A DNA stretch of 64,000 bases, from positions 1 to 64,000 of the forward strand of contig CAKZQS010000014.1 in NCBI GenBank assembly GCA_937141935.1, written 5' to 3'. This stretch comes from an uncultured Ectothiorhodospiraceae bacterium (lineage in GTDB: Bacteria > Pseudomonadota > Gammaproteobacteria > Nevskiales > Oceanococcaceae). Position 1 is the first letter of the stretch. Each line of letters begins with the position of its first letter. This document shows positions 1-64,000 of this stretch, piece after piece. A model generated the notes under the pieces. That model was not told the origin of the DNA. It searched no databases and saw only the letters and a program-made list of their open reading frames with translations. The position numbers and the translations under genes are program-made.

Positions 1-1182
1 GAAATAGCCAATGATTTCCAAGAAAGGACACCATTCCGACGTGGGAACGGTGACGGTGAACCCCATCGCCTCAAATAAAAGATCGTCGATGCAGCCGGCG
101 CCGCCCATTTGCACATCAGCGAGAAAATCAAGGTCCTGCGCTAAATCCACTTCGTGCTCTTCGAGCGGGCTATCGCCTTCCTCGTCGCCGCCGATATCTA
201 GCGCCTCGTTTATCGCCTCGTTGATTTCCTCGTCTGTGGCTCGGGCGGCTGTGCATCGCTGACGGTGCATCTCTAACGCCATCCAGCACTGCACCGGGGC
301 GTGTTCGCATGTCGGCGGCTCGTCGCATTTCTCGCCACCCGATATCGATGGCGTGGGCGACGGTGGCGGCGATGGCGTCGGAAATCCGCCCGGCGTCGGT
401 GACGGCTGGCCGGATGGGTCCGGGCTGGGGTCCGGACTCGGGTCAACGGTCGGGCTCGGGCTTGGCCCTGGCGTCGGGCTGCCGCTGGGCGAAGGCGATG
501 GCGACGCCGACGGGCTCGGCGATGGCGACGGCTCTACCGTGGGCGTCGGCGTCGGACTGGGAACCGCGCAACCGCCGTCCTGAAAATCATCGTACAAACA
601 GCCGCAGGGCGGTGTTGCCGCGTCGCAGTCGCCCTCTTCCAACCCGTCATCGGGGTTTTGGCATTGCTCGCCACTTAGCGACCCCGTAAACACCGCGTAC
701 CCGTAGGAGTCCTCGGTGATATCGCCTGTCACCGCGCAGCCGTCGAGCGAGCAGCCATCGCCCGTGAACTCGATACCACCGTTTGCCGGCTCACCCGCCA
801 CGCACGGCGCCGGCGTCGGGGTAGGCGTCGGGTCTGGTGGGTCGCATCGATGCGCAAATGGCGTCGAGGCCGTCGACCAATACCCGCTCGCCCAGGTGCC
901 GCCGCCCTGGCACGCACCTGTGACTGTGTTTTGGCTCTTGATGAGAACGCGACAAGTCGCGCTCTCGCCGCCGTTCGTTTCCTGGACCGAAGGCGTCGCG
1001 CACGGTGTGCCGGCGTGTGGGCCGACCGTGCAGAACGCGCCGCAGTAGCTCGTGCCTTCTGCCATCCACGCCGCGTCAGAATCGCTCGACCAATAGGCCG
1101 CCGCTAGGGCGACAACCAGAAACGCGAGCCTTTTTGCATGGCGGCGGATCGTGAAGCGGAGACGCGCTGCGCTTCTGGTCAT
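1..1182 (-). CDS. Inovirus attachment protein (pIII/TspB-like), 3' end beyond window
   Basis: Open reading frame of at least 394 codons that runs off the left edge without a stop. It starts at an ATG overlapping the stop of the upstream 23-residue gene (ATGA). The N-terminus has basic residues and then a hydrophobic stretch ([11 protein letters not shown], about residues 20-30), a signal peptide for export to the inner membrane or periplasm. A Cys-containing N-terminal domain follows, then a Pro/Ser/Thr-rich linker (about residues 200-282, [17 protein letters not shown]) and a Cys-rich C-terminal domain ([19 protein letters not shown]). Position after the major coat gene and this layout match filamentous phage minor coat proteins that bind the host receptor, including proteins annotated as TspB-like in Neisseria phages. 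The linker would separate the receptor-binding and virion-anchoring parts. Confidence 0.75.
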
Positions 1183-1250
1183 CGCGGCATCGCCAGCCAG
1201 AAAGCGGCGATCACGGTCGGGATCACCACACATAGTTCGAAAACTGTCAT
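1179..1250 (-). CDS. Putative 23-residue inovirus minor coat peptide
   Basis: A 23-codon frame, [23 protein letters not shown], consisting almost entirely of one hydrophobic helix. A GAGGG motif lies 7 bases before its ATG, and its stop overlaps the start of the attachment protein (ATGA), which suggests translational coupling. Filamentous phages carry comparable tiny hydrophobic tip proteins (pVII and pIX) beside the major coat gene. Calling it a pVII/pIX-like virion protein is inference from size, hydrophobicity and position; the sequence alone gives no family match. Confidence 0.6.
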
Positions 1251-1262
1251 TTCGACGCCCTC

Positions 1263-1291
1263 AAAAAAAACGGCGGGCCGAAGCCCGCCGC
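1263..1291 (-). terminator. Intrinsic terminator after the major coat gene
   Basis: On the minus strand a GC-rich hairpin (GGCGGGC, loop TTCG, GCCCGCC) is followed by eight T residues. It lies just downstream of the major coat stop codon and just before the 23-residue peptide gene. Filamentous phages place a terminator here so that coat and ssDNA-binding protein transcripts are abundant while attachment and assembly genes are read only by leak-through. Confidence 0.85.
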
Positions 1292-1309
1292 GTTGCTGTT
1301 GCGCTTCGA

Positions 1310-1549
1310 TCAACGCCGCTTGACCATCGATACCAGCCAGCCGATGGCCAGCGAGGCCGCCGCAAGGCCGATGGCCACGCCGAAGAACGTCCCCTGACCG
1401 GCGCCGACCTCGGTATCCAGGTACGTCGTCGCCGTCGAAACGTCCAGGGTCGGCGGGGCGGCCGAAACGGCGGTCGCCATCGCCATACACACCAGCGACA
1501 CCAGGGTCGCCATCACTTGGGCATAGCCCGTCTTGATCTTTTCGAACAT
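1310..1549 (-). CDS. Inovirus major coat protein (pVIII-like)
   Basis: 79-residue precursor with the architecture of filamentous phage major coat proteins. A basic N-terminus and hydrophobic leader end in AVSA, a good leader peptidase site near residue 30. The mature segment of about 49 residues begins with a polar, acidic part (APPTLDVSTATTYLDTEVG), continues into one membrane helix (FFGVAIGLAAASLAIGWLV) and ends in the basic tail SMVKRR that contacts DNA. I chose the internal ATG (MFEKIK) because GGGAG lies 8 bases before it; an upstream in-frame start would add 11 residues with no signal function. The terminator directly after it agrees with very high expression. Confidence 0.88.
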   Translation of the reverse strand: MFEKIKTGYAQVMATLVSLVCMAMATAVSAAPPTLDVSTATTYLDTEVGAGQGTFFGVAIGLAAASLAIGWLVSMVKRR

Positions 1550-1578
1550 CACTAGCTCCCATCCCCCTAACCCGCTCG

Positions 1579-1842
1579 TCACTGGCCGCCACTACGGCCG
1601 AAAAACTGGCGGATGAGGACGCCCATTCCCCATCCGATAATCAGCGTGATAACAACCTGCGATATCAGCGCGCCGGCTTGATCTGCGGGCACTTCGGCCG
1701 CCAGAAAGCTGGCAACGTCGAGGTCCTTTTCCTCTACCCACACCCAGTTGGTGCAGGTTGGTGCGAACTCCGGTGCAAAGACGCTGCCGACGTTCTGCGT
1801 CCCTCGCGTCTCTCCGGCCGGACATGTCGCTACGAAAGCCAT
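1579..1842 (-). CDS. Small inovirus membrane protein, upstream of coat gene
   Basis: 87-residue protein starting MAFVATCPAGETRG, with two Cys residues in its N-terminal half and one C-terminal membrane helix (ALISQVVITLIIGWGMGVLI) followed by a short basic tail. The ATG overlaps the stop of the preceding gene (TGATG). Filamentous phages of Xanthomonas and Pseudomonas often carry a small membrane protein at this place between the ssDNA-binding protein and the major coat protein. The function is unknown; a minor virion or assembly role is inferred from position only. Confidence 0.7.
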   Translation of the reverse strand: MAFVATCPAGETRGTQNVGSVFAPEFAPTCTNWVWVEEKDLDVASFLAAEVPADQAGALISQVVITLIIGWGMGVLIRQFFGRSGGQ

Positions 1843-2120
1843 CAGCAGCCACCGCCGCCTAGGCTGATGGACAGCCGCATGTCCAACCCCGTGGACAACT
1901 CCTGTGCACGGCCGACGCTCGGCGCGCCCAGGGGGCGCGCCGGCTGCCCGCACCCAGGTTTGCCCACCGGGTTGCACACCCGCCTGCCCACAGCGCCCAC
2001 AACCCCCCGTGGAAAACCAAAAGCCCTGCCGCGAGCCAGCCGCCGGCCGGGCGGGCAATGCGCGCCGACGGGGGGGACTCCGACGACTACCGCCGGCCGA
2101 CTCACGACAGGAACAACCAT
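1842..2120 (-). CDS. Putative 92-residue protein coupled between phage genes
   Basis: The frame starts on a TGATG overlap with the end of the ssDNA-binding protein gene and ends on a TGATG overlap with the next gene, so a ribosome moving along the message would translate it. The predicted protein is rich in Gly, Pro, Arg and Val (MVVPVVSRPAVVVGVPPVG), with no hydrophobic helix and no recognisable domain. The unusual composition leaves room for doubt: the segment could be a structured spacer whose open frame is incidental. The double overlap is the main argument for a gene. Confidence 0.5.
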   Translation of the reverse strand: MVVPVVSRPAVVVGVPPVGAHCPPGRRLARGRAFGFPRGVVGAVGRRVCNPVGKPGCGQPARPLGAPSVGRAQELSTGLDMRLSISLGGGGC

Positions 2121-2485
2121 CAGGCCGCGGCCGCCTTTGGCGCCGACACCGCCGGCGTCGCCTTGCCGTTCTTGCCAATCGCCGTCAGCGGGTGGACGTC
2201 CGTCACCACCAGCTCCGGGATGTGCTCGCCGTTCTTGCCCTTGGCCGACTGAACCTCAAAGGTCAGTTCGGCTTCGATCGGATAGTCATAAGCCGCCAGC
2301 TCGGCCGCGATGTGCTTGGCGTTGCGCATCTTGTACTCAACGGTTCTGCAGCCGCGTACCGTCGTGACCTCGCTGCCCTTGATCGTCTCCAGCGCGTAGA
2401 TCTTCAAGCTGTCGATCTCCTTGCCGTCCACGCTGCCGTCGAAGTGCGCAAAGCCCTCGATCGTCATCTTTCGCTGAAAGTCCAC
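2120..2485 (-). CDS. Inovirus single-stranded DNA-binding protein (gpV-like)
   Basis: 121-residue protein with a beta-rich body, ending in an Ala/Lys-rich tail (TPAVSAPKAAAA). Size, acidic-basic pattern and place upstream of the coat genes match the helix-destabilising gpV family that coats phage ssDNA and switches replication from double- to single-strand synthesis. An AGGAGG lies 6 bases before a GTG, which I take as the start; a TTG two codons earlier would abut the Shine-Dalgarno sequence and is unlikely. The preceding gene ends 3 bases upstream. The family call rests on context plus composition, not on an alignment. Confidence 0.72.
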   Translation of the reverse strand: MDFQRKMTIEGFAHFDGSVDGKEIDSLKIYALETIKGSEVTTVRGCRTVEYKMRNAKHIAAELAAYDYPIEAELTFEVQSAKGKNGEHIPELVVTDVHPLTAIGKNGKATPAVSAPKAAAA

Positions 2486-2487
2486 AG

Positions 2488-2913
2488 TCAACCTCCTGAT
2501 AACGCTGCGTGTATGTCCCCCGCCGCAGCGAACGCGGGTGGAGGCTGAGACACCCCCGGAAATCGAAACAGGCTCGTCGTGCAGATGCGGCCATCAGGCG
2601 CGGTGCGCACGACGTAATCGGGCGGGATCAACCAGCGCGGCAACTCGCCTTGCGCGCAGATGTGCTGAATGTCCGTGTCACCCGTGCGCGCAAGATCGAT
2701 CGCGTAGTGATTGAGGATCGATCGCGCCATTCGGATCGCCCAAGCGCGGCTAATCGTCACCGCGATCGGGCGGGCCGCGGAGCTGATGCGGCCCTCGATC
2801 CGCTCAACCTCAAGCCAGAACAAGCCCTGCTCGTGCCGCATGTGCAAGACGACCAGCTCACGGCCGTCAGCCGTGAAGAGCTTCGCGTGGTTGACGCCGA
2901 TCGTTACGCGCAC
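2488..2913 (-). CDS. Inovirus hypothetical protein, 141 residues
   Basis: GTG-started frame in the overlapping phage gene chain. The protein (begins MRVTIGVNHAKLF) has no membrane helix or signal peptide and contains many aromatic and basic residues (AWAIRMARSILNHYAIDLA). I do not recognise the family. It sits directly upstream of the ssDNA-binding protein gene, where some phages carry a replication initiator, but it is too short for one and shows no HUH or Tyr motif. A regulatory or DNA-processing role in the early module is possible, without direct evidence. Confidence 0.6.
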   Translation of the reverse strand: MRVTIGVNHAKLFTADGRELVVLHMRHEQGLFWLEVERIEGRISSAARPIAVTISRAWAIRMARSILNHYAIDLARTGDTDIQHICAQGELPRWLIPPDYVVRTAPDGRICTTSLFRFPGVSQPPPAFAAAGDIHAALSGG

Positions 2914-3179
2914 AGCGCCGCATCCCGTCGATGCACAGCGCGCGCATCTAGCCCACGCGTGATGAAGCGCCGTGCTTCATCCAACGTCACATGGGTGGCT
3001 ATCAGCGGATCATCGACAAGGTCGCCATCTGCGTTGAAGAAGCGACCACAGTCCGACTGCAGCACGTACACCCGCATGCGCGAGTCTTCGCAAACCGCCA
3101 ACCGCTCGCGCTCGCGAAAGGCGTCAACGTCATCTATCGCCGGTAGATGAAGCTGATGCTCTGCGAGGCCGGCGGTCAC
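2904..3179 (-). CDS. Inovirus hypothetical protein, 91 residues
   Basis: GTG-started small frame overlapping its neighbours at both ends (4 bases upstream, 10 bases downstream). The product is soluble, with a central segment MRVYVLQSDCGRFFNADGD followed by THVTLDEARRFI, resembling a short beta-strand and helix domain. There is no recognised family. A second start at the internal Met (MRVYVLQ) is possible and would give about 57 residues. Assignment as a gene rests on the continuous chain of start/stop overlaps. Confidence 0.5.
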   Translation of the reverse strand: MTAGLAEHQLHLPAIDDVDAFRERERLAVCEDSRMRVYVLQSDCGRFFNADGDLVDDPLIATHVTLDEARRFITRGLDARAVHRRDAALCA

Positions 3180-3385
3180 AGGTACGCATCCTCGCGGAGC
3201 GCCGCCGCATCTTCCTCGGTGCAGATCGCCAACCGGTCATGCGGCATCACCGGCGGCGGTATGTTCTCTAGTGCGCGCTGCAGCTCGTGCCGGGCTTGTC
3301 GATAAGAGGCGGCAGTTTTGCCGCTGTGCCGGGACTCAACCGATAGCAGCGCGGCCATCGCTAGCTCGATATCAGCGCGGTTCAC
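3176..3385 (-). CDS. Inovirus hypothetical protein, 69 residues
   Basis: GTG-started frame overlapping the stop of the preceding gene (GTGA) and the start of the next. The product is helical and charged (begins MNRADIELAMAALLSVES) without membrane segments. Family unknown. It belongs to the early cluster transcribed from the divergent control region near 3650. Confidence 0.5.
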   Translation of the reverse strand: MNRADIELAMAALLSVESRHSGKTAASYRQARHELQRALENIPPPVMPHDRLAICTEEDAAALREDAYL

Positions 3386-3633
3386 TGCGGGGCCTCCGCT
3401 TCCTGAGTGCGCTGGTAGAGGAGGCCAACCCGAACCATGTCCACCGGATCAAGCGCGATCTCTATCGACCGCGCCGCAAGTCTCAATTGCGACGCCGCCA
3501 TTTCCGCCACGTTCGCAAAATCAATGTCGGGCTCACGCCGCCCTGACTCCTCCACCGCAACCGCCTGGATTCGGTCGGCCAGCACCATGAAGTCTGATAG
3601 GCAGAGCCAATCCGGAATTTCGCCTGCGCTCAT
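3382..3633 (-). CDS. First early protein of the inovirus operon, 83 residues
   Basis: First gene of the minus-strand phage operon. A GGGGGA motif precedes the ATG (MSAGEIPDWL) at normal distance, which favours this start over an upstream in-frame TTG. The small acidic protein has a helical N-terminus (LCLSDFMVLADRIQ) and a central helix (FANVAEMAASQLRLA). Family not recognised. It is separated from the repressor gene by a control region with a palindrome, so its expression is probably repressor-controlled. Confidence 0.58.
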   Translation of the reverse strand: MSAGEIPDWLCLSDFMVLADRIQAVAVEESGRREPDIDFANVAEMAASQLRLAARSIEIALDPVDMVRVGLLYQRTQEAEAPQ

Positions 3634-3671
3634 GTAGTCCCCCGATGTCAATCCGTCGTGACATATCGCAC

Positions 3672-3694
3672 GCTGGGATAGTTGCTATCACAGC
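3672..3694. promoter_or_regulatory. Palindromic operator candidate in phage control region
   Basis: A 23-base interrupted palindrome reads GCTG, one base, GATAG, spacer TTG, CTATC, one base, CAGC. All nine paired positions of the two arm blocks match. It lies between the divergent early operon and the Cro-like repressor gene, a typical place for a dimeric helix-turn-helix repressor to control both promoters. Binding by the neighbouring repressor is inference. Confidence 0.6.
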
Positions 3695-3748
3695 GTGAGA
3701 TTGTCAAGCGGGAGTAGACTTCAGGACGACAACGGCCAGGGTCTAAGG

Positions 3749-4114
3749 ATGAACGTTTTAGCGCAAGCCCTTGAAAAAACGGGCAATAACCAGAGCGAGT
3801 TGGCGCGCCAACTAAAAGTCAGACAGCCAAGCCTGAACGAAATGCTGAACGGAAAGCGCCCGGTTCCGCCATGGGTAACAACAAAAGCCGCGCAGATCGC
3901 GGGCTGTGACGCTACTGCCATCGCGTTTGAGGCGCTTGCGGCCCACGCGAAAACCGCTGCTGAGCGCCAAACGTGGGAGGAAAGACGGCGCGCGTTGGGT
4001 CGAACCGCAGTGTGCCTACTGTGCTGCGCGATGATCGCGGGGCCAGTACTCCCCCAGCATGATCAGAAATCACGCGGAAACAGTAGCACAATCAGCACCT
4101 TGTATATTATGTAA
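3749..4114 (+). CDS. Cro/XRE-like inovirus repressor with hydrophobic tail (DUF3693-like)
   Basis: 121-residue protein. Residues 1-60 form a Cro-like helix-turn-helix (NNQSELARQLKVRQPSLNEM, then LNGKRPVPPWVTTKAAQIAG). A helical segment follows (AFEALAAHAKTAAERQTW), then a hydrophobic Cys-rich stretch (AVCLLCCAMIAG). This arrangement is typical of the DUF3693-type regulators of inoviruses, which keep the early promoter silent. It is divergent from the early operon with a palindrome between them. An in-frame GTG further upstream (3695) could add 18 residues, but that would run through the putative operator. The last codons and stop are formed by the dif-like attachment core, so the C-terminus may have been set by integration. 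Confidence 0.75.
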   Translation: MNVLAQALEKTGNNQSELARQLKVRQPSLNEMLNGKRPVPPWVTTKAAQIAGCDATAIAFEALAAHAKTAAERQTWEERRRALGRTAVCLLCCAMIAGPVLPQHDQKSRGNSSTISTLYIM

Positions 4115-4117
4115 AGC
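4090..4117 (+). other. dif-like XerCD recombination site, probable prophage boundary
   Basis: Contains TGTATATTATGT, identical to the central region and inner XerD arm of the Escherichia coli dif site, followed by AAAG in place of TAAA. The XerC-side arm is only weakly similar, as in many phage attachment sites. Over the 28-base dif length I count 18 identities. It lies exactly where phage genes end and a chromosomal gene with a different style begins, consistent with an attR produced by XerCD-dependent inovirus integration. Confidence 0.65.
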
Positions 4118-4223
4118 GCAGAATGAGTCTGATAGAGCACAGCCAAGCCCGGGGCCCTCGCCTTGCACACGGCTTTGGGGGCCAAATTGGCCTGGTACTG
4201 ATTTTTACGATTGCGTGTCGGCC

Positions 4224-4241
4224 GTATTTCGCGTGAAATAC
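4224..4241. promoter_or_regulatory. Short inverted repeat upstream of lipoprotein gene
   Basis: A perfect 7-base inverted repeat (GTATTTC, four-base loop, GAAATAC) about 40 bases before the start codon of the beta-helix/cytochrome lipoprotein. It could be a regulator-binding site or a leader hairpin. No family of operator was recognised. Confidence 0.35.
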
Positions 4242-4281
4242 TGTTCACGAATACGGATGGGACCTCCTGGAGAACCTGACA

Positions 4282-7200
4282 ATGTCCAAGCTTCATGCAA
4301 GCCTGCTGGCTATTGCGGCCACGGCGATGCTGGCGGCCTGTGGTGGCGATTCTTCCTCTGGCGGCGGCTCGGCGCTGCCGGATGGCAGCGCCGCCGGCCG
4401 CGTCATTCGCATCGACCCCGGCCCGGGCGCCACCACCAAGATGGTGCTGGCCATGATCGACGCGCGCCCTCAGGACGTCATCGAATTCGGCCCCGGCTAC
4501 TTCGAGTTTGACTCGGGCATGCAACTGTCGAACACGGAGAACGTGCTGATCCGTGGCGCCGGCATGAACGAGACGGTGCTCTCCTTCAAGAACAGCGGCT
4601 CGCAGGAAGGCTTCCTGGCCACCAACGTGCGCGGCGTCACGATCGAGGACCTGACGGTGCTCGACTCGCCCGGCGATGCCTTCAAGCTGCAGGGCGTGAA
4701 CCACGGCACGCTGCGCCGCGTGCGCGCGTTCTGGTCCAGCGGGCGCAATACCGCCGACGAGGACACGGTGACGGCCGACAACTATCAGGAAAAAATGATG
4801 GTTGAGTGCACGGACCCGGCGCGGCATAACCCGGCCAACCCCAATCCGCTGGAAATGGATACCACGTCGCCGGACTACAACGTCAGCGTGGCCTCGGGCC
4901 GCTACGGCATTTACCCGGTGAACTCGCAGAACATCCTGGTGGAATTCACCGAGTCCATCGGGGCCTCGGATGCCGGCATTTACGTGGGCCAGACGGATAA
5001 CGCGATTATCCGCAACAGCCGTGCGGCCTTTAACGTTTTCGGTTTTGAAATCGAGAATGTGCGCGGCGGCGAATATGCCGACAACCTCTCCGAGTGCAAC
5101 ACCGGTGGTTTTCTGGTCTACGACCTGGACGGCCTGACCCGCTACGGCAAGCGCACGCGCATGTACCGCAACGTCGCGCGCAACAACAACACTTACAACT
5201 TCGCCGAGCCCGGCAGCATCGTGTCGAACGTGCCGCGCGGCGTGGGCATGATCACGCTGGGCTACGACCAGATCGACATTTTCGACAATACCTTCGAAAA
5301 CAACGGTACCGCCGGCATCGTGCACACCAGCTACGAGCTCTTCGGCGAGCCTGGCGACAAGCGTCTGGACATGTACACCGAAGGCGTGCACATCTTCAAC
5401 AACATTTTTGTCAATAACGGCAATGACCTGCCGCAACCGGATTACGCGACCATCATCGCGACCGAGGGCGGCCAGGTCACCTCGGCCTTCCCGATGCTGG
5501 TGGGCCTGAAGATCGCCGCCTCCGGGGATGAATACCGCGGCGGCCACATCATCTGGGATGGCTACCTCGACGAGCTGGATGCCGACTGCCCCTACCCCAC
5601 CGATGACCAGGGCCAGCCGATCCCGCAGGACGAGGACGGCAAGCCGATCCAGGGCAACCAGTACCCCAACCCGGATTGCCGCTACAACGCCTACAAGTTC
5701 GACAGCAACGGCGAGCGCATCAAGCCCAAGTGGTTTGCCTCCTGTATCGCCGAGAACAACCAGTTCGCCGACGACAGCCTGGCCTATGCCAACTTCAACG
5801 GCACCGAAGGCCTGGAGCTGCTGCTGGCCGCGCCGAACGTCGATGGCGACGTGCTGATCGACCAGGTGACCTCGCTGCCCGCCTTCGCGGCCGACCTGGA
5901 CATCAGCCCGCACCGCTGCGAAGAGCAGTACGGCGCCACCCTGCCCCCGCTGCCGCCGATCGTGATTCCGCCCTTCGAACCGTCCGGCGCGCTGGATCCG
6001 GCCCCCTCGCAGGCCACCATCAACCGCCTGTGCAACGCCGCGGTGCCGGCCGGCCAGATCAATGCCGAGGCCTTTGAGGTCAACTGCCCGCGTCTGGACC
6101 AGTACGCGCTGTTCAGCGACCCGCAGGATCCGCTGAGCATGCCCAATGGCCGCGGCACGCCCTTCGCCCTGAACAGCAAGCTGTTCTCGGACTTCTCCAC
6201 CAAGTACCGCGTGGCCTACATCCCCGAGGGTGAGCAGGCGATTTACCGCGACGGCCAGGACAGCGACAACGCCACGATCCTGTTCCCCGTGGGCACCATC
6301 GTCGCCAAGACCTTTGCCTTCGCCGACGAGACCAACGGCACCGAGGAAGCGGCGGAAACGCGCCTGCTGATCAAGCGCCAGCAGGCCGACGGCAATGTGT
6401 ACTGGAGCGGCCTGGAGTACATCTGGACCGAGGAGAACGGCGAGCGCGTGGCCGTGCTGACGCAGGAAGGCGGCACCGCCTCGGTGAGCTGGGACTACAC
6501 CGACGTCGACAGCGGCGTACGCCACCAGGGCAGCACGGACAACTACCTGCTGCCCAACGCCAACCAGTGCAACAGCTGCCACAGCAACGACGACGCCGAG
6601 ACCGGCACCGCGCCCATCGGGCCCAAGCCGCGCAACCTCAACCGCCCCTACGGCACCGAGTCGCCGCTGCCCTCGGGCCAGGCCAACCACCCGGTGGCCG
6701 GCGTCAACCAGCTGATCTACTGGTGCCAGAACGGCCTGATGAAGAACTGCCCGGATTCCATGGAAGTGGACCCGCAGACGCAGTACGTCACCAACGTCGA
6801 GCGCAACCCGGTCTTCAACATCCCCGGCGACTCCGGCTTTGCCGAAGGCTCGGACGAGGACATCGAGGCGCGGGTGCGAGCCTACCTGGAAATCAACTGC
6901 GCGCACTGCCACAACCCGCGCGGTCTGGCCCAGAACACCGGCTTCTACCTCGATGTGTTCCGCCCGGTCGACGATACCTACGGTATCTGCAAGGGCCCGA
7001 CGGCCAGCGGTACCGAGGGTCGCGGTGGTCGCGAGTTCGACATCGTGCCGCAAAGCGCGCCGGACTCGATCCTGCCCTACCGCATGGGCCCCGAGGCCGA
7101 CACCCTGGCCGCGCGCATGCCGCCGTTGGCCCGCAGCCAGGTGCACACCGAGGCCTTTGACCTGGTGACCGACTGGATCAACAACGTGGTGGACGAGACC

Positions 7201-7293
7201 TACCCCAACGCCGATGCCTGCGGCGATGGCGGCGGCGGTGGTCTGTTCGGCCTGCCCGGTGGTCTGCCGAGCGGATTGCCGACGGTCCACTAG
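4282..7293 (+). CDS. Lipoprotein: parallel beta-helix fused to diheme cytochrome-like domain
   Basis: 1003-residue secreted protein. A lipoprotein signal (LAIAATAMLAACGG, lipid-accepting Cys near 19) sends it to the envelope. Residues about 50-420 form a right-handed parallel beta-helix with repeated Asn/Gly turns (EFTESIGASDAGIYVG, NNTYNFAEPGSIVSN). A Pro-rich linker is followed by a C-terminal domain of the SO2930 type with two c-type heme motifs, CNSCH (residues 763-767) and CAHCH (873-877). The two halves resemble families usually described as neighbouring genes (TIGR03805 and TIGR03806 style); here they are one chain. Maturation would need the Ccm system encoded near 45-52 kb. The substrate is unknown; electron transfer tied to polysaccharide or hydrocarbon handling is only a guess. 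A GGAG 9 bases before the ATG supports the start. Confidence 0.85.
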   Translation: MSKLHASLLAIAATAMLAACGGDSSSGGGSALPDGSAAGRVIRIDPGPGATTKMVLAMIDARPQDVIEFGPGYFEFDSGMQLSNTENVLIRGAGMNETVLSFKNSGSQEGFLATNVRGVTIEDLTVLDSPGDAFKLQGVNHGTLRRVRAFWSSGRNTADEDTVTADNYQEKMMVECTDPARHNPANPNPLEMDTTSPDYNVSVASGRYGIYPVNSQNILVEFTESIGASDAGIYVGQTDNAIIRNSRAAFNVFGFEIENVRGGEYADNLSECNTGGFLVYDLDGLTRYGKRTRMYRNVARNNNTYNFAEPGSIVSNVPRGVGMITLGYDQIDIFDNTFENNGTAGIVHTSYELFGEPGDKRLDMYTEGVHIFNNIFVNNGNDLPQPDYATIIATEGGQVTSAFPMLVGLKIAASGDEYRGGHIIWDGYLDELDADCPYPTDDQGQPIPQDEDGKPIQGNQYPNPDCRYNAYKFDSNGERIKPKWFASCIAENNQFADDSLAYANFNGTEGLELLLAAPNVDGDVLIDQVTSLPAFAADLDISPHRCEEQYGATLPPLPPIVIPPFEPSGALDPAPSQATINRLCNAAVPAGQINAEAFEVNCPRLDQYALFSDPQDPLSMPNGRGTPFALNSKLFSDFSTKYRVAYIPEGEQAIYRDGQDSDNATILFPVGTIVAKTFAFADETNGTEEAAETRLLIKRQQADGNVYWSGLEYIWTEENGERVAVLTQEGGTASVSWDYTDVDSGVRHQGSTDNYLLPNANQCNSCHSNDDAETGTAPIGPKPRNLNRPYGTESPLPSGQANHPVAGVNQLIYWCQNGLMKNCPDSMEVDPQTQYVTNVERNPVFNIPGDSGFAEGSDEDIEARVRAYLEINCAHCHNPRGLAQNTGFYLDVFRPVDDTYGICKGPTASGTEGRGGREFDIVPQSAPDSILPYRMGPEADTLAARMPPLARSQVHTEAFDLVTDWINNVVDETYPNADACGDGGGGGLFGLPGGLPSGLPTVH

Positions 7294-7315
7294 GCGAAAG
7301 CCGCAACACATCGCA

Positions 7316-7340
7316 AAGCCCCGCTTCGGCGGGGCTTTTT
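7316..7340 (+). terminator. Intrinsic terminator of the beta-helix/cytochrome gene
   Basis: GCCCCGC, loop TTCG, GCGGGGC followed by five T residues, 22 bases after the stop codon. Confidence 0.92.
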
Positions 7341-7357
7341 ATTGGGGGCCGTAAAGA

Positions 7358-7561
7358 GCCACGGGTCCGCAGTGCTGGTGCCGGCATTAGGGGGGCTCGC
7401 CGGACGCCGGCATCGCGGATGGGGACAAGCGGCCCGGACGGCCGCTTGAGGGCCGTGCAGGCAGGACGCCTGCTCGGGCCGGCCCCACGGAGCGATGCCG
7501 GCGGTAGGGAACCGCGCAGCGGCGAGTGCCCAGCCGGCGACCGGCACTGCGGACCCGTGGC
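7358..7561. repeat. Nested palindromic element in a 480-base gene-free spacer
   Basis: The ends are perfect 18-base inverted copies (GCCACGGGTCCGCAGTGC and its complement). Inside are a second inverted pair (CCGGCATCGC and GCGATGCCGG), and two self-contained hairpins in the middle (AAGCGGCC..GGCCGCTT and GCAGGC..GCCTGC). The whole segment could fold into one long branched stem on either strand. No credible coding frame is present. The rest of this spacer between the two flanking terminators shows nothing else that I can identify. It may be a MITE-like or other palindromic repeat. Confidence 0.6.
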
Positions 7562-7698
7562 GCCACGCCGACCCTTAGCGCGTGGACGCTCGTACGCGGT
7601 CACCGGCTGGCCTGGTTGCCGAATTGCGAAGTTGGTCGAATCGGCGGTTCCCGCGCGCAGTCGCGTGAGTCGCAAGCGCATTCACCAGGGACGCAGAC

Positions 7699-7724
7699 AA
7701 AAAAGCCCCGCACGATGGCGGGGC
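7699..7724 (-). terminator. Intrinsic terminator of the kinase/barrel operon
   Basis: On the minus strand GCCCCGC, six-base loop, GCGGGGC and six T residues, 52 bases downstream of the beta-barrel gene stop. It closes the four-gene operon that starts with the PP2C phosphatase. Confidence 0.9.
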
Positions 7725-7776
7725 TCTTGTGTCGCGGCCGGGGGCGTAGCCCCGGCGCGAATTCCGTGTGGGCGGG

Positions 7777-8460
7777 CTAGTTCTCCCAGAGGCTGCTCCA
7801 GAAGTACCAGGTGGCACTGAGCAGCGTGAGGTAGGTTTCCTCGTAGGTCACACCAATGTCCTCGTCATCCGAGAAGGACTGGTACTTGAGGTTCAGGCCG
7901 ACCGGGAACGCATCCAGTAGCAGGCTGACCTTGGCGCTGACGCCCGCGGTGTCGAAGTCGCCGCCATTGAACTCGTAGTTGTTTAGGTTGTAGGCGGCCG
8001 ACAACGTCAGCTGGCCCAGTTCACCCAGCGGCAGGCCCGAGTAGGAGCCGCCGAAGAACCAGCCGGTTTCCTTGGCGGCCTCGTCATCCAGAAAACCGTC
8101 GCCCTGCCAGCCATTGCGGTAGCCGATAAAGGGCGTCAGGTTGACCGCCGTCTTGTAGCCAAAGGTCAGTTTGAGGTCGGTGCGGTCAAACTCGCCGCCC
8201 TCGTCGACTTCGATCTGGAAAAACTCCAGCTCGGCATCGGCCAGGAGGGCCGTGTTGTCGTCGAAAGCCAGGATGTAGCTCAGGCCGGCGTCATGCGACA
8301 GGTAATCCCCGTCGATGTCGATGCCACCGATCTCCAGCTCGTAATTGCCAAAGCCCAGCGGTGTCACGCGTGCCTGCAGCACGTTGGTGGCCGCCTGGGC
8401 ACTTAACGGAAGCGCAGCCGTAGCCAACAAGGCGCCCCCCAGCCGTGTCAGTCCTCTCAT
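7777..8460 (-). CDS. Small outer membrane beta-barrel protein, unknown function
   Basis: 227 residues, with a signal peptide (LTRLGGALLATAALPLSAQA) and then alternating hydrophobic/polar strands separated by acidic turns (LTFGYKTAVNLTPFIGYRNG, LTLSAAYNLNNYEFNGGD). It ends near the C-terminus with an aromatic-rich strand (LLSATWYFW). This is the pattern of an 8-10 strand outer membrane barrel. The ATG with AGGGAGA before it is preferred over an upstream in-frame start that would delay the signal peptide. The gene starts 42 bases after the kinase stop, so it is probably the last gene of the phosphatase/kinase operon; whether it is a target or partner of these enzymes is unknown. Confidence 0.75.
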   Translation of the reverse strand: MRGLTRLGGALLATAALPLSAQAATNVLQARVTPLGFGNYELEIGGIDIDGDYLSHDAGLSYILAFDDNTALLADAELEFFQIEVDEGGEFDRTDLKLTFGYKTAVNLTPFIGYRNGWQGDGFLDDEAAKETGWFFGGSYSGLPLGELGQLTLSAAYNLNNYEFNGGDFDTAGVSAKVSLLLDAFPVGLNLKYQSFSDDEDIGVTYEETYLTLLSATWYFWSSLWEN

Positions 8461-8502
8461 CCCACGTAGTCTCCCTAGAGTGGTCTGGCGAGCATACTGC
8501 AA

Positions 8503-10617
8503 CTAGAAGCCGATCGGTACCGGCTTTTTCAGCCGCTCCTTGCGCTCGTCCTCGCTGCCTTTCTCCGCGGCGGCGGGCGTGGGCTGCTGCCGCGCCTGCC
8601 GCTCGCGCTCCAAACGCTCGGCCTCCTCACGCTGCAGCCGCTCGGCTTCCGCCTCGGCGCGGGCCCGCCGTTCGGCCTCGGCCTGCTCGCGGGCGCGGCG
8701 CTCCGCGGCGGCCTTTTCCCGGGCGCGCTGCTCGGCCTCGGCCTGTTCGCGGGCGCGCCGATCGGCCTCGGCCTGGTCGCGAGCGCGCTGCTGCGCCGCG
8801 GCTTCGTCGCGCGCCTCCTGCTCCGCCTGGGCCTCCTGCTGCGCACGCCGTTCGGCCTCGATGCGGGCCCGACGTTCGGCTTCGGCGCGACGTTCGGCTT
8901 CGCTCTGCTCACGCGCCCGGCGGTCCGCCTCCGCCTGTGCACGCGCTTTGCGGTCGGCCTCGGCCTGCTCGCGGGCGCGCCGATCCGCCTCGGCTTGGGC
9001 GCGGGCCCGGCGTTCGGCTTCGGCCTGCTCCTGCGCGCGGCGCTGGGCTTCCTCCTGCGCGCGGCGCTGGGACGCTGGATCCGGAGTGGCGGGCGGCGCG
9101 CTGGGCAAAACACGGGGCTCCACGCTGGGCGCGACGACGGGTGTCGCGGCGGGCGTGGCGGGGATGGCCGGGGTTTCGATCTCCGCGGCGTCTTTCGGCC
9201 ACAGCAGCCAGGCGAGAACGCCCGCAATGAGCAGCGCCGCGCCGACCAGCAAGGCCCAAGGCGGCCCACGGCGCGCAGGCGCCCGCCGCGCGGGTTCGGG
9301 GATGCGCGCGGCCGGGATGACCTGCGTGGCGTCGCCGCCAGCGCCACCACTGCCGCCGCCGGGCTCGGCACGGGCCGCTGGTGCCGGTGTGGGGGCGGGA
9401 GCCGGCTTCTCGGGCTTGCTCGCCGGCGCCTTCGCGGCCGGTGGCGTGAAGACCTGGGTGGGTTCCGTGGGCGCGCGCTCGGGCTCTTCCGGCGGTACCG
9501 AAGGAATCACCTGCGTGTGGCCGGCGCTGTGGTCGCGCGTGTCCACCGGGCTGCCGGCGGCGGGCGTTGCCACCAGGGTCGGCTCGGGGTCCGCCGGCGC
9601 CGGCGTCGGTTTCGATTCCGTGGGCTCGGGCGCGGGCGGTGGCGGCGGCTCGGCCGCGGGTTCTTGCGCCGGCGGCGTGTCCGGAGGTGGCGCGGCACTG
9701 GGCCCGGCGGCCGTATGCTGGCGAATGGGGGTTTGCGCCGGCGTCGGTGCGTCCGCGCCGGAGCGCGACTGCGTGAGCCGGCTCACGTCGAAGGTGCCGG
9801 TCCAGTCGCTGGGGAAGGTCTGGTCCAGCATCCGCATCGCGCTGGCCGCGTCCTGCAGGCGCTCCTCCGGCTTTTTCGCCATCAGCCCCTGCAGCAGCGG
9901 CTGGAAGGTCGCGTATTCCTCGCCCAGGTCGGGAACCGGCTCGTTGACGTGCTGGAAGATGGTGGCGATGGGCGTGTCGGCCTTGTAGGGCACGCTGCCC
10001 ATCAGCATCTCGTAGAGGATGCAGCCCAGGCTGTAGAGGTCGGAGCGGCCGTCCACCTCCTTGCCCATCGCCTGTTCGGGGCTGATGTAGCGCGGCGTGC
10101 CGACGGCCATGCCGGTCTGCGTCATGCGCGTGTGCGAGTCCAGCGCCTTGGCGATGCCGAAGTCGGTCAGCGTGGGCGTGCCCTGCTCGTCGAACATGAT
10201 GTTCTCGGGCTTCACGTCCCGGTGCACGAAGCCGCGGGCATGCGCATGCTGGAAGGCCTGCAGCACCCCGCGCAGCGTCATCAGCACATCCACGATGCTC
10301 ATGCCGTCGGCAATGCGCTTGCGCAGGTCGCCGCCCGGCAGCAGGCGCATCGTGTAGTAGTTCAGGTTGTCGACGCTGCCGAACTCGAAGACCGTGACGA
10401 TGTTGGTATGCGACAGCGCCGCCGAGGCCTTCACCTCACGCTCGAAGCGGGCAATGAAATCCTGGTTGCGCGAATACTCCGGCGGCAGCACCTTGACGGC
10501 CACCCGGCGCCCCAGCCGCGTGTCTTCGGCCTCGTAGACATCGGCCATCCCGCCCGAGCCCAGCAGGCGCAGGATTTTCAGTGTGCCGAGGGTGAAGCCG
10601 GCTTCAAGCTGGGCCAA
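8503..10617 (-). CDS. Transmembrane Ser/Thr protein kinase with TolA-like periplasmic helix
   Basis: 704 residues. The N-terminal Hanks-type kinase has a Gly loop GSGGMAD (20-26), ATP Lys42, catalytic HRDVKPEN (Asp134) and DFG (152-154), and GTPRYISPEQ. All key residues are present, so it should be active. A Pro/Ala-rich cytoplasmic linker (about 280-450) contains three copies of a TQV motif (VIPSVPPEE, TQVFTPP, TQVIPAA), a possible phosphosite or FHA-binding pattern. One membrane helix (WALLVGAALLIAGVLAWLLW, about 455-473) is followed by about 160 residues of Ala/Glu/Arg repeats (AEADRRAREQ, AEAERRARA), a long single helix like TolA domain II, and a short basic tail. Start is TTG with AGGA in the preceding gene's stop region. 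Substrates are unknown. Confidence 0.88.
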   Translation of the reverse strand: MAQLEAGFTLGTLKILRLLGSGGMADVYEAEDTRLGRRVAVKVLPPEYSRNQDFIARFEREVKASAALSHTNIVTVFEFGSVDNLNYYTMRLLPGGDLRKRIADGMSIVDVLMTLRGVLQAFQHAHARGFVHRDVKPENIMFDEQGTPTLTDFGIAKALDSHTRMTQTGMAVGTPRYISPEQAMGKEVDGRSDLYSLGCILYEMLMGSVPYKADTPIATIFQHVNEPVPDLGEEYATFQPLLQGLMAKKPEERLQDAASAMRMLDQTFPSDWTGTFDVSRLTQSRSGADAPTPAQTPIRQHTAAGPSAAPPPDTPPAQEPAAEPPPPPAPEPTESKPTPAPADPEPTLVATPAAGSPVDTRDHSAGHTQVIPSVPPEEPERAPTEPTQVFTPPAAKAPASKPEKPAPAPTPAPAARAEPGGGSGGAGGDATQVIPAARIPEPARRAPARRGPPWALLVGAALLIAGVLAWLLWPKDAAEIETPAIPATPAATPVVAPSVEPRVLPSAPPATPDPASQRRAQEEAQRRAQEQAEAERRARAQAEADRRAREQAEADRKARAQAEADRRAREQSEAERRAEAERRARIEAERRAQQEAQAEQEARDEAAAQQRARDQAEADRRAREQAEAEQRAREKAAAERRAREQAEAERRARAEAEAERLQREEAERLERERQARQQPTPAAAEKGSEDERKERLKKPVPIGF

Positions 10618-10628
10618 GGTCGTAAGTC

Positions 10629-12002
10629 CTATGCGAGCAGTTGCCAGGCCACGGCGGCGCCGCAGACGACAGCGAGCAGGATCAGCAGCAGATGCAGGCG
10701 GGTCAGCCGCGCCAGAGGCCCGGCGCCGCGCGACGCGGGTGGCAGGGTGTCTTCAACGATGCGGCCGGTTTGCGCCTGGGCCTGGAACAGCGTGCGGTTG
10801 TCGCTGCCACCCGGGCCGTCGGCAAAGAGATCACCGCCCTGCTCCGCCGGCTCCGCTTCAGGGGCTGGTGCAGCAGCGGCTAGAGGTGTGGCGGCGGCCG
10901 GCGGCGCGGTGGCTTCCGCGGCTGGCGCCCCTGGCTGGGGCTTGCGCGACTGCGCGCGCTGCAGCTCCATGAGCTCCTCGATCGACATTACCTGGGTAGC
11001 GTCTTCGCCGACCTCGCGGGCCGCGGGCGTTGCGTCGGCGGCGGCGGATGGCGCTTCGGGCGCCGCGGCGGGCGCGGGTGCGGGGTTCGCGGGTGCTGGC
11101 TCTGGCCCTGGCGCTGGTTTTGGCTCTGGCTCCGGCGACGCGGGGCGCGTGCGCCCCGGGGGCGGCGGCGTTGCCCCGCCCTCCTGGCGGCGCAGCTCGC
11201 GCAGCGCCTGCTTGAGCTCGCCGGCATCGGCGTAGCGCTCGTCCGGGTCCTTGGCCATCAGCTTGTCCAGCAGCGGCTGGAAGCGCGCCAGCGGCTCGGG
11301 CAGCTGCGGCAGCGGCTCGGTCAGGTGCAACATGATGGTGGCGAAGGAGTCGGGCCCCTTGTAAGGCACGCGCCCGGTCAGCATCTCGTAGAAGATCACG
11401 CCCAGCGCGTAAAGGTCGGTGCGGGCATCCACGCCGCGGCCGCGGGCCTGCTCGGGGCTGATATAGCTCGGCGTACCCACGGTCATGCCGGTCTTGGTCA
11501 TCTGCCCCGAGGCATCCAGAACCTTGGCGATGCCGAAGTCGGTCAACACCGGCTCGTTGTCGCCGTCGAACAGAATGTTTTCGGGCTTGACGTCGCGGTG
11601 GGCCAGGCCCAGCGCGTGGGCATGCACGAAGGCATCGGCCATGCGCCGCATGATGCGCAGCGCCTCCGCCGGGTCCAGCGCGCCGCCGCGGATGCGCGCG
11701 GCCAGGTCGCCCTGCTCCAGCGCCTGCATGGTGTAGAACACCAGCGAGCCGTCGCGGCCAAATTCGTAAAGCGTGACGATGTTGGGGTGGCTCAGCCGCG
11801 AGATCTGCTGCACCTCGCGCTCGAAGCGCGCATACAGGCTCTCGTCGCGGGCCAGCTCCGGCGGCAGCAGCTTCAGCGCGACCGTGCGCTCCAGGCGCAG
11901 GTCGGTGGCCAGGTACACCTCGGCCATGCCGCCAAAGCCCAGCAGCTTCTCGATGCGGTATTCCCCGACCTGCTGGCCGGTTTGCAGCGAGGCCGACTTC
12001 AT
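10629..12002 (-). CDS. Tail-anchored Ser/Thr protein kinase
   Basis: 457 residues. Hanks-type kinase with FGGMAEVY loop, Lys44, HRDVKPEN (Asp137), DFG (155-157) and GTPSYISPEQ, about 60 percent similar by eye to the neighbouring kinase and so probably a duplicate. A Pro/Ala-rich linker (about 275-430, with a TQVMS motif) ends in a single C-terminal membrane helix (LLLILLAVVCGAAVAWQLL) with almost nothing beyond it; unlike its neighbour it cannot sense the periplasm. The ATG overlaps the PP2C stop (ATGA), so the kinase and phosphatase are translationally coupled. Probably acts on cytoplasmic Thr residues; targets unknown. Confidence 0.88.
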   Translation of the reverse strand: MKSASLQTGQQVGEYRIEKLLGFGGMAEVYLATDLRLERTVALKLLPPELARDESLYARFEREVQQISRLSHPNIVTLYEFGRDGSLVFYTMQALEQGDLAARIRGGALDPAEALRIMRRMADAFVHAHALGLAHRDVKPENILFDGDNEPVLTDFGIAKVLDASGQMTKTGMTVGTPSYISPEQARGRGVDARTDLYALGVIFYEMLTGRVPYKGPDSFATIMLHLTEPLPQLPEPLARFQPLLDKLMAKDPDERYADAGELKQALRELRRQEGGATPPPPGRTRPASPEPEPKPAPGPEPAPANPAPAPAAAPEAPSAAADATPAAREVGEDATQVMSIEELMELQRAQSRKPQPGAPAAEATAPPAAATPLAAAAPAPEAEPAEQGGDLFADGPGGSDNRTLFQAQAQTGRIVEDTLPPASRGAGPLARLTRLHLLLILLAVVCGAAVAWQLLA

Positions 12003-12763
12003 GCGCCGTCCTCGTCGTCCATTTCCTCGCCCAGCCACTGCAGCAGGACCATCGTGACGTTGTCCGGCGCGCCCCCATCCAGTGTTTGCTGCAGCAGGGA
12101 CTGCGCGGCGTGTTCGAGGTCATCCTCGGCGGCCAGCAAGGTGTCGCAGAGCGTGGCGTCGTCCAGCACGCCCGAGAGCCCGTCCGAGCACAGCAGGAAA
12201 ATATCGCCCGGCTCGCAGCTGCCGGCGCGCTCGTCGACCTCCAGCGGAAACTCGCACTGCCCGCCGCCCAGCGCTCGGGTCAGGCGGTGCCGCTCGGGGT
12301 GGTTGCGGGCCTCTTCCTCGTTCAGCAGGCCCGTGGCCATCAGCTCGTTGACCAGCGTGTGGTCGCTGCTGATCTGCTCCAGCTCGCCGGCACGCAGGCG
12401 GTAGATGCGGCTGTCGCCCACCCACACGGCATGCCAGCCGGCGCTGTCGGGCTCAAGCTGCACGGCCACCAGCGTGGTGCCCATGTTCAGGCCCGCGCCA
12501 CTGTCCTGCTTGCATACATAGTCGTTGGCGGCCTTGACCGCATCGGCCAGTGGGCGCCGCTGGCCCAGCTCGCGCAGCACCGTTTCCACGGCCAGCCGCG
12601 AAGCCACCTCACCGCGCTCATGGCCGCCCATGCCATCGGCCACCGCCACCAGGTGCAACTCGGCGCTCTGGCCAAAGTTGTCCTCGTTATTGGCCCGCCG
12701 ACAACCCGCATGGCTCAGCGCCACCGAACGATAGCCCGGGCCCCTGATCCATTCCGGTGACAT
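11999..12763 (-). CDS. PP2C-family Ser/Thr protein phosphatase
   Basis: 254 residues with the metal-binding motifs of PPM/PP2C phosphatases: NNEDNF (Asp28), VADGMGGHERGE (Asp43), LCSDGLSG and GGAPDNVTMV. This is the soluble Stp1/PppA type and should reverse the phosphorylations made by the two kinases encoded next. GGGGGAG lies 8 bases before the chosen ATG (MSPEWIRG). First gene of the operon phosphatase, kinase, kinase, beta-barrel. Related pairs regulate type VI secretion in some species, but no secretion genes are nearby here. Confidence 0.9.
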   Translation of the reverse strand: MSPEWIRGPGYRSVALSHAGCRRANNEDNFGQSAELHLVAVADGMGGHERGEVASRLAVETVLRELGQRRPLADAVKAANDYVCKQDSGAGLNMGTTLVAVQLEPDSAGWHAVWVGDSRIYRLRAGELEQISSDHTLVNELMATGLLNEEEARNHPERHRLTRALGGGQCEFPLEVDERAGSCEPGDIFLLCSDGLSGVLDDATLCDTLLAAEDDLEHAAQSLLQQTLDGGAPDNVTMVLLQWLGEEMDDEDGA

Positions 12764-12923
12764 CGCGAAACTCCCCCCTGGATAGCGGCCACAGTTTGCC
12801 ACAGGGCGTGCGTGCCGAGGACGCGGCGTGTAGCTGCCTATGCCGCGGAGGAAGCAAGGCGCCAGCGTGGAAAACTACTCTAGGTAAGCGCAGCGCCGGG
12901 AGAAGTCGAAGGGAACAACGTGA

Positions 12924-13220
12924 TCCCGTGCATCGTTTGGCACCTATGTCTCGCAGCCCAAGCGCTACGCATCCGAAGCCTCACAGCTCACCTTGGAGGT
13001 TCTGCGCGCGATCATATTAGCGCTCAATGACAGCGCCGATGAGCTGCTATTTGATCCGTCCGAGCGAGGCCCCAAAAGCCGCGAGCTCAAGCTTCAGTTT
13101 GAGGCCGTCTCACAGCTCGACTTCAAGGACAAAGAAGTCATCCGCACTGTGATCGACAGCCTACTTCTGCGGCACGATACCCAGCGCCGGGCACAGAAGT
13201 CAGCCCAGTTGCACGGCTGA
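12924..13220 (+). pseudogene. Remnant of an XRE-family regulator (3' part)
   Basis: The frame reads SQPKRYASEASQLTLEVLRA, then IILALNDSADELLFDPSERG and a helical C-terminus. This matches the second half of common XRE regulators (SQxxRYExGxSQPTLEVLRAIALALxVSADELLFD). The helices before the recognition helix are missing: upstream in frame there is a TGA and no start. An internal TTG might allow a shortened product without DNA-binding capacity. A decayed gene beside the toxin locus. Confidence 0.65.
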
Positions 13221-13304
13221 AAGCAGAGGATAAATCAAAGCCCGCTGCGGCCGGTTTGGGGGTAGTGTCTCTGTGCTATATGGGCAGAATAGAAAAGTCC
13301 CTTA

Positions 13305-13952
13305 TCACAATCCTGCCTCAAGGTTGAGCTTCTTCCTATCTTGCAAGAGCTCACCAAATCTACCTGAATCCAGTGCCTCGATGATTTCATCGTAAATAGC
13401 TATTTTCTTCAAGTTGTCCCCGGCGTTAATTTCGGTGGCAGCGCTTACGGTCCTCCTTAGATTAGAGATTAAATCTCTCGCTTCATCTTCCCTGTCCAGC
13501 AAGATTAGGGTTACAACTCGATCATATTTCAGCATCGGCTCTTCAAAAAACTCCATTTCGTAAAAAAATCGCTGAATAGAGTCGATTTCGTCAAACCAAG
13601 GAATAATGGTTGCTTTTAGAGTTTCTAAAACCTCTGCAAATGTCCTTAATGAATCTTCACTAGACGAGACTCGCCATAAATCGCCCTCATCGCCGGATCG
13701 ATGCAGTCGGCGGCCCATATAATATCCAGAAAACGGGTTCGAGTAGAAGGTGCAAGTCAAGTTCACAAAATAATGAAGGTAAAACCCGTCATTTCTATTT
13801 GGGTCAAATGTCACTTGATCTACAAAATTATCTCTTACTCTATAAAACCCCAAGGCTGACGCTCTCAGAAAGCCAGCCTCACTAAGAAAAGGCTCAATAG
13901 ACCGATCCAATCCGCCAATAATTTCTTTTCTTATTTTGCTTCGTGTTGCCAT
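13305..13952 (-). CDS. Probable immunity protein for the Rhs toxin (DUF4304-like)
   Basis: 215 residues, predicted soluble, acidic, aromatic-rich. The N-terminal pattern (IEPFLSEAGFLRASALGFYR, then a VDQVTFDPNRND strand and FYLHYFVNLTCTF) resembles the DUF4304 fold often found beside polymorphic toxins. It starts 1 base after the toxin gene stop and is transcribed with it. Its base composition is clearly AT-richer than the surrounding genes, as is usual for horizontally exchanged toxin/immunity cassettes. The immunity role is inferred from context; the DUF4304 link is a by-eye resemblance. Confidence 0.65.
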   Translation of the reverse strand: MATRSKIRKEIIGGLDRSIEPFLSEAGFLRASALGFYRVRDNFVDQVTFDPNRNDGFYLHYFVNLTCTFYSNPFSGYYMGRRLHRSGDEGDLWRVSSSEDSLRTFAEVLETLKATIIPWFDEIDSIQRFFYEMEFFEEPMLKYDRVVTLILLDREDEARDLISNLRRTVSAATEINAGDNLKKIAIYDEIIEALDSGRFGELLQDRKKLNLEAGL

Positions 13953-13953
13953 C

Positions 13954-16900
13954 TTATCTTACGTGAATGAAAACTTCGATTATGGGAATCTTTCTCCCGT
14001 GCCGCTGCTCAAAATGAGCCAGAATCCTTTTCTTCTTGCCAGAAGAAAACCCCCGGCCCGTTTTTAAATCAATAAGAGCGGCAATCTTGTTCTTGTAATA
14101 GACCTCCATATCAACGCCTACAGAGCCCTTTTCTCTCTTATATCGAGCCTGTTGTCCGTTTTCGTGCCGGAACACTTCCGCTTGAATCTCAACATCTGGC
14201 AGTGGCTTATAGCGGAGCAACTTATCCTCTAGTCGCTTATGCGCAGCCGTGCCAAAGGAGCCCTTATTTTTGTGCGGTTCGCCAAGCTCAATAGTTTCCT
14301 GTACTGCGCTCAACAAGTGATCCAACACAAAATTCCCAATAACCCCAAAATCACTTGGGGGCCGCCCGAACATCAGCCGGTTGAATGCCGATCTACCGGC
14401 AAAGCTCGCACCGGCATTAAAGGTCGTGACCCCAACGCTAAACCCCGAGATTTGACCAGCAAGGAATGTATCGCCGCCAGGGTCAGTGAAGAGAGTTGGC
14501 ACATTCCCCGCGTAAACATATTTGTGCAAGCTTGACGGGTAGCTTTCCACTCCAGGGTGCGGGTCCAGACTTGTGAATCGTCCAAGGCTAGGGTCCATGT
14601 ACCGCGCACGCAGATTGTAGTGTGCGAGTTCCTCATCAAACTGTTCGCCAGCGAAGAGATAATCGTTGTCGGTAGAACCGGTTTGCTCCAGGAGTTCGCC
14701 GAAGCTTTCATACAGGTAGCTGTCTGATATCTCGCCAGTGGCGTCGGTCAGGGCGCGGGTGGTGCCCAGGGCGTCGTAGTGGAAGACGTGGCTCTGGCCG
14801 CTGCTGTGTTGGGTGAGCAGGTCGTTGCCGTAGGTGTAGCTGGCCAGCACGTTGCCCCCGGCATCGAGTACGTCGGTGACCTGGGCGTAGTCGCGCAGCG
14901 GGTCAATGACGTAGTCGATCCTCTGGCCGTTGACGGTCTTGCTGTGGCGGATGCCGTCGTGGTCGTACTCGAAGGCCAGGGTGTCGGCTGGTGTGGTGGC
15001 GCCGATCAGGCGGTCGCGGCTGTCGTAGCTATAGGTGGTCAGGCCTTGGGGGCCGGTGACCTGCAGGGTGTTCCCGTTGGGGTCGTAAGACCAGGTGCTG
15101 AGGGCTCCGGCCTGATCCTGGCTCAGCAGGCGATCATTGGCGTCGTAGCTGTACTGGGTGAGCAACTCATGGCCACCCTGCCTGCAACGCGGAGTGCAGC
15201 GGCTCTGGGTCTGGCGATTGCCCACCTTGTCGTAGGTCCAGACGGTCTCGGTATTGCCGCGGGCCGTATCGGTGACAGTGGCGCGGATCAACCGGTCGAG
15301 TTGGTCATAGCCATAGTCCACCTGCCGACCGTCGAGATCTTCGATGGCCAGGCGCTGGCCGGCTCCATCCAGCGTATAGCGCTGGCGGTTCAGCAGCGCG
15401 CCGGTGGCGCTGAGGGCGCGGACTTCGATGGGGCGGTTGCGCTGGTCGTAGTCGGTCTCGGTGCGGCTGCCGTTGCTGTGGTCGATGCGTACGGTGTTGC
15501 CGACGGCATCGTAGCTGTAGTGCGTCGTGCCCTGGGCATCGGTGACGGTCTGGCGGCGGTTGGCGGCATCGAAGGTGGTGCTAACGGTGCCGCTGGCCGA
15601 GGTGTACCCGGTGCGATTGCCGGCGGCGTCGTAGCTGTGCTGGGTACTCTTGCCGTTCGGGTAGTCGATGCGGGTCACGCGATCCCGTGCGTCGTGGCTG
15701 TACTGGGTGGTGCCGCGATGGTCAATGACGCTGGCCACAAGGCCGGTGGGCGTGTAGGTGGTCACAACGACCTGGCCGTCCGCGTAGCTCTCGCGGATGC
15801 GCCAGTTGTTGCTGTCGTACTCGAAGCTGCTGCTGGCCCCATTGAAGTCGATTCGCTGGGTGCGGTTGCCTGCCGCATCGTAATCGAAGTGCTCCACCTG
15901 CCCAAGCGGTAGCGCACGGCTTTGGACGCGGCCGGCGGCGTCGTAACTCCACCGCGTCACGCGCCCCGCCGCGTCGGTTTGGCTGACCTTGTTGCCAAGC
16001 TCGTCGTAGGCGTAGCTAGTGCGCTGCCCCAACGCGTCGACGACTGCGCTCAGGTTGCCGAGCGCGTCGTACTCGTATTGCGTCACCCGGCCGTTGGGGT
16101 CTGTTTCGCTGACGCGGCGGCCCAGCGCGTCGTAGCTTGTTTCCACGCTGGTGCCATCCGCAAATTCCGTGCGAATCAGGCGGTCGGCGGCGTCGTAAAT
16201 GAAGCGCGTAGTGCCTTGGGCGGTGGTCATCGTGGACCGGTTGCCGCGCATATCGTAGGCGTAGCTGACGCTGTGGCCCACGGCGTCCGTGGTGCTTGCA
16301 AGACGACCCGCCGCGTCGTAGCTATGGAGAGTACGGTTGCCGTTTTCGTCAATTTCGGCCGTAAGCTGGCCGGCGGCGTCGTACTCGCGAAGCGCACGAG
16401 GGTTGTCGCTATCGTCCTCGGGCGTGGCGTCCGGATAGAGCGTCGCGATGAGCCGATTAGCCGCATCGTATTGCATCCGCGTGATGCGCCCGGCCTTATC
16501 AATGTAGGCAACCTCATTGCCGTTGGCGTCGTACTGCCACTGCTCGCTGCGGCCATCGGGGTGGCGGGTGCGCGTACGCTCCCCACGGCGGTTGTAGTCG
16601 TGCTCGGTACGCAAGCCACGGGCATCGACCTCGGCAACAATTCGATCCAGGGCGTCGTACTCGGTCACTGTGGTGTTGCCGAGGGGGTCCGTGGTCTGAA
16701 CCAGGCGCCCCTTTGCGTCGTAGTCGAAGGTGGTGCTCTCTATGGCCTGGCTACCGTCCGCCAGTGTGCGAGTCACCTGTTCGCTCCGTACCCAGGTTTG
16801 CTTGCCGTCGTAGCCGTAGCGTGTGACACGGCCGTTGGGCGCGCGCTCCTCGATCTTGCGGCCGAAAATATCGTACAGGTACTGCGTTTGTTGCCCGACC

Positions 16901-19900
16901 GCGTCGCTGAAACTCGTGAGGTTGCCCCCTGTGTCGTACCCGAAGCTTGTACGGGCGCCTAAGGCGTCCTCAATGCTGCGCAGCGGGCCCGCGCGCCGGC
17001 GGAAGTCGTCGTTCACAAATTCGCTACGGCTGGTCACGCTGCCGTCCGGGGCAATTTCGCTGATCAGTTGGTGATAGGCGCTGTAGGTGTAGCTACGCGT
17101 ATCCCCCGCGGCGTTGGTTTCGCTCAGGGCATTGCCGTAGCCGTCATAAGTCCAGCTTTGGGTACGGCCCAGCGCATCGGTCCGACTGAGTTCATAGCCA
17201 AAGTCATCGTAGGTGCGTGTTGTCGTTTCCCCCAGGCTATTGGTTTCACTCAGGATGTCGCCCCGGTCGTTGTACACGTACACGGTGGCGTTGCCGCGGC
17301 GATCCGTTACGGTTTGCGTGCGGCCGGCAATGTTATGCGCAAGATCCACACGCTGCCCTTCGCCGTCTTCGGTTGCGATCAGTCGCCCGTCATCGTCGTA
17401 GAAATTGCGCGCCACCCGCTGTCCGAGCGGATCGAAGACTTCGTGGACGTAATGCCCGACCAGGTACGAGAATTGGGTGGTATTCCCGAGGGTATCCGTC
17501 GCGGCAACGAGGTCGCCTGCCGCATCGTAGCTGTAGGAGCGCTCGCGCCCGTCCGGAGCCCGCAGTGAAACGATCCGGCCTTGGGCATCACGCACGAACT
17601 CCACGCGCTCGCCATTGCTGTGCGTAATCCCATCTGCCCCGAAGGTGACACTGTTGCCGTGTACATCCTCAAGCCGCTGCAGCGTGAAGCCTTGGTGCAG
17701 CTCATAGGCCACGCCATCCTCGGCGGTGTAGCGATACTCGTCGGGGTCGACCGGGTCCTCGGGTCGGCCTGCATCCACAAGGTGCCCATCAACCAGTTCC
17801 AGAATGCCGTAGGAGGTTTGCTCCAGCTGGCCGCGCGTACCTGGCAGCGGGTCATAGACCAATGCGACCGTGGTGGCCGGCGCGCCTTGCTGGCACTCGG
17901 GTTCTGCGCGTGCGCGGAACTGCTCCACGATGCCGTCGGGCAAGGTTACGCTGACGGTGCGCTGACCGCTGATGGGCTTCACGCAATAAGTCGGCACAAC
18001 AGCGCCTTGCGATTGAACATTCCAGCCCAGACCGGCGGCGCGCCCCTCGCTGACCCGCACAGATTGGTAACCCACGCTCCACCCGTAACCGAAGTCCAGG
18101 GCTTCGTTACGGCGCCGGCTGTCATAGGTGCGTACGACCGTGATGGGGAGTCCCACCATCGGCACAGTGAGATCCTCGAATGTCATCGAGAGATCACCCA
18201 CCTTCATGGCGCCATCTATCAGCACGCCAGCGTCGGCGGCGCGGACATTGCCCGACGTGTCGGTGGCCTGCAACAGGATGCGATATTCGCCGTTGAGCAT
18301 CAGCGTGGGGTCTAGCGGTGCGATGCTCTGTTCGGCGAACGCGCTTCCTCCTTCCGCGAGCAGCTGCGGCGTGCCTTTGGGGTCGCCGTCGTAGAGAAAG
18401 AGCTGCCAGCTCGCCACGTCATCACCCAAAACTTCGCCACGGATAGACGCTGGCGCGGTGATCGTCGCGTTCTCGACCGGCTCAGTCAGGCGCACCGTGG
18501 GTGCCTCTTGGTCATTGGGGTCGCGCACCCAAAGAGTCTCCGTCAGCTGCACGGTGTCATAGGAATCCTGCACCGCAACATTCAACGCATAGCTGCCAGG
18601 TTCTGCCAGGCTTAACCTGGCGCGCAGCGCAGCGTCGAATTCCAGAGGCGCGCCGTCCAGCGTTGCCGTGGCGGACACCGGCCCCGCCGCATATTCGACA
18701 CCGACCTCGAGGTAAATCTGCTGCCCGGGGTCGGCTGGCTGAGGCAGCGCCTGCAACTGGGCCGTCAAGCTCGTTGACGCGGGCCACACCTGCAGAGTCC
18801 AACCCTGCTCCACGAAGCTCGCACCATCGTCCACACGGACCAGGAAGTCGAAGCTCCCGGCCGTGCTCGCCGGCCAGGACATGCGACCCGTCGCATCGAT
18901 CGATGCCCCCGTTGGCGCTGACATCAGTTGGAACGCCAGTGGGTCCCCATTGGGGTCTGTCGCCTCCACTGAGTAAGCGTATGTTGTGCCCTCGCGCACA
19001 GTGGTCGCAGGCCGGCTGAGGATGGTTGGCGGGACGTTGCGCCCTTGTTCGACTACCTCCAGCGCATAGCTTTGCTCGGCGATGCCACCACGGTTGTCAT
19101 CGACCTGAATCGACACGGTATGGACTCCTATGTCCGCGGCCTGCGGAGTCCACCGGATCAAGCCCGAGGCGTCGATCGACATGGTCGTTGGGTGCTGTAC
19201 CAAACTCGGCGTCAGCACGTCACCATCAGGGTCCTCGACGCCGAGCTGATAGTGATAAAAGGCGCCCGCGGCAGCCGTTAGCGGCGGGCTGCTGACAATC
19301 GTCGGAGCCGTATTGGGCGGATGCACGACCAAGTCATATCGCTGGGTGGCCGAACCGGCACTGGTGCTGACGCGTACCGCGACCTTGTGCAAGCCTGCCT
19401 GTGCAGCTGCTGGTGTCCAGCGCACCGTCCCTTGGTCCAGCGCCATCTGTGCCGGGCCCTCGATGAGCTCGAAAACGCCGCCATCCGCGTGTTCGGCGGA
19501 AACGGTGTAGCTGTATGGCTGCTCGGCAACGGCCTCCAGGGGAGGCTCGCTCACGATTCGGGGCGGCATCGCACGCGCTTCGACATCGAGCGCAAAGGTC
19601 GCGCGTACCGGTTGTTTGCCGTCGCTGACGCGAACCTCGAGGTCATAGCGACCCTCAACCGCAGGGGTCCACTCAAGCCAGCCGGTTGACCGATCAATGG
19701 ACATGCCATCGGGGCCGCTCAACAGCTCGTAGCTGAGGGCGTCGCCATCCGGATCCGAGGCCTGCACCTGCTGCCGCCAGAGTTCGCCGACATAGGCACG
19801 CGCAACCAGTGCACCCTCGATAACAGGCGGGGCGTTCGGTACGTCGGCGACATAGGCGGTAAAGGTGGTGTTTCGCCATGTGCCGGAGATGGCGCGCAAG

Positions 19901-22900
19901 CGCACGTCGAAGCTGTGCGACCCGGCGTCGCTGTAGCCCGTTTGCCAAGTGATTTCACCACTTTGCGGGTCTATTTTTGCGCCAGGCGGCGCTTTGTCGA
20001 AATGGAAGTAGGTCGAGTCGTTGTCGTCGGCCGACGCAGGCGTATGCCAGTGGCGAATGACCCGTGTGCGTAGCTCCTCCCCTTCCTCAATGGATGGGAC
20101 AGGATCCATCGTGAGGTAGTAGGCACCGGGATTGAGCGTCGCCCCCAGTAGCATCCGCATCTCGTCGAAGGCATCCGCGTGGTCGCGTATGCGCAGATGC
20201 GTACTGTGTGCCGAAACGACGTCGTTATTGTTCTGGCACTGTTCCACCGGTGCGAGCGGGGTCACTTTTGCGACCACTTCCCCGAAGAAGTCCCCGGGGA
20301 GATTCGCATCCAGTTGCAAGCTGACCTGCTCGCCTATCGCGAGAGCAGGACCTTGCCGCGCCGCAATCGGATCCGCACCGGACGCCGGATCCGCGGCGAA
20401 CAGCTCCAACCAGAATCCCGTTGGCATGTCTGCAGTGCCGCGATTGCGCACATTGACTGTTAGTGCGCCCGTATAGTCGCCTGCAGGTGCGTCGATCCAA
20501 AGATCCGGCAGACCCGAATCGAAGTCGCGGGCGGCGGGGGCGAGGATCTGGTCTTCGCCTCGAAGCTGCCATGATGGTTCCGCTGTCGGGTTGACCTGAA
20601 GATTCCCAAGGATGGCTTCAGGTTGTTGCGATCCCTGAAGGCGTACCAGCGGCAAACCATCGCGAAGTGCAGTCGCGCTGTAGCGTGAAATCCCGATCGA
20701 GCGACTCGCGGTGTTCGCGACCTCGAGGTGGCCGTCGCGGTCCAGGTCCGCCAAGAGCGGCGCTACACGGGGGCTCCCCGATGCGTACTGCCCCCGAGCG
20801 ATTTCAAGGCCAGTCGCGCCGTCCACTACCCGGCTGTAGGCGCCACGGTTGGCAAAGAGCTCCAGCCGATTATCCCCCTGAATGTCGGCAACGACGGCAG
20901 CATGGTGATCTCCCCTTCCTGCGTCATAGCGCCACCGCAGTCGACCACTAGCGTCATATAGTGAGTCGTCGCCGGCAATGAACACGTCCAATTCGGCAGC
21001 GCCGTCGAAGTCCGCGATGTGCGGTTGGCCGATGTACTCGATCGGCTGCGGCGAAAGTATGGTTGTCCCGAATGCATCCACGACGCTCCAGTGGGCTTGT
21101 GCCCCGCCATGGCTTCCGCGTTCCACGATAACGACTTCGGGGCTGCCGTCGCGATCCAGATCACCCACGGCCATATACGCGGCATCCGGAACGTGGTCGC
21201 CAAGCGACTGGGCCTGCCAAAGCAGGCTCCCGTCGTTGTTGTAAGCGCGGCCAGCATGGAGTAGCTCGGCGTTTCCATCGCCAGTGATGTCGATCGCGTA
21301 GCTTGGGCTGAGCCAGGCATTGGTGGGCAAGTCCGTCGGAGGCGCTGCCAGGGTTGCGACAGTGTTGCCCGATCCATCAAGAAACACGTGGCCAACCAAT
21401 ATTTCTGGCAAGCCATCACGATTCGTGTCGGCGATCGCTACCCTTACCACCTGGTTTGCGGTCCGTATGGGTTCAGCCGTGGACTCCCAAAGCAGACGCC
21501 CGTCGTCCGTGCTGATCGCAGCGACACGGCGAGTCGCACGCTGGACCACTACGAGATCTGGAACACCGTCCGCATTAATGTCGGCGATCGCCGGGTAACT
21601 ATAGGGCGCGCCTTTGCCCTGCGCGTTGAGTGTGCCCGCGTCCATCTCAGCGTTTTCCGTCGCGTCGTAGACGTTGAAGCCGCCGCTTACGTCCTGAACT
21701 ATTAGCTGAGCGCGATCTGCCGTTGTAATGGCGCCGTCGCCATTCGTGTCGCTCAGTGGCGAAGCGAGGAGATGATATTTATTGTACCTTCCACCGAGAC
21801 CTGTGTTACGCCATTCCGAGAACGATACAGCGGCACTCCCTCCTACTCCTCCGCGTTGGCAGAGATAATCCGTTTCGGGTAGGCGGCGGTCGTACAGGGT
21901 ATCTACCGAGCCCTGCCCCCAAGATAACCTTACGTTGTGCTCAACGTTAGCCGCAATGCCACCGTAAGTCAGGTAGGAGACCAAGTCTGGAGCGCTCGAT
22001 GTTAAATCGATCGAGAAGTTCTCACGTATGTTCGGGTCGGTGAAAACTACACTGCCAAAGTAGCTTTGACGGTGGCGAGCGACCGTATAGGCGGGCTTGC
22101 TAACAACCTCGGGCGGTTCATTGGGGTAGTCCGAGTAAAACGGGAACCACACAACCGTCGAGTTGCCGTATTGGTCTTCCGCATGAACGATTACGAGCGA
22201 AAGCGTATCCCAGAAGTCTGCAGTCGACGCCCACGTTAGTTCACCGGATACGGCGTCGATCTGCGCGCCTAGAGGCGCTTCCAACAAGCTGTATGTGAGA
22301 TCAGACGCCGGGTCCGCATTGAGTTGTAAACGAACGCGTGACTCTTCGCCAATCACTGCGCGCACGGCCGTATCGTGTCCCGCCGAAAACTCCGGTGGCG
22401 AATATCCCCCTGCTACGTGGACGACGAATTCCTGTGAGGCGACCGCACCGCTCAAATCCTTCACCGAAATAGTGAATGAATGCTGCCCACTATCGGAGGG
22501 CTGCGGTGTAAAGACAAACCTGCCGGAGTAAGGGTCCAAAGACGCGCCGTCGGGGCCCTCGTCAATGGTGAAGTAGTGACCATCGCCAATATCCGGGTCG
22601 TCTACAACAACTTGGTAAACGTAATGCGCGCCTGCGGCCACTTGCGCAGGTGGCGTTGACTCGATAACAGGCGCGTGATTAACGTCTCGGACGTTCACGA
22701 CAAAGGTTTGAAACGCGCGCCCCCCAGCGTCGTCGTTCACTTCCAAGGTGACTATAGGGACGCGTTGGCTGTTGTTCTCGGTGTCACATTCTGAGGTGGT
22801 CTCCCCAACTACAGAAAGCACGATTTCGCTTCCATTCGATTGGGGGTTTACAGGAAGCGGAGCGGGCACAACAACGGACTGGCCGGCGTCAAGCCCTTCC

Positions 22901-25900
22901 ACCTCTACAGTTGTGACGGGACTATGCGGCGCTTCTGGCCAATGAGCTTCGAGTCGACCGGGGCTCGTGGCGCCAGATAAGCCGCGATTGGAAATCGATG
23001 CTAAGAGAATGTCCGCAGTCGTGTCGGTAAGAAGCTCAACGCTATCAATCGCGAGATCCGCCAAATGCGCATTACTGCCCGACTTCAGCGTCGTCGCGAA
23101 CATTGTCGAGGCGAGCGCCCTACGAAGCGGGCCCGACTCCGGCCCGTAACCGTCGACCGCCGATGTCCATGACCATACGAGGCCGCCGGTTTTGAAGGCC
23201 GTCTCAATGTAGGGGATCACATAGGCGTTGCGGTAATACCCTTCTTCGGCGAGCTTCGAAACATCGACATCGCATCGAGCGTATCCCGTGCCGTCAGCAT
23301 AGTAGCCCCTGCCTTCAGCATCAGTGCCGATCGCCCAAGCGCCGTTCGCACACCGCAGATTGGTGTTGGTGATGACATTGAGCGTAAAACTCCCGTCAAT
23401 CAGACGGCGCTGGAGGTCGGCGAGCGTTTCGCCATTTATCGGCCCGCCTTGGGATGGTTCGTCCGCGATGAGGACCAAATGCTTGGCGGCGGGGTCGCGA
23501 AACTCGAAGTTGTCGAGGGTGAACTGGAGAGCTCGCAGCCCGTTTTCCGCTCCCCCACCACCTTCGGTGATATTCGCATCGAAGGTATGTGCGTAGAGCT
23601 GGTCAATGCTCCCAAAGAGGTCTGGTCCGAACTGGGCCGCGCCGGGGGTGCCCCCGAAACCCACGAGGCCCCAACGGTTTTCCGTAGGCGCGATGCCGAT
23701 CCCCTGAAGAAGGAGGTCGGAGTGCAGACTCGCCATCGCTTCCGATACCCAGGGCCATGTCTTTACATTTGACGCTGAGCTGTCAACCACCATCACCGCG
23801 TCCACGGCTGGCGGCCGCGAGAACCTGTCGTCAGTTGAGCGTGCGCAATAGGCGTGTGGCAGGGTGTTGCCGCCGACAAAGGCGTCGGTTGCAGACCAAG
23901 AAATCAATCCTTGGTCATCGATGGTCATGCCCTCGGGCGCTGACCGCAGTGTGTAGGTGAGCGTGTCACCGTCCGCATCGCTAGCTTGTACCGCGTAGGC
24001 GAAGTGATCGCCTTCCGATATCGATCCGGGCGGAATGCTCGTGATGACAGGTGCCGAGTTACTGCTGACGATCTCGATGGTGAAGCTGTGGCTGGCAACA
24101 TCGTCGTTACGGTCGGTCGCCGTGATCGTGAATGCCCGAACGCCGGTGTCGCCTGCCGCGGTTTGCCATTCCAGTAAACCCGTTAGCTCATCGAGAACGG
24201 CGGCGGCGGGCGCCTCGACGAGACTGAATTGAAGGATATCGTCGGGATCCGGGTCACTTGTCGTGAGCTGATACTCCAACAATGCTCCTGCATCAATCTC
24301 ACTCGGAGGTGTGGATGTGATCAAAGGGGGCGACCGGTCGCGCGAAACCACCAAGGTCGTGTCGGAGGAATTCCCAGCGCGATCAACGGCGCGCAGGCTA
24401 ATGTCGTTCTGTCCGAAATCCAACGGCACAATTGCATGGAAAGTCAGAGCGGCGTCGACTTCGACTGCCTCGCCGAGGATGCTCAGTTCTGCCGGCTCGT
24501 CCAACTGGCCGGCCACGGTCACTGTCGGCGCATAATGGCTCGAGCCATCTGCGGGAGTTGTGACGCTGATGGTCGGTGCGGTGGTATCGACGTGTATCGC
24601 GCCGGTGGTCTCCGCCCAGTTTCCCGCCTGATCCTGAACTCTGAACGAAAGTCTGTTCACGCCCTCCGTCAGATCGCCGGTGGGACGGCACATAGCTCCA
24701 TCTGTTGACGGCGTGCATTCGAAGTCCGCGGGGGAGCCGTCGACCGTTGCTGCGAGCGTGCCGACGTCCACTCCACTTAAGCTATCCGTGTAGGTCAGCT
24801 GAAACTCAGGTCGGCTGGTGTTCAGTAAATCCCCAAACTGAGGCGCGACGAGTGTCAGGATTGGCCCTGCGGTGTCGATGGTGAAAACGTTGGTCGCACG
24901 ACCGACGTTGCGTGCGAAATCCTCTACCGAGGCCGCGACACTCAGATGTCCATCAGGCAATGGACTTGAGAATTGGCATTGGATTACGGAGGCCTGAAGG
25001 GCGCATGTCGCATTTGCGGCCTCGTTGTTCACCTCAAGCTGCAAGGTGTCCAGGTTTGGGCCCGATGTGGCATCGCTAACGGCCACCACAATGTCTGGTT
25101 GAGGGTCGCTGAGCAGTGCCCCGGCGCTAGGAGACGTAAAAGCAATAGTGGGATTTTGCGTGTCGACCGTAAGCTCTTGTATGGACGTTGCCGTGTTGCC
25201 TGCGAGGTCACGAACGCCCACGCTGAGTTCTCTCAGTCCGTCGGCCATCGGCTCGCGGAGCGTGCAAGTGGCGCCGCCAGAGGAACTCTCACAGGACGCG
25301 CCGACCACGATGCCGTCGGCCATGAGCACCAAGCTCTCAATGTCAACGCCGCTGCCGTCATCGCTGAAGGCAATTACGACAGTAGGCGTCGGGGTGTTGG
25401 TTGGAGGCTCCGCGGCGGGCTGAAGAATTTGCAACTTAGGCGGCGTGGCATCGATTGTGACCTGCCGAGTGAGTGCAACCTGATTGCCTGCGCGGTCTAG
25501 CGCCTCGACCGTGATCGTTCGCTCGCCATCAGCGAGGTCATCAGTTAGAACGCAGGAGTAGAGCCCATCGCTGCCTGCGCAGTTCGCGGCCGCAGCGCGG
25601 TTGTCAACGAATAGCGCGGGTGACTGCTCCGAAACCCCGCTTGTGTCATCTGAGACGGCAATGCGAATTTCGGGTCGGCGCGTTGCGAGGTTTTCAGCAG
25701 CTTGGGGTGCCAATATCTCAAGCGCGGGTGGCGTCGCGTCGATCGTGAACGCACGTGGACCCGCCTCGCTCGTATTGCCAACGAAATCGGCAACCCGCGC
25801 GGTGAGGTTGTAAGGTCCGTCAGCGAGTACGGAAAGTGGCGCGCACGTTGCGCTGTCGGCTTGGGCGCCGCAGGACCACGACTGCCCCCGATCGTCCGTC

Positions 25901-28314
25901 AGGCTCAGTGTGCCCAAATCAAGCCCGGTCCCTCCATCCGCGTAAACCAGTTGCACCGCAGGCTGCCGAAGTGCGAGGTGGCTTCCTTCGGCGGGGTCGG
26001 TGATCGCAATGTCCGGCGGTGTACTGTCAACGAGGATGGTCAACGTGGCCTGCGCGGCGAGGCCAACCCGGTCCACGGCCGTCGCGATAAAGCGGTTAGC
26101 TCCCTGAGGCAGATCAGAGATTGGAACGCAGTTCGCGGCATTGGGAGTCAGGTTGCACGTGAGCGATATCGAATGATCCGGGGAACGGAGACTGAATCCG
26201 CTCGTCGCGATGCCACTGTGCGCATCTGCATATTCAACCCGGATTTCTGGGCGCGCCCGCGCGACGGCACTACCGTCCGCGGGGCCGGCGAAAACCACAT
26301 GCGGCGCGGAGCGATCCCATGCAAAGGTGCCCTCAAGGGATCGGCTCACATTGCCCGCGCGGTCCGCTACGGACGCTGTAAAGCTGTGAATGCCGTCCGG
26401 CAATCCCGGCGGGGGTGTGCAATGCGCTGATGAGCTGTCCGCAGCCACGCTACAGTGCATCGGCGTTGCACCGGCCACGACCACCGTTAGGGAGGCCGGG
26501 ACAATCTCTGTTGCTTCGTCGGACAACGCAAGCTGCACCTGAGGCGCTTGGCTCCATGTGCCAGGGGGCGGCGAGACCAGAGCCACGCTCGGTGCTTTGG
26601 TATCGACGACGAAGCTGGCTTGTGCCGGTATCGCAGTATTTCCTGCAACATCTCCAACTGCGATTTCGACTTCGACCGGACCGTCCGATAGATCCTCAAG
26701 TAGTCCACAGGCGAAGATGTCGATGTCACGGCGTGTGCATTCGTGGGCAACCTCGCGATTCCCAATGCTGAGTCGGGACGTCGTGAAATCCAGGCCGCTA
26801 CCCGTCTCTACAACCCGTATCTCGATGGCTGGGCGGGGGCTGGCAATCGCGGCGCCTGCCGCGGGCCGCTTTACTGACAGTTGTGGCGCGGTGGCATCGA
26901 CGAAGAAATTACTGAGCGATGGACTAGAAAGCTGTCCATCGGCCCCCCGCAGGATCGCCTCGAGGCTCACCGGACCTTCCGGGAATTCTTGCTGCGGTTC
27001 GCAGGAGATGGTCCCGCCCGCCGCGTCGACGGTGCAGGCCGCGGGATGCGGCGACCCGGCAACGCTGAGGACCAAGTCTTCGGGGGACACAACGCCGGAT
27101 GCACTGGTAAATCCGTATTGCAGCTGCGGGCGAGTCGTGCGTACGTAGCTCCCATCGCTCCACGACAAGAATTGCAGCGTTGGTGGTTCGACGGAGGCCG
27201 CGTTCAGCGCGAGATCCCAGATGCGGCCGGGGCTGCCCGGCCCCTTCCGTCGTATCTTTGTGAGTTCCTCCCCGCGAGTGTCGAATTGCCAGACCCATTG
27301 CGGGCTCGCCGCCCAAATCGTGCCGCCATTTGGCGCGGCCGAAAGCTGTACCAAGTCCCCTTTAAGTTTCGCGCGGAAGCTGCTTCGCATCGCGCCATCG
27401 GATTCGAGCACGAAGAGCGACTTTCCGTCTGCCGCCCAAATGTGGCTGTCCGAGGACTGTTCGAGGTGGGTATAGCGCGCCACCAGTTGGTGAGATGCGA
27501 CGCCATCCTGGGTATACCCAAGCAGCGCTTTCTTCGCCGCGACCCAAATCGTCCGGGTGTGTGCCGCGTAAGCGACCGCTCTCACCTCAGCTCGTTTGGG
27601 AACCTCGAGTTCAAATAGCAGCGTCCCGGTTTCGTCGTAGGACAGAACTTTGTGCGTCGTCGCAATCCAGGCCTGTCCTGAACTCGCGTCGTGGGCGGAA
27701 TCCACCACGTCGGCCGGCGTCGTGAATTGCCGCAGCAGTTCCCCGCCGACCGTGACGATGTAGACCTGATCACCGACGTATGCCCAGACGTTGCCATTGC
27801 GCGATATCTGCAGCTGTGCGTTCGGCGGAGAACTCTCGCCGTCGTGCCCATCGTCACGATCTTCATCATCGTCATCGTCATCGTCATCGTCCCGCTCATC
27901 ATCGCGGTCGTCCCTGTTACCGCCACGTTCTCCGCCGTCTCGGTCGTCGTCATCGCCTCGGTCATCGTCATCGTCACGATCGTCGTCATCGTCATCGTCC
28001 CGCTTGGCATACGCGATCTGCATCCCGAGCCGCATGGTCCAACGCACGCTTCCGTCGAGGGCGTGTTGCCAGAGCTCGCCGTCGCCGTATGTCCACACGG
28101 CCTCGCGCGCTTCGTCAACCGCTATCGCCCGCCGTTGCCGATGCGTATCGATCTGCCCCTGCAATTCTCCGGACTCTGCGGAGTGCCAAGCGAGTAGCTT
28201 GTTTTCGACCAGCCAAAGGGTGTCCTCGTCAGCGCTGGCGAGTGACGTCAACCCGGCGGAGAGAAGCCATAGAACACCGGCAGCGTTGCGCCGCAGTCCC
28301 GACGAGTGAAACAT
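13954..28314 (-). CDS. Giant Sec-exported Rhs/YD-repeat polymorphic toxin, 4786 residues
   Basis: Order of parts: signal peptide (LLSAGLTSLASA, 1-28); beta-propeller-like segments with an Asp/Arg-rich tract (106-160); ten Ig-like repeats of about 90 residues (to about 1250); cadherin/He_PIG-like repeats (ITSTPPSEIDAGALLEYQ); a VWA domain with MIDAS-like DSSAS (about 1503-1725) followed by a CARDB-like domain; FG-GAP/VCBS-like repeats with Ca-binding loops (DTNGDG, DINADG); a second CARDB-like and more He_PIG repeats; a DUF6531-like start of the shell (near 3370); dozens of YD repeats; the Rhs core motif (YMDPSLGRFTSLDPHPG) and PTLFTDPGG. The last 172 residues are the toxin tip, with GTAAHKRLED, VDMEV and LIDLKTG resembling a PD-(D/E)XK nuclease (Asp4735, Asp4749, Lys4751). 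It is followed by an immunity gene. Probably exported and surface-linked; mode of delivery is unknown. No VgrG or PAAR protein is nearby. Confidence 0.85.
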   Translation of the reverse strand: MFHSSGLRRNAAGVLWLLSAGLTSLASADEDTLWLVENKLLAWHSAESGELQGQIDTHRQRRAIAVDEAREAVWTYGDGELWQHALDGSVRWTMRLGMQIAYAKRDDDDDDDRDDDDDRGDDDDRDGGERGGNRDDRDDERDDDDDDDDDEDRDDGHDGESSPPNAQLQISRNGNVWAYVGDQVYIVTVGGELLRQFTTPADVVDSAHDASSGQAWIATTHKVLSYDETGTLLFELEVPKRAEVRAVAYAAHTRTIWVAAKKALLGYTQDGVASHQLVARYTHLEQSSDSHIWAADGKSLFVLESDGAMRSSFRAKLKGDLVQLSAAPNGGTIWAASPQWVWQFDTRGEELTKIRRKGPGSPGRIWDLALNAASVEPPTLQFLSWSDGSYVRTTRPQLQYGFTSASGVVSPEDLVLSVAGSPHPAACTVDAAGGTISCEPQQEFPEGPVSLEAILRGADGQLSSPSLSNFFVDATAPQLSVKRPAAGAAIASPRPAIEIRVVETGSGLDFTTSRLSIGNREVAHECTRRDIDIFACGLLEDLSDGPVEVEIAVGDVAGNTAIPAQASFVVDTKAPSVALVSPPPGTWSQAPQVQLALSDEATEIVPASLTVVVAGATPMHCSVAADSSSAHCTPPPGLPDGIHSFTASVADRAGNVSRSLEGTFAWDRSAPHVVFAGPADGSAVARARPEIRVEYADAHSGIATSGFSLRSPDHSISLTCNLTPNAANCVPISDLPQGANRFIATAVDRVGLAAQATLTILVDSTPPDIAITDPAEGSHLALRQPAVQLVYADGGTGLDLGTLSLTDDRGQSWSCGAQADSATCAPLSVLADGPYNLTARVADFVGNTSEAGPRAFTIDATPPALEILAPQAAENLATRRPEIRIAVSDDTSGVSEQSPALFVDNRAAAANCAGSDGLYSCVLTDDLADGERTITVEALDRAGNQVALTRQVTIDATPPKLQILQPAAEPPTNTPTPTVVIAFSDDGSGVDIESLVLMADGIVVGASCESSSGGATCTLREPMADGLRELSVGVRDLAGNTATSIQELTVDTQNPTIAFTSPSAGALLSDPQPDIVVAVSDATSGPNLDTLQLEVNNEAANATCALQASVIQCQFSSPLPDGHLSVAASVEDFARNVGRATNVFTIDTAGPILTLVAPQFGDLLNTSRPEFQLTYTDSLSGVDVGTLAATVDGSPADFECTPSTDGAMCRPTGDLTEGVNRLSFRVQDQAGNWAETTGAIHVDTTAPTISVTTPADGSSHYAPTVTVAGQLDEPAELSILGEAVEVDAALTFHAIVPLDFGQNDISLRAVDRAGNSSDTTLVVSRDRSPPLITSTPPSEIDAGALLEYQLTTSDPDPDDILQFSLVEAPAAAVLDELTGLLEWQTAAGDTGVRAFTITATDRNDDVASHSFTIEIVSSNSAPVITSIPPGSISEGDHFAYAVQASDADGDTLTYTLRSAPEGMTIDDQGLISWSATDAFVGGNTLPHAYCARSTDDRFSRPPAVDAVMVVDSSASNVKTWPWVSEAMASLHSDLLLQGIGIAPTENRWGLVGFGGTPGAAQFGPDLFGSIDQLYAHTFDANITEGGGGAENGLRALQFTLDNFEFRDPAAKHLVLIADEPSQGGPINGETLADLQRRLIDGSFTLNVITNTNLRCANGAWAIGTDAEGRGYYADGTGYARCDVDVSKLAEEGYYRNAYVIPYIETAFKTGGLVWSWTSAVDGYGPESGPLRRALASTMFATTLKSGSNAHLADLAIDSVELLTDTTADILLASISNRGLSGATSPGRLEAHWPEAPHSPVTTVEVEGLDAGQSVVVPAPLPVNPQSNGSEIVLSVVGETTSECDTENNSQRVPIVTLEVNDDAGGRAFQTFVVNVRDVNHAPVIESTPPAQVAAGAHYVYQVVVDDPDIGDGHYFTIDEGPDGASLDPYSGRFVFTPQPSDSGQHSFTISVKDLSGAVASQEFVVHVAGGYSPPEFSAGHDTAVRAVIGEESRVRLQLNADPASDLTYSLLEAPLGAQIDAVSGELTWASTADFWDTLSLVIVHAEDQYGNSTVVWFPFYSDYPNEPPEVVSKPAYTVARHRQSYFGSVVFTDPNIRENFSIDLTSSAPDLVSYLTYGGIAANVEHNVRLSWGQGSVDTLYDRRLPETDYLCQRGGVGGSAAVSFSEWRNTGLGGRYNKYHLLASPLSDTNGDGAITTADRAQLIVQDVSGGFNVYDATENAEMDAGTLNAQGKGAPYSYPAIADINADGVPDLVVVQRATRRVAAISTDDGRLLWESTAEPIRTANQVVRVAIADTNRDGLPEILVGHVFLDGSGNTVATLAAPPTDLPTNAWLSPSYAIDITGDGNAELLHAGRAYNNDGSLLWQAQSLGDHVPDAAYMAVGDLDRDGSPEVVIVERGSHGGAQAHWSVVDAFGTTILSPQPIEYIGQPHIADFDGAAELDVFIAGDDSLYDASGRLRWRYDAGRGDHHAAVVADIQGDNRLELFANRGAYSRVVDGATGLEIARGQYASGSPRVAPLLADLDRDGHLEVANTASRSIGISRYSATALRDGLPLVRLQGSQQPEAILGNLQVNPTAEPSWQLRGEDQILAPAARDFDSGLPDLWIDAPAGDYTGALTVNVRNRGTADMPTGFWLELFAADPASGADPIAARQGPALAIGEQVSLQLDANLPGDFFGEVVAKVTPLAPVEQCQNNNDVVSAHSTHLRIRDHADAFDEMRMLLGATLNPGAYYLTMDPVPSIEEGEELRTRVIRHWHTPASADDNDSTYFHFDKAPPGAKIDPQSGEITWQTGYSDAGSHSFDVRLRAISGTWRNTTFTAYVADVPNAPPVIEGALVARAYVGELWRQQVQASDPDGDALSYELLSGPDGMSIDRSTGWLEWTPAVEGRYDLEVRVSDGKQPVRATFALDVEARAMPPRIVSEPPLEAVAEQPYSYTVSAEHADGGVFELIEGPAQMALDQGTVRWTPAAAQAGLHKVAVRVSTSAGSATQRYDLVVHPPNTAPTIVSSPPLTAAAGAFYHYQLGVEDPDGDVLTPSLVQHPTTMSIDASGLIRWTPQAADIGVHTVSIQVDDNRGGIAEQSYALEVVEQGRNVPPTILSRPATTVREGTTYAYSVEATDPNGDPLAFQLMSAPTGASIDATGRMSWPASTAGSFDFLVRVDDGASFVEQGWTLQVWPASTSLTAQLQALPQPADPGQQIYLEVGVEYAAGPVSATATLDGAPLEFDAALRARLSLAEPGSYALNVAVQDSYDTVQLTETLWVRDPNDQEAPTVRLTEPVENATITAPASIRGEVLGDDVASWQLFLYDGDPKGTPQLLAEGGSAFAEQSIAPLDPTLMLNGEYRILLQATDTSGNVRAADAGVLIDGAMKVGDLSMTFEDLTVPMVGLPITVVRTYDSRRRNEALDFGYGWSVGYQSVRVSEGRAAGLGWNVQSQGAVVPTYCVKPISGQRTVSVTLPDGIVEQFRARAEPECQQGAPATTVALVYDPLPGTRGQLEQTSYGILELVDGHLVDAGRPEDPVDPDEYRYTAEDGVAYELHQGFTLQRLEDVHGNSVTFGADGITHSNGERVEFVRDAQGRIVSLRAPDGRERSYSYDAAGDLVAATDTLGNTTQFSYLVGHYVHEVFDPLGQRVARNFYDDDGRLIATEDGEGQRVDLAHNIAGRTQTVTDRRGNATVYVYNDRGDILSETNSLGETTTRTYDDFGYELSRTDALGRTQSWTYDGYGNALSETNAAGDTRSYTYSAYHQLISEIAPDGSVTSRSEFVNDDFRRRAGPLRSIEDALGARTSFGYDTGGNLTSFSDAVGQQTQYLYDIFGRKIEERAPNGRVTRYGYDGKQTWVRSEQVTRTLADGSQAIESTTFDYDAKGRLVQTTDPLGNTTVTEYDALDRIVAEVDARGLRTEHDYNRRGERTRTRHPDGRSEQWQYDANGNEVAYIDKAGRITRMQYDAANRLIATLYPDATPEDDSDNPRALREYDAAGQLTAEIDENGNRTLHSYDAAGRLASTTDAVGHSVSYAYDMRGNRSTMTTAQGTTRFIYDAADRLIRTEFADGTSVETSYDALGRRVSETDPNGRVTQYEYDALGNLSAVVDALGQRTSYAYDELGNKVSQTDAAGRVTRWSYDAAGRVQSRALPLGQVEHFDYDAAGNRTQRIDFNGASSSFEYDSNNWRIRESYADGQVVVTTYTPTGLVASVIDHRGTTQYSHDARDRVTRIDYPNGKSTQHSYDAAGNRTGYTSASGTVSTTFDAANRRQTVTDAQGTTHYSYDAVGNTVRIDHSNGSRTETDYDQRNRPIEVRALSATGALLNRQRYTLDGAGQRLAIEDLDGRQVDYGYDQLDRLIRATVTDTARGNTETVWTYDKVGNRQTQSRCTPRCRQGGHELLTQYSYDANDRLLSQDQAGALSTWSYDPNGNTLQVTGPQGLTTYSYDSRDRLIGATTPADTLAFEYDHDGIRHSKTVNGQRIDYVIDPLRDYAQVTDVLDAGGNVLASYTYGNDLLTQHSSGQSHVFHYDALGTTRALTDATGEISDSYLYESFGELLEQTGSTDNDYLFAGEQFDEELAHYNLRARYMDPSLGRFTSLDPHPGVESYPSSLHKYVYAGNVPTLFTDPGGDTFLAGQISGFSVGVTTFNAGASFAGRSAFNRLMFGRPPSDFGVIGNFVLDHLLSAVQETIELGEPHKNKGSFGTAAHKRLEDKLLRYKPLPDVEIQAEVFRHENGQQARYKREKGSVGVDMEVYYKNKIAALIDLKTGRGFSSGKKKRILAHFEQRHGRKIPIIEVFIHVR
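27835..27999 (-). repeat. Asp-codon tandem repeats inside the Rhs giant
   Basis: Runs of GAC/GAT codons interrupted by Arg and Gly encode an acidic tract of about 55 residues (e.g. RDDDDDDDRDDDDDRGDDDD). The trinucleotide repetition could change length by slippage while staying in frame. The tract splits a beta-propeller-like N-terminal region and might bind divalent cations. Confidence 0.8.
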
Positions 28315-28549
28315 CTGATTGCCCTCCCCGACTGAGCCTCTTTTCCCCCCGGGGATGGGCTCTGTATCGAGCTATTGATCTAGCCCGACTATACGCCAAT
28401 ATTTTGACGCGACGCCAGCAAGGCGCGATGCGACGTTGCAGGGCATTGCATTGCAGACTGAAGCCAAGGAAGCATGTCGCGGAATGGCGCGACTCAACCG
28501 CGTATCGCGCCCGCCGCAGGCAGCGCGCGCTCGATACGATTCGGGAAAA

Positions 28550-28625
28550 TGGTGGGTCGTGCTGGGCTCGAACCAGCGACCAGCGGATTAAAAGTCCGAT
28601 GCTCTACCAACTGAGCTAACGACCC
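28550..28625 (-). tRNA. tRNA-Lys (anticodon TTT)
   Basis: 76 bases including an encoded CCA. The 7-base acceptor stem GGGTCGT pairs with ACGACCC, with the D-arm TAGCTCAGTTGGTAGAGC, anticodon loop CTTTTAA and T-arm GGTTCGAGCC. Very similar to the Escherichia coli lysine tRNA. Confidence 0.97.
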
Positions 28626-28717
28626 ATGTCCTGGCGGACGTGCGGCCCGGGCTTGCCCCGGGGCGCGAAGAGCGCGAAGTCTAGCGGATTTCTCCGCCGT
28701 GCGCAGTGGGGAGGACC

Positions 28718-29476
28718 TTAGCCGCCACCCATGCGTTGCAGGCGTTCGGCGGCGATGCGGCCGGCGCTGCTGCCGGCGTGCTGTGTGGCCACTTCCTGCA
28801 GGATGGCGCGGGCGTCCTGCATGCGGCCCTGGTCCACGCGGATCAGGCCCTGCTTGAGCCGGGCATCGGCGGCCTTGAGGCTGTCGGGATACTTCTCCAG
28901 CACTGCCGAGAAGGCCTCCCAGGCCCGGTCGAACTCACGCTGCACGTAATAGGCCTCGCCGATCCAGTACTGGGCGTTGGGCGCATAGGCGCTGCCCGGG
29001 TGTTCCTGCAAGAAGTCGCGAAAGGCGCTGGCGGCTTCGCCGTAGGCACCGGTCTTGAGCTTGCCGAAGGCGGCGAGGTAATCGCTTTGGTCGTCGCGGC
29101 TGCTGCCGCTGCCGCGTGGGGCGGCGGTCGGCGGCGGGGCGGCAACGCTCGGGGCCGTGCTGGCCCCGGCGTTGGCGCCTTCGCGAATGCGCTGTGCCTG
29201 CACCTCCCGCAGCCGATAGCGCAGGCTCTCGACTTCGCCGCGCAGCTCACGCAGCTCCTCTTCGAGCATGCCGACGCTGGAGCCCAGGCCCGCCGCGCCG
29301 ATGCCGTCCACGGAGGCGCGGGTTTCCATCACCTCGCGCTCCAGGGCGGAGATGCGCTGGTCGTGGCGGCCGAGTTTTTCGGCCACCGGATCGACTTCCG
29401 GCGTGGAGGCACAGGCCCCCAGGAACAGCAGGGCTACGGGGGCCGCGAGGGCCAGCGGGCGGGCAGAAACAGTCAT
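28718..29476 (-). CDS. cpoB: Cell division coordinator CpoB (YbgF)
   Basis: 252 residues with a leader containing a lipobox-like LGAC, which suggests a lipoprotein rather than the soluble periplasmic form known from Escherichia coli. A coiled coil follows (ISALEREVMETRASVDGI, LEEELRELRGEVESLRYRL, about 40-95) that trimerises and binds TolA. After a Pro/Ala linker come about three TPR units (YLAAFGKLKTGAYGEAASAF, AQYWIGEAYYVQREFDRAW). CpoB couples PBP1B activity to Tol-Pal constriction. The start overlaps the pal stop (TGATG); last gene of the Tol-Pal cluster, with tRNA-Lys following. Confidence 0.95.
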   Translation of the reverse strand: MTVSARPLALAAPVALLFLGACASTPEVDPVAEKLGRHDQRISALEREVMETRASVDGIGAAGLGSSVGMLEEELRELRGEVESLRYRLREVQAQRIREGANAGASTAPSVAAPPPTAAPRGSGSSRDDQSDYLAAFGKLKTGAYGEAASAFRDFLQEHPGSAYAPNAQYWIGEAYYVQREFDRAWEAFSAVLEKYPDSLKAADARLKQGLIRVDQGRMQDARAILQEVATQHAGSSAGRIAAERLQRMGGG

Positions 29477-30021
29477 CAGAGGTAGTTGAACTCCACGCGG
29501 CGGTTCTGGGACCAGGCCGACTCACCAGAGCCGTAGGCCACCGGGCTTTCCTCACCGTAGGATACAACCGTCACCTGCTGGCGCGGCACACCGCGCAGCA
29601 ACAGGGCCCGTTGCACGGATTCGGCACGGCGCTCGCCCAGGGCGATGTTGTACTCGCGCGAGCCGCGCTCGTCGGTGTGGCCTTCCAGCCGCAGGCGCGC
29701 CTGCGGGTTGGCGCGCAGCTTGCGCGCGTGGGCCTCGACGATGCGCTCGGCCTCGGCGTCGAGCTGGCTGGAGTCGAACTCGAAGTACACGACCGACTTC
29801 AGGTCCGGGAACGGTTCGGCCTGCTGGCTGTCCGGGCGCTCGGAAATCTGCGCCTCGGGCTGCGTGCCGGGGCGGCCGGCATAACCGCTGCCGGACAGGC
29901 CGTCATCGCTTTGCTCCGTGGTGTTGGCATCGGTCATCGGATCTTCATCCGGGGTCGAGGCGCAGGCGCCCAGCAGGCTCAGACTGCCAGCACAGGTCAG
30001 TGCAATCAGGGTCTTGTTCAT
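29476..30021 (-). CDS. pal: Peptidoglycan-associated lipoprotein Pal
   Basis: 181 residues. Lipoprotein signal [10 protein letters not shown] with Cys near 20, a flexible acidic segment, then an OmpA-like peptidoglycan-binding domain with [12 protein letters not shown] and [20 protein letters not shown]. It anchors the outer membrane to peptidoglycan and cycles between TolB and the cell wall during division. The start at MNKTL is chosen because the signal peptide follows directly. Lies between tolB and cpoB. Confidence 0.97.
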
Positions 30022-30046
30022 GATCGAGTGTCCTTCGTTAGGGGGG

Positions 30047-31351
30047 TTATTGTTCGAAAAACGGTGACCATGCGGGCTCGCGCACATCGCCGGACTGGCG
30101 CAGCTCGCGGCGCACGCCGGAGCTGATCGTGACGGTCGCCAGTTCCGCACGGTCCCCCCGACCCTTGGTCGAGTAAATTATCACATCGCCATTGGGGGCA
30201 AATCGGGGGCTTTCATCCAGGGGGCCAGGCGTCACCAGGCGGGTCTCGCCGCTGTCCAGCTCGTGGACGGCAATCTGGTAGCCATTGGCCGTTTGCTGCA
30301 CATAGCTCAGCCGCTTGCCGTCCGGCGAGATGTCCGGGCGGGCATTGCTGATGCCTTCAAAACTAATGCGCTCCACCCCGCCGCCGGTGCTGTCCATGCG
30401 GTAGACCTGGGCCTTGCCGGCGCGGTCGGAGGTGAAGTAAATGCTGCGCCCGTCGGCCGACCACACGGGCTCGGTGTCGATGGCGCGGTTGTTGGTCAGG
30501 CGGGTCAGGCGCTTGCTGGCCAGGTCCACCCAATAGATCTCGGGGTTGCCCTCGAAGGACAAGGCCACCGCCAGCCGGCGGCCATCCGGCGAGAAGGCGG
30601 GCGCGCCGTTGATGCCGGGCTTGCTCAGCACCTTGTCCACGCCGCCGGTGGCCAGCGTTTGCACGAAGATGGCCGGCGTGCCGTCCTGGAAGGCCACATA
30701 GGCCATGCGGTCGCGCTTGGGCGCAAAGGCCGGGGACAGCAGCGGCTCGTCGCTGCGGGTCAGCGTGCGCTCGTTGGCGCCATCGGCATCGGTCATCACC
30801 AGGCGGAACTCGCGCGCGTCGCCGCGGCCGTCGGCGGTGATGTAGGCGATATCGGTGTTGAACACGCCGGGGATGCCGGTGAGCTCCTCGTAAATCAGGT
30901 CCGCCACCTGGTGCGCGGCGTAGCGCAGGTCGGCATTGCGCACCGGGATTGAATAGGACAGCGACTCGCGCTCCTGGGTCACGTTCAGCAGCCAGAACTG
31001 CAGCACCGAGCTGCTGGCGTCGCGCTCGCGCACCTCGCCAATGATCAGGTGCTGCACCTTGACGCTGCGCCAGTTGATGAACTTCACCGCCTCCGGGCGC
31101 TGCGGCGTGGTCAGCATGTCCTCGCGAGGCAAGGGCGCGAACAGGCCGGTGGAGGCCAGGTCATCGGCCACCACCTGCGACACGCGCTCGCCCTCTGCCC
31201 CGGCAAAGGGCACGACCGCAACCGGCACGGGGGCCTGGCGGCCGCCGCGCACGGTCACCTCCAGGGCGGCCTGCGCCACGGGGGCGGCGGCCAACAGGGT
31301 GATCAGCAGCAGTTGCGCCAAGCGTGGCATGCGGTGTGTATCCATCGGCAT
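30047..31351 (-). CDS. tolB: Tol-Pal system periplasmic protein TolB
   Basis: About 434 residues: signal peptide ([15 protein letters not shown]), N-terminal domain with the [10 protein letters not shown] strand, and a six-bladed beta-propeller with repeated [22 protein letters not shown] and SPDGKRLSY blades. It binds Pal and the TolA C-terminal domain. The ATG overlaps the tolA stop (TGATG); a GTG one codon earlier is also possible. Confidence 0.96.
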
Positions 31352-32370
31352 CACAGCGGTTCGAAATTAATCACGACCTCGTTGGAGAAGGCCCGCGGGT
31401 TGTTCGGCAGGGGCATGGGGCTGGCCGCGTCGACCGCCTCCAGCACCGAGTTGTCCAGAAAATCGTTGCCACAGCTGCGCACGATCGCACGCTCCAGCAC
31501 ATCGCCATAAGCACTTATGCGTATACGCACGGTGCAGCGGAAAGAATCGGAGGCACCGGCGGGCCGCACCCAGTTGCGGCGCAGGTGTTCGCCCAGTTTT
31601 TCGCCCCAGGCGTTCTGGTCGCGCGCGTCCTGCTGTTGCTGGATGCGTTCTTCCTCGGCCTGCATGGCGTCGGCCAGCGCCTGCTCGCGCGCCTCCTGCT
31701 CGGCACGGCGGCGCTCTTCCTCACGCTTTTTGCGCGCGGCTTCTTCGCGCTTGCGCTTTTCCTCGGCTTCGCGCTTCTTGCGTTCGGCCTCTTCGCGCGC
31801 TTTGCGCTCGGCCTCTTCCTTGGCCTTGCGCTCGGCTTCCTCGCGGGCTTTGCGTTCCGCTTCGGCCTTGGCCTTGCGCTCGGCCTCCTCGCGCGCCTTG
31901 CGTTCGGCCTCGGCCTTGGCTTGGCGTTCGGCCTCGGCGCGCGCCTGGCGCTCGGCTTCCTGTTGCGCCTCGCGCTCCGCTTGTTCGCGGGCCTGGCGCT
32001 CGGCTTCTTGGCGCTGCGCCTCGGCACGGGCCTGGCGTTCCGCCTCCTCGCGCGCTTCGCGCTCGGCCTGTTCCCGGGCCTCGCGCTCGGCTTCCAGCCG
32101 GGCCTGGCGCTCCGCCTCCTCGCGCTTCTGACGTTCCGCCTCCTCCTGGGCGAGCCGCTCGGCCTCGCGCCGGGCCTGCTCGGCCTGGGCACGGGCGGTG
32201 GGCGACTCGACCAGCGAGCCCATGACGACGGGCGGGCTGGCGGGCGGCGGCTGGCGCCACTGCGGCAAGCCCCAGATCAGCAGCGCGACCAGCACGGCGT
32301 GCAGCAGCAGGCTGACGGCCAGCGCCATCCAGTCGGCGCGGCTCCAGCGCTTGTGCAGGGGTTTGCGCAC
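31351..32370 (-). CDS. tolA: Cell envelope integrity protein TolA
   Basis: 339 residues. One N-terminal membrane helix (ALAVSLLLHAVLVALLIWGL) precedes a long periplasmic helix of AEAERKAREE-type repeats (about 60-230), then a compact C-terminal domain (NWVRPAGASDSFRCTVRIRI) of the TonB/TolA C-terminal type. TolQR energises it to pull on Pal-TolB at the outer membrane. GTG start with GAGG inside the end of tolR. Confidence 0.95.
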   Translation of the reverse strand: MRKPLHKRWSRADWMALAVSLLLHAVLVALLIWGLPQWRQPPPASPPVVMGSLVESPTARAQAEQARREAERLAQEEAERQKREEAERQARLEAEREAREQAEREAREEAERQARAEAQRQEAERQAREQAEREAQQEAERQARAEAERQAKAEAERKAREEAERKAKAEAERKAREEAERKAKEEAERKAREEAERKKREAEEKRKREEAARKKREEERRRAEQEAREQALADAMQAEEERIQQQQDARDQNAWGEKLGEHLRRNWVRPAGASDSFRCTVRIRISAYGDVLERAIVRSCGNDFLDNSVLEAVDAASPMPLPNNPRAFSNEVVINFEPL

Positions 32371-32376
32371 GGCGCC

Positions 32377-32796
32377 TCAGCCGGGCTGCGAGGCCAGGCC
32401 AACCTGGCGCACGCCGGCCCCCTGCAGCAGGGCCATGGCCGCCATGATGTCCTGGTAGCGCGCGTTCTGGTCGCCCTCCACCACCACCTGCAGGCCGGGC
32501 TGCGCCTTCAGCACCGTGGTCACCAGCCGGATCAGGTCGGCGTCGTCGATGGGCTGTTCGGGCGCCTCGCCGCGATTCAGGTAACGCTGGCCCTGCGCGT
32601 CCACCGAGACCACCAGCGGCTCGGTGTTCGGGTCGGTGGCCATCGCCTCGGCCTGCACCTGCGGCAGCTCGACTTCGATGCCCTGCTTGAGCAGCGGCGC
32701 CGTGACCATGAAGATCACCAGCAGCACCAGCATCACGTCGATATAGGGAACGACGTTGATCTCGTGGGCCAGGCGCCGGCGTGGCGCCGGGGTCAT
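32377..32796 (-). CDS. tolR: Tol-Pal proton-channel subunit TolR
   Basis: 139 residues of the ExbD/TolR family. The membrane helix carries the functional Asp (EINVVPYIDVMLVLLVIFMV), followed by a periplasmic dimerisation domain with VVVEGDQNARYQDIM. With TolQ it forms the proton-driven stator. The ATG overlaps the tolQ stop (ATGA). Confidence 0.96.
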   Translation of the reverse strand: MTPAPRRRLAHEINVVPYIDVMLVLLVIFMVTAPLLKQGIEVELPQVQAEAMATDPNTEPLVVSVDAQGQRYLNRGEAPEQPIDDADLIRLVTTVLKAQPGLQVVVEGDQNARYQDIMAAMALLQGAGVRQVGLASQPG

Positions 32797-33461
32797 ACCT
32801 GCGCCTCGCGGTAATGGCGGTCCACGATGCCCAGAAACTCCTCGGAGAAGGCGTTGAAGCGCGACTCCAGGCGCATCACCTGGTTGGTGAAGGTGTTGTA
32901 GGCGATGACGGCCGGGATCGCGGCCACCAGGCCCATGGCGGTGGCGATCAGCGCCTCGGCGATACCCGGCGCCACTTGCGCCAGCGTGGCCTGCTGCACG
33001 TTCCCCAGGCCGATGAAGGCGTTCATGATCCCCCACACGGTGCCGAACAGGCCCACATAGGGCGCGGTGGAGCCCACGGTGGCCAGGAAGGCCAGGCCGC
33101 CCTCCAGGTCATCGACCTCGCGCATCTGGGCCACGCGCAGGGCGCGCTGTACCGAGGCGGTGGCCTCGGCGCCGCCCTCGCCCTGGGCCCGGCCGATTTC
33201 CTCGTAGCCGCTGCGGAACAGCGCCTCCAGGCCTTCCTCGCTGCTCTTGCGCCGACGCAGCGCCTCGTAGATGTCGGCCAGGCGCCCGCCGGACCAGAAC
33301 ATCTCCTCGAAGCGCGCGGCCGCCTTGAGCCGGCGGCTGATCACGCTGCGCTTGCGCACGATGACGAACCAGGAGGCCACCGAGGCCAGCAGTAGCACCA
33401 ACATCACGGCCTGCACCACCGGGCTGGCCGCGAGAATCAAATGCGTAACGCTCAAATTCAT
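32793..33461 (-). CDS. tolQ: Tol-Pal proton-channel subunit TolQ
   Basis: 222 residues of the ExbB/TolQ/MotA family. Three membrane helices: one near the N-terminus (VVQAVMLVLLLASVASWFVI) and two after the cytoplasmic loop, including GLFGTVWGIMNAFIGLG and AEALIATAMGLVAAIPAVIAY. The start MNLSV overlaps the ybgC stop (ATGA); an in-frame upstream start would add 25 non-homologous residues. Confidence 0.96.
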   Translation of the reverse strand: MNLSVTHLILAASPVVQAVMLVLLLASVASWFVIVRKRSVISRRLKAAARFEEMFWSGGRLADIYEALRRRKSSEEGLEALFRSGYEEIGRAQGEGGAEATASVQRALRVAQMREVDDLEGGLAFLATVGSTAPYVGLFGTVWGIMNAFIGLGNVQQATLAQVAPGIAEALIATAMGLVAAIPAVIAYNTFTNQVMRLESRFNAFSEEFLGIVDRHYREAQV

Positions 33462-33859
33462 GCCGTTGTCGCCCCCAGGGCGGTGAGGATGGATTCGGGG
33501 ATGCGGGTCGGGCGGAAGTCGGGCAGCCGCACACACCCCGCCTTGACCGCCGCCAGCGCCAACAGTTCGCCATCCGCGTCGCGGACCAGGCGCTGGGAAA
33601 ATTCTATCAAGGCCCGTTTGGGCGCAATGCCGGTTTGCACTGTCAGGGCATCATCCAGCCGCGCCGGGCGCCGAAACTGGATGTCGACCCGGGCGATGGT
33701 GAAGGCCAGCCGGTGCTCGTCGATCAGCGTCTGCTGCGAGTAGCCGGCGGCGCGCAGCAGCTCGGTGCGGGCCCGCTCGAAAAAGGCCAGGTAGCGCGCG
33801 TGGTACACCACGCCGCTGGCGTCGGTGTCCTCGTAATAGACCCGCAGCGGCCAGTGCAC
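33458..33859 (-). CDS. ybgC: Acyl-CoA thioesterase YbgC
   Basis: 133 residues, hot-dog fold of the 4-hydroxybenzoyl-CoA thioesterase type. The active-site segment YYEDTDASGVVYHARYL carries the catalytic Asp and is followed by FERARTELLRAAG. It hydrolyses short-chain or phospholipid-linked acyl thioesters at the inner membrane and is conserved at the head of tol operons. GTG start with AGGG upstream, soon after the ruvB stop. Confidence 0.95.
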   Translation of the reverse strand: MHWPLRVYYEDTDASGVVYHARYLAFFERARTELLRAAGYSQQTLIDEHRLAFTIARVDIQFRRPARLDDALTVQTGIAPKRALIEFSQRLVRDADGELLALAAVKAGCVRLPDFRPTRIPESILTALGATTA

Positions 33860-33863
33860 CGCC

Positions 33864-34934
33864 CTAGCCCGCCGGCTCGTTTGGGCCCGGCCCGCCGAAC
33901 AGCGGCGCCTGCGGGCCGCCGTCGCCGGGCGGGGTCAGGCCCAGGTATTGCCAGGTCTTGCTGGTGGCGGCGCGGCCACGCGGCGTGCGGATCAGATAGC
34001 CCTGCTGGATCAGGAAGGGTTCCAGCACGTCCTCGATGGTGTCGCGCGACTCGGAAATGGCCGCTGCGAGTGCGTCGAGGCCGGTGGGCCCGCCACCGTA
34101 GTGTTCGCACAGCACCCTCAGCAGGCGCCGATCCAGGCCGTCAAAGCCCTGCTGGTCCACCGCCAGCATCGTCAGGGCCTGGTCGGCCAGGCCCGCGCCG
34201 ATGCGGCCGTCGCCGCGCACCTCGGCAAAGTCGCGCACGCGGCGCAGCAGGCGGTTGGCGATGCGCGGTGTGCCGCGCGAGCGGCGGGCGATCTGCATGG
34301 CGCCCTGCTCATCGATGGGCACGCCCAAGATGCCGGCCGAGCGCTGCACGATCTGGCACAGGTCCTGCGGGCCGTAGTACTCCAGCCGCTGCACGATGCC
34401 GAAGCGGTCGCGCAGCGGCGAGGTCAGCGCGCCGGCCCGCGTGGTGGCCCCGACCAGCGTGAAGGGCGGCAGGTCGATCTTGACGCTGCGGGCCGCCGGG
34501 CCCTCGCCGATGACGATGTCGAGCTGGTAGTCCTCCATGGCCGGGTACAGCACCTCCTCGACCACCGGCGACAGCCGGTGAATCTCGTCGACGAAGAGCA
34601 CATCGTGCGGCTCGAGATTGGTCAGCTGCGCGGCCAGATCGCCGGGCTTTTCCAGCACCGGCCCCGAGGTGGCACGCAGGCTGGCGCCCAGCTCGTGGGC
34701 GATGATCGTGGCCAGTGTGGTCTTGCCCAGGCCGGGCGGGCCGAAGACCAGCGTGTGGTCCAGCGCCTCGCCGCGCTGGCGGGCGGCGGCGATGAACAGC
34801 CCCATCTGCTCGCGCACCGCGGCCTGGCCGATGTATTCCTCCAGCGTGCGCGGCCGGATGGCGCGATCGAACTGGCTGTCTTCGCGCAGCTCGGGGTCGC
34901 GCAGGATGTCGCCCTCTTCGGACTCGATGCTCAT
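33864..34934 (-). CDS. ruvB: Holliday junction branch migration ATPase RuvB
   Basis: 356 residues. Walker [10 protein letters not shown], Walker B FVDEIH, sensor region [11 protein letters not shown] and C-terminal winged helix ([16 protein letters not shown]). A hexameric motor that drives branch migration with RuvA. The start MSIESEEG overlaps the ruvA stop (ATGA). The operon order ruvC-ruvA-ruvB-ybgC-tol is the common proteobacterial arrangement. Confidence 0.97.
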
Positions 34935-35527
34935 CGGCGCTGGCCCACGCTGCGCAGTGCCTGGCGGATCCATTCGGCGCTGGGCAGCCCGGCGCCGCCC
35001 GGCACTGCGGCCAGCATCTTGTCGGCCTCGCGCGCGGTGTAACCCAGCGCCAGCAGCGCGGCCTGGGCCTCATCGCTGCCATCGTCGAGGCGCGGTGCGC
35101 CGACGCCGCTGGCGTCGCCGGCGAAGGCGCCCAGCTTGCCGCGCAGTTCCAGCAGCAGCCGCTCGGCGGTCTTCTTGCCGATGCCGGGGACCTTGGTCAG
35201 CCGGGCCAGGTCCTCGCCCTCGACGCAGGCCACCAGCTCGGGCGGCGGCAGGCTGGACAGCAGCACCAGCGCCAGGCGCGGCCCAACGCCGTTGATTTTC
35301 AGCAGGGTGCGAAACAGATCCCGCTCGGCGGCCTGCAAAAAGCCGTACAGCGCAATGCCGTCCTCGCGCACCACCTGGTGGGTGTGCAGGCGCACGCCCT
35401 CGCGGCCATTCGGCAGGTCCACAAAGGCCGGCACCGGCAAATCCAGTTCATAGCCCACGCCGCCCACGCCCAGCACCAGCGTGGGCGGGCGGCTGGACCA
35501 GACCGTGCCGCGCAGCTCGGCGATCAT
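34931..35527 (-). CDS. ruvA: Holliday junction DNA-binding protein RuvA
   Basis: 198 residues. N-terminal OB fold ([20 protein letters not shown]), a helix-hairpin-helix region ([38 protein letters not shown]) and a C-terminal RuvB-binding domain ([17 protein letters not shown]). Tetramer that holds the four-way junction. The start at MIAELRG overlaps the ruvC stop; longer frames read through unrelated sequence. Confidence 0.97.
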
Positions 35528-36021
35528 GCGGGCAGCGCCGCGGCGCGCAGGCGCCGCGCCGGCGCGTGCTGGTGGTGGCACACGGCCACCGCCGCGGCAT
35601 CGGCGGCGTCGGCGCTGAGCTTGTCGCGCACGGCCAGCAGGCGCGTGATCATCCAGCCCACCTGGGTCTTGTCGGCCCGGCCGCTGCCGCAGACGCTTTG
35701 CTTGATGGTGGCCGGCGGGTATTCGTGCACGGCGATGTCATGCTCGGCCAGCGTGCACAAAATTACGCCGCGGGCCTGGCCCAGCTTCAGCGCCGAATTG
35801 GGGTTGTGGTGCACGAATACGGTCTCCACGGCCGCCACCTGCGGCTGGTACTCCTGCAGCAGCGCGCCGAGGCTGGCGTGCAGCTGCGCCAGGCGGGGGC
35901 CAACGCCGCGGCCCTTGAGCGCCCAGCGCCCCAGTGCCCGGGGGCGCAGGCGGCCGCCCTCGACATCGAGCACCGCAAAGCCGGTGTAAACGGAGCCGGG
36001 GTCGATGCCAAGGATGCGCAT
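35524..36021 (-). CDS. ruvC: Holliday junction endonuclease RuvC
   Basis: 165 residues with the acidic active site of RuvC nucleases: Asp7 in MRILGIDPGS, the Glu in AAVETVFVHHN and the Asp pair in DAADAAAVAVCHH. DNA-contact segments (NSALKLGQARGV) are present. Cuts junctions symmetrically after RuvAB migration. First gene of the ruvCAB-tol cluster; about 100 bases separate it from yebC. Confidence 0.97.
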   Translation of the reverse strand: MRILGIDPGSVYTGFAVLDVEGGRLRPRALGRWALKGRGVGPRLAQLHASLGALLQEYQPQVAAVETVFVHHNPNSALKLGQARGVILCTLAEHDIAVHEYPPATIKQSVCGSGRADKTQVGWMITRLLAVRDKLSADAADAAAVAVCHHQHAPARRLRAAALPA

Positions 36022-36120
36022 GCGGGGATTGTAGGCTGAGCGGGCCGGGCGCCGCCGAAAGGCCGCCCGGTTTGCCGGCGAGTGCGCCGCTAGTCTGGCC
36101 CACCCGGCGGCGCCGCGCCG

Positions 36121-36849
36121 CTAGTCCTCGCCGTCGGCGAGGTTGGAATAGACGTTCTGGGTGTCGTCCAGCTCTTCCAGGCGCTCGAGCAGCTTTTCGA
36201 CCGACTCGCGGTCTTCCCCGGACAGCGGGGTGGTGTTGCTGGGGCGCATCGTCAGCTCGGCCTCGTCGGGCTCGAAGCCGGCCTGCTGGAGCGTCTGCAG
36301 CACACTGTCGAAGTCGCCGGGCTCGGTCAGCACCTCGGCCGAGCCATCGTCGTAGAGCTCCATGTCCAGCGCGCCCGCCTCCAGCGCGGCCTCCATCAGC
36401 GCGTCGCCGTCCACGCCCGGCGCGAACAGCATCTGGCCGCGGTGCTCGAACTGGAAGGCCACCGAGCCGTCGGCGCCCAGGTTGCCGCCGTGCTTGGAGA
36501 AGGCGTGCCGGACCTCGGCCACGGTGCGGTTGCGGTTGTCGGTCACGCAATCGACCATGACGGCCACGCCGTGCGGGCCATAGCCCTCGTAGCGCACCTC
36601 TTCGTAGGTCTCGCCCTCAAGCAGCCCGGCGCCCTTCTTGATGGCGCGCTCGATGTTGTCCTTGGGCATGCTCTGCGCGGTGGCCTTGTCGACGGCCAGG
36701 CGCAGGCGCGGGTTCATGTTCGGGTCGGGGCCGCCCATGCGGGCCGCAACGGTGATCTCGCGCACCAGGCGCGTGAACAGCGCGCCGCGTTTTTTATCCT
36801 GGGCCCCCTTGCGGTGCTGGATGTTGGCCCACTTGGAATGTCCTGCCAT
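36121..36849 (-). CDS. yebC: YebC/PmpR-family transcriptional or translational regulator
   Basis: 242 residues starting [20 protein letters not shown], the signature of the YebC/TACO1 family. The three-domain core is intact ([32 protein letters not shown]). Family members bind DNA upstream of quorum-sensing genes or, as shown more recently, help ribosomes translate proline stretches. Close to ruvC as in many gammaproteobacteria. Confidence 0.95.
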
Positions 36850-36887
36850 CGTGTGTGTCGCCTGCGCGCCGCAGGGCGCGCGAAAAA

Positions 36888-37469
36888 CTAGAAAAGAAAC
36901 TTGAAGCCGACGAAGGCTGTGTCTTCGAACTCGAAGCTGTCGCCGTTGGCCTTGAATTCGATCCGCCGCCAGCCCAGGCTCAGCGCCGCCTGGCGCAGCA
37001 GCTGGTACTCCACGCCCAGGTTGATCTCGAAGGCGCGGTCCAGCTCGCCAAAGGAGGACACCCGCGGCGCGTACCACACGCCGCCAAAGGCGCCCAGCCG
37101 GTCCAGCGTGGGCAGCCGGCCTAGTACGGCGCCGCCCATGGCCAGCGCGCCACCGTTGAGATCCGGGTCGGTGGACAGCAGGAAGATCCGCCCGCCCACG
37201 CCGGCCTGGATGATGGCCTGGCGGCTGCCGGCATCGCCGTAGATCACCAGGCCCAGGTGCCCCAGGGTGCCGTCGCTGGAGGCCTCCTCGCGGTACAGTG
37301 CGCCGGCATGCAGCGTCGGCGCGCTGTCGGCCACCTCGGGGCCCAGCGCCTGCAGGTATTCCGCGCGCAGGCTGTCCTCGCCAAAACTGATGCGCAGTTC
37401 GCTGGCCGGGGCGGCCACGGCCCAGCCCAGGCCGAGCAGCAGCGCGGCCTTGCGTGCCCAGGCGCCCAT
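36888..37469 (-). CDS. YfaZ-like outer membrane protein
   Basis: 193 residues: signal peptide ([15 protein letters not shown]), then barrel strands with the YfaZ-type segment [20 protein letters not shown] and [18 protein letters not shown], ending in FVGFKFLF with the C-terminal Phe of outer membrane proteins. Its ATG overlaps the lpd stop (TGATG), so it is translated from the same message as the 2-oxoglutarate dehydrogenase genes, an odd partner. Function unknown. Confidence 0.8.
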
Positions 37470-38908
37470 CAGCGCTTCTTCTTGTTCAGTGCGTGGATGG
37501 CGCGGCCATCGACGGCCAGCGCGGCCTCGTGCACCGATTCGGACAGTGTCGGGTGGGCGTGCATCGTCAGCGCCAGATCCTCGCTGCTGGCGCCAAACTC
37601 CATCGCCACGACGGCCTCGGCCAGCAGTTCGGACACATAGGGCCCGACCATGTGCACGCCGAGGATGCGGTCGGTTTGCGCATCGGCCAGGATCTTGACC
37701 AGCCCCACCGGCTGCTCCAGCGCCTTGGCCCGGCCATTGGCCGAGAAGGGGAAGCTGCCGCTGCGGTACTCGACCCCGGCGGACTTCAGCGCCTCCTCGG
37801 TCTGCCCGACCCAGGCCACCTCCGGCATCGTGTAGATCACCGAGGGCACCGTGGCGTAGTTCACCTGCGCCTGGTGGCCGGCCACGATCTCGGCGACGGC
37901 CACGCCCTCCTCCGAGCCCTTGTGCGCCAGCATCAGCCCGCCGATGCAGTCGCCACAGGCCCAGACATTGGGCAGGTTGGTGCGATAGCTGGAGTCGACG
38001 GCCACATAGCCCTTGTCGTCCAGCTCCAGCGAGGTGTCCGACTTGATCAGCCCGTCGGTGTGCGGGCGGCGGCCTACCGCGACGATCAGCTTGTCGAAGG
38101 TCTCGGTCTGCTCTTCGTCCTTGACGGTGAAGGTCACCTCGACCTTGCCATCCTTGACCTCGGCACCCTTGACCCGGGTGCCCAGGCGGATATCCAGCTT
38201 TTGCTTCTTGTACTGGCGCAGTGCCTCCTTGGCGATCTGGCCATCGGCGATGCCCGACAGGAAGCCGTCCATCGCCTCCAGCAGCACCACGTCGCTGCCC
38301 AGGCGCGACCACACCGAGCCCAGCTCGACGCCGATGACCCCGGCGCCAATGACGCCCAGGCGGCCGGGCACCTCGGTCAGGTCCAGCGCATCCCAGGAAT
38401 CCAGGATGTACTCGCCATCGAAGGGGGCCATCGGCAGCTGCGTGGGCTCGGAGCCCGAGGCGATGATGATGTGCTCGCAAGACAGCGTTTTGACGTCGCC
38501 CTCGCGCGGCGTGTACTCCACCTCGCCGGTGCTGACGATGCAGCCGGCGCCATGCAGGCCCTCGACACCGTTGGCCTTGAACAGCGAGGCGATGCCGGAG
38601 GTCAGCTGGCGGCTGATGCCGTCCTTGCGCTTTTGCATGGCGGCGATGTCCAGCGTGACTTCGCCGGTGCCGATGCCATGGGTCGAAAACTCGTGCTGCG
38701 CGCGGTGGTACAGCTCGCTGGATTCCAGCAGCGCCTTGGAAGGGATGCAGCCGGCATTCAGGCAGGTGCCGCCGAAGGCGGCGCTGTCGTCGCGGTTCAG
38801 CCATTTGTCGATGCAGGCGGTCTTCAGGCCCAGCTGCGCGCAGCGAATGGCCGCGACATAGCCCGCCGGGCCGGCGCCGATGACGATGACGTCGTAGTCC
38901 TTGCTCAT
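37469..38908 (-). CDS. lpdA: Dihydrolipoyl dehydrogenase (E3)
   Basis: 479 residues, class I flavin disulfide reductase: FAD-binding [14 protein letters not shown], redox disulfide [13 protein letters not shown] (Cys49, Cys54), NAD-binding [16 protein letters not shown], and the C-terminal catalytic His/Glu motif [13 protein letters not shown]. Reoxidises the lipoyl groups of SucB; may also serve pyruvate dehydrogenase and glycine cleavage. Follows sucAB in the same direction. Confidence 0.96.
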
Positions 38909-38944
38909 GATTCTCTCTTGCGGGGGCTTGGGTGCGGCTGCGGC

Positions 38945-40234
38945 CTAGATCTCCAGCAGCATGCGGGCCGGGTCTTCCAGCACTTCCTTGATGGTGCGCA
39001 GGAACAGCACGGCCTCGCGCCCGTCGATGATGCGGTGGTCATAGGTCAGCGCCAGGTACATCATCGGCCGCACCGCGATCTCGTCACCGACGACGACCGG
39101 GCGCTTGTTGATGCCGTGCATACCCAGGATGCCGCTCTGCGGCGGGTTCAGGATGGGCGTCGACAGCATCGAGCCGAACACGCCGCCATTGGTGATCGAG
39201 AAGGTGCCGCCGGACAGGTCGTCCATCGTCAGCTTGTTGTCCTTGGCCTTGCGACCCAGGTCCCCAATGCCGGATTCGATCTCGGCGAAGCTGAGCTTGT
39301 CGGCGTTGCGCAGTACCGGCACCACCAGCCCGCGCGGGCTGCTGACGGCCACGCCAATGTCGTAATGGCCGTGGTAAACGATGTCCTTGCCGTCGACCGA
39401 GGCATTCAGGATCGGGTAGCGCTTGAGGGCCTCGATCGTCGCCTTGACGAAGAAGCTCATGTAGCCCAGGCGCACGTCATGCTGCTTTTCGAAGACGTCG
39501 CGGTACTGCTTGCGAAGCTTGTCGACGGCCAGCAGGTCGACCTCGTTGAAGGTCGTCAGCATCGCGGCGGTCTGCTGCGCCTCGACCAGACGCTCGGCGA
39601 TGCGCGCGCGGATGCGGGTCATCGGCACGCGCTGCTCGACGCGCTGCCCGGCCTCCGGCGGCGCCGCCACGGCGGCGTCGGGGTCGCGCTTGGGCGCGTC
39701 GGACTGGGCCGGCGCCTCGCTCTTGGCCGCGGCCTGGCCCTTGCCGGCCACATGCTTCTCGACGTCCTCGCGGGTCACGCGGCCGCCCTTGCCGCTGCCG
39801 CGCACGTCGCTGGCGTCCAGGCCATGCTCGGCCAGCAGCTTGCGCACGGCCGGGCCGGGGTCCTTGGCGTCGCCGCCGCTAGGGTCGGACGCGTCGGCCT
39901 TGGCGCCGTCGCCGCCGGATTGGCTTTCTTCGCCCTGGCCCTTGCCGCCCTTGTCGGCGCCGGCATCGCCGTCGCCGCCCGCGTCACCGCCGCCGGCGCC
40001 CTCTTCCAGCACCGCCAGCACGTCGCCGGCCGTCACCGTGTCGCCTTCCTGCTTCAGGATCTTGACCAGCTTGCCCGCCGCGGTGGCCGGCACCTCCAGC
40101 ATGACCTTGTCGGTTTCCAGGTCGACGACGTTCTCGTCCCGGTCGACCGCGTCGCCCTCGCCCTTGTGCCATCCGGCAATCGTGGCTTCGGATACCGACT
40201 CCGGCAGGGCCGGGACCTTGATCTCAATGCTCAT
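38945..40234 (-). CDS. sucB: Dihydrolipoyl succinyltransferase (E2) of 2-oxoglutarate dehydrogenase
   Basis: 429 residues. One lipoyl domain with the lipoylated Lys43 in [12 protein letters not shown], a Gly/Asp/Lys-rich linker (about 75-120), a peripheral subunit-binding domain ([20 protein letters not shown]) and the catalytic domain ending in [13 protein letters not shown] (His400, Asp404). Forms the 24-mer core of the complex. The highly acidic Gly-rich linker replaces the Ala/Pro linker of Escherichia coli. 39 bases after sucA. Confidence 0.96.
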
Positions 40235-40273
40235 CCGTTTCTCCGATCTCTTATTCGTGGCTGTCGCGACGGC

Positions 40274-43135
<2,862 letters not shown>

Positions 43136-43234
43136 GGCGCGTCTCCCTTTGCGTGATGGCGATGGGCGCGCATGGCGCACGCCCGGCAAGCATTCTAGAG
43201 GGGGCGGTCGTGGATGCAATCACCGCGTGCGGCA

Positions 43235-44110
43235 TCAGAGCTCTTTGGCGCGGTCGGCCAGCCATTCGCGGAAGTCCTCGCCGCACTCGCTGTGCTTCAG
43301 CGCAAACTCGACATTGGCCTGCAAGTAGCCGAGTTTGCTGCCGCAGTCATAGCGGGTGCCCTCAAATTCATAGGCCAGCACCGTCTGCTCCTCGAGCATG
43401 CGGGCGATGGCATCGGTCAGCTGAATCTCGCCGCCGGCGCCGCGCTCGGTAGCCTCGATCAGCTTGAAAATGCGCGGCGTCAGGATGTAGCGGCCGACCA
43501 CCGCCAGGTTCGACGGCGCATCTTCCGGCTTGGGCTTTTCGACGATGCGCCGAATCTCGCCCAGCCGCGGGCCAATGGGCTCGACCTCGACGATGCCGTA
43601 TTTGTGGGTTTCTTCCTGCGGCACGCGCTGCACCGCGATGACGCTGGTGCCGTATTCGGCGTAGATGCGCTGCATCTGCGCCAGGCAGGGCCGCAGGCGG
43701 CCGTCGATCAGGTCATCGGCCAGGATGACCGAGAAATCCTCGTCGCCCACGGCGACTTCGGCGCAGGCCACCGCGTGGCCCAGACCCAGCGCCTCGGGCT
43801 GGCGGATATAGATGCAGCTCACGCCCTTGGGCAGCACCTCGCGCACCACCTTCAGCGTTTCGGTCTTGCCCTTCTCCTCCAGCGTCTTTTCCAGCTCGTA
43901 GGAGCGGTCAAAGTGGTCGAGGATCGAGTTCTTGTTGTTGCTGGTGATGAACACCAGCTCTTCGGCGCCGGCGGACACCGCCTCCATCACCGCGTACTGG
44001 ATCAGGGGCTTGTCGACGATGGGCAGCATTTCCTTGGCGCTGGCCTTGGTGGCCGGCAAAAAACGCGTGCCGAGTCCGGCGACGGGGAATACGGCCTTAC
44101 GGATGCGCAT
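43235..44110 (-). CDS. galU: UTP-glucose-1-phosphate uridylyltransferase
   Basis: 291 residues. Nucleotide-binding signature GLGTRFLPATKASAKEMLPI, substrate motifs FVFITSNNKNSILDHFDRSY-like and ILADDLIDG. Makes UDP-glucose for envelope and storage polysaccharides. AGGAG 8 bases before the ATG. Follows the MaoC-like gene by 18 bases. Confidence 0.96.
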   Translation of the reverse strand: MRIRKAVFPVAGLGTRFLPATKASAKEMLPIVDKPLIQYAVMEAVSAGAEELVFITSNNKNSILDHFDRSYELEKTLEEKGKTETLKVVREVLPKGVSCIYIRQPEALGLGHAVACAEVAVGDEDFSVILADDLIDGRLRPCLAQMQRIYAEYGTSVIAVQRVPQEETHKYGIVEVEPIGPRLGEIRRIVEKPKPEDAPSNLAVVGRYILTPRIFKLIEATERGAGGEIQLTDAIARMLEEQTVLAYEFEGTRYDCGSKLGYLQANVEFALKHSECGEDFREWLADRAKEL

Positions 44111-44128
44111 GCGCGTCTCTCCTGGGGT

Positions 44129-44995
44129 TTAGCTGCGCGGCTCGTAGCGGCCGGCCAGTACGGGCTTGAAGCTGCGGGCCTCCTGCAGCACGAAGTCCCG
44201 GCCCGAAGCTGCCGAGCGGGCGTGCAGGTTGGCCTTGCCGGGCAGGTACAGCGGCGTCTTGAACTCGCAGCTGAAGCGGCAGGGGCCGTCGCCGACCCCC
44301 AGGGCGGCCGCGCAGGCCGCCGCCGACCACATGCCGTGAATGATCGGTTTGCGAAAACCGAGCAGGCGCGCCGTGGGCGTGTACAGGTGGATCGGGTTGT
44401 AGTCGCCGGAGACGCGCGCATAGCGGCGGCCCTGGTTGCCCGGCAGGCTGAAGGTCTGCAGCAGTGGCCAGTCCGATGGCTGCGGCGGCAGCCGCTTGGG
44501 CGGCGCCGTTTTGGCGGCATTGGGGTCGCGGGCCCGCGACAGAATGCGCGCGCGGGCCTTCCAGATCGGCTCCTGGGCGCCCACGAGCACCTCGGTCAGC
44601 ATGTCGAACTCATAGCCGCGCGCGGTGCGCTCGATCTGGTCGATGGAGACGCGAAAATCCAGCGTCTCGCCGACGCGCGGCGCGCGCACCTGCTCGACCT
44701 CGTTCTCCACATGCACCACGCCCAGCGCGGCCAGCGGGAAGTCCGGGTGCGCCAGCAGCGTCATCGCCAGCGGGTTGGCCAGCACCTGCGGGTACAGGAT
44801 CGGCAAGCCCAGGCCCTCCTCGCCGCCGCAGATCTCGACATAGCGGCGCACCTCCTTGCGGCTGGCTACGATGCCGCGCGCCTGCGCGACCAGGGGCTGC
44901 TTGAGGGTCTTGTCACTGCGGCCTTTGCTGACCGCCAGGCGGGCAAACAGCGGCAGCGTGCTCGGGATACGGTCGAACTGGAGCGTGTCGGTCAT
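44129..44995 (-). CDS. MaoC-like dehydratase/hydratase, double hot-dog
   Basis: 288 residues. The C-terminal half has the hydratase-2 motif (YARVSGDYNPIHLYTPTARL, then IIHGMWSAAACAAALG) with the Asp and His of the R-specific enoyl-CoA hydratase active site. The N-terminal half is a degenerate hot-dog domain. Expected to act on enoyl- or hydroxyacyl thioesters in fatty acid metabolism; substrate chain length is not predictable. In the same transcription unit as galU by spacing only. Confidence 0.82.
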   Translation of the reverse strand: MTDTLQFDRIPSTLPLFARLAVSKGRSDKTLKQPLVAQARGIVASRKEVRRYVEICGGEEGLGLPILYPQVLANPLAMTLLAHPDFPLAALGVVHVENEVEQVRAPRVGETLDFRVSIDQIERTARGYEFDMLTEVLVGAQEPIWKARARILSRARDPNAAKTAPPKRLPPQPSDWPLLQTFSLPGNQGRRYARVSGDYNPIHLYTPTARLLGFRKPIIHGMWSAAACAAALGVGDGPCRFSCEFKTPLYLPGKANLHARSAASGRDFVLQEARSFKPVLAGRYEPRS

Positions 44996-45100
44996 GGCGA
45001 GAGCGTGGCTGGACGAAAAAACGCGACGGGATGGGCGCGGCGGAAGCCCATTATGAAGCGGGCCGCCCGGGCTTGCCGGGGCGCGTGCGACGGCAGTCGA

Positions 45101-46306
45101 TCAGGGCACCACCGTATCAATGATCACCGTCGCGGCCGGCGCGGCGCCAAGGTCAAAGTCGCGCAGGCGCAGCAGCCCCTGCCAGTCGCCCGAGCCCGGC
45201 ATGGCCTGGCCGCTGGCCGACAGGCGGGCGACCAGCTCGATGTCCTGGGCGGCCGACAGCGTGCGGCCCTCGAGCATGGCCATCGAGTCGTCCAGTTGCA
45301 CCGTCAGCGGGAACTGCGGGTTGCTGATGCGTTGCACGGCCAGCGGCATGGGCGGGCCCTGCGGCGCGCGCGCGTAGACGAACAGCGCGCGGCCCGGCGG
45401 CGGCGTGTCGAGGGCCGGGTCCAGCTGGACCTGCACCTGCAGCGCCGGCGCCGGCGCCGCGCCGGCCGTTTCGCCGGACTGGCCTGTGGCGGCGGGCACG
45501 CCGGCAAAGCCCAGCTCGGCCAGCGCCTGCTGCAGCGGCTCGGGCAGATCCGGCTGCGCCTGCAGGCGCTCGAAGGCGGCGCGGGTGGCCGCGGCATCGC
45601 CGCGCTGGCGCGCCGCCAGGCCGGCGTACCACAGCCCCTTGATGTGGTCAGGGTTGCGCGCGAGCGCCTGGCGGATCAGGCGCTCCGGGCGCCCTTCCAG
45701 GTCCTGCCCCCGCGCCAGGCCCAGGGCCTCGGCTTCGGCCACCAGCAGGTCGGGGTCGGGCTGCGGGCTGCGCGCATTGGCCTCTTCCCAGGCGGCGGCC
45801 GCCTCCTCGTAGCGCTGCATCACCATGTAGGAGCGGCCCAGCATCACCCAGCCGCGCAAGTCGTCCGGGTCCCGCTGCAGGCGCTCGGCCAGCCCGGCCA
45901 CCATGGCCTCGACATCCGGCGCCGCCGCCTGCTCCGGCGCTTGTGGCCAGTGCTGGCCGCCATCGGTGGCGACAAAGGCCGCGCCGGTCAGCGCGAGCGG
46001 CAGGGCCACCCACAGTGCCAGGCTCGGTGCGCCCAGCCCGGCCCGCCAGGGCGACTGCGGCTCCGCCTCGGCGCTGGCCAGCAGCTGCGCCTGCAGGGCC
46101 CGCCGCTCGGCGGCGGCCTCCTGCGGCGTCAGCTCGGCATGGGCCAGCCGGGTGTCCAGCTCGGCCAGGGCCTGCTCATAGCGCGCGGCATTCAGCCCGC
46201 GCCGCAGCCGGCTGTCGTCGAAACGGCCGGCGCGGCGCCAGCCCAGCCAGCACAGCAGCGCCCACAGCAGGCCGGCGCACAGGGTCAGCACGATCACGCC
46301 CGTCAT
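45101..46306 (-). CDS. ccmI: Cytochrome c biogenesis protein CcmI
   Basis: 401 residues. Two membrane helices (VIVLTLCAGLLWALLCWLGW and ALWVALPLALTGAAFVA) flank a cytoplasmic coil (ALAELDTRLAHAELTP). A periplasmic TPR domain (GWVMLGRSYMVMQRYEEAAA) and C-terminal beta domain follow (RALFVYARAPQGPPMPLAV). It captures apocytochrome c for the CcmFH heme ligation complex. In Escherichia coli this part is fused to CcmH; here it is a separate gene whose start overlaps the ccmH stop. Confidence 0.93.
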   Translation of the reverse strand: MTGVIVLTLCAGLLWALLCWLGWRRAGRFDDSRLRRGLNAARYEQALAELDTRLAHAELTPQEAAAERRALQAQLLASAEAEPQSPWRAGLGAPSLALWVALPLALTGAAFVATDGGQHWPQAPEQAAAPDVEAMVAGLAERLQRDPDDLRGWVMLGRSYMVMQRYEEAAAAWEEANARSPQPDPDLLVAEAEALGLARGQDLEGRPERLIRQALARNPDHIKGLWYAGLAARQRGDAAATRAAFERLQAQPDLPEPLQQALAELGFAGVPAATGQSGETAGAAPAPALQVQVQLDPALDTPPPGRALFVYARAPQGPPMPLAVQRISNPQFPLTVQLDDSMAMLEGRTLSAAQDIELVARLSASGQAMPGSGDWQGLLRLRDFDLGAAPAATVIIDTVVP

Positions 46307-46770
46307 CAGCGGCGGGGCTCCTTGGAGTCGGGGTCAGGGGTGGGCTCGGCGCCTTCGGGCTCGTCGAGCAGGGCCCGCAGGCGCGCTTCGTCCACGGGCG
46401 CGGGCGGCGTTGCCGGCGGCTGCCGCAGCAGGCGGACGATCAGGGCCCCGCCCAGCAGCAACAACAGCAGCGGACCCAGCCACAGCGCGTAGGTGCGGGG
46501 GTTGAAGGGGGGGCGGTAGAGCACGAAGTCGCCATAGCGGGCCACCATCCATTCGCGGATTTCGGCATCGCTGTAGCCCTCGCGCATCAGCCGCTCCAGC
46601 TCGGCGCGCAGGTCTTCGGCCAGCGGCGCCTGCGAGTCGGCAATGGACTGGTTCTGGCAGACCAGGCAGCGCAGCTCTTCGGAGAGCTTGCGCATGCGGT
46701 CGGGGTCCACCTCCTGCGCGCCGGCCAGGCCCAGCCAGCCCGCGAGCAGCAGAATCAGCAAGGCTCTCAT
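46306..46770 (-). CDS. ccmH: Cytochrome c maturation protein CcmH (thiol reductase)
   Basis: 154 residues: signal peptide, then the redox motif ELRCLVCQNQSIADS (Cys35, Cys38), a three-helix bundle, and a C-terminal membrane helix (LWLGPLLLLLLGGALIVRLL). Reduces the CXXCH thiols of apocytochromes with CcmG. Start overlaps the ccmG stop (ATGA). Confidence 0.95.
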   Translation of the reverse strand: MRALLILLLAGWLGLAGAQEVDPDRMRKLSEELRCLVCQNQSIADSQAPLAEDLRAELERLMREGYSDAEIREWMVARYGDFVLYRPPFNPRTYALWLGPLLLLLLGGALIVRLLRQPPATPPAPVDEARLRALLDEPEGAEPTPDPDSKEPRR

Positions 46771-47309
46771 GGGCGGGTGGGCTCCGCCTGCAGCTCGGCG
46801 ACCAGCGGCAGCAGCTGCTGGCTCAGGTAATCCGGCGTGATGGGCCCGATGCGCTTGGCGCGGATGACGCCCGCGCGGTCGAGCACGAAGGTCTCGGGCA
46901 CGCCGTAAACGCCGTAGTCGATGCCGATGCGACCGTCGCGGTCGACCACACTCCAGGCGTAGGGGTCGCCGTGGCGAGCCAGCCAGCGCGTGGCGTCGGC
47001 CTGGGCATCCTTGTAGTTCAGGCCCACGATGCGCACCTGGCCGCTGCGCGACAGGTCGTTGAGGAGCGGGTGCTCCTGCATGCAGGCCACGCACCAGCTG
47101 GCCCAGACGTTGAGCAGCGTGACCTCGCCGCGCAGCGCCTCCAGCGTGGTGGCCGCGCCGCTGTCCAGACGGACGCTGGCAAAGTCCGGCGCCGGCTTGC
47201 CGACCAATGGCGAATCCACCTCGCGCGGGTCCAGCTCCAGGCCGCGGCCCAGCAGCAGGATCAGCGCCAGCGCGGCCAGCAGCGGCAGGCCCCAGAGCAG
47301 CTTGCGCAT
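46767..47309 (-). CDS. ccmG: Thiol:disulfide interchange protein CcmG/DsbE
   Basis: 180 residues. Membrane anchor (LLWGLPLLAALALILLLG) and thioredoxin-like domain with WASWCVACMQEHP (Cys73, Cys76), and the cis-Pro segment YGVYGVPETFVLDR. Keeps apocytochrome thiols and CcmH reduced in the periplasm. Confidence 0.95.
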   Translation of the reverse strand: MRKLLWGLPLLAALALILLLGRGLELDPREVDSPLVGKPAPDFASVRLDSGAATTLEALRGEVTLLNVWASWCVACMQEHPLLNDLSRSGQVRIVGLNYKDAQADATRWLARHGDPYAWSVVDRDGRIGIDYGVYGVPETFVLDRAGVIRAKRIGPITPDYLSQQLLPLVAELQAEPTRP

Positions 47310-47313
47310 GGGC

Positions 47314-49284
47314 CTAGCCCGCCCGGGCCGGCGCGGCGGCGGCCGCCAGCGGCACGCGGCGGCGGCTGTAATAGCGCCGGTCGGTCAGGGCCAGCAGCCC
47401 ACCCAGCGCCATCAGCACCGAGCCGCCCCAGACCCAGCGGATGAAGGGCTTGTAATAGACCCGCAGGCTCCAGCGCTGCGCGCCGAGCGGCTCGCCCAGC
47501 GACACGTAGAGATCACGCAGAATGCCCACGTCGACCGCCGATTCGGTCATCGGGTTGTTGGGCTGCGAGTGGTACAGGCGCTTTTCCGGGTACAGCGTGG
47601 CCAGCAGCTCGCCCTCGCGGCGCACCTGCAGCGTGCCGCGGTCGGCACGGTAATTCGGGCCGTCCACCACATCCAGTTCGAGCAGGCGCCACTCGAAGCC
47701 GGCCAGCGTCACGCTTTCGCCCGGCGCCAGCGCGATATCGCGCTCGATATCGGCCGTGGAGACCAGCCCCACGCCCAGCGCGAACACGCCCAGGCCGGCG
47801 TGCGCGATCGTCATGCCCAGCCAGCCGCGCGGCAGGCCCTGGCGCAGGCGGATGCGCCGGACTAGCGACCACAGCGCCGCCAGCAGGGTCAGCGCGCCGC
47901 AGGCCAGCGCGAACAGCGCCAACGGCCCATGCCCGCCACGCGAGATGAAGGACAGCAGCCCGGCCAGCAGCGCGGCGGCGACCAGCAGCCCGGGCAGATG
48001 CCGCTTCAGCGGCGCCGCCTGCCAGCGCCGCCACGGAACGAAGAAACCCAGCGCGCACAGCACCAGCAACGGCACCGTCAGCGGCACGAAGGTGGCGTTG
48101 AACCAGGGCGGGCCCACCGACGGCTTGGGCAGGCCGAGCGAATCGACCAGCAAGGGGTACAGCGTGCCCAGCAGCACGCTGGCGGCGGCGACCGTCAGCA
48201 GCAGGTTATTCAGCAGCAGCAGCCCCTCCTTCGAGGCCAGCCGCAGTGGCTCGGCGGCCAGCTGAATCCGGTGTGCGCGCGCGGCGAACAGCGTCAGCGA
48301 GATGCCGACCGTGGCCGCGAAAAAGGCCAGGATGAACACGCCACGCGCCGGGTCCGAGGCGAAGGCATGCACCGACACCAGCACGCCCGAGCGCACCAGG
48401 AAGGTGCCGAGCAGGCTCAGCGAGAAGGCGGCGATGGCGAGCAGCAGGCTCCAGTGCGCCAGCTGGCCACGCTTTTCGGTCACGGCCAGCGAATGGATCA
48501 GCGCGGTGCCCACCAGCCAGGGCATGAAGGAGGCGTTCTCGACCGGGTCCCAGAACCACCAGCCGCCCCAGCCCAGCTCGTTATAGGCCCACCAGCTGCC
48601 CAGCGCGATGCCCAACGTCAGGAAGACCCAGGCGGCGTTGGTCCAGGGGCGCACCCAGCGTACCCAGGCCGCATCCAGCCGCCCCTGCAGCAGCGCGGTG
48701 ACGGCAAAGGCGAAGGCCACCGAGAAGCCGACATAGCCCATGTACAGCATCGGCGGGTGGAAGATCAAGCCCGGGTCCTGCAGCAGCGGGTTCAAATCGC
48801 GCCCGTCCGCCGGCGCCGGGAAATGCCGTTCGAAGGGGTTCGAGGTGCCGAGCATGAACCACAGAAAGCCAAAGCCCACGGCGCCCATCGTGGCCAGCAC
48901 CCCCGCGCTGACATCCAGCGCCCGGCTGCGCAGCGTGGCCGCCACGGCGAGGTTCCAGCCGGCCAGCATCAGGGCCCAGAGCAGCAGCGAGCCCTCGTGG
49001 CCGCCCCAGACCGCGGCGATGCGGTAGGCCAGCGGCAGGCCCAGGTTGGAGTGGTTGGCGACGTAGAGCACGCTGAAGTCGTGCTGCACGAAGGCCACCG
49101 TCAGCAGCGCGAAGGCGCAGGCGATGACGACAAAGCTGGCCACCGCGGCCTGCGAGGCCAGCGCCACCAGCGCCGCGTTGCGCCGCCACAGCCCCAGCCC
49201 GCCGGCCAGGGCCTGCACCGCCGCCAGCACGAAGGCAAAGGCCAGCGCGAGGTGGCCGGCGGCGCCAAGCCCGAAGCCGCCCAT
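47314..49284 (-). CDS. ccmF: Cytochrome c heme lyase subunit CcmF
   Basis: 656 residues, about 14-15 membrane helices. The heme-handling WWD domain reads GWGGWWFWDPVENASFMPWL; external His residues flank it (AVWGGHEGSLLLWALML). It receives heme from holo-CcmE and attaches it to apocytochrome with CcmHI. Start overlaps the ccmE stop (TGATG). Confidence 0.96.
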   Translation of the reverse strand: MGGFGLGAAGHLALAFAFVLAAVQALAGGLGLWRRNAALVALASQAAVASFVVIACAFALLTVAFVQHDFSVLYVANHSNLGLPLAYRIAAVWGGHEGSLLLWALMLAGWNLAVAATLRSRALDVSAGVLATMGAVGFGFLWFMLGTSNPFERHFPAPADGRDLNPLLQDPGLIFHPPMLYMGYVGFSVAFAFAVTALLQGRLDAAWVRWVRPWTNAAWVFLTLGIALGSWWAYNELGWGGWWFWDPVENASFMPWLVGTALIHSLAVTEKRGQLAHWSLLLAIAAFSLSLLGTFLVRSGVLVSVHAFASDPARGVFILAFFAATVGISLTLFAARAHRIQLAAEPLRLASKEGLLLLNNLLLTVAAASVLLGTLYPLLVDSLGLPKPSVGPPWFNATFVPLTVPLLVLCALGFFVPWRRWQAAPLKRHLPGLLVAAALLAGLLSFISRGGHGPLALFALACGALTLLAALWSLVRRIRLRQGLPRGWLGMTIAHAGLGVFALGVGLVSTADIERDIALAPGESVTLAGFEWRLLELDVVDGPNYRADRGTLQVRREGELLATLYPEKRLYHSQPNNPMTESAVDVGILRDLYVSLGEPLGAQRWSLRVYYKPFIRWVWGGSVLMALGGLLALTDRRYYSRRRVPLAAAAAPARAG

Positions 49285-49748
49285 CAGGTGGCCTCCTGCA
49301 GCGACTTGAAGGGAGCGCAGGAATGCTTGCCGGCGTCGCCGCCGAGCTTTTCCACCAGTTCCGGCGGCATGTAGTTCTCGTCGTGTTTGGCCAGCACCTC
49401 ATCGGCCTCAAAGACGCCCTGCTGCATGCGGCCGCTGGCCACAATGCCCTGCCCTTCGCGGAACAGGTCCGGCAGGATTCCGGAAAAGCGCACCGGCAGA
49501 TTGGCCTCGCAATCGGCCAGGCGGAACTGCACCAGCAGCGCGCCCGGCTCGCGTTCCACGCTGCCCGGCACGACCAGGCCGCCAAAGCGCACGCGCTGGC
49601 CCTCTTCGGCCTCCCCGGCCGCCAGCTCGCTGGCGCTGTAGAAATACATTAGGTTTTCGCGGAAGACCTGCGAGGCCACCAGCGCCAGCAGGCCGACCCC
49701 GAGCACCAGGCTCAGCACCAGGGCCAAACGGCGTTGCCGGCGCGTCAT
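49284..49748 (-). CDS. ccmE: Heme chaperone CcmE
   Basis: 154 residues. N-terminal membrane anchor (RLALVLSLVLGVGLLALVA), OB-fold body and the covalent heme site LAKHDENYMP (His122, Tyr126). Carries heme from CcmC to CcmF. Start overlaps the ccmD stop (ATGA). Confidence 0.96.
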   Translation of the reverse strand: MTRRQRRLALVLSLVLGVGLLALVASQVFRENLMYFYSASELAAGEAEEGQRVRFGGLVVPGSVEREPGALLVQFRLADCEANLPVRFSGILPDLFREGQGIVASGRMQQGVFEADEVLAKHDENYMPPELVEKLGGDAGKHSCAPFKSLQEAT

Positions 49749-49900
49749 GCCGCGCCCCGCTCGACGCTGCGCAGGCGCGTCAGCGCCCGCCGATGGTGGC
49801 TGCGCGCGCTCAGCGCCATCCAAAGCAGCAGACCCACAAAGAGGCCGATGCTCGGCCATACGTAGCGGGCGTAGCCGCCCATTGCCAAAAACTCGCTCAC
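49745..49900 (-). CDS. ccmD: Heme exporter protein CcmD
   Basis: 51-residue protein: MSEFLAMGGYARYVWPSIG, one membrane helix (IGLFVGLLLWMALSA) and a basic tail (RSHHRRALTRLRSVERG). The FxxMGGYAxYVWP N-terminus is the CcmD signature. GTG start overlapping the ccmC stop (GTGA); its own stop overlaps ccmE. It helps release heme-CcmE from the CcmABC complex. Confidence 0.93.
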   Translation of the reverse strand: MSEFLAMGGYARYVWPSIGLFVGLLLWMALSARSHHRRALTRLRSVERGAA

Positions 49901-50646
49901 GCGCCCTCCATGGCCACCGCCCGGGCCCAGCTTTGCCGCCGCTCACGCAGCAGGATCGAGCCGCGCATGCGCGCCAGCACGAACCAGCCGTAGAACAGCA
50001 TCGTGCCCAGCGCCACTTCCAGCAGCGGGACATACATGCTCGCCGGCATCGCCGGCTTCTCGAATCGCGACAGGCTGGAGCCCTGGTGCAGCGTGTTCCA
50101 CCACTCCACCGAGTAATGCACGATCGGCACGTTGATCACGCCGACGATGGCCAGAATGGCGCAGGCGCGCGCGGCCTGGCGCGGCTCGGGCAGCGCCTGA
50201 TCCAGGGCCAGCACGCCCAGGTACAGAAACAGCAGGATCAGTTCGGAGGTCAGGCGCGCATCCCACACCCACCAGGTGCCCCACATCGGCTGGCCCCAGA
50301 GCATGCCGCTGGCCAGGGCCACCGCGGTAAAGCCGGCGCCCGCCAGGGCGGCATCACGCAGGTAGACCTCCGCCACCTTCATCCGCCAGACCAGCGCGAT
50401 GACGCCGGCGACGGCCATCGAGGTATAGATGAACAGGCTCAGCCAGGCGGCCGGCACATGCACGTAAATGATGCGAAAGCCGTCGCCCTGCTGGTAGTCG
50501 GCCGGGGCCTGGACCAGGCCGGCATAGAGGCCATGCAGCAGCAACAACAGCGCCGGCCAGCCCAGCCAGGGCAGCGCCCGGCCAGCAAAGCGGTAGAAGG
50601 TCGGTGGCGACCCCCAGCGGTGAAAGGTCCGGGTCAGTGCGTTCAC
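49897..50646 (-). CDS. ccmC: Heme transporter CcmC
   Basis: 249 residues, six membrane helices and the WWD motif GTWWVWDARLTSELILLFL with flanking periplasmic His residues (IYVHVPAAWLS, VPIVHYSVEWW). Loads heme onto CcmE. GTG start overlapping the ccmB stop. Confidence 0.96.
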   Translation of the reverse strand: MNALTRTFHRWGSPPTFYRFAGRALPWLGWPALLLLLHGLYAGLVQAPADYQQGDGFRIIYVHVPAAWLSLFIYTSMAVAGVIALVWRMKVAEVYLRDAALAGAGFTAVALASGMLWGQPMWGTWWVWDARLTSELILLFLYLGVLALDQALPEPRQAARACAILAIVGVINVPIVHYSVEWWNTLHQGSSLSRFEKPAMPASMYVPLLEVALGTMLFYGWFVLARMRGSILLRERRQSWARAVAMEGA

Positions 50647-51302
50647 TCAGAAACCGCTCGCAGCGCAACCGCCGAGGCCAGCGGTGCCAGCATCAGCGTC
50701 ATCAGCAGCAGGCATCCGAGCAAGTATAACGGAGCCTGCGCGCCCTGCCCGGCCTGGGCCAAAGTGATGGCGCTGGCGCCGAAGACCAGCACCGGAACGT
50801 ACAGCGGCAGGACGAGCAGCGCCGAGAGCATGGCGCCGCCCGTGAGGTTGGCGGTCAGCGCAGCAGCGACGCTGCCCAGGCCCACCAGCGTGGGCGTGCC
50901 TAGCAGCAGGCTCAGCATGGCCACCTGCGCCGCCGCATCCGACAGCCCCAGTGCCAGCCCCGCCGCGCCGGCCGCCAGGCAGATCGGGGCGCCGCTGTAC
51001 AGCCAGTGCACCGCAAGCTTGATAGCCAGCAGCAGCGGCAAGGGCCAGCGGCCGGTCAGCGCCTGATCCAGCCAGCCGTCGCGCAGCTCCTGGCGGAACA
51101 GCGTTTCCAGGCCAAAGACACAGGCCAGCAAGGCGCTGCCCCAGAGCACCGCGGGCGCGATCAGCGCGAGCTGCGTGGGTTCGGGGTCCAGGCCCAGGGG
51201 AAACAGCACCACCACCACCGCGAACACCGCCAGGCTTTGCAGGGCCTCGTAGCGGCTCAGCCAGTAGGCCTGCAGTTCGCGGGCAATCACGGCCCTCAGC
51301 AT
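50643..51302 (-). CDS. ccmB: Heme exporter permease CcmB
   Basis: 219 residues, about six membrane helices (SLAVFAVVVVLFPLGLDP, LLGTPTLVGLGSVAAALTA, LYLLGCLLLMTLMLAPLAS) with FGLETLFRQELRDGWLDQAL typical of CcmB. Permease partner of CcmA. The start MLRAVIARE overlaps the last 7 bases of ccmA. Confidence 0.94.
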   Translation of the reverse strand: MLRAVIARELQAYWLSRYEALQSLAVFAVVVVLFPLGLDPEPTQLALIAPAVLWGSALLACVFGLETLFRQELRDGWLDQALTGRWPLPLLLAIKLAVHWLYSGAPICLAAGAAGLALGLSDAAAQVAMLSLLLGTPTLVGLGSVAAALTANLTGGAMLSALLVLPLYVPVLVFGASAITLAQAGQGAQAPLYLLGCLLLMTLMLAPLASAVALRAVSE

Positions 51303-51904
51303 GCGGCGCCCCAGTCCAGGTGGCGATCCGGCGGGCTGTCGAGCACCTCGTGGCTGACAAAAACCACCGCCGTGCCGGCGTCCGCCGCGGCGCGCATCTG
51401 CTGCTGCCATTGCGCGCTGCGCTCGCGATCCAGGCCACTGAAGGGTTCATCCAGCAACCACAGGGCCGCCCCGCTGCTGGCGATTTGCTGCAGGGCGGCG
51501 CGCTTGCGCTGGCCGGTGGACAAGGCGCCCCAGGGCCGCTGCCGCCAGGCCTGCGGCAGCGGCGCGTCGTCTCCGCCCCGGCTGCCGCGCAAGGCCCGCA
51601 GGTAGGCCCAGTTGGCCGCCACGCTATGGCCAGGCGTCCAGCCGGGCCGCTCGCCCAGGAACGCGATGGGGGCCGGGCTCTCGTCCACCCGGCTCGCGAA
51701 GTCGCCGCCGCGCCAGCGCAAGCGCCCGGCGTCCGGGCGGATCAGCCCCGCCAGGATGCGCAGCAGGGTGGTCTTGCCATGGCCGTTCGGGCCGCGCACC
51801 TGCAGCAGCTCGCCGGCCCGAAGCTCACAACTCAGGCCGCCATAGAGCTCGCGATCTCCCCGCTCGTGCCACAGCCCGGCAAGTTCCAGCAGCACATCGC
51901 TCAT
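51296..51904 (-). CDS. ccmA: Heme exporter ATP-binding protein CcmA
   Basis: 202 residues, ABC ATPase: Walker A GPNGHGKTT, signature LSTGQRKRAALQQI, Walker B LWLLDEPFSGLD, H-loop VSHE. ATP hydrolysis drives release of holo-CcmE. First gene of the ccmABCDEFGHI operon; a leader of about 190 bases separates it from tRNA-Leu. Confidence 0.95.
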   Translation of the reverse strand: MSDVLLELAGLWHERGDRELYGGLSCELRAGELLQVRGPNGHGKTTLLRILAGLIRPDAGRLRWRGGDFASRVDESPAPIAFLGERPGWTPGHSVAANWAYLRALRGSRGGDDAPLPQAWRQRPWGALSTGQRKRAALQQIASSGAALWLLDEPFSGLDRERSAQWQQQMRAAADAGTAVVFVSHEVLDSPPDRHLDWGAAC

Positions 51905-52095
51905 GGGTGGGCGCCCGGAGCCCGGCGATGCCCTGCGGCGAGCCGGCGGGGCAGCCGACGATCAACTCGCACGCTTGTTTGCAGGCTTGGTGCCCGGGGC
52001 CGGGCTCGACGAATGCGATTGGACTCGCATTCGGACCGCACAACGTGCGGCCCGCAGGGTCGCCGGCAGGACAGCCGGCGATCAACCGGCACGTA

Positions 52096-52182
52096 TGGTG
52101 CCCGGGGCGGGAATCGAACCCGCACGGATTCACATCCGAGGGATTTTAAGTCCCTTGCGTCTACCAATTTCGCCACCCGGGC
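52096..52182 (-). tRNA. tRNA-Leu (anticodon TAA)
   Basis: 87 bases including an encoded CCA. Acceptor GCCCGGG/CCCGGGC, long variable arm (CTCGGATGTGAATCCGTG), anticodon loop CTTAAAA, T-arm GGTTCGATTCC. Confidence 0.97.
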
Positions 52183-52270
52183 TGCCTGCGTTGCTGCGAT
52201 GCCTGCGCGCCCGAGCGGGCGCGGTGCGCAAGCCTAGCACGCAGCTCCGGGGACCCGGCCGCAGCGCCCT

Positions 52271-52462
52271 TCAGCCCTCTTCCGGGGCGTCGTCCGTAGC
52301 TTGCTCCGAACCGTAAGCGGCCTCCCACTGTTCCAGCGCCCGCTGGTAGGCCGCCAGCTCGTCGGCGTAGGCGTCCAGGACACACACGGCGCAGCCGCTG
52401 CCGCAGCAGTCGGTAGGAAGTGGCGCCTCGGGGGCTTCTGGGCGTGGGGGTCTGTCGGCCAT
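52271..52462 (-). CDS. Oxidoreductase-like small Cys-rich protein
   Basis: 63 residues (MADRPPRPEAPEAPLPTD, then CCGSGCAVCVLDAYADEL). The CCGxGCxxCVxDxY motif defines the oxidoreductase-like N-terminal domain family, found in many proteobacteria as a small stand-alone protein. Four closely spaced Cys could bind a metal or iron-sulfur cluster. Function is unknown. The start is at the Met that precedes the family region; upstream sequence overlaps a tRNA on the same strand. Confidence 0.7.
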   Translation of the reverse strand: MADRPPRPEAPEAPLPTDCCGSGCAVCVLDAYADELAAYQRALEQWEAAYGSEQATDDAPEEG

Positions 52463-52629
52463 GGGGCGGATGCTAACCCGCGGGGAGGCCCCGCCCGGCA
52501 CGGGCGTAATGCGCCAAGCCGGGTTGACGACGCCATGCGACTTTGAGGGGGCGCCTACCGGGCGAGAGCCCGGAGCAGCGGGCGCAGCGGCGACTCGGCA
52601 GAGCCTGCGCGGCTGCGGGCGGTGGCGTT

Positions 52630-52703
52630 TGGAGGCTAGGGCCGGAATCGAACCGGCGTACACGGCTTTGCAGGCCGTTGTATAACCACTCTACCACCTA
52701 GCC
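52630..52703 (-). tRNA. tRNA-Cys (anticodon GCA)
   Basis: 74 bases including CCA. Acceptor GGCTAGG/CCTAGCC, discriminator T, anticodon loop CTGCAAA, T-arm CGGTTCGATTCCG. Confidence 0.97.
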
Positions 52704-52720
52704 CGAACGCGACCGACAAA

Positions 52721-52743
52721 AAACCCCGGCGTACCGGGGTTTT
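52721..52743. terminator. Hairpin between tRNA-Gly and tRNA-Cys
   Basis: AAACCCCGG, loop CGTA, CCGGGGTTT, flanked by A and T runs on both sides, so it would work as an intrinsic terminator on either strand. It lies between two co-oriented tRNA genes and may end the tRNA-Gly transcript or act as a processing hairpin. Confidence 0.65.
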
Positions 52744-52756
52744 AGACGTTCTCGTT

Positions 52757-52832
52757 GGAGCGGGAAACCGGGTTCGAACCGGCGACCTCAACCTTGGCAA
52801 GGTTGCGCTCTACCAACTGAGCTATTCCCGCA
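52757..52832 (-). tRNA. tRNA-Gly (anticodon GCC)
   Basis: 76 bases including CCA. Acceptor GCGGGAA/TTCCCGC, D-arm TAGCTCAGTTGGTAGAGC, anticodon loop TTGCCAA, T-arm CGGTTCGAACCCG. Confidence 0.97.
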
Positions 52833-52914
52833 CCGGAAGCACCAAGTATGAGGGTTTTTCGGGGAGGGTGTCAACACGTTTGGCGAAGTTTTTCGCCCGC
52901 CCTGCCCGCCGCAG

Positions 52915-53469
52915 TCAGTTCTGAAAGCTGGGCCAGGCGGCACGCAGGTACAGGCACATCGACCACACCGTCAGCACGCTGGCAACCAGCAGCAGGCCGT
53001 AGCCAATGTCATAGATCGGCAGCGGGCCGAAATCCTCGCGCCAGAGCATCATCGAGATGGCGGTCATCTGAAAGCCGGTCTTCCACTTGCCCAGCCCGGC
53101 CACGTTGACCTTGGAGCGCTGGCCCAGCTCGGCCATCCACTCACGCAGGGCGCTGATGGTGATTTCGCGGCCAATGATGATGGCGGCGGGGATCATCACG
53201 GCCAGCCGCGGGTCCTGCTGCAGCAGCACCGCCAGCGCGGTGGCCACGATCAGCTTGTCGGCGACCGGGTCGAGGAAGGCGCCAAAGGCGCTGGCCTGGT
53301 TCAGCCGCCGCGCGAGGTAGCCGTCCAGCCAGTCGGTAATGGCCGCCACGATGAAGATCAGGGCCGCGATGATCGTGTTGTGCGGGAGATCCACGTAATA
53401 GGCCAGGCCCATCAGCGGAATGGCAATGACCCGCGCCAGCGTGAGCTGCGTCGGCAGGGTGAGTTTCAT
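52915..53469 (-). CDS. pgsA: CDP-diacylglycerol--glycerol-3-phosphate 3-phosphatidyltransferase
   Basis: 184 residues of the CDP-alcohol phosphotransferase family. The catalytic motif DG-x2-AR-x8-G-x3-D-x3-D reads DWLDGYLARRLNQ then ASAFGAFLDPVADKL. Several membrane helices. Makes phosphatidylglycerol phosphate. Downstream of uvrC by 6 bases and upstream of tRNA-Gly, the uvrY-uvrC-pgsA-tRNA-Gly order known from many gammaproteobacteria. Confidence 0.95.
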   Translation of the reverse strand: MKLTLPTQLTLARVIAIPLMGLAYYVDLPHNTIIAALIFIVAAITDWLDGYLARRLNQASAFGAFLDPVADKLIVATALAVLLQQDPRLAVMIPAAIIIGREITISALREWMAELGQRSKVNVAGLGKWKTGFQMTAISMMLWREDFGPLPIYDIGYGLLLVASVLTVWSMCLYLRAAWPSFQN

Positions 53470-53475
53470 GCGCGC

Positions 53476-55293
53476 CTAGTCGGTGTCGTGCAGGTGATCA
53501 TACAAGCGCTGCGCCAGCGTCATCGAAATGCCGGGCACGCGGGCCAGATCTTCCAGGCTGGCACGGCGGACCTGCGCCAGCCCGCCGAACTGGCGCAGCA
53601 GCGCGCTGCGGCGCTTGGCGCCCAGGCCGGGGATGTCCTCCAGCTCGCTGCGCGTGCGGGTGCGTGCGCGCTGGCCGCGATGCCCGGCCAGCGCGAAGCG
53701 GTGTGCCTCGTCTCGGATCTGCTGGATCAGGTGCAGCGCCGGGTCGTCGGCGGCCAGCAGCAGCGGCTCGGGTTGTTCGGGCAGGTGCAGCTCCTCCTCG
53801 CCAGCGCGCCGTTCCGGGCCCTTGGACACGCCGACCACACGCACGCGCTCGTCCATGTCCAGGCTCTGCAGCGCCTGCAGGGCCGATTGCAGCTGCCCCT
53901 TGCCCCCGTCGATGAACAGCACGTCGGGCAGCGGCACCTCGCCCTTGGCAATGCGCCCATAGCGGCGGCGCACGGCCTGCTCGATGGCGGCGTAGTCGTC
54001 GCCCGGCGTGATGTCCTCGACCGCAAAGCGGCGGTACTGCGACTTCTCCGGCCCGCTGGCGCCGAAAACGACACAGCTGGCGCGCGTGCCCTCGCCGCGC
54101 GTGTGGCTGATGTCAAAACACTCCATGCGCACCGGGATGGCCTCGAGGTCGAGCCGCTCCTGCAGCGCCAGGTAGCGGCCCTGCACGGTTTCGCGCTCGG
54201 CGAGCCGCGCCACCATCGCCGCCTGCAGCGACTGCGCCGTCATCTCCTGCAAGCGCCGGCGGTTGCCGCGCAGCGTGCGTGCGTGCACCCGCACCGGCTT
54301 GCCCAGCTTGTCGCCCAACAGCCGGCCCAGGGCCTCCTCGTCGCCGATCGCCTGCGACAGCACCAGCTCCGGCGGCGGCCGGCGCTCCAGGTAGTGCTGC
54401 TGCACGAAGCTGCGCAGCACCTCGTCCTCCTCGGCCTCGCCGCCGCCGCGCGGGAAGTGGCTCTGCGCGCCCAGGCTGCGGCCCCCGCGCACCGGCATCA
54501 CGGCGACGCCGGTCAAACCGTGGTGGGTTTGCACGCAGACCAGGTCGAAGTCGCCCTTGGTGTCGGTGACCACCCGGCTTTCCTGCAGCCGGCGCAGGGC
54601 CACGACGCGGTCGCGCAGGTCGGCCGCCGCCTCGAAATCCAGCCGCTCGGCCGCCTGCTCCATGCGCAGCTGCAAGCCGGCCACAACGCTTTCGCCGCGG
54701 CCGCTGAGCAGGTCGATGGCCGATTGCACATCGAGCTGGTACTCCTGCGCCGAAATCACGCCCGTGCACGGCGCGCTGCAGCGCTTGATCTGGTGCAGCA
54801 GGCAGGGTCGCGTGCGGTTGGCGTAGTCGCTGTCGCGGCAGGTGCGCAGCTTGAAGGTGCGCTGCAGCGTGGCGATGGTCTCTTTCACCGCGCCGCTGCT
54901 GGGGTACGGGCCGAAGTAGGTCTCGCCGGCGCGCTGGCGGCCGCGGTGCAGGGCCAGCCGCGGGGCCTCGCCGCCGCCCAGGCGCAGCCAGGGGTAGGAC
55001 TTGTCGTCCCGAAACAGGATGTTGTAGAGCGGCTTGCGGGTCTTGATCAGCTCGTGCTCGAGCATCAAGGCCTGGTCTTCGGAAGGCGCGACCGTGACCT
55101 CAATGCGCGCGATGTGGCTGACCATCTGCGCGATGCGCGGCGCCTTGGCGCTGCCCGAGAAGTAGCTGCTGACGCGGTTTTTCAGGTTGCGCGCCTTGCC
55201 CACGTAAAGCACGCGATCCTGCGCGTCGTACATGCAATAGACGCCAGGCTTGGTTGTCAGCGTGCGCAGGAAGGCTTTGGCGTCAAAACTCAT
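53476..55293 (-). CDS. uvrC: Excinuclease ABC subunit C
   Basis: 605 residues, close to the usual 610. N-terminal GIY-YIG nuclease (PGVYCMYDAQDRVLYVGKAR, then NLKNRVSSYF), a Cys-rich segment (CRDSDYANRTRPCLLHQI), UVR domain (FEAAADLRDRVVALRRLQ), RNase H-like 5' nuclease domain (FDISHTRGEGTRASCVVFGA, LFIDGGKGQL) and C-terminal helix-hairpin-helix (LEDIPGLGAKRRSALL). Cuts both sides of lesions marked by UvrAB. The start is at MSFDAKAFL. Confidence 0.97.
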   Translation of the reverse strand: MSFDAKAFLRTLTTKPGVYCMYDAQDRVLYVGKARNLKNRVSSYFSGSAKAPRIAQMVSHIARIEVTVAPSEDQALMLEHELIKTRKPLYNILFRDDKSYPWLRLGGGEAPRLALHRGRQRAGETYFGPYPSSGAVKETIATLQRTFKLRTCRDSDYANRTRPCLLHQIKRCSAPCTGVISAQEYQLDVQSAIDLLSGRGESVVAGLQLRMEQAAERLDFEAAADLRDRVVALRRLQESRVVTDTKGDFDLVCVQTHHGLTGVAVMPVRGGRSLGAQSHFPRGGGEAEEDEVLRSFVQQHYLERRPPPELVLSQAIGDEEALGRLLGDKLGKPVRVHARTLRGNRRRLQEMTAQSLQAAMVARLAERETVQGRYLALQERLDLEAIPVRMECFDISHTRGEGTRASCVVFGASGPEKSQYRRFAVEDITPGDDYAAIEQAVRRRYGRIAKGEVPLPDVLFIDGGKGQLQSALQALQSLDMDERVRVVGVSKGPERRAGEEELHLPEQPEPLLLAADDPALHLIQQIRDEAHRFALAGHRGQRARTRTRSELEDIPGLGAKRRSALLRQFGGLAQVRRASLEDLARVPGISMTLAQRLYDHLHDTD

Positions 55294-55331
55294 GGCGGTG
55301 GCACCGGCGGCGGCAGGCCGGCGCGGCGGGC

Positions 55332-55985
55332 TCAGCTTTGCTCGTCCAGCACGCCGTAGCGCATGGCCATGCGCGTGAGTTCGACATCGTTGGTGACGCC
55401 GAGCTTTTCGAACAGCCGGTAGCGGTAGGTGCTGACCGTCTTCGGCGACAGGCACAGCGCATCGGAGATGGCCTGGTTGCTCTGCCCCTGCGTCACCATC
55501 AGCATCACCTGCATCTCGCGCTGCGACAGCCGGTCAAAGGGCGAGCTCTTCGGGTCATGCCCGGAAATGAAACTCGCCGCCAGGTTGGCTGCCACGCTGG
55601 AGGCCACATAGACCCCGCCCTGGGCGACCCGGCGGATCGCCGACACCACCTCGTCGGCCGCCGCGTCCTTGCTGATGTAGCCCCGCGCACCGGCGCCCAG
55701 CAGGCGGCTGGGCCAGGGCTCCTCGACATACATCGACACGGCGATGATCTTGATGTCCGGGTGCCGCGCCAGGATGCGACGCGTGGCTTCCAGCCCACCG
55801 ATTCCCGGCATGTTGACGTCCATCAGCATGACGTCGGGCTCGTGCTTGCGCGCCAGCTCCACGGCGTCCTCGCCGTTGTCGGCCTCCGCCACCACCTCAA
55901 TGCCCGGGGTGTCGGTCAGCACACGCTTCAGACCCGCCCGGACCAGCCGGTGGTCATCACACAGAATCAGGCGTATCGCTTGCAT
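55332..55985 (-). CDS. uvrY: Response regulator UvrY/GacA
   Basis: 217 residues. Receiver domain with Asp10, Asp11, phospho-acceptor Asp56 (DVMLMDVNMPG) and Lys in GYISKDAA, then a LuxR-type helix-turn-helix (LSQREMQVMLMVTQGQSNQA, LSPKTVSTYRYRLFEKLGV). In gammaproteobacteria it answers the sensor BarA/GacS and activates Csr/Rsm small RNAs. Position before uvrC is the conserved arrangement. Confidence 0.92.
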   Translation of the reverse strand: MQAIRLILCDDHRLVRAGLKRVLTDTPGIEVVAEADNGEDAVELARKHEPDVMLMDVNMPGIGGLEATRRILARHPDIKIIAVSMYVEEPWPSRLLGAGARGYISKDAAADEVVSAIRRVAQGGVYVASSVAANLAASFISGHDPKSSPFDRLSQREMQVMLMVTQGQSNQAISDALCLSPKTVSTYRYRLFEKLGVTNDVELTRMAMRYGVLDEQS

Positions 55986-56174
55986 CGGGGCATTCTAGCG
56001 GACCGCAGACCAAAACAGCCCGCTCGGCGGAGTCGACTGCGCGGCCGTGAGTTGTGAAGCCGGCGCAGGCCAAGGACGGCCCGGCATCCGGCCCCTGGGC
56101 CGGATGGAGCGCCGTAACAAAAACAGCCCAGCCCGCCAAGCGGACTGAGCTGCTATTAGCTACGAAGCAGTTTT

Positions 56175-56270
56175 GGGCCATGGATGGCCCAACACCGCCG
56201 CTAGGCGGTGGAGCCTCCCGCGGACATGCGCCGCGGGAGGCGTGGCGAAATCGGGCAGGAGCCCGATTTT
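56175..56270. other. Cluster of four hairpins downstream of isocitrate lyase
   Basis: Four perfect inverted repeats in about 95 bases: GGGCCAT/ATGGCCC (56175-56190), ACCGCC/GGCGGT (56194-56209), CCTCCCGCGG/CCGCGGGAGG (56214-56240) and AAATCGGGC/GCCCGATTT (56248-56269). The last follows the aceA stop closely and probably ends that transcript. The remaining part of the 294-base spacer towards uvrY shows no gene. Confidence 0.6.
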
Positions 56271-56279
56271 CGCCCTAAC

Positions 56280-57590
<1,311 letters not shown>

Positions 57591-57687
57591 TGCGATCGTT
57601 TCCTTGGGACAGGTGAGTAAAGACGCCCGGGACCCGTCCGGGTTCCGGACGGGAGCCCATGCGGGCAGTGTGCGAGGCGACGCGGGC

Positions 57688-59163
57688 TCAGCGCTCCGCC
57701 TCCAGATCCTGCGGGCCGGTCGGCACGGCCGACCCCAGGCAGAGCCGCTGCAACAGGGCGGCGGCATGTTCGTAATGGCCGCGAGCGAAGGCCTCCGGCT
57801 CGCGTTCCATGCGGATATTGTCCAGCTCTTCGCGCAGTACGCCCTCGAAGAGGTCGGCATCGATGGCGCGGCCGTCGGCCAGGCGCGCCTCCGGGTGCTG
57901 CACCCAGAGCCAGACCTGGAGCCAGCACAGGCTGGCCGAGGCCGGCTCCTCCATCAGGTTGTACAGCGGCAGGCGGCCCTGGCCGCGCAGCGCGGCCTCC
58001 AGCGCCTGGATGGCCACGCCCACGTTGTGGCGCAGCCCCCCGTCGGTAATCTCGCCCGTCGGCCCGGCGGCGATCAGCGCGGGGTCGATGGCCCAGTCCA
58101 GCGGGCGCTCGGACTGGTTGGCCGTGGGCATCATCTCGGCGCAGGCCTCGCGCGCGGCGGGCACGAAGTGCGAATGCGCCAGCGTGACGCCGTCGTGGCC
58201 GTTGCGCAGCAGCGCGCGCACGCCCTCGGCCAATTCGGCCTCGATCTCGGCCTGGGCCTGGGCATCGTCGCGCACCGGCAGCGCCGGCAGCAGGCCGGAC
58301 AGGGACAGCACGCCACGGCGGTGGGCCTGTACGCAGACCCGTTTGCTCAGCGCATCGGCCCAGGGCTGCGCCAGATCCAGCGCCTGAGCGCGATCCGCCT
58401 GCAGCGGCGATTGCGCGGGTGGGCGGCCGGCGATCAGGTCGCCAAGCACCGCGGCGCTGTCCAGCCGCAGCGCCACCACGCGTTCGCGCAAGGCCCATAG
58501 CGCCTCGTCGAGCGCACCGAGCAGCGCCAGCGTGTCGACACGCAGACTCAGGCGCAGCGAGCCGCGCGGCAGGTCCAGGGCCTGTTCGCAATGCGCCAGC
58601 CATTGCGCCCACTGCGCCGCCTGCTGGCCGTCGCGCACGCCGCTCAGCTCCAGCTGCAGCGGAAGGGGGGTGATCGTGGCCTGCGCCGGGGCGGGTGCCG
58701 CCAGGGCCAGCAGCAGATCCACCAGGCCTGCGGGCAGTGCGGGCATGTCGGCCTGCTGCACGGGCTGCAGCAGCGTCGCCGGGCGCAGGCGCAGGCCCAG
58801 CGGGGCCTCCGGATGCGCCTGGCGCGCCGCATGCAGGGCGCCAAAGGCGGCCTCGAGCTGCCCGGCATCCGCGTAACGCAGCGCGTCGGCATCCACCAGC
58901 ACGGCGTCGGGTTCGGCGGCCAGTGCGGTGTCGATGGCGCGGGCATCGGCCGCGGTCAGCAATTCGATCTGCCGGCGCGCGTGGCCGGCCGGCAGCGGCG
59001 CCACGGCCCAGTCCTGATCCGGCGCCGGCAGGTCGGCGGGCGCCGCGGCGGGCGGCAGTTCCAGCAGCTCACGCGCCAGCTCGCACAGGGGCCCACTCAG
59101 CGCCACGGCGCGCTGCTTCGGCGCCTGCGCAGTAGAGTGTGTCCCTGCGTCCATGTCCGCCAT
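57688..59163 (-). CDS. Degenerate malate synthase A-like protein
   Basis: 491 residues. The C-terminal two thirds follow malate synthase [78 protein letters not shown] and PLYNLMEE. However, positions that hold the metal and chemistry differ from the family consensus: the Glu of LIETL is Asp210, the GRWDY motif is lost (Ala238 replaces the metal Asp), and the catalytic Asp of LMED is Glu406. The RPRGWH segment is also changed (LRPATLLQ). The frame is intact and composition normal, so it is not simply a decayed gene. It may be an inactive or repurposed paralogue beside aceA. 97 bases upstream of aceA, same strand. Confidence 0.72.
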
Positions 59164-59874
59164 TCAAACGGCCCCTGGTGAACTTGCGGTGAAGAAAAAG
59201 CGCTCGCTGCCGGGCAGCGGCCCGCATGTCGCAACGCAACAACGCGCTGCAAATCCTGACGATTATAGCTTGCGGCGGCGGCCCACCCCAAGCGCGGCGG
59301 CGCGGCTGCTGTTGCTGCACAAGCCCTGGGGCCTGCTCAGCCAGTTCACCTCCGAGGGCGGGCACCCCGCGCTGGACGGCCTGGGCCTGCCTGCCGATGT
59401 CTACGCCGCCGGTCGCCTGGACCGCGACAGCGAGGGCCTGCTGCTGCTGACCAACGACGGCACCCTGCAGGCGCGCATCGCCAGCCCGCGGCACAAATGG
59501 CCCAAGCGCTACTGGGTACAGGTCGAGGGCGACATCGACGCCGCCGCAATTGCGGCCCTGGCCAGTGGCGTGCGGCTGCGCGACGGCCCCACGCGCCCGG
59601 CCCGTGTCGAGCGCCTGCCGGCGGCACCCCTGCCCCCGCGGGACCCGCCCATCCGCGAGCGGCGCAACATCCCCACCTCCTGGCTGGCCATCACGCTGCG
59701 CGAGGGGCGCAACCGGCAGGTGCGGCGGATGACGGCGCATGTGGGCTACCCCACGCTGCGGCTGTTCCGCGAGGCCGTGGGACCGCTGCACATCGGCGGG
59801 CTGGAGCCGGGGCAGTGGCGTGAACTCGGGCCGGGCGAACTGGCGCGCCTGCGCCAGTGGCGGCCCGGGTCGCG

Positions 59875-59878
<4 letters not shown>
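59153..59878 (+). CDS. rluE: RsuA/RluE-type 23S rRNA pseudouridine synthase
   Basis: 241 residues without an S4 domain, as in RluE. The catalytic motif [19 protein letters not shown] contains the essential Asp; [15 protein letters not shown] and [16 protein letters not shown] are further family segments. Modifies a uridine in 23S rRNA. The frame begins 11 bases inside the divergent malate-synthase-like gene; an in-frame GTG at 59188 is a plausible alternative start, since the conserved part begins near residue 50. Confidence 0.85.
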
Positions 59879-62971
<3,093 letters not shown>

Positions 62972-63187
62972 AGCCCGGCGCGCCCAACCCGGCCCAGCCG
63001 CGGGCGGCGGCACCGGCCCCGGCGCCCCGTAGCGGCGGCCGGATACCCCGCGTGGGCGGCCCCAACACGGCGATGACCTTCGCCATCGCCAGCGGCGTCC
63101 GGCCGTAGGGCTTTGGCACATTGAAGGCCCCGACCGACTCGCCGACGCCATGTCCCTCTTCCCCTGTCGCCCCGCGCACGCGCTCCG

Positions 63188-63826
63188 ATGAGTGGCCCGA
63201 CCACCGCCGCTGCGGTGGCGCGCGAGTCGCTGAAGAGTCGGCCGCGTCCCAGCCCGCACGCCGTCAACGAAATCTTCGATGCGCTGCTGGAGCGCGCCGA
63301 GGAGCAGCGCTGGGTGTCTGTCGGTGATGTGGTCGAATCCATCGGCCACCGCGGCTACGGCCCCTTTCTGGTGTTGCCGGCCCTGCTGGAGCTCTCCCCG
63401 CTGGGCGGTATCCCCGGCGTGCCGACCTTCCTGGCCCTGCTGGTCGGCATTGCCGCCATCCAGGTCGCCCTGGGCCGTAGCCACCTCTGGCTGCCGCCGG
63501 CGCTGGAGTGCCGCCGCGTCCCCGCCGACAAGCTGGAGCTCGCCCTGCGCAAGATGCGGCCGATGGCGCGGTGGCTGGATCGCTGGTTCCACAAGCGCAT
63601 GGCCTGGATGACCAGCACCGTCATGGTGCGGGCCGCGGCCCTGCTGGTGGTGCTGCTGTGCCTCACGGTGCCGCCGCTGGAGGTCGTGCCCTTTGCCAGC
63701 AGCGCGCCGATGATGGCCATCGTGATGTTTGGCCTGGCGATGACGGTGCGCGATGGCGCCCTGATGCTCGGCGGCCTGCTGGTGGTGATTGTCGGCGCCG
63801 CAACCGGCGCCGCCGTCGCGCTCTAA
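63188..63826 (+). CDS. ExoD family exopolysaccharide synthesis-like membrane protein
   Basis: 212 residues with a helical N-terminus (VNEIFDALLERAEEQRWVSV), the ExoD-type core GHRGYGPFLVLPALLELSPL then GGIPGVPTFLALLVGIAAIQ, and C-terminal membrane helices (AALLVVLLCLTVPPLEVVPF, LMLGGLLVVIVGAATGAAVA). ExoD is required for exopolysaccharide and alkaline tolerance in rhizobia; its biochemical activity is unknown. The 216-base spacer before it is very GC-rich and holds no gene that I can support. Confidence 0.85.
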   Translation: MSGPTTAAAVARESLKSRPRPSPHAVNEIFDALLERAEEQRWVSVGDVVESIGHRGYGPFLVLPALLELSPLGGIPGVPTFLALLVGIAAIQVALGRSHLWLPPALECRRVPADKLELALRKMRPMARWLDRWFHKRMAWMTSTVMVRAAALLVVLLCLTVPPLEVVPFASSAPMMAIVMFGLAMTVRDGALMLGGLLVVIVGAATGAAVAL

Positions 63827-63874
63827 AGCCGCTGCCCGCCTGATCGCCGCAGCGACCCCACCGCTGCCCCCGCG

Positions 63875-64000
63875 CTAATCGTTCAAGGGCTGCAGGCGGT
63901 CGTGCAGCGCCTGCGGCACGCTCGTGGCCTGCTGAGCCTCGTAGTCGAACCACACCAGGATCGAGCGGACATCGGCCACGGCCCGATCCTCCCCGCGCCG
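63875..64000 (-). CDS. Thioesterase-like protein, 5' part beyond window
   Basis: The last 41 codons of a minus-strand gene that enters from the right edge: RAVADVRSILVWFDYEAQQA then TSVPQALHDRLQPLND and stop TAG. The LVWFDYExxxATxVPxxLR pattern is the C-terminal end of 4HBT-type hot-dog thioesterases. Too short for a firm call. Confidence 0.5.
   Translation of the reverse strand, partial: RRGEDRAVADVRSILVWFDYEAQQATSVPQALHDRLQPLND

Follow-up and report, generated by a model that had tools for sequence, protein, structure and literature searches.

Within a 64,000-nucleotide stretch of DNA (the window), a cluster of genes on the minus strand encodes a PP2C-type phosphatase, two Ser/Thr kinases and a barrel-like, probably outer-membrane protein (Table 1). 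The kinase next to the barrel gene, hereafter the stalk kinase, is read from a TTG start codon with AGGA upstream to a TAG stop. Its Pkinase domain contains the catalytic lysine (Lys42), the HRD motif (residues 132–134) and the DFG motif (residues 152–154), all located by sequence and alignment, and these features identify a Hanks-type Ser/Thr kinase.

Table 1. Features of the stalk kinase and its neighbouring genes, in window coordinates.
Feature	Position	Strand	Basis
Ser/Thr kinase with predicted periplasmic stalk, 704 aa	8503..10617	-	ORF, Pfam, AlphaFold2
Kinase domain, residues 15-257	9847..10575	-	Pfam Pkinase, E 5.7e-45
Pro-rich linker, predicted cytoplasmic, residues 270-453	9259..9810	-	Sequence
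Single transmembrane segment, residues 454-472	9202..9258	-	Hydropathy, AlphaFold2
Pro/Ala-rich linker, residues 473-513	9079..9201	-	Low model confidence
Single long helix with 10-residue repeat, residues 514-677	8587..9078	-	AlphaFold2, repeat statistics
Conserved C-terminal peptide KKPVPIGF, residues 697-704	8506..8529	-	Orthologue comparison
Second Ser/Thr kinase, tail-anchored	10629..12038	-	Pfam; C-terminal TM, no periplasmic part
PP2C-type phosphatase	11999..12802	-	Pfam/NCBIfam profiles
Barrel-like, probably outer-membrane protein, 227 aa	7777..8460	-	Weak OMP match, model; signal peptide by eye

The topology of the stalk kinase was assigned from hydropathy and charge. A simple hydropathy scan returned the segment at residues 454–472 and no second transmembrane-like window in the protein, and the 15 residues before this segment hold four Lys/Arg against one in the 15 residues after it. 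Because the protein has a single hydrophobic segment and the kinase side of it is the more positively charged, the kinase domain is predicted to lie inside and the 232-residue tail outside, in the periplasm. The same pattern, one transmembrane-like segment with the kinase side richer in Lys/Arg, recurs in all five complete orthologues described below and argues against a cytoplasmic tail; frame and stop were read directly, which argues against a mis-called ORF, and we consider either explanation of the tail highly improbable. No Pfam domain was matched after the membrane segment of the stalk kinase, PASTA included (E 0.01), in line with the absence of PASTA or any other sensor domain put forward by the first-pass annotation.

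That annotation had also described about 160 residues of charged repeats following the membrane and reaching far into the periplasm, and both points gain support here. AlphaFold2, run with a two-sequence alignment, modelled a transmembrane helix at residues 454–471 and one unbroken helix at residues 514–677, with block pLDDT values mostly of 87–94. These 164 residues correspond to about 24.6 nm, and a helix of some 25 nm in the predicted extracytoplasmic placement would extend deep into the periplasm. Over residues 515–684, opposite charges at positions i,i+4 number 50, compared with 21.7 in shuffled sequences (z 7.4), and the sequence is 54% identical to itself at a lag of 10 residues, a period also visible in the DNA as a 30-bp tandem pattern. 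No power was found at a heptad hydrophobic period (3.5 or 7) in the helix, and the helix is therefore most simply read as a single alpha-helix and not as a coiled coil; the repeat statistics, obtained without a dedicated predictor, agree with this, combining the surplus of i,i+4 salt-bridge pairs with the missing heptad period.

To place the stalk in an evolutionary context, we searched 85 genomes of the window's order, taking a match at E 1e-80 or better as a close kinase. Seven genomes carry one, and in five of these, namely the window genome (G000), G040, G044, G045 and G048, the kinase is complete and ends in Gly-Phe. The part following the membrane measures 232, 182, 190, 159 and 194 residues, respectively, so that the four relatives keep a stalk of 159–194 residues. 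Its material, on the other hand, differs: the longest run free of Pro and Gly is 164 residues in G000, 64 in G040, 96 in G044, 7 in G045 and 78 in G048. Three of the relatives combine Pro-rich sequence with a helix shorter than that of the window, while the stalk of G045 is Pro/Thr-rich only, with no helix-forming run after the membrane. On reading the orthologues, the helix was accordingly rejected as the conserved element.

What does persist is the extreme C-terminus. The five proteins end in KKPVPIGF (G000), RRPMGPVGF (G040), RRIPGF (G044), RRVLIPGGF (G045) and RRPFGF (G048), and the pattern [KR][KR]-x(2-5)-GF is kept in all five. The expectation that homologues would share the tail thus holds for a long stalk but not for its helix, the GF end being conserved instead, and the constant element would seem to be this peptide carried on a long stalk. 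As a background, we collected 84 distinct complete kinase ORFs, dropping frames off the locus and ORFs without the motif HRD[LVI][KT]PxN[IVF]. Six of them end in GF: the five orthologues and one among the other 79 (L107), whose membrane segment stops 9 residues before the protein end; this background represents mainly other phyla, with most of the order's kinases from the short loci L014–L037 missing. The catalytic loop of the G045 kinase (L041 8083-10362, minus strand) reads HRDVTPGN where the others have HRDVKPEN.

The remaining close kinases show other endings. That of G049 has a different C-terminal part. In G065 the kinase is cut at a contig end, and a fragment at another contig end, adjoining the cyclase-FHA gene of that genome, has the helix repeat but no GF at its end; the two probably represent one gene split over two contig ends, in a genome only 79% complete. 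A kinase-domain tree, in which this fragment was labelled GF-tailed and some outgroup rows form long branches, requires three changes for the GF-tailed kinases, with G049 and two Sinimarinibacterium flocculans (Nevskiales) paralogues that lack the tail falling among them, and a single clade of GF tails is therefore unsupported. Among 369 genomes of the class, a wider search at E 1e-80 found close kinases in two, that of the window and G373; the two kinase frames of the latter (322 and 262 residues) both end without a GF-type tail.

These comparisons bear on two alternative views of the stalk. The first-pass annotation had suggested that the kinase may measure envelope distance, and the helix as a ruler between inner and outer membrane would suit a periplasm whose width is of the order of the 24.6 nm modelled here. 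However, Pro/Gly-free runs ranging from 164 down to 7 residues leave neither a fixed length nor a fixed stiffness, and with one stalk Pro/Thr-rich and three others shorter and mixed, this proposal is weakened to the point of being quite improbable. The second view takes the stalk as a low-complexity spacer or cell-wall anchor that makes no contact with the outer membrane, the kinase being regulated from the cytoplasm. It would accommodate the wide variation in stalk sequence and helix content, as well as the occurrence of similar charged sequence on the other side of the membrane: in the four other complete orthologues a region of 252–311 residues before the membrane consists to 82–86% of Ala, Glu, Arg, Lys and Gln, and since this region precedes the membrane, the charged repeat type appears not to be exclusively periplasmic and to lie mostly on the predicted cytoplasmic side in four of the five. 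Nevertheless, the end peptide is kept while the stalk before it is rewritten, and a barrel-like protein is distributed together with the GF-tailed kinase (see below), which makes a stalk with no outer-membrane contact unlikely.

The surroundings of the kinase gene are partly conserved. The PP2C gene lies upstream of the stalk kinase in all five genomes, directly so in G040, G044, G045 and G048, while in the window the second kinase, 56% identical to the stalk kinase over the kinase domain, stands between them. Multihaem cytochrome c554/c7-like genes are found directly upstream of PP2C in G048 (L039 8995-10344, plus strand) and G040 (L038 6790-8199, plus strand). A gene for a cyclase fused to an FHA domain sits beside the barrel gene in four of the five genomes and on another contig in the window genome; Pfam Guanylate_cyc and FHA were both matched in G048, G044, G000 and G040, and the G045 and G065 genes were recognized by sequence match alone. 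Searching with the G048 protein, the best six of the 85 genomes were G048, G040, G044, G065, G045 and G000. Relatives at E 1e-10 occur, however, in 34 of the 85, and the next genome (G058, 209 bits) scores close to the window genome (223 bits), from which we conclude, at the level of sequence matches, that the cyclase-FHA protein is not specific to the stalk kinase. In G058, G009 and G028, cyclase-FHA genes have tail-anchored kinases, different from the stalk kinase, in their vicinity.

Elsewhere in the window we found Tol-Pal, RuvAB, 2-oxoglutarate dehydrogenase and cytochrome c maturation genes, together with a 4786-residue protein (13954-28314, minus strand) bearing YD/RHS repeats and, close to its end, an RHS-associated core. 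The gene that follows the latter (13305-13952) has a weak DUF4304 match just under cut-off and could be the matching immunity gene. On the plus strand, 4282-7293 encodes a parallel beta-helix region fused to a region resembling the SO2930-family diheme cytochrome c, the latter match being under cut-off.

The barrel gene starts 42 bp downstream of the stalk kinase. Its family shares a conserved GYRxxxQGxGxxDD block, and one of five members matched OMP_b-brl weakly (16.8 bits, under the cut-off of 28.7). The structural model shows a run of long strands and has a mean pLDDT of 46; in a fold search the best match had E 0.0046, none reached 0.001, and most of the 50 matches listed were outer-membrane barrels. 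A profile search against the sequences of solved structures returned nothing up to E 10. From the weak OMP_b-brl match, the model and these fold matches the protein is likely, though not proven, to be an outer-membrane barrel.

The distribution of the barrel family follows that of the tail. Single-sequence and profile searches placed it in five of the 85 genomes, exactly those with a complete GF-tailed kinase, that is, in five of the seven genomes with a close kinase and in none of the other 78. The profile gave one further marginal match (G033, E 0.0095, 16.5 bits), which we take as noise. No barrel match was obtained in G065, whose presumed tail fragment lacks GF, nor in the congeners without a close kinase (G001, G061, G028, G078), and a four-row profile run against 398 genomes of the phylum matched the window's own genome alone. 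A coincidence over five of 85 genomes would have a probability of 3e-8 under independent genomes and unlinked genes, both of which assumptions are untrue. Kinase and barrel genes are adjacent in G045 and the window and separated by the cyclase-FHA gene alone in G044 and G048, so that, with near neighbours in four of five genomes, co-inheritance accounts for part of the pattern. Linkage does not explain the pairing in G040, where the kinase maps to 1.57 Mb and the barrel and cyclase-FHA genes to 3.01 Mb, 1.44 Mb away.

The barrel may still not be what the tail meets. PDZ domains read free C-termini ending in a large hydrophobic residue, a description that a GF-type end suits, and in G048 and G040 a lipoprotein-like gene whose start is rich in Cys and Gly comes before that of the barrel (L039 15324-16595, minus strand, and L134 7976-9079, plus strand, respectively). 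The tail could therefore bind another periplasmic or outer-membrane partner, such as a PDZ domain, a lipoprotein or TolB/Pal, in which case the barrel would not be the ligand but would be co-regulated or act as a target further downstream. The candidates covered by the distribution tests were the barrel and the cyclase-FHA protein; we regard a different partner as somewhat unlikely.

The previous analysis leads to the hypothesis that the protein is a trans-envelope receptor kinase that uses its stalk to offer the GF tail at the outer membrane, possibly to the barrel, a proposal whose chances we judge to be evenly balanced. Mechanistically, the stalk, be it a single alpha-helix or Pro/Thr-rich, would act as a spacer that takes the GF peptide across the cell wall as far as the outer membrane; there the peptide would dock on a partner, for which the barrel is the most likely candidate. 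The making or losing of this contact, upon envelope damage, a change in spacing or the binding of a ligand to the barrel, would then change how the kinase clusters and how active it is; PP2C would reset the signalling state, and the cyclase-FHA protein could read phosphothreonine and relay it as a cyclic nucleotide. According to this proposal the stalk material would be free to vary because reach and the end peptide alone would matter. The contact with the outer membrane suggested by the first-pass annotation thus finds a plausible direction in an adjacent and co-distributed barrel-like protein, the contact itself being what we infer; the case linking kinase, barrel and GF end is built on five complete orthologues. 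We more tentatively suggest, as possible yet short of probable, a Nevskiales-type gammaproteobacterial class of kinases bridging both membranes, with a TolA/TonB-like stalk, a GF peptide directed to a dedicated barrel and an FHA-cyclase readout. Such bridging, if true, would let a single protein link the state of the outer membrane to phosphorylation in the cytoplasm, by way of an end peptide that is defined and a partner for which there is a candidate.

Compared with known systems, the stalk kinase belongs with the Hanks-type receptor kinases, its extracytoplasmic part being unusual. It resembles the PASTA kinases (PknB/PrkC/Stk1) in its N-terminal cytoplasmic kinase domain, single transmembrane segment, extracytoplasmic C-terminus and PP2C in the cluster, but it scores 300 bits against the NCBIfam model PknB_PASTA_kin (cut-off 450) and carries no Pfam domain after the membrane; with no PASTA match and a score under the cut-off, identity as a PASTA kinase was rejected. 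The threonine-phosphorylation system of type VI secretion (T6SS) includes Fha, and the window genome likewise has an FHA protein, which differs in being a cyclase fusion. To our knowledge, based on a search that was not exhaustive, little is known of outer-membrane signal input to Gram-negative Ser/Thr kinases. Kinase and PP2C are common to this locus and to PpkA/PppA of T6SS, as outlined in the available part of PMC13147305. A PpkA-like origin was rejected, as no T6SS family was found among the 36 window ORFs scanned. The available portions of PMC13147305 and PMC1262709 describe bacterial kinases carrying PASTA, TPR, solute-binding or other folded domains. Among these, PknS of Xanthomonas citri is also a gammaproteobacterial transmembrane kinase whose C-terminal periplasmic part is needed for signalling, but it has TPR repeats and an ECF sigma factor partner (PMC13147305, same part) where the window kinase has a stalk with an end peptide and a barrel-like neighbour. 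Among the papers listed by searches of the open-access PMC literature, none pointed to a kinase whose stalk resembles that of TolA.

A parallel in design exists with TolA and TonB. The window encodes a true TolA (31351-32370, minus strand) within a tol-pal cluster (28718-33536). The helix of this TolA shows the same kind of charge pattern as the kinase (z 9.5), but its residues recur with a period of 8 (57% identity at both lag 8 and lag 16). The mimicry of TolA domain II claimed at first pass stands as far as the long, charged single helix is concerned; it does not extend to the repeat, of 10 residues in the kinase and 8 in TolA, nor to the rest of the protein, as TolA domains I and III are both absent from the kinase. 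The model tolA_full gives 41.7 bits for the kinase and 163.9 for the window's TolA (cut-off 59.45), and the domain III fold (TonB_C/TonB_2) is matched in TolA and not in the kinase. The motor motif S-x3-H is likewise missing from the kinase segment WALLVGAALLIAGVLAWLL, which has neither Ser nor His, and present in the window's TolA; the full S...H......L...S pattern is a poor test here, as it missed that same TolA (S-LLL-H kept). Homology by descent was rejected on the score under cut-off and the different period, and the resemblance, kept as a likeness, looks convergent given that period and the missing domains I and III; from the sequences compared, the two stalks appear alike in design, their relatedness not being established. 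In the parts available of PMC12204202 and PMC10666116, respectively, domain II of TolA/TonB occurs in helix-rich, Pro-rich and mixed forms in nature, and proteins in which it has been swapped remain partly functional, whereas shortening it so that it reaches less far abolishes function. The variation of the kinase stalk parallels this, and we accordingly take the stalk to be a spacer, with the end peptide the probable working part. As in TolA and TonB, a periplasm-spanning part, alpha-helical or Pro-rich, would terminate in an element that meets a partner at the outer membrane, and, if so, the stalk solution of TolA/TonB would have been reused in signalling instead of force.

What the first reader, a model, noticed from the sequence alone, without database searches (positions are those of the whole stretch)
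13954..28314. 4786-residue exported Rhs giant with a multi-domain stalk and nuclease-like tip
Signal peptide, ten Ig-like repeats, VWA, CARDB-like and FG-GAP repeats precede a full Rhs shell and a toxic tip with its own immunity gene. No VgrG, PAAR or T6SS genes are nearby. This may be a self-contained, surface-anchored contact toxin, distinct from T6SS-loaded Rhs proteins.
Basis: partly seen in the sequence, partly recalled or inferred. Interest (0 to 1): 0.72.

Follow-up and report, generated by a model that had tools for sequence, protein, structure and literature searches.

The report
Giant exported Rhs-type bacterial toxin
This is one enormous, probably surface-displayed protein that most likely carries a DNA-cutting poison inside a hollow Rhs shell at the end of a long stalk, with an antidote gene beside it; it is a fresh and unusually large example of a toxin class already known, not a new kind of system.

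Summary
Minus-strand ORF 28314-13954 (4786 aa) encodes a Sec signal sequence, a likely seven-bladed propeller with an Asp-rich insert, ten Ig domains at 96-residue spacing (nine with a Cys pair), He_PIG domains, a weak VWA match, FG-GAP repeats and a complete Rhs shell. A 172-residue tip follows, then one base later a DUF4304-like gene (P0002). The 98%-complete genome has no TssC, PAAR or other Rhs gene but has a type II secretin: a non-T6SS route is well supported, outer-membrane crossing is not.

Homology to other giants (33-38% identity over 1500-2000 residues) ends at residue 4614-4644. GC3 falls from 0.78 (shell) to 0.51 (tip) and 0.42 (P0002), the signature of a swapped toxin/immunity cassette. 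In another genome of the order a DUF4304 protein directly follows a Tox-REase-9 tip. The window tip shows similar motif order but no significant family match.

The claimed distinction from T6SS Rhs proteins is not new: Sec-exported Rhs toxins were described in 2012, bacterial teneurins in 2026. Verdict: new member of the Sec-exported polymorphic Rhs toxins. By-product: cyanobacterial relatives with this shell lack a signal peptide, and four sit beside a type I exporter.

The parts
28231..28314 (-). Sec signal sequence, residues 1-28 (MFHSSGLRRNAAGVLWLLSAGLTSLASA|DED)
   Evidence: Sequence: two Arg before a 12-residue hydrophobic stretch, AxA-type cleavage site; no dedicated predictor was available
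27181..28230 (-). Residues 29-378: probable seven-bladed beta-propeller (W-motif blades starting at 32, 72, 175, 214, 255, 291, 332), no Cys
   Evidence: Pattern count; no Pfam family matches this stretch
27835..27999 (-). Asp-rich low-complexity insert between propeller blades 2 and 3 (residues about 106-160)
24337..27180 (-). Ten Ig-like (Big_13 / Glucodextran_B type) domains, residues 379-1326; 18 Cys forming one close pair in nine of the domains
   Evidence: Pfam; 96-residue spacing; Cys count
23377..23799 (-). VWA-like domain (residues 1506-1646, DSSAS metal-site motif) lying inside an interrupted He_PIG domain
   Evidence: Pfam VWA E=0.0021, below cut-off
22756..23070 (-). CARDB-like segment (residues about 1749-1853)
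   Evidence: Appearance only; no Pfam match
20695..21750 (-). FG-GAP repeats / calcium-loop propeller (residues about 2189-2540, DxNxDG-type motifs at 2189, 2245, 2296, 2385, 2523)
   Evidence: Pfam FG-GAP_3 E=9e-20; motif list
18775..20124 (-). He_PIG array (residues 2731-3180)
   Evidence: Pfam; homologous to cyanobacterial and Lysobacterales giants
14473..18234 (-). Rhs/YD shell (residues 3361-4614) with DUF6531-like entry and Rhs_assc_core ending DPHPG-X22-DPGG (4584, 4611)
13957..14472 (-). C-terminal tip, residues 4615-4786: lead of about 60 residues, then a core with G-x3-H ... D ... DLK order resembling restriction-endonuclease-fold toxins
   Evidence: Homology stops here; GC3 0.51; no Pfam match; weak similarity to a Tox-REase-9 tip
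13305..13952 (-). P0002, 215 aa, DUF4304-like candidate immunity protein, ATG one base after the tip's stop codon
   Evidence: GC3 0.42

Best explanation
It is a Sec-exported polymorphic Rhs toxin with its immunity gene. The protein crosses the inner membrane by the Sec route, folds in the oxidising periplasm (disulfides in the Ig stalk), and is probably taken across the outer membrane by the genome's type II secretion system or an unidentified route. The propeller, Ig, VWA and FG-GAP parts form a long adhesive, partly calcium-dependent stalk. The Rhs shell encloses the 172-residue tip, which is probably cut free by autoproteolysis at the DPHPG/DPGG site and acts in a neighbouring cell as a PD-(D/E)XK-type nuclease; P0002 protects the producer. 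Shown from sequence: the domain order, the signal sequence, the modular tip/immunity exchange, and the absence of T6SS and C39-type T1SS genes. Inferred: type II secretion, adhesion, autoproteolysis, nuclease activity, immunity.
For: Sec-type N-terminus. Nine Cys pairs in nine Ig domains and few Cys elsewhere, as expected of an exported stalk. No TssC, PAAR or C39 exporter in the genome, but a full-scoring GspD secretin of 575 bits against a cut-off of 351. Continuous 33-38% identity of the He_PIG-Rhs part to giants in Nostoc, Calothrix, Leptolyngbya and two genomes of the same order, ending at residue 4614-4644. GC3 step 0.78 / 0.51 / 0.42 for shell / tip / P0002 against 0.82-0.92 in host core genes. 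One-base gap between tip and P0002. In genome G012 a DUF4304 protein (52.8 bits) overlaps the end of a Tox-REase-9 tip (E=7.6e-5), an independent pairing of DUF4304 with a nuclease tip. Relatives carry different tips, including a NucA/NucB DNase. Autocleavage by two Asp motifs and REase-type tips are established for Rhs proteins (PMC8636562, PMC13018210, PMC3482391).
Against: The tip matches no family and has no detectable homologue in 369 genomes of the class, plasmids or viral contigs. Its similarity to the Tox-REase-9 tip is weak (108 of 3000 shuffles score as high; BLASTP finds nothing meaningful), and a loose nuclease motif occurs in 12% of shuffles. Two other DUF4304 proteins in the order (L058, L059) do not follow an obvious toxin tip. 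Structure models of the tip are uninformative (pLDDT 37 and 43). Type II secretion of a protein this size is unproven, and no exporter is linked.
Confidence: 0.62

Rival explanations
1. A giant adhesin or matrix protein whose Rhs shell and tip no longer work as a weapon, kept for surface attachment or biofilm cohesion.
For: About 70% of the protein is adhesion-type stalk; no exporter-linked delivery system; the gene is found in no other sampled genome of its family and few of the order.
Against: An intact 14.4-kb reading frame, an intact DP..G pair, and a compositionally distinct, exchanged tip with an immediately following DUF4304-like gene argue that the tip is under use and turnover.
Confidence: 0.15
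2. A polymorphic Rhs toxin as above, but with a tip that is not a DNA nuclease (for example an RNase, deaminase or membrane-active domain).
For: No significant family match for the tip; known tips of this class are very diverse (PMC3482391, PMC13018210).
Against: GxxxH ... D ... DLK order and the DUF4304 / Tox-REase-9 pairing in G012.
Confidence: 0.2
3. A T6SS-delivered Rhs effector whose machinery lies elsewhere in the genome.
For: Rhs genes are most often T6SS-linked (PMC8636562).
Against: No TssC and no PAAR in an assembly estimated 98.3% complete, with positive controls ringing in the same searches; the N-terminus is a Sec signal, not PAAR; a stalk of more than 3000 residues.
Confidence: 0.02

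Closest known systems
Sec-dependent ('T2SS') RHS polymorphic toxins (Zhang et al. 2012, PMC3482391)
   Same: Signal peptide, propeller/Ig/RHS repeats, variable C-terminal toxin (REase-fold clades included), downstream immunity gene
   Different: Much longer stalk with VWA and FG-GAP; tip and immunity protein not assignable to a named Tox/Imm family with significance
Bacterial teneurin-like proteins (PMC13018210)
   Same: Sec-exported, adhesive N-terminal domains including bacterial Ig, toxin inside a YD shell, paired DPxG motifs, downstream immunity gene, rare and scattered distribution
   Different: No NHL domain next to the shell; stalk of He_PIG/FG-GAP type; SPase I-type signal in a Gram-negative rather than the lipoprotein signal reported for Gram-negative TLPs
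Cyanobacterial plasmid giants annotated 'putative Ig domain-containing protein' / 'YD repeat protein' (Nostoc, Calothrix, Leptolyngbya, Tolypothrix)
   Same: Big_13 - He_PIG - Rhs order in the two scanned with Pfam (Nostoc N6, Tolypothrix), VWA in Tolypothrix; 33-35% identity over about 1900 residues and variable tips
   Different: No signal peptide; four of the loci carry a C39-type ABC transporter gene, and three of these also an annotated HlyD
WapA of Gram-positive bacteria (established knowledge; PMC12704120)
   Same: Exported Rhs toxin with immunity gene
   Different: WapA is a Gram-positive wall-associated protein; no wall-binding domains here and the host is Gram-negative

Membership tests
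Sec-exported polymorphic Rhs toxin | N-terminal signal peptide | tested here: met
   RR + hydrophobic core + ASA|D site; rule-based, no SignalP
Sec-exported polymorphic Rhs toxin | Complete Rhs/YD shell ending in Rhs-associated core | tested here: met
   PF05593 E=1.6e-115, TIGR03696 E=4e-15
Sec-exported polymorphic Rhs toxin | Variable C-terminal domain beyond a conserved boundary | tested here: met
   Homology ends at 4614-4644 with the main relatives; GC3 step
Sec-exported polymorphic Rhs toxin | Immunity gene directly downstream | tested here: inconclusive
   DUF4304-like gene one base downstream; DUF4304 follows a Tox-REase-9 tip in G012; neutralisation untested
Sec-exported polymorphic Rhs toxin | Toxic activity of the tip | not testable with these tools
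   Needs expression
Tox-REase-9 (PF15650) tip | Significant profile match | tested here: not met
   No PF15650 hit for the window tip at E<=1; only motif order and a weak pairwise score
DUF4304 (PF14137) | Score above curated cut-off | tested here: inconclusive
   22.4 bits against 23.2 for the protein; 24.6 summed over the open frame
Bacterial teneurin-like protein | FN-plug, NHL and YD-shell superfold | tested here: not met
   No NHL match anywhere in the protein; no such domain between shell entry and YD repeats
TcdB/TcaC-type Rhs toxin | SpvB domain plus integrin-like propeller | tested here: not met
   FG-GAP present but no SpvB match
T6SS Rhs effector | PAAR domain / T6SS sheath in the genome | tested here: not met
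   No PAAR, no TssC

The most novel reading that the evidence does not exclude
One lineage of giant He_PIG-Rhs toxins uses interchangeable export routes: a C39-peptidase type I exporter without a signal peptide in cyanobacteria, and Sec (with type II secretion or lipoprotein display) in Lysobacterales, while the shell stays homologous over nearly 2000 residues. The window protein would be the Sec/SPase I version.
Probability: 0.35. Interest if true: 0.55.

Novelty: new member of a known kind. Interest (0 to 1): 0.36.

Why it matters
How non-T6SS Rhs toxins of Gram-negative bacteria leave the cell and enter a target is an open question, stated as such for bacterial teneurins (PMC13018210). This gene sits in a genome without T6SS or a C39 exporter but with type II secretion, so one knockout of gspD would test a specific route. 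It also adds DUF4304 as a probable immunity family for restriction-endonuclease-like tips.

Tried and rejected
Tip homologues: none in plasmids, 369 class genomes (the single hit, in G329, is an unrelated frame) or viral contigs; PDB and PADLOC empty. P0002: none in plasmids or viral contigs. AlphaFold of the tip, 176 and 110 residues: pLDDT 37 and 43, so no fold search was run. A duplicate of the tRNA-Lys 3' end elsewhere in the window, as an attachment site: not found, so integrase-type insertion is not supported. Teneurin, TcdB/TcaC and T6SS membership rejected by absent defining domains. A strict nuclease pattern was not met by the tip. Literature search for DUF4304 as immunity: no paper held.

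Full report
WHAT IS THERE. The finding is one uninterrupted reading frame on the minus strand, 28314 down to 13954 (4786 aa), with a G-rich ribosome-binding-site-like stretch before the ATG. It lies just downstream of tRNA-Lys (28550-28625) at the end of the tolR-tolA-tolB-pal-ybgF block, and upstream of PP2C and Ser/Thr-kinase genes. Profile matches leave no doubt about the main parts: RHS_repeat E=1.6e-115, He_PIG 1e-55, Big_13 9e-54, FG-GAP_3 4e-17, Rhs_assc_core 4e-15.

DOMAIN ORDER. Signal sequence 1-28; seven W-motif blades from 29 to 378, read here as a beta-propeller with an Asp-rich insert (pattern only, no Pfam support); ten Ig domains 379-1326, spaced 96 residues apart; He_PIG domains interrupted by a weak VWA match at 1506-1646 (E=0.002) and a CARDB-like segment that Pfam does not confirm; FG-GAP repeats 2189-2540 with DxNxDG-type loops; He_PIG 2731-3180; Rhs entry and shell 3361-4614; tip 4615-4786. 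The Ig block holds 18 cysteines as nine close pairs in nine domains, while the He_PIG stretch next to the shell and the tip have none. That fits a stalk folded outside the cytoplasm.

EXPORT. The N-terminus has the three parts of a Sec/SPase I signal (no predictor was available). The assembly (3.57 Mb, 98.3% complete) has no TssC, no PAAR and no C39-peptidase exporter, each search having rung in control genomes. It has one GspD secretin far above cut-off. Type II secretion is therefore the most economical second step, but this is inference. No surface anchor was recognised, so 'surface-anchored' is not established.

THE TIP IS A SWAPPED MODULE. The part from about residue 2713 to 4614 aligns continuously, at 33-35% identity, with giants on plasmids of Nostoc, Calothrix and Leptolyngbya; the shell aligns at 37-38% with two genomes of the same order (G054, G012). 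The alignments end at 4614 in most cases and at 4628-4644 in three. GC3 is 0.78 in the shell, 0.51 in the tip and 0.42 in the next gene, against 0.82-0.92 in host core genes; the GC fall begins about 70 residues before the boundary, inside the conserved Rhs core. Relatives bear different tips; one is a NucA/NucB-type DNase. Distinct composition of the C-terminal toxin part is a known property of Rhs proteins (PMC8636562).

IMMUNITY AND ACTIVITY. P0002 starts one base after the tip's stop and is DUF4304-like (22.4 bits, cut-off 23.2; 24.6 over the frame). DUF4304 is rare in the order (4 of 85 genomes). In one of the other three, G012, the DUF4304 gene overlaps the end of an ORF that matches Tox-REase-9 (E=7.6e-5), an independent case of DUF4304 behind a restriction-endonuclease-fold tip. 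The other two have no obvious tip upstream. The window tip has a similar order of motifs (G-TAA-H, VD, DLK) but is not a demonstrable member: no Pfam hit, BLASTP nothing meaningful, Smith-Waterman score reached by 108 of 3000 shuffles. Nuclease activity is the best guess at perhaps 0.55-0.6. Structure models were uninformative.

DISTRIBUTION. It is the only Rhs gene in its genome. It is absent from the three other genomes of its family, and its Rhs-entry stretch is matched in 4 of 85 genomes of the order, its own included (one of these is a weak fragment), and in none of 397 others drawn from the phylum at E<=1e-20. In the one congener the tRNA-Lys is followed by an unrelated ORF. With the lowered GC of the whole gene (about 0.62 against 0.69) this points to horizontal acquisition, although no attachment-site repeat was found.

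COMPARISON. Zhang et al. 2012 (PMC3482391) list 'T2SS/Sec-dependent' RHS toxins with propellers, bacterial Ig domains and ten REase-fold tip clades, and describe signal peptide - transglutaminase - RHS proteins, the architecture of the G054 relatives here. The 2026 teneurin paper (PMC13018210) describes surface-exposed bacterial YD-shell toxins with immunity genes and says delivery remains to be elucidated. The window protein works like both but lacks the NHL domain that defines teneurins, and lacks SpvB and PAAR. It is a new, very large member of the Sec-exported class.

A BY-PRODUCT. The cyanobacterial relatives have no signal peptide. In Nostoc N6, Nostoc UHCC 0926, Leptolyngbya and Calothrix a C39-type ABC transporter gene is close to the giant (annotated as a toxin-secretion ABC transporter in Calothrix; the C39 domain itself was checked only in Nostoc N6), with an annotated HlyD gene and a peptidyl-prolyl isomerase in the first three. 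A similar shell thus appears with two export routes. This is the most novel reading the evidence allows, and it was not tested further.

Noticed in passing
L025:842-6039, L042:2844-9442, L044:9059-9784 and 40290-45518, L047:5036-8763: Cyanobacterial plasmid giants (4500-7500 aa) with the same He_PIG-Rhs shell lie near a C39-type ABC transporter gene, with annotated HlyD and peptidyl-prolyl isomerase genes in three of the four, suggesting type I export of Rhs toxins.
   Followed up: partly
L025:5302-6039, L044:9059-9784, L042:8708-9442, L045:7869-8600, L047:32921-33685, L048:11218-12042: A gene of about 240-275 codons annotated as hypothetical directly precedes each of these cyanobacterial giants; the two tested (L025, L044) match no Pfam family. 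A possible chaperone or secretion partner.
   Followed up: partly
L044:31973-37486: Leptolyngbya locus carries two short displaced Rhs-core-plus-tip ORFs with small neighbours, like orphan toxin/immunity cassettes.
   Followed up: no
L057:1-923 (genome G012): Tox-REase-9-like tip (contig edge) overlapping a DUF4304 gene: evidence that DUF4304 is an immunity family.
   Followed up: yes
window 12939-13217, + strand: Open frame without stop that by eye resembles the C-terminal part of an XRE-type regulator, just beyond the immunity gene: a possible truncated remnant.
   Followed up: partly
L018 and L019 (genome G054): Signal peptide - transglutaminase - Rhs giant with displaced Rhs-core-plus-tip ORFs downstream; a second such giant (L020) ends in a NucA/NucB DNase.
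   Followed up: partly
window 27835-27999: Asp-rich low-complexity insert (38 acidic residues in 59) between two blades of the N-terminal propeller; role unknown, perhaps calcium binding.
   Followed up: no
L045:9333-42785 and L046:15826-45981: Rhs-containing giants of 11,150 aa (Anabaena cylindrica plasmid) and 10,051 aa (Rhizobium johnstonii plasmid).
   Followed up: no
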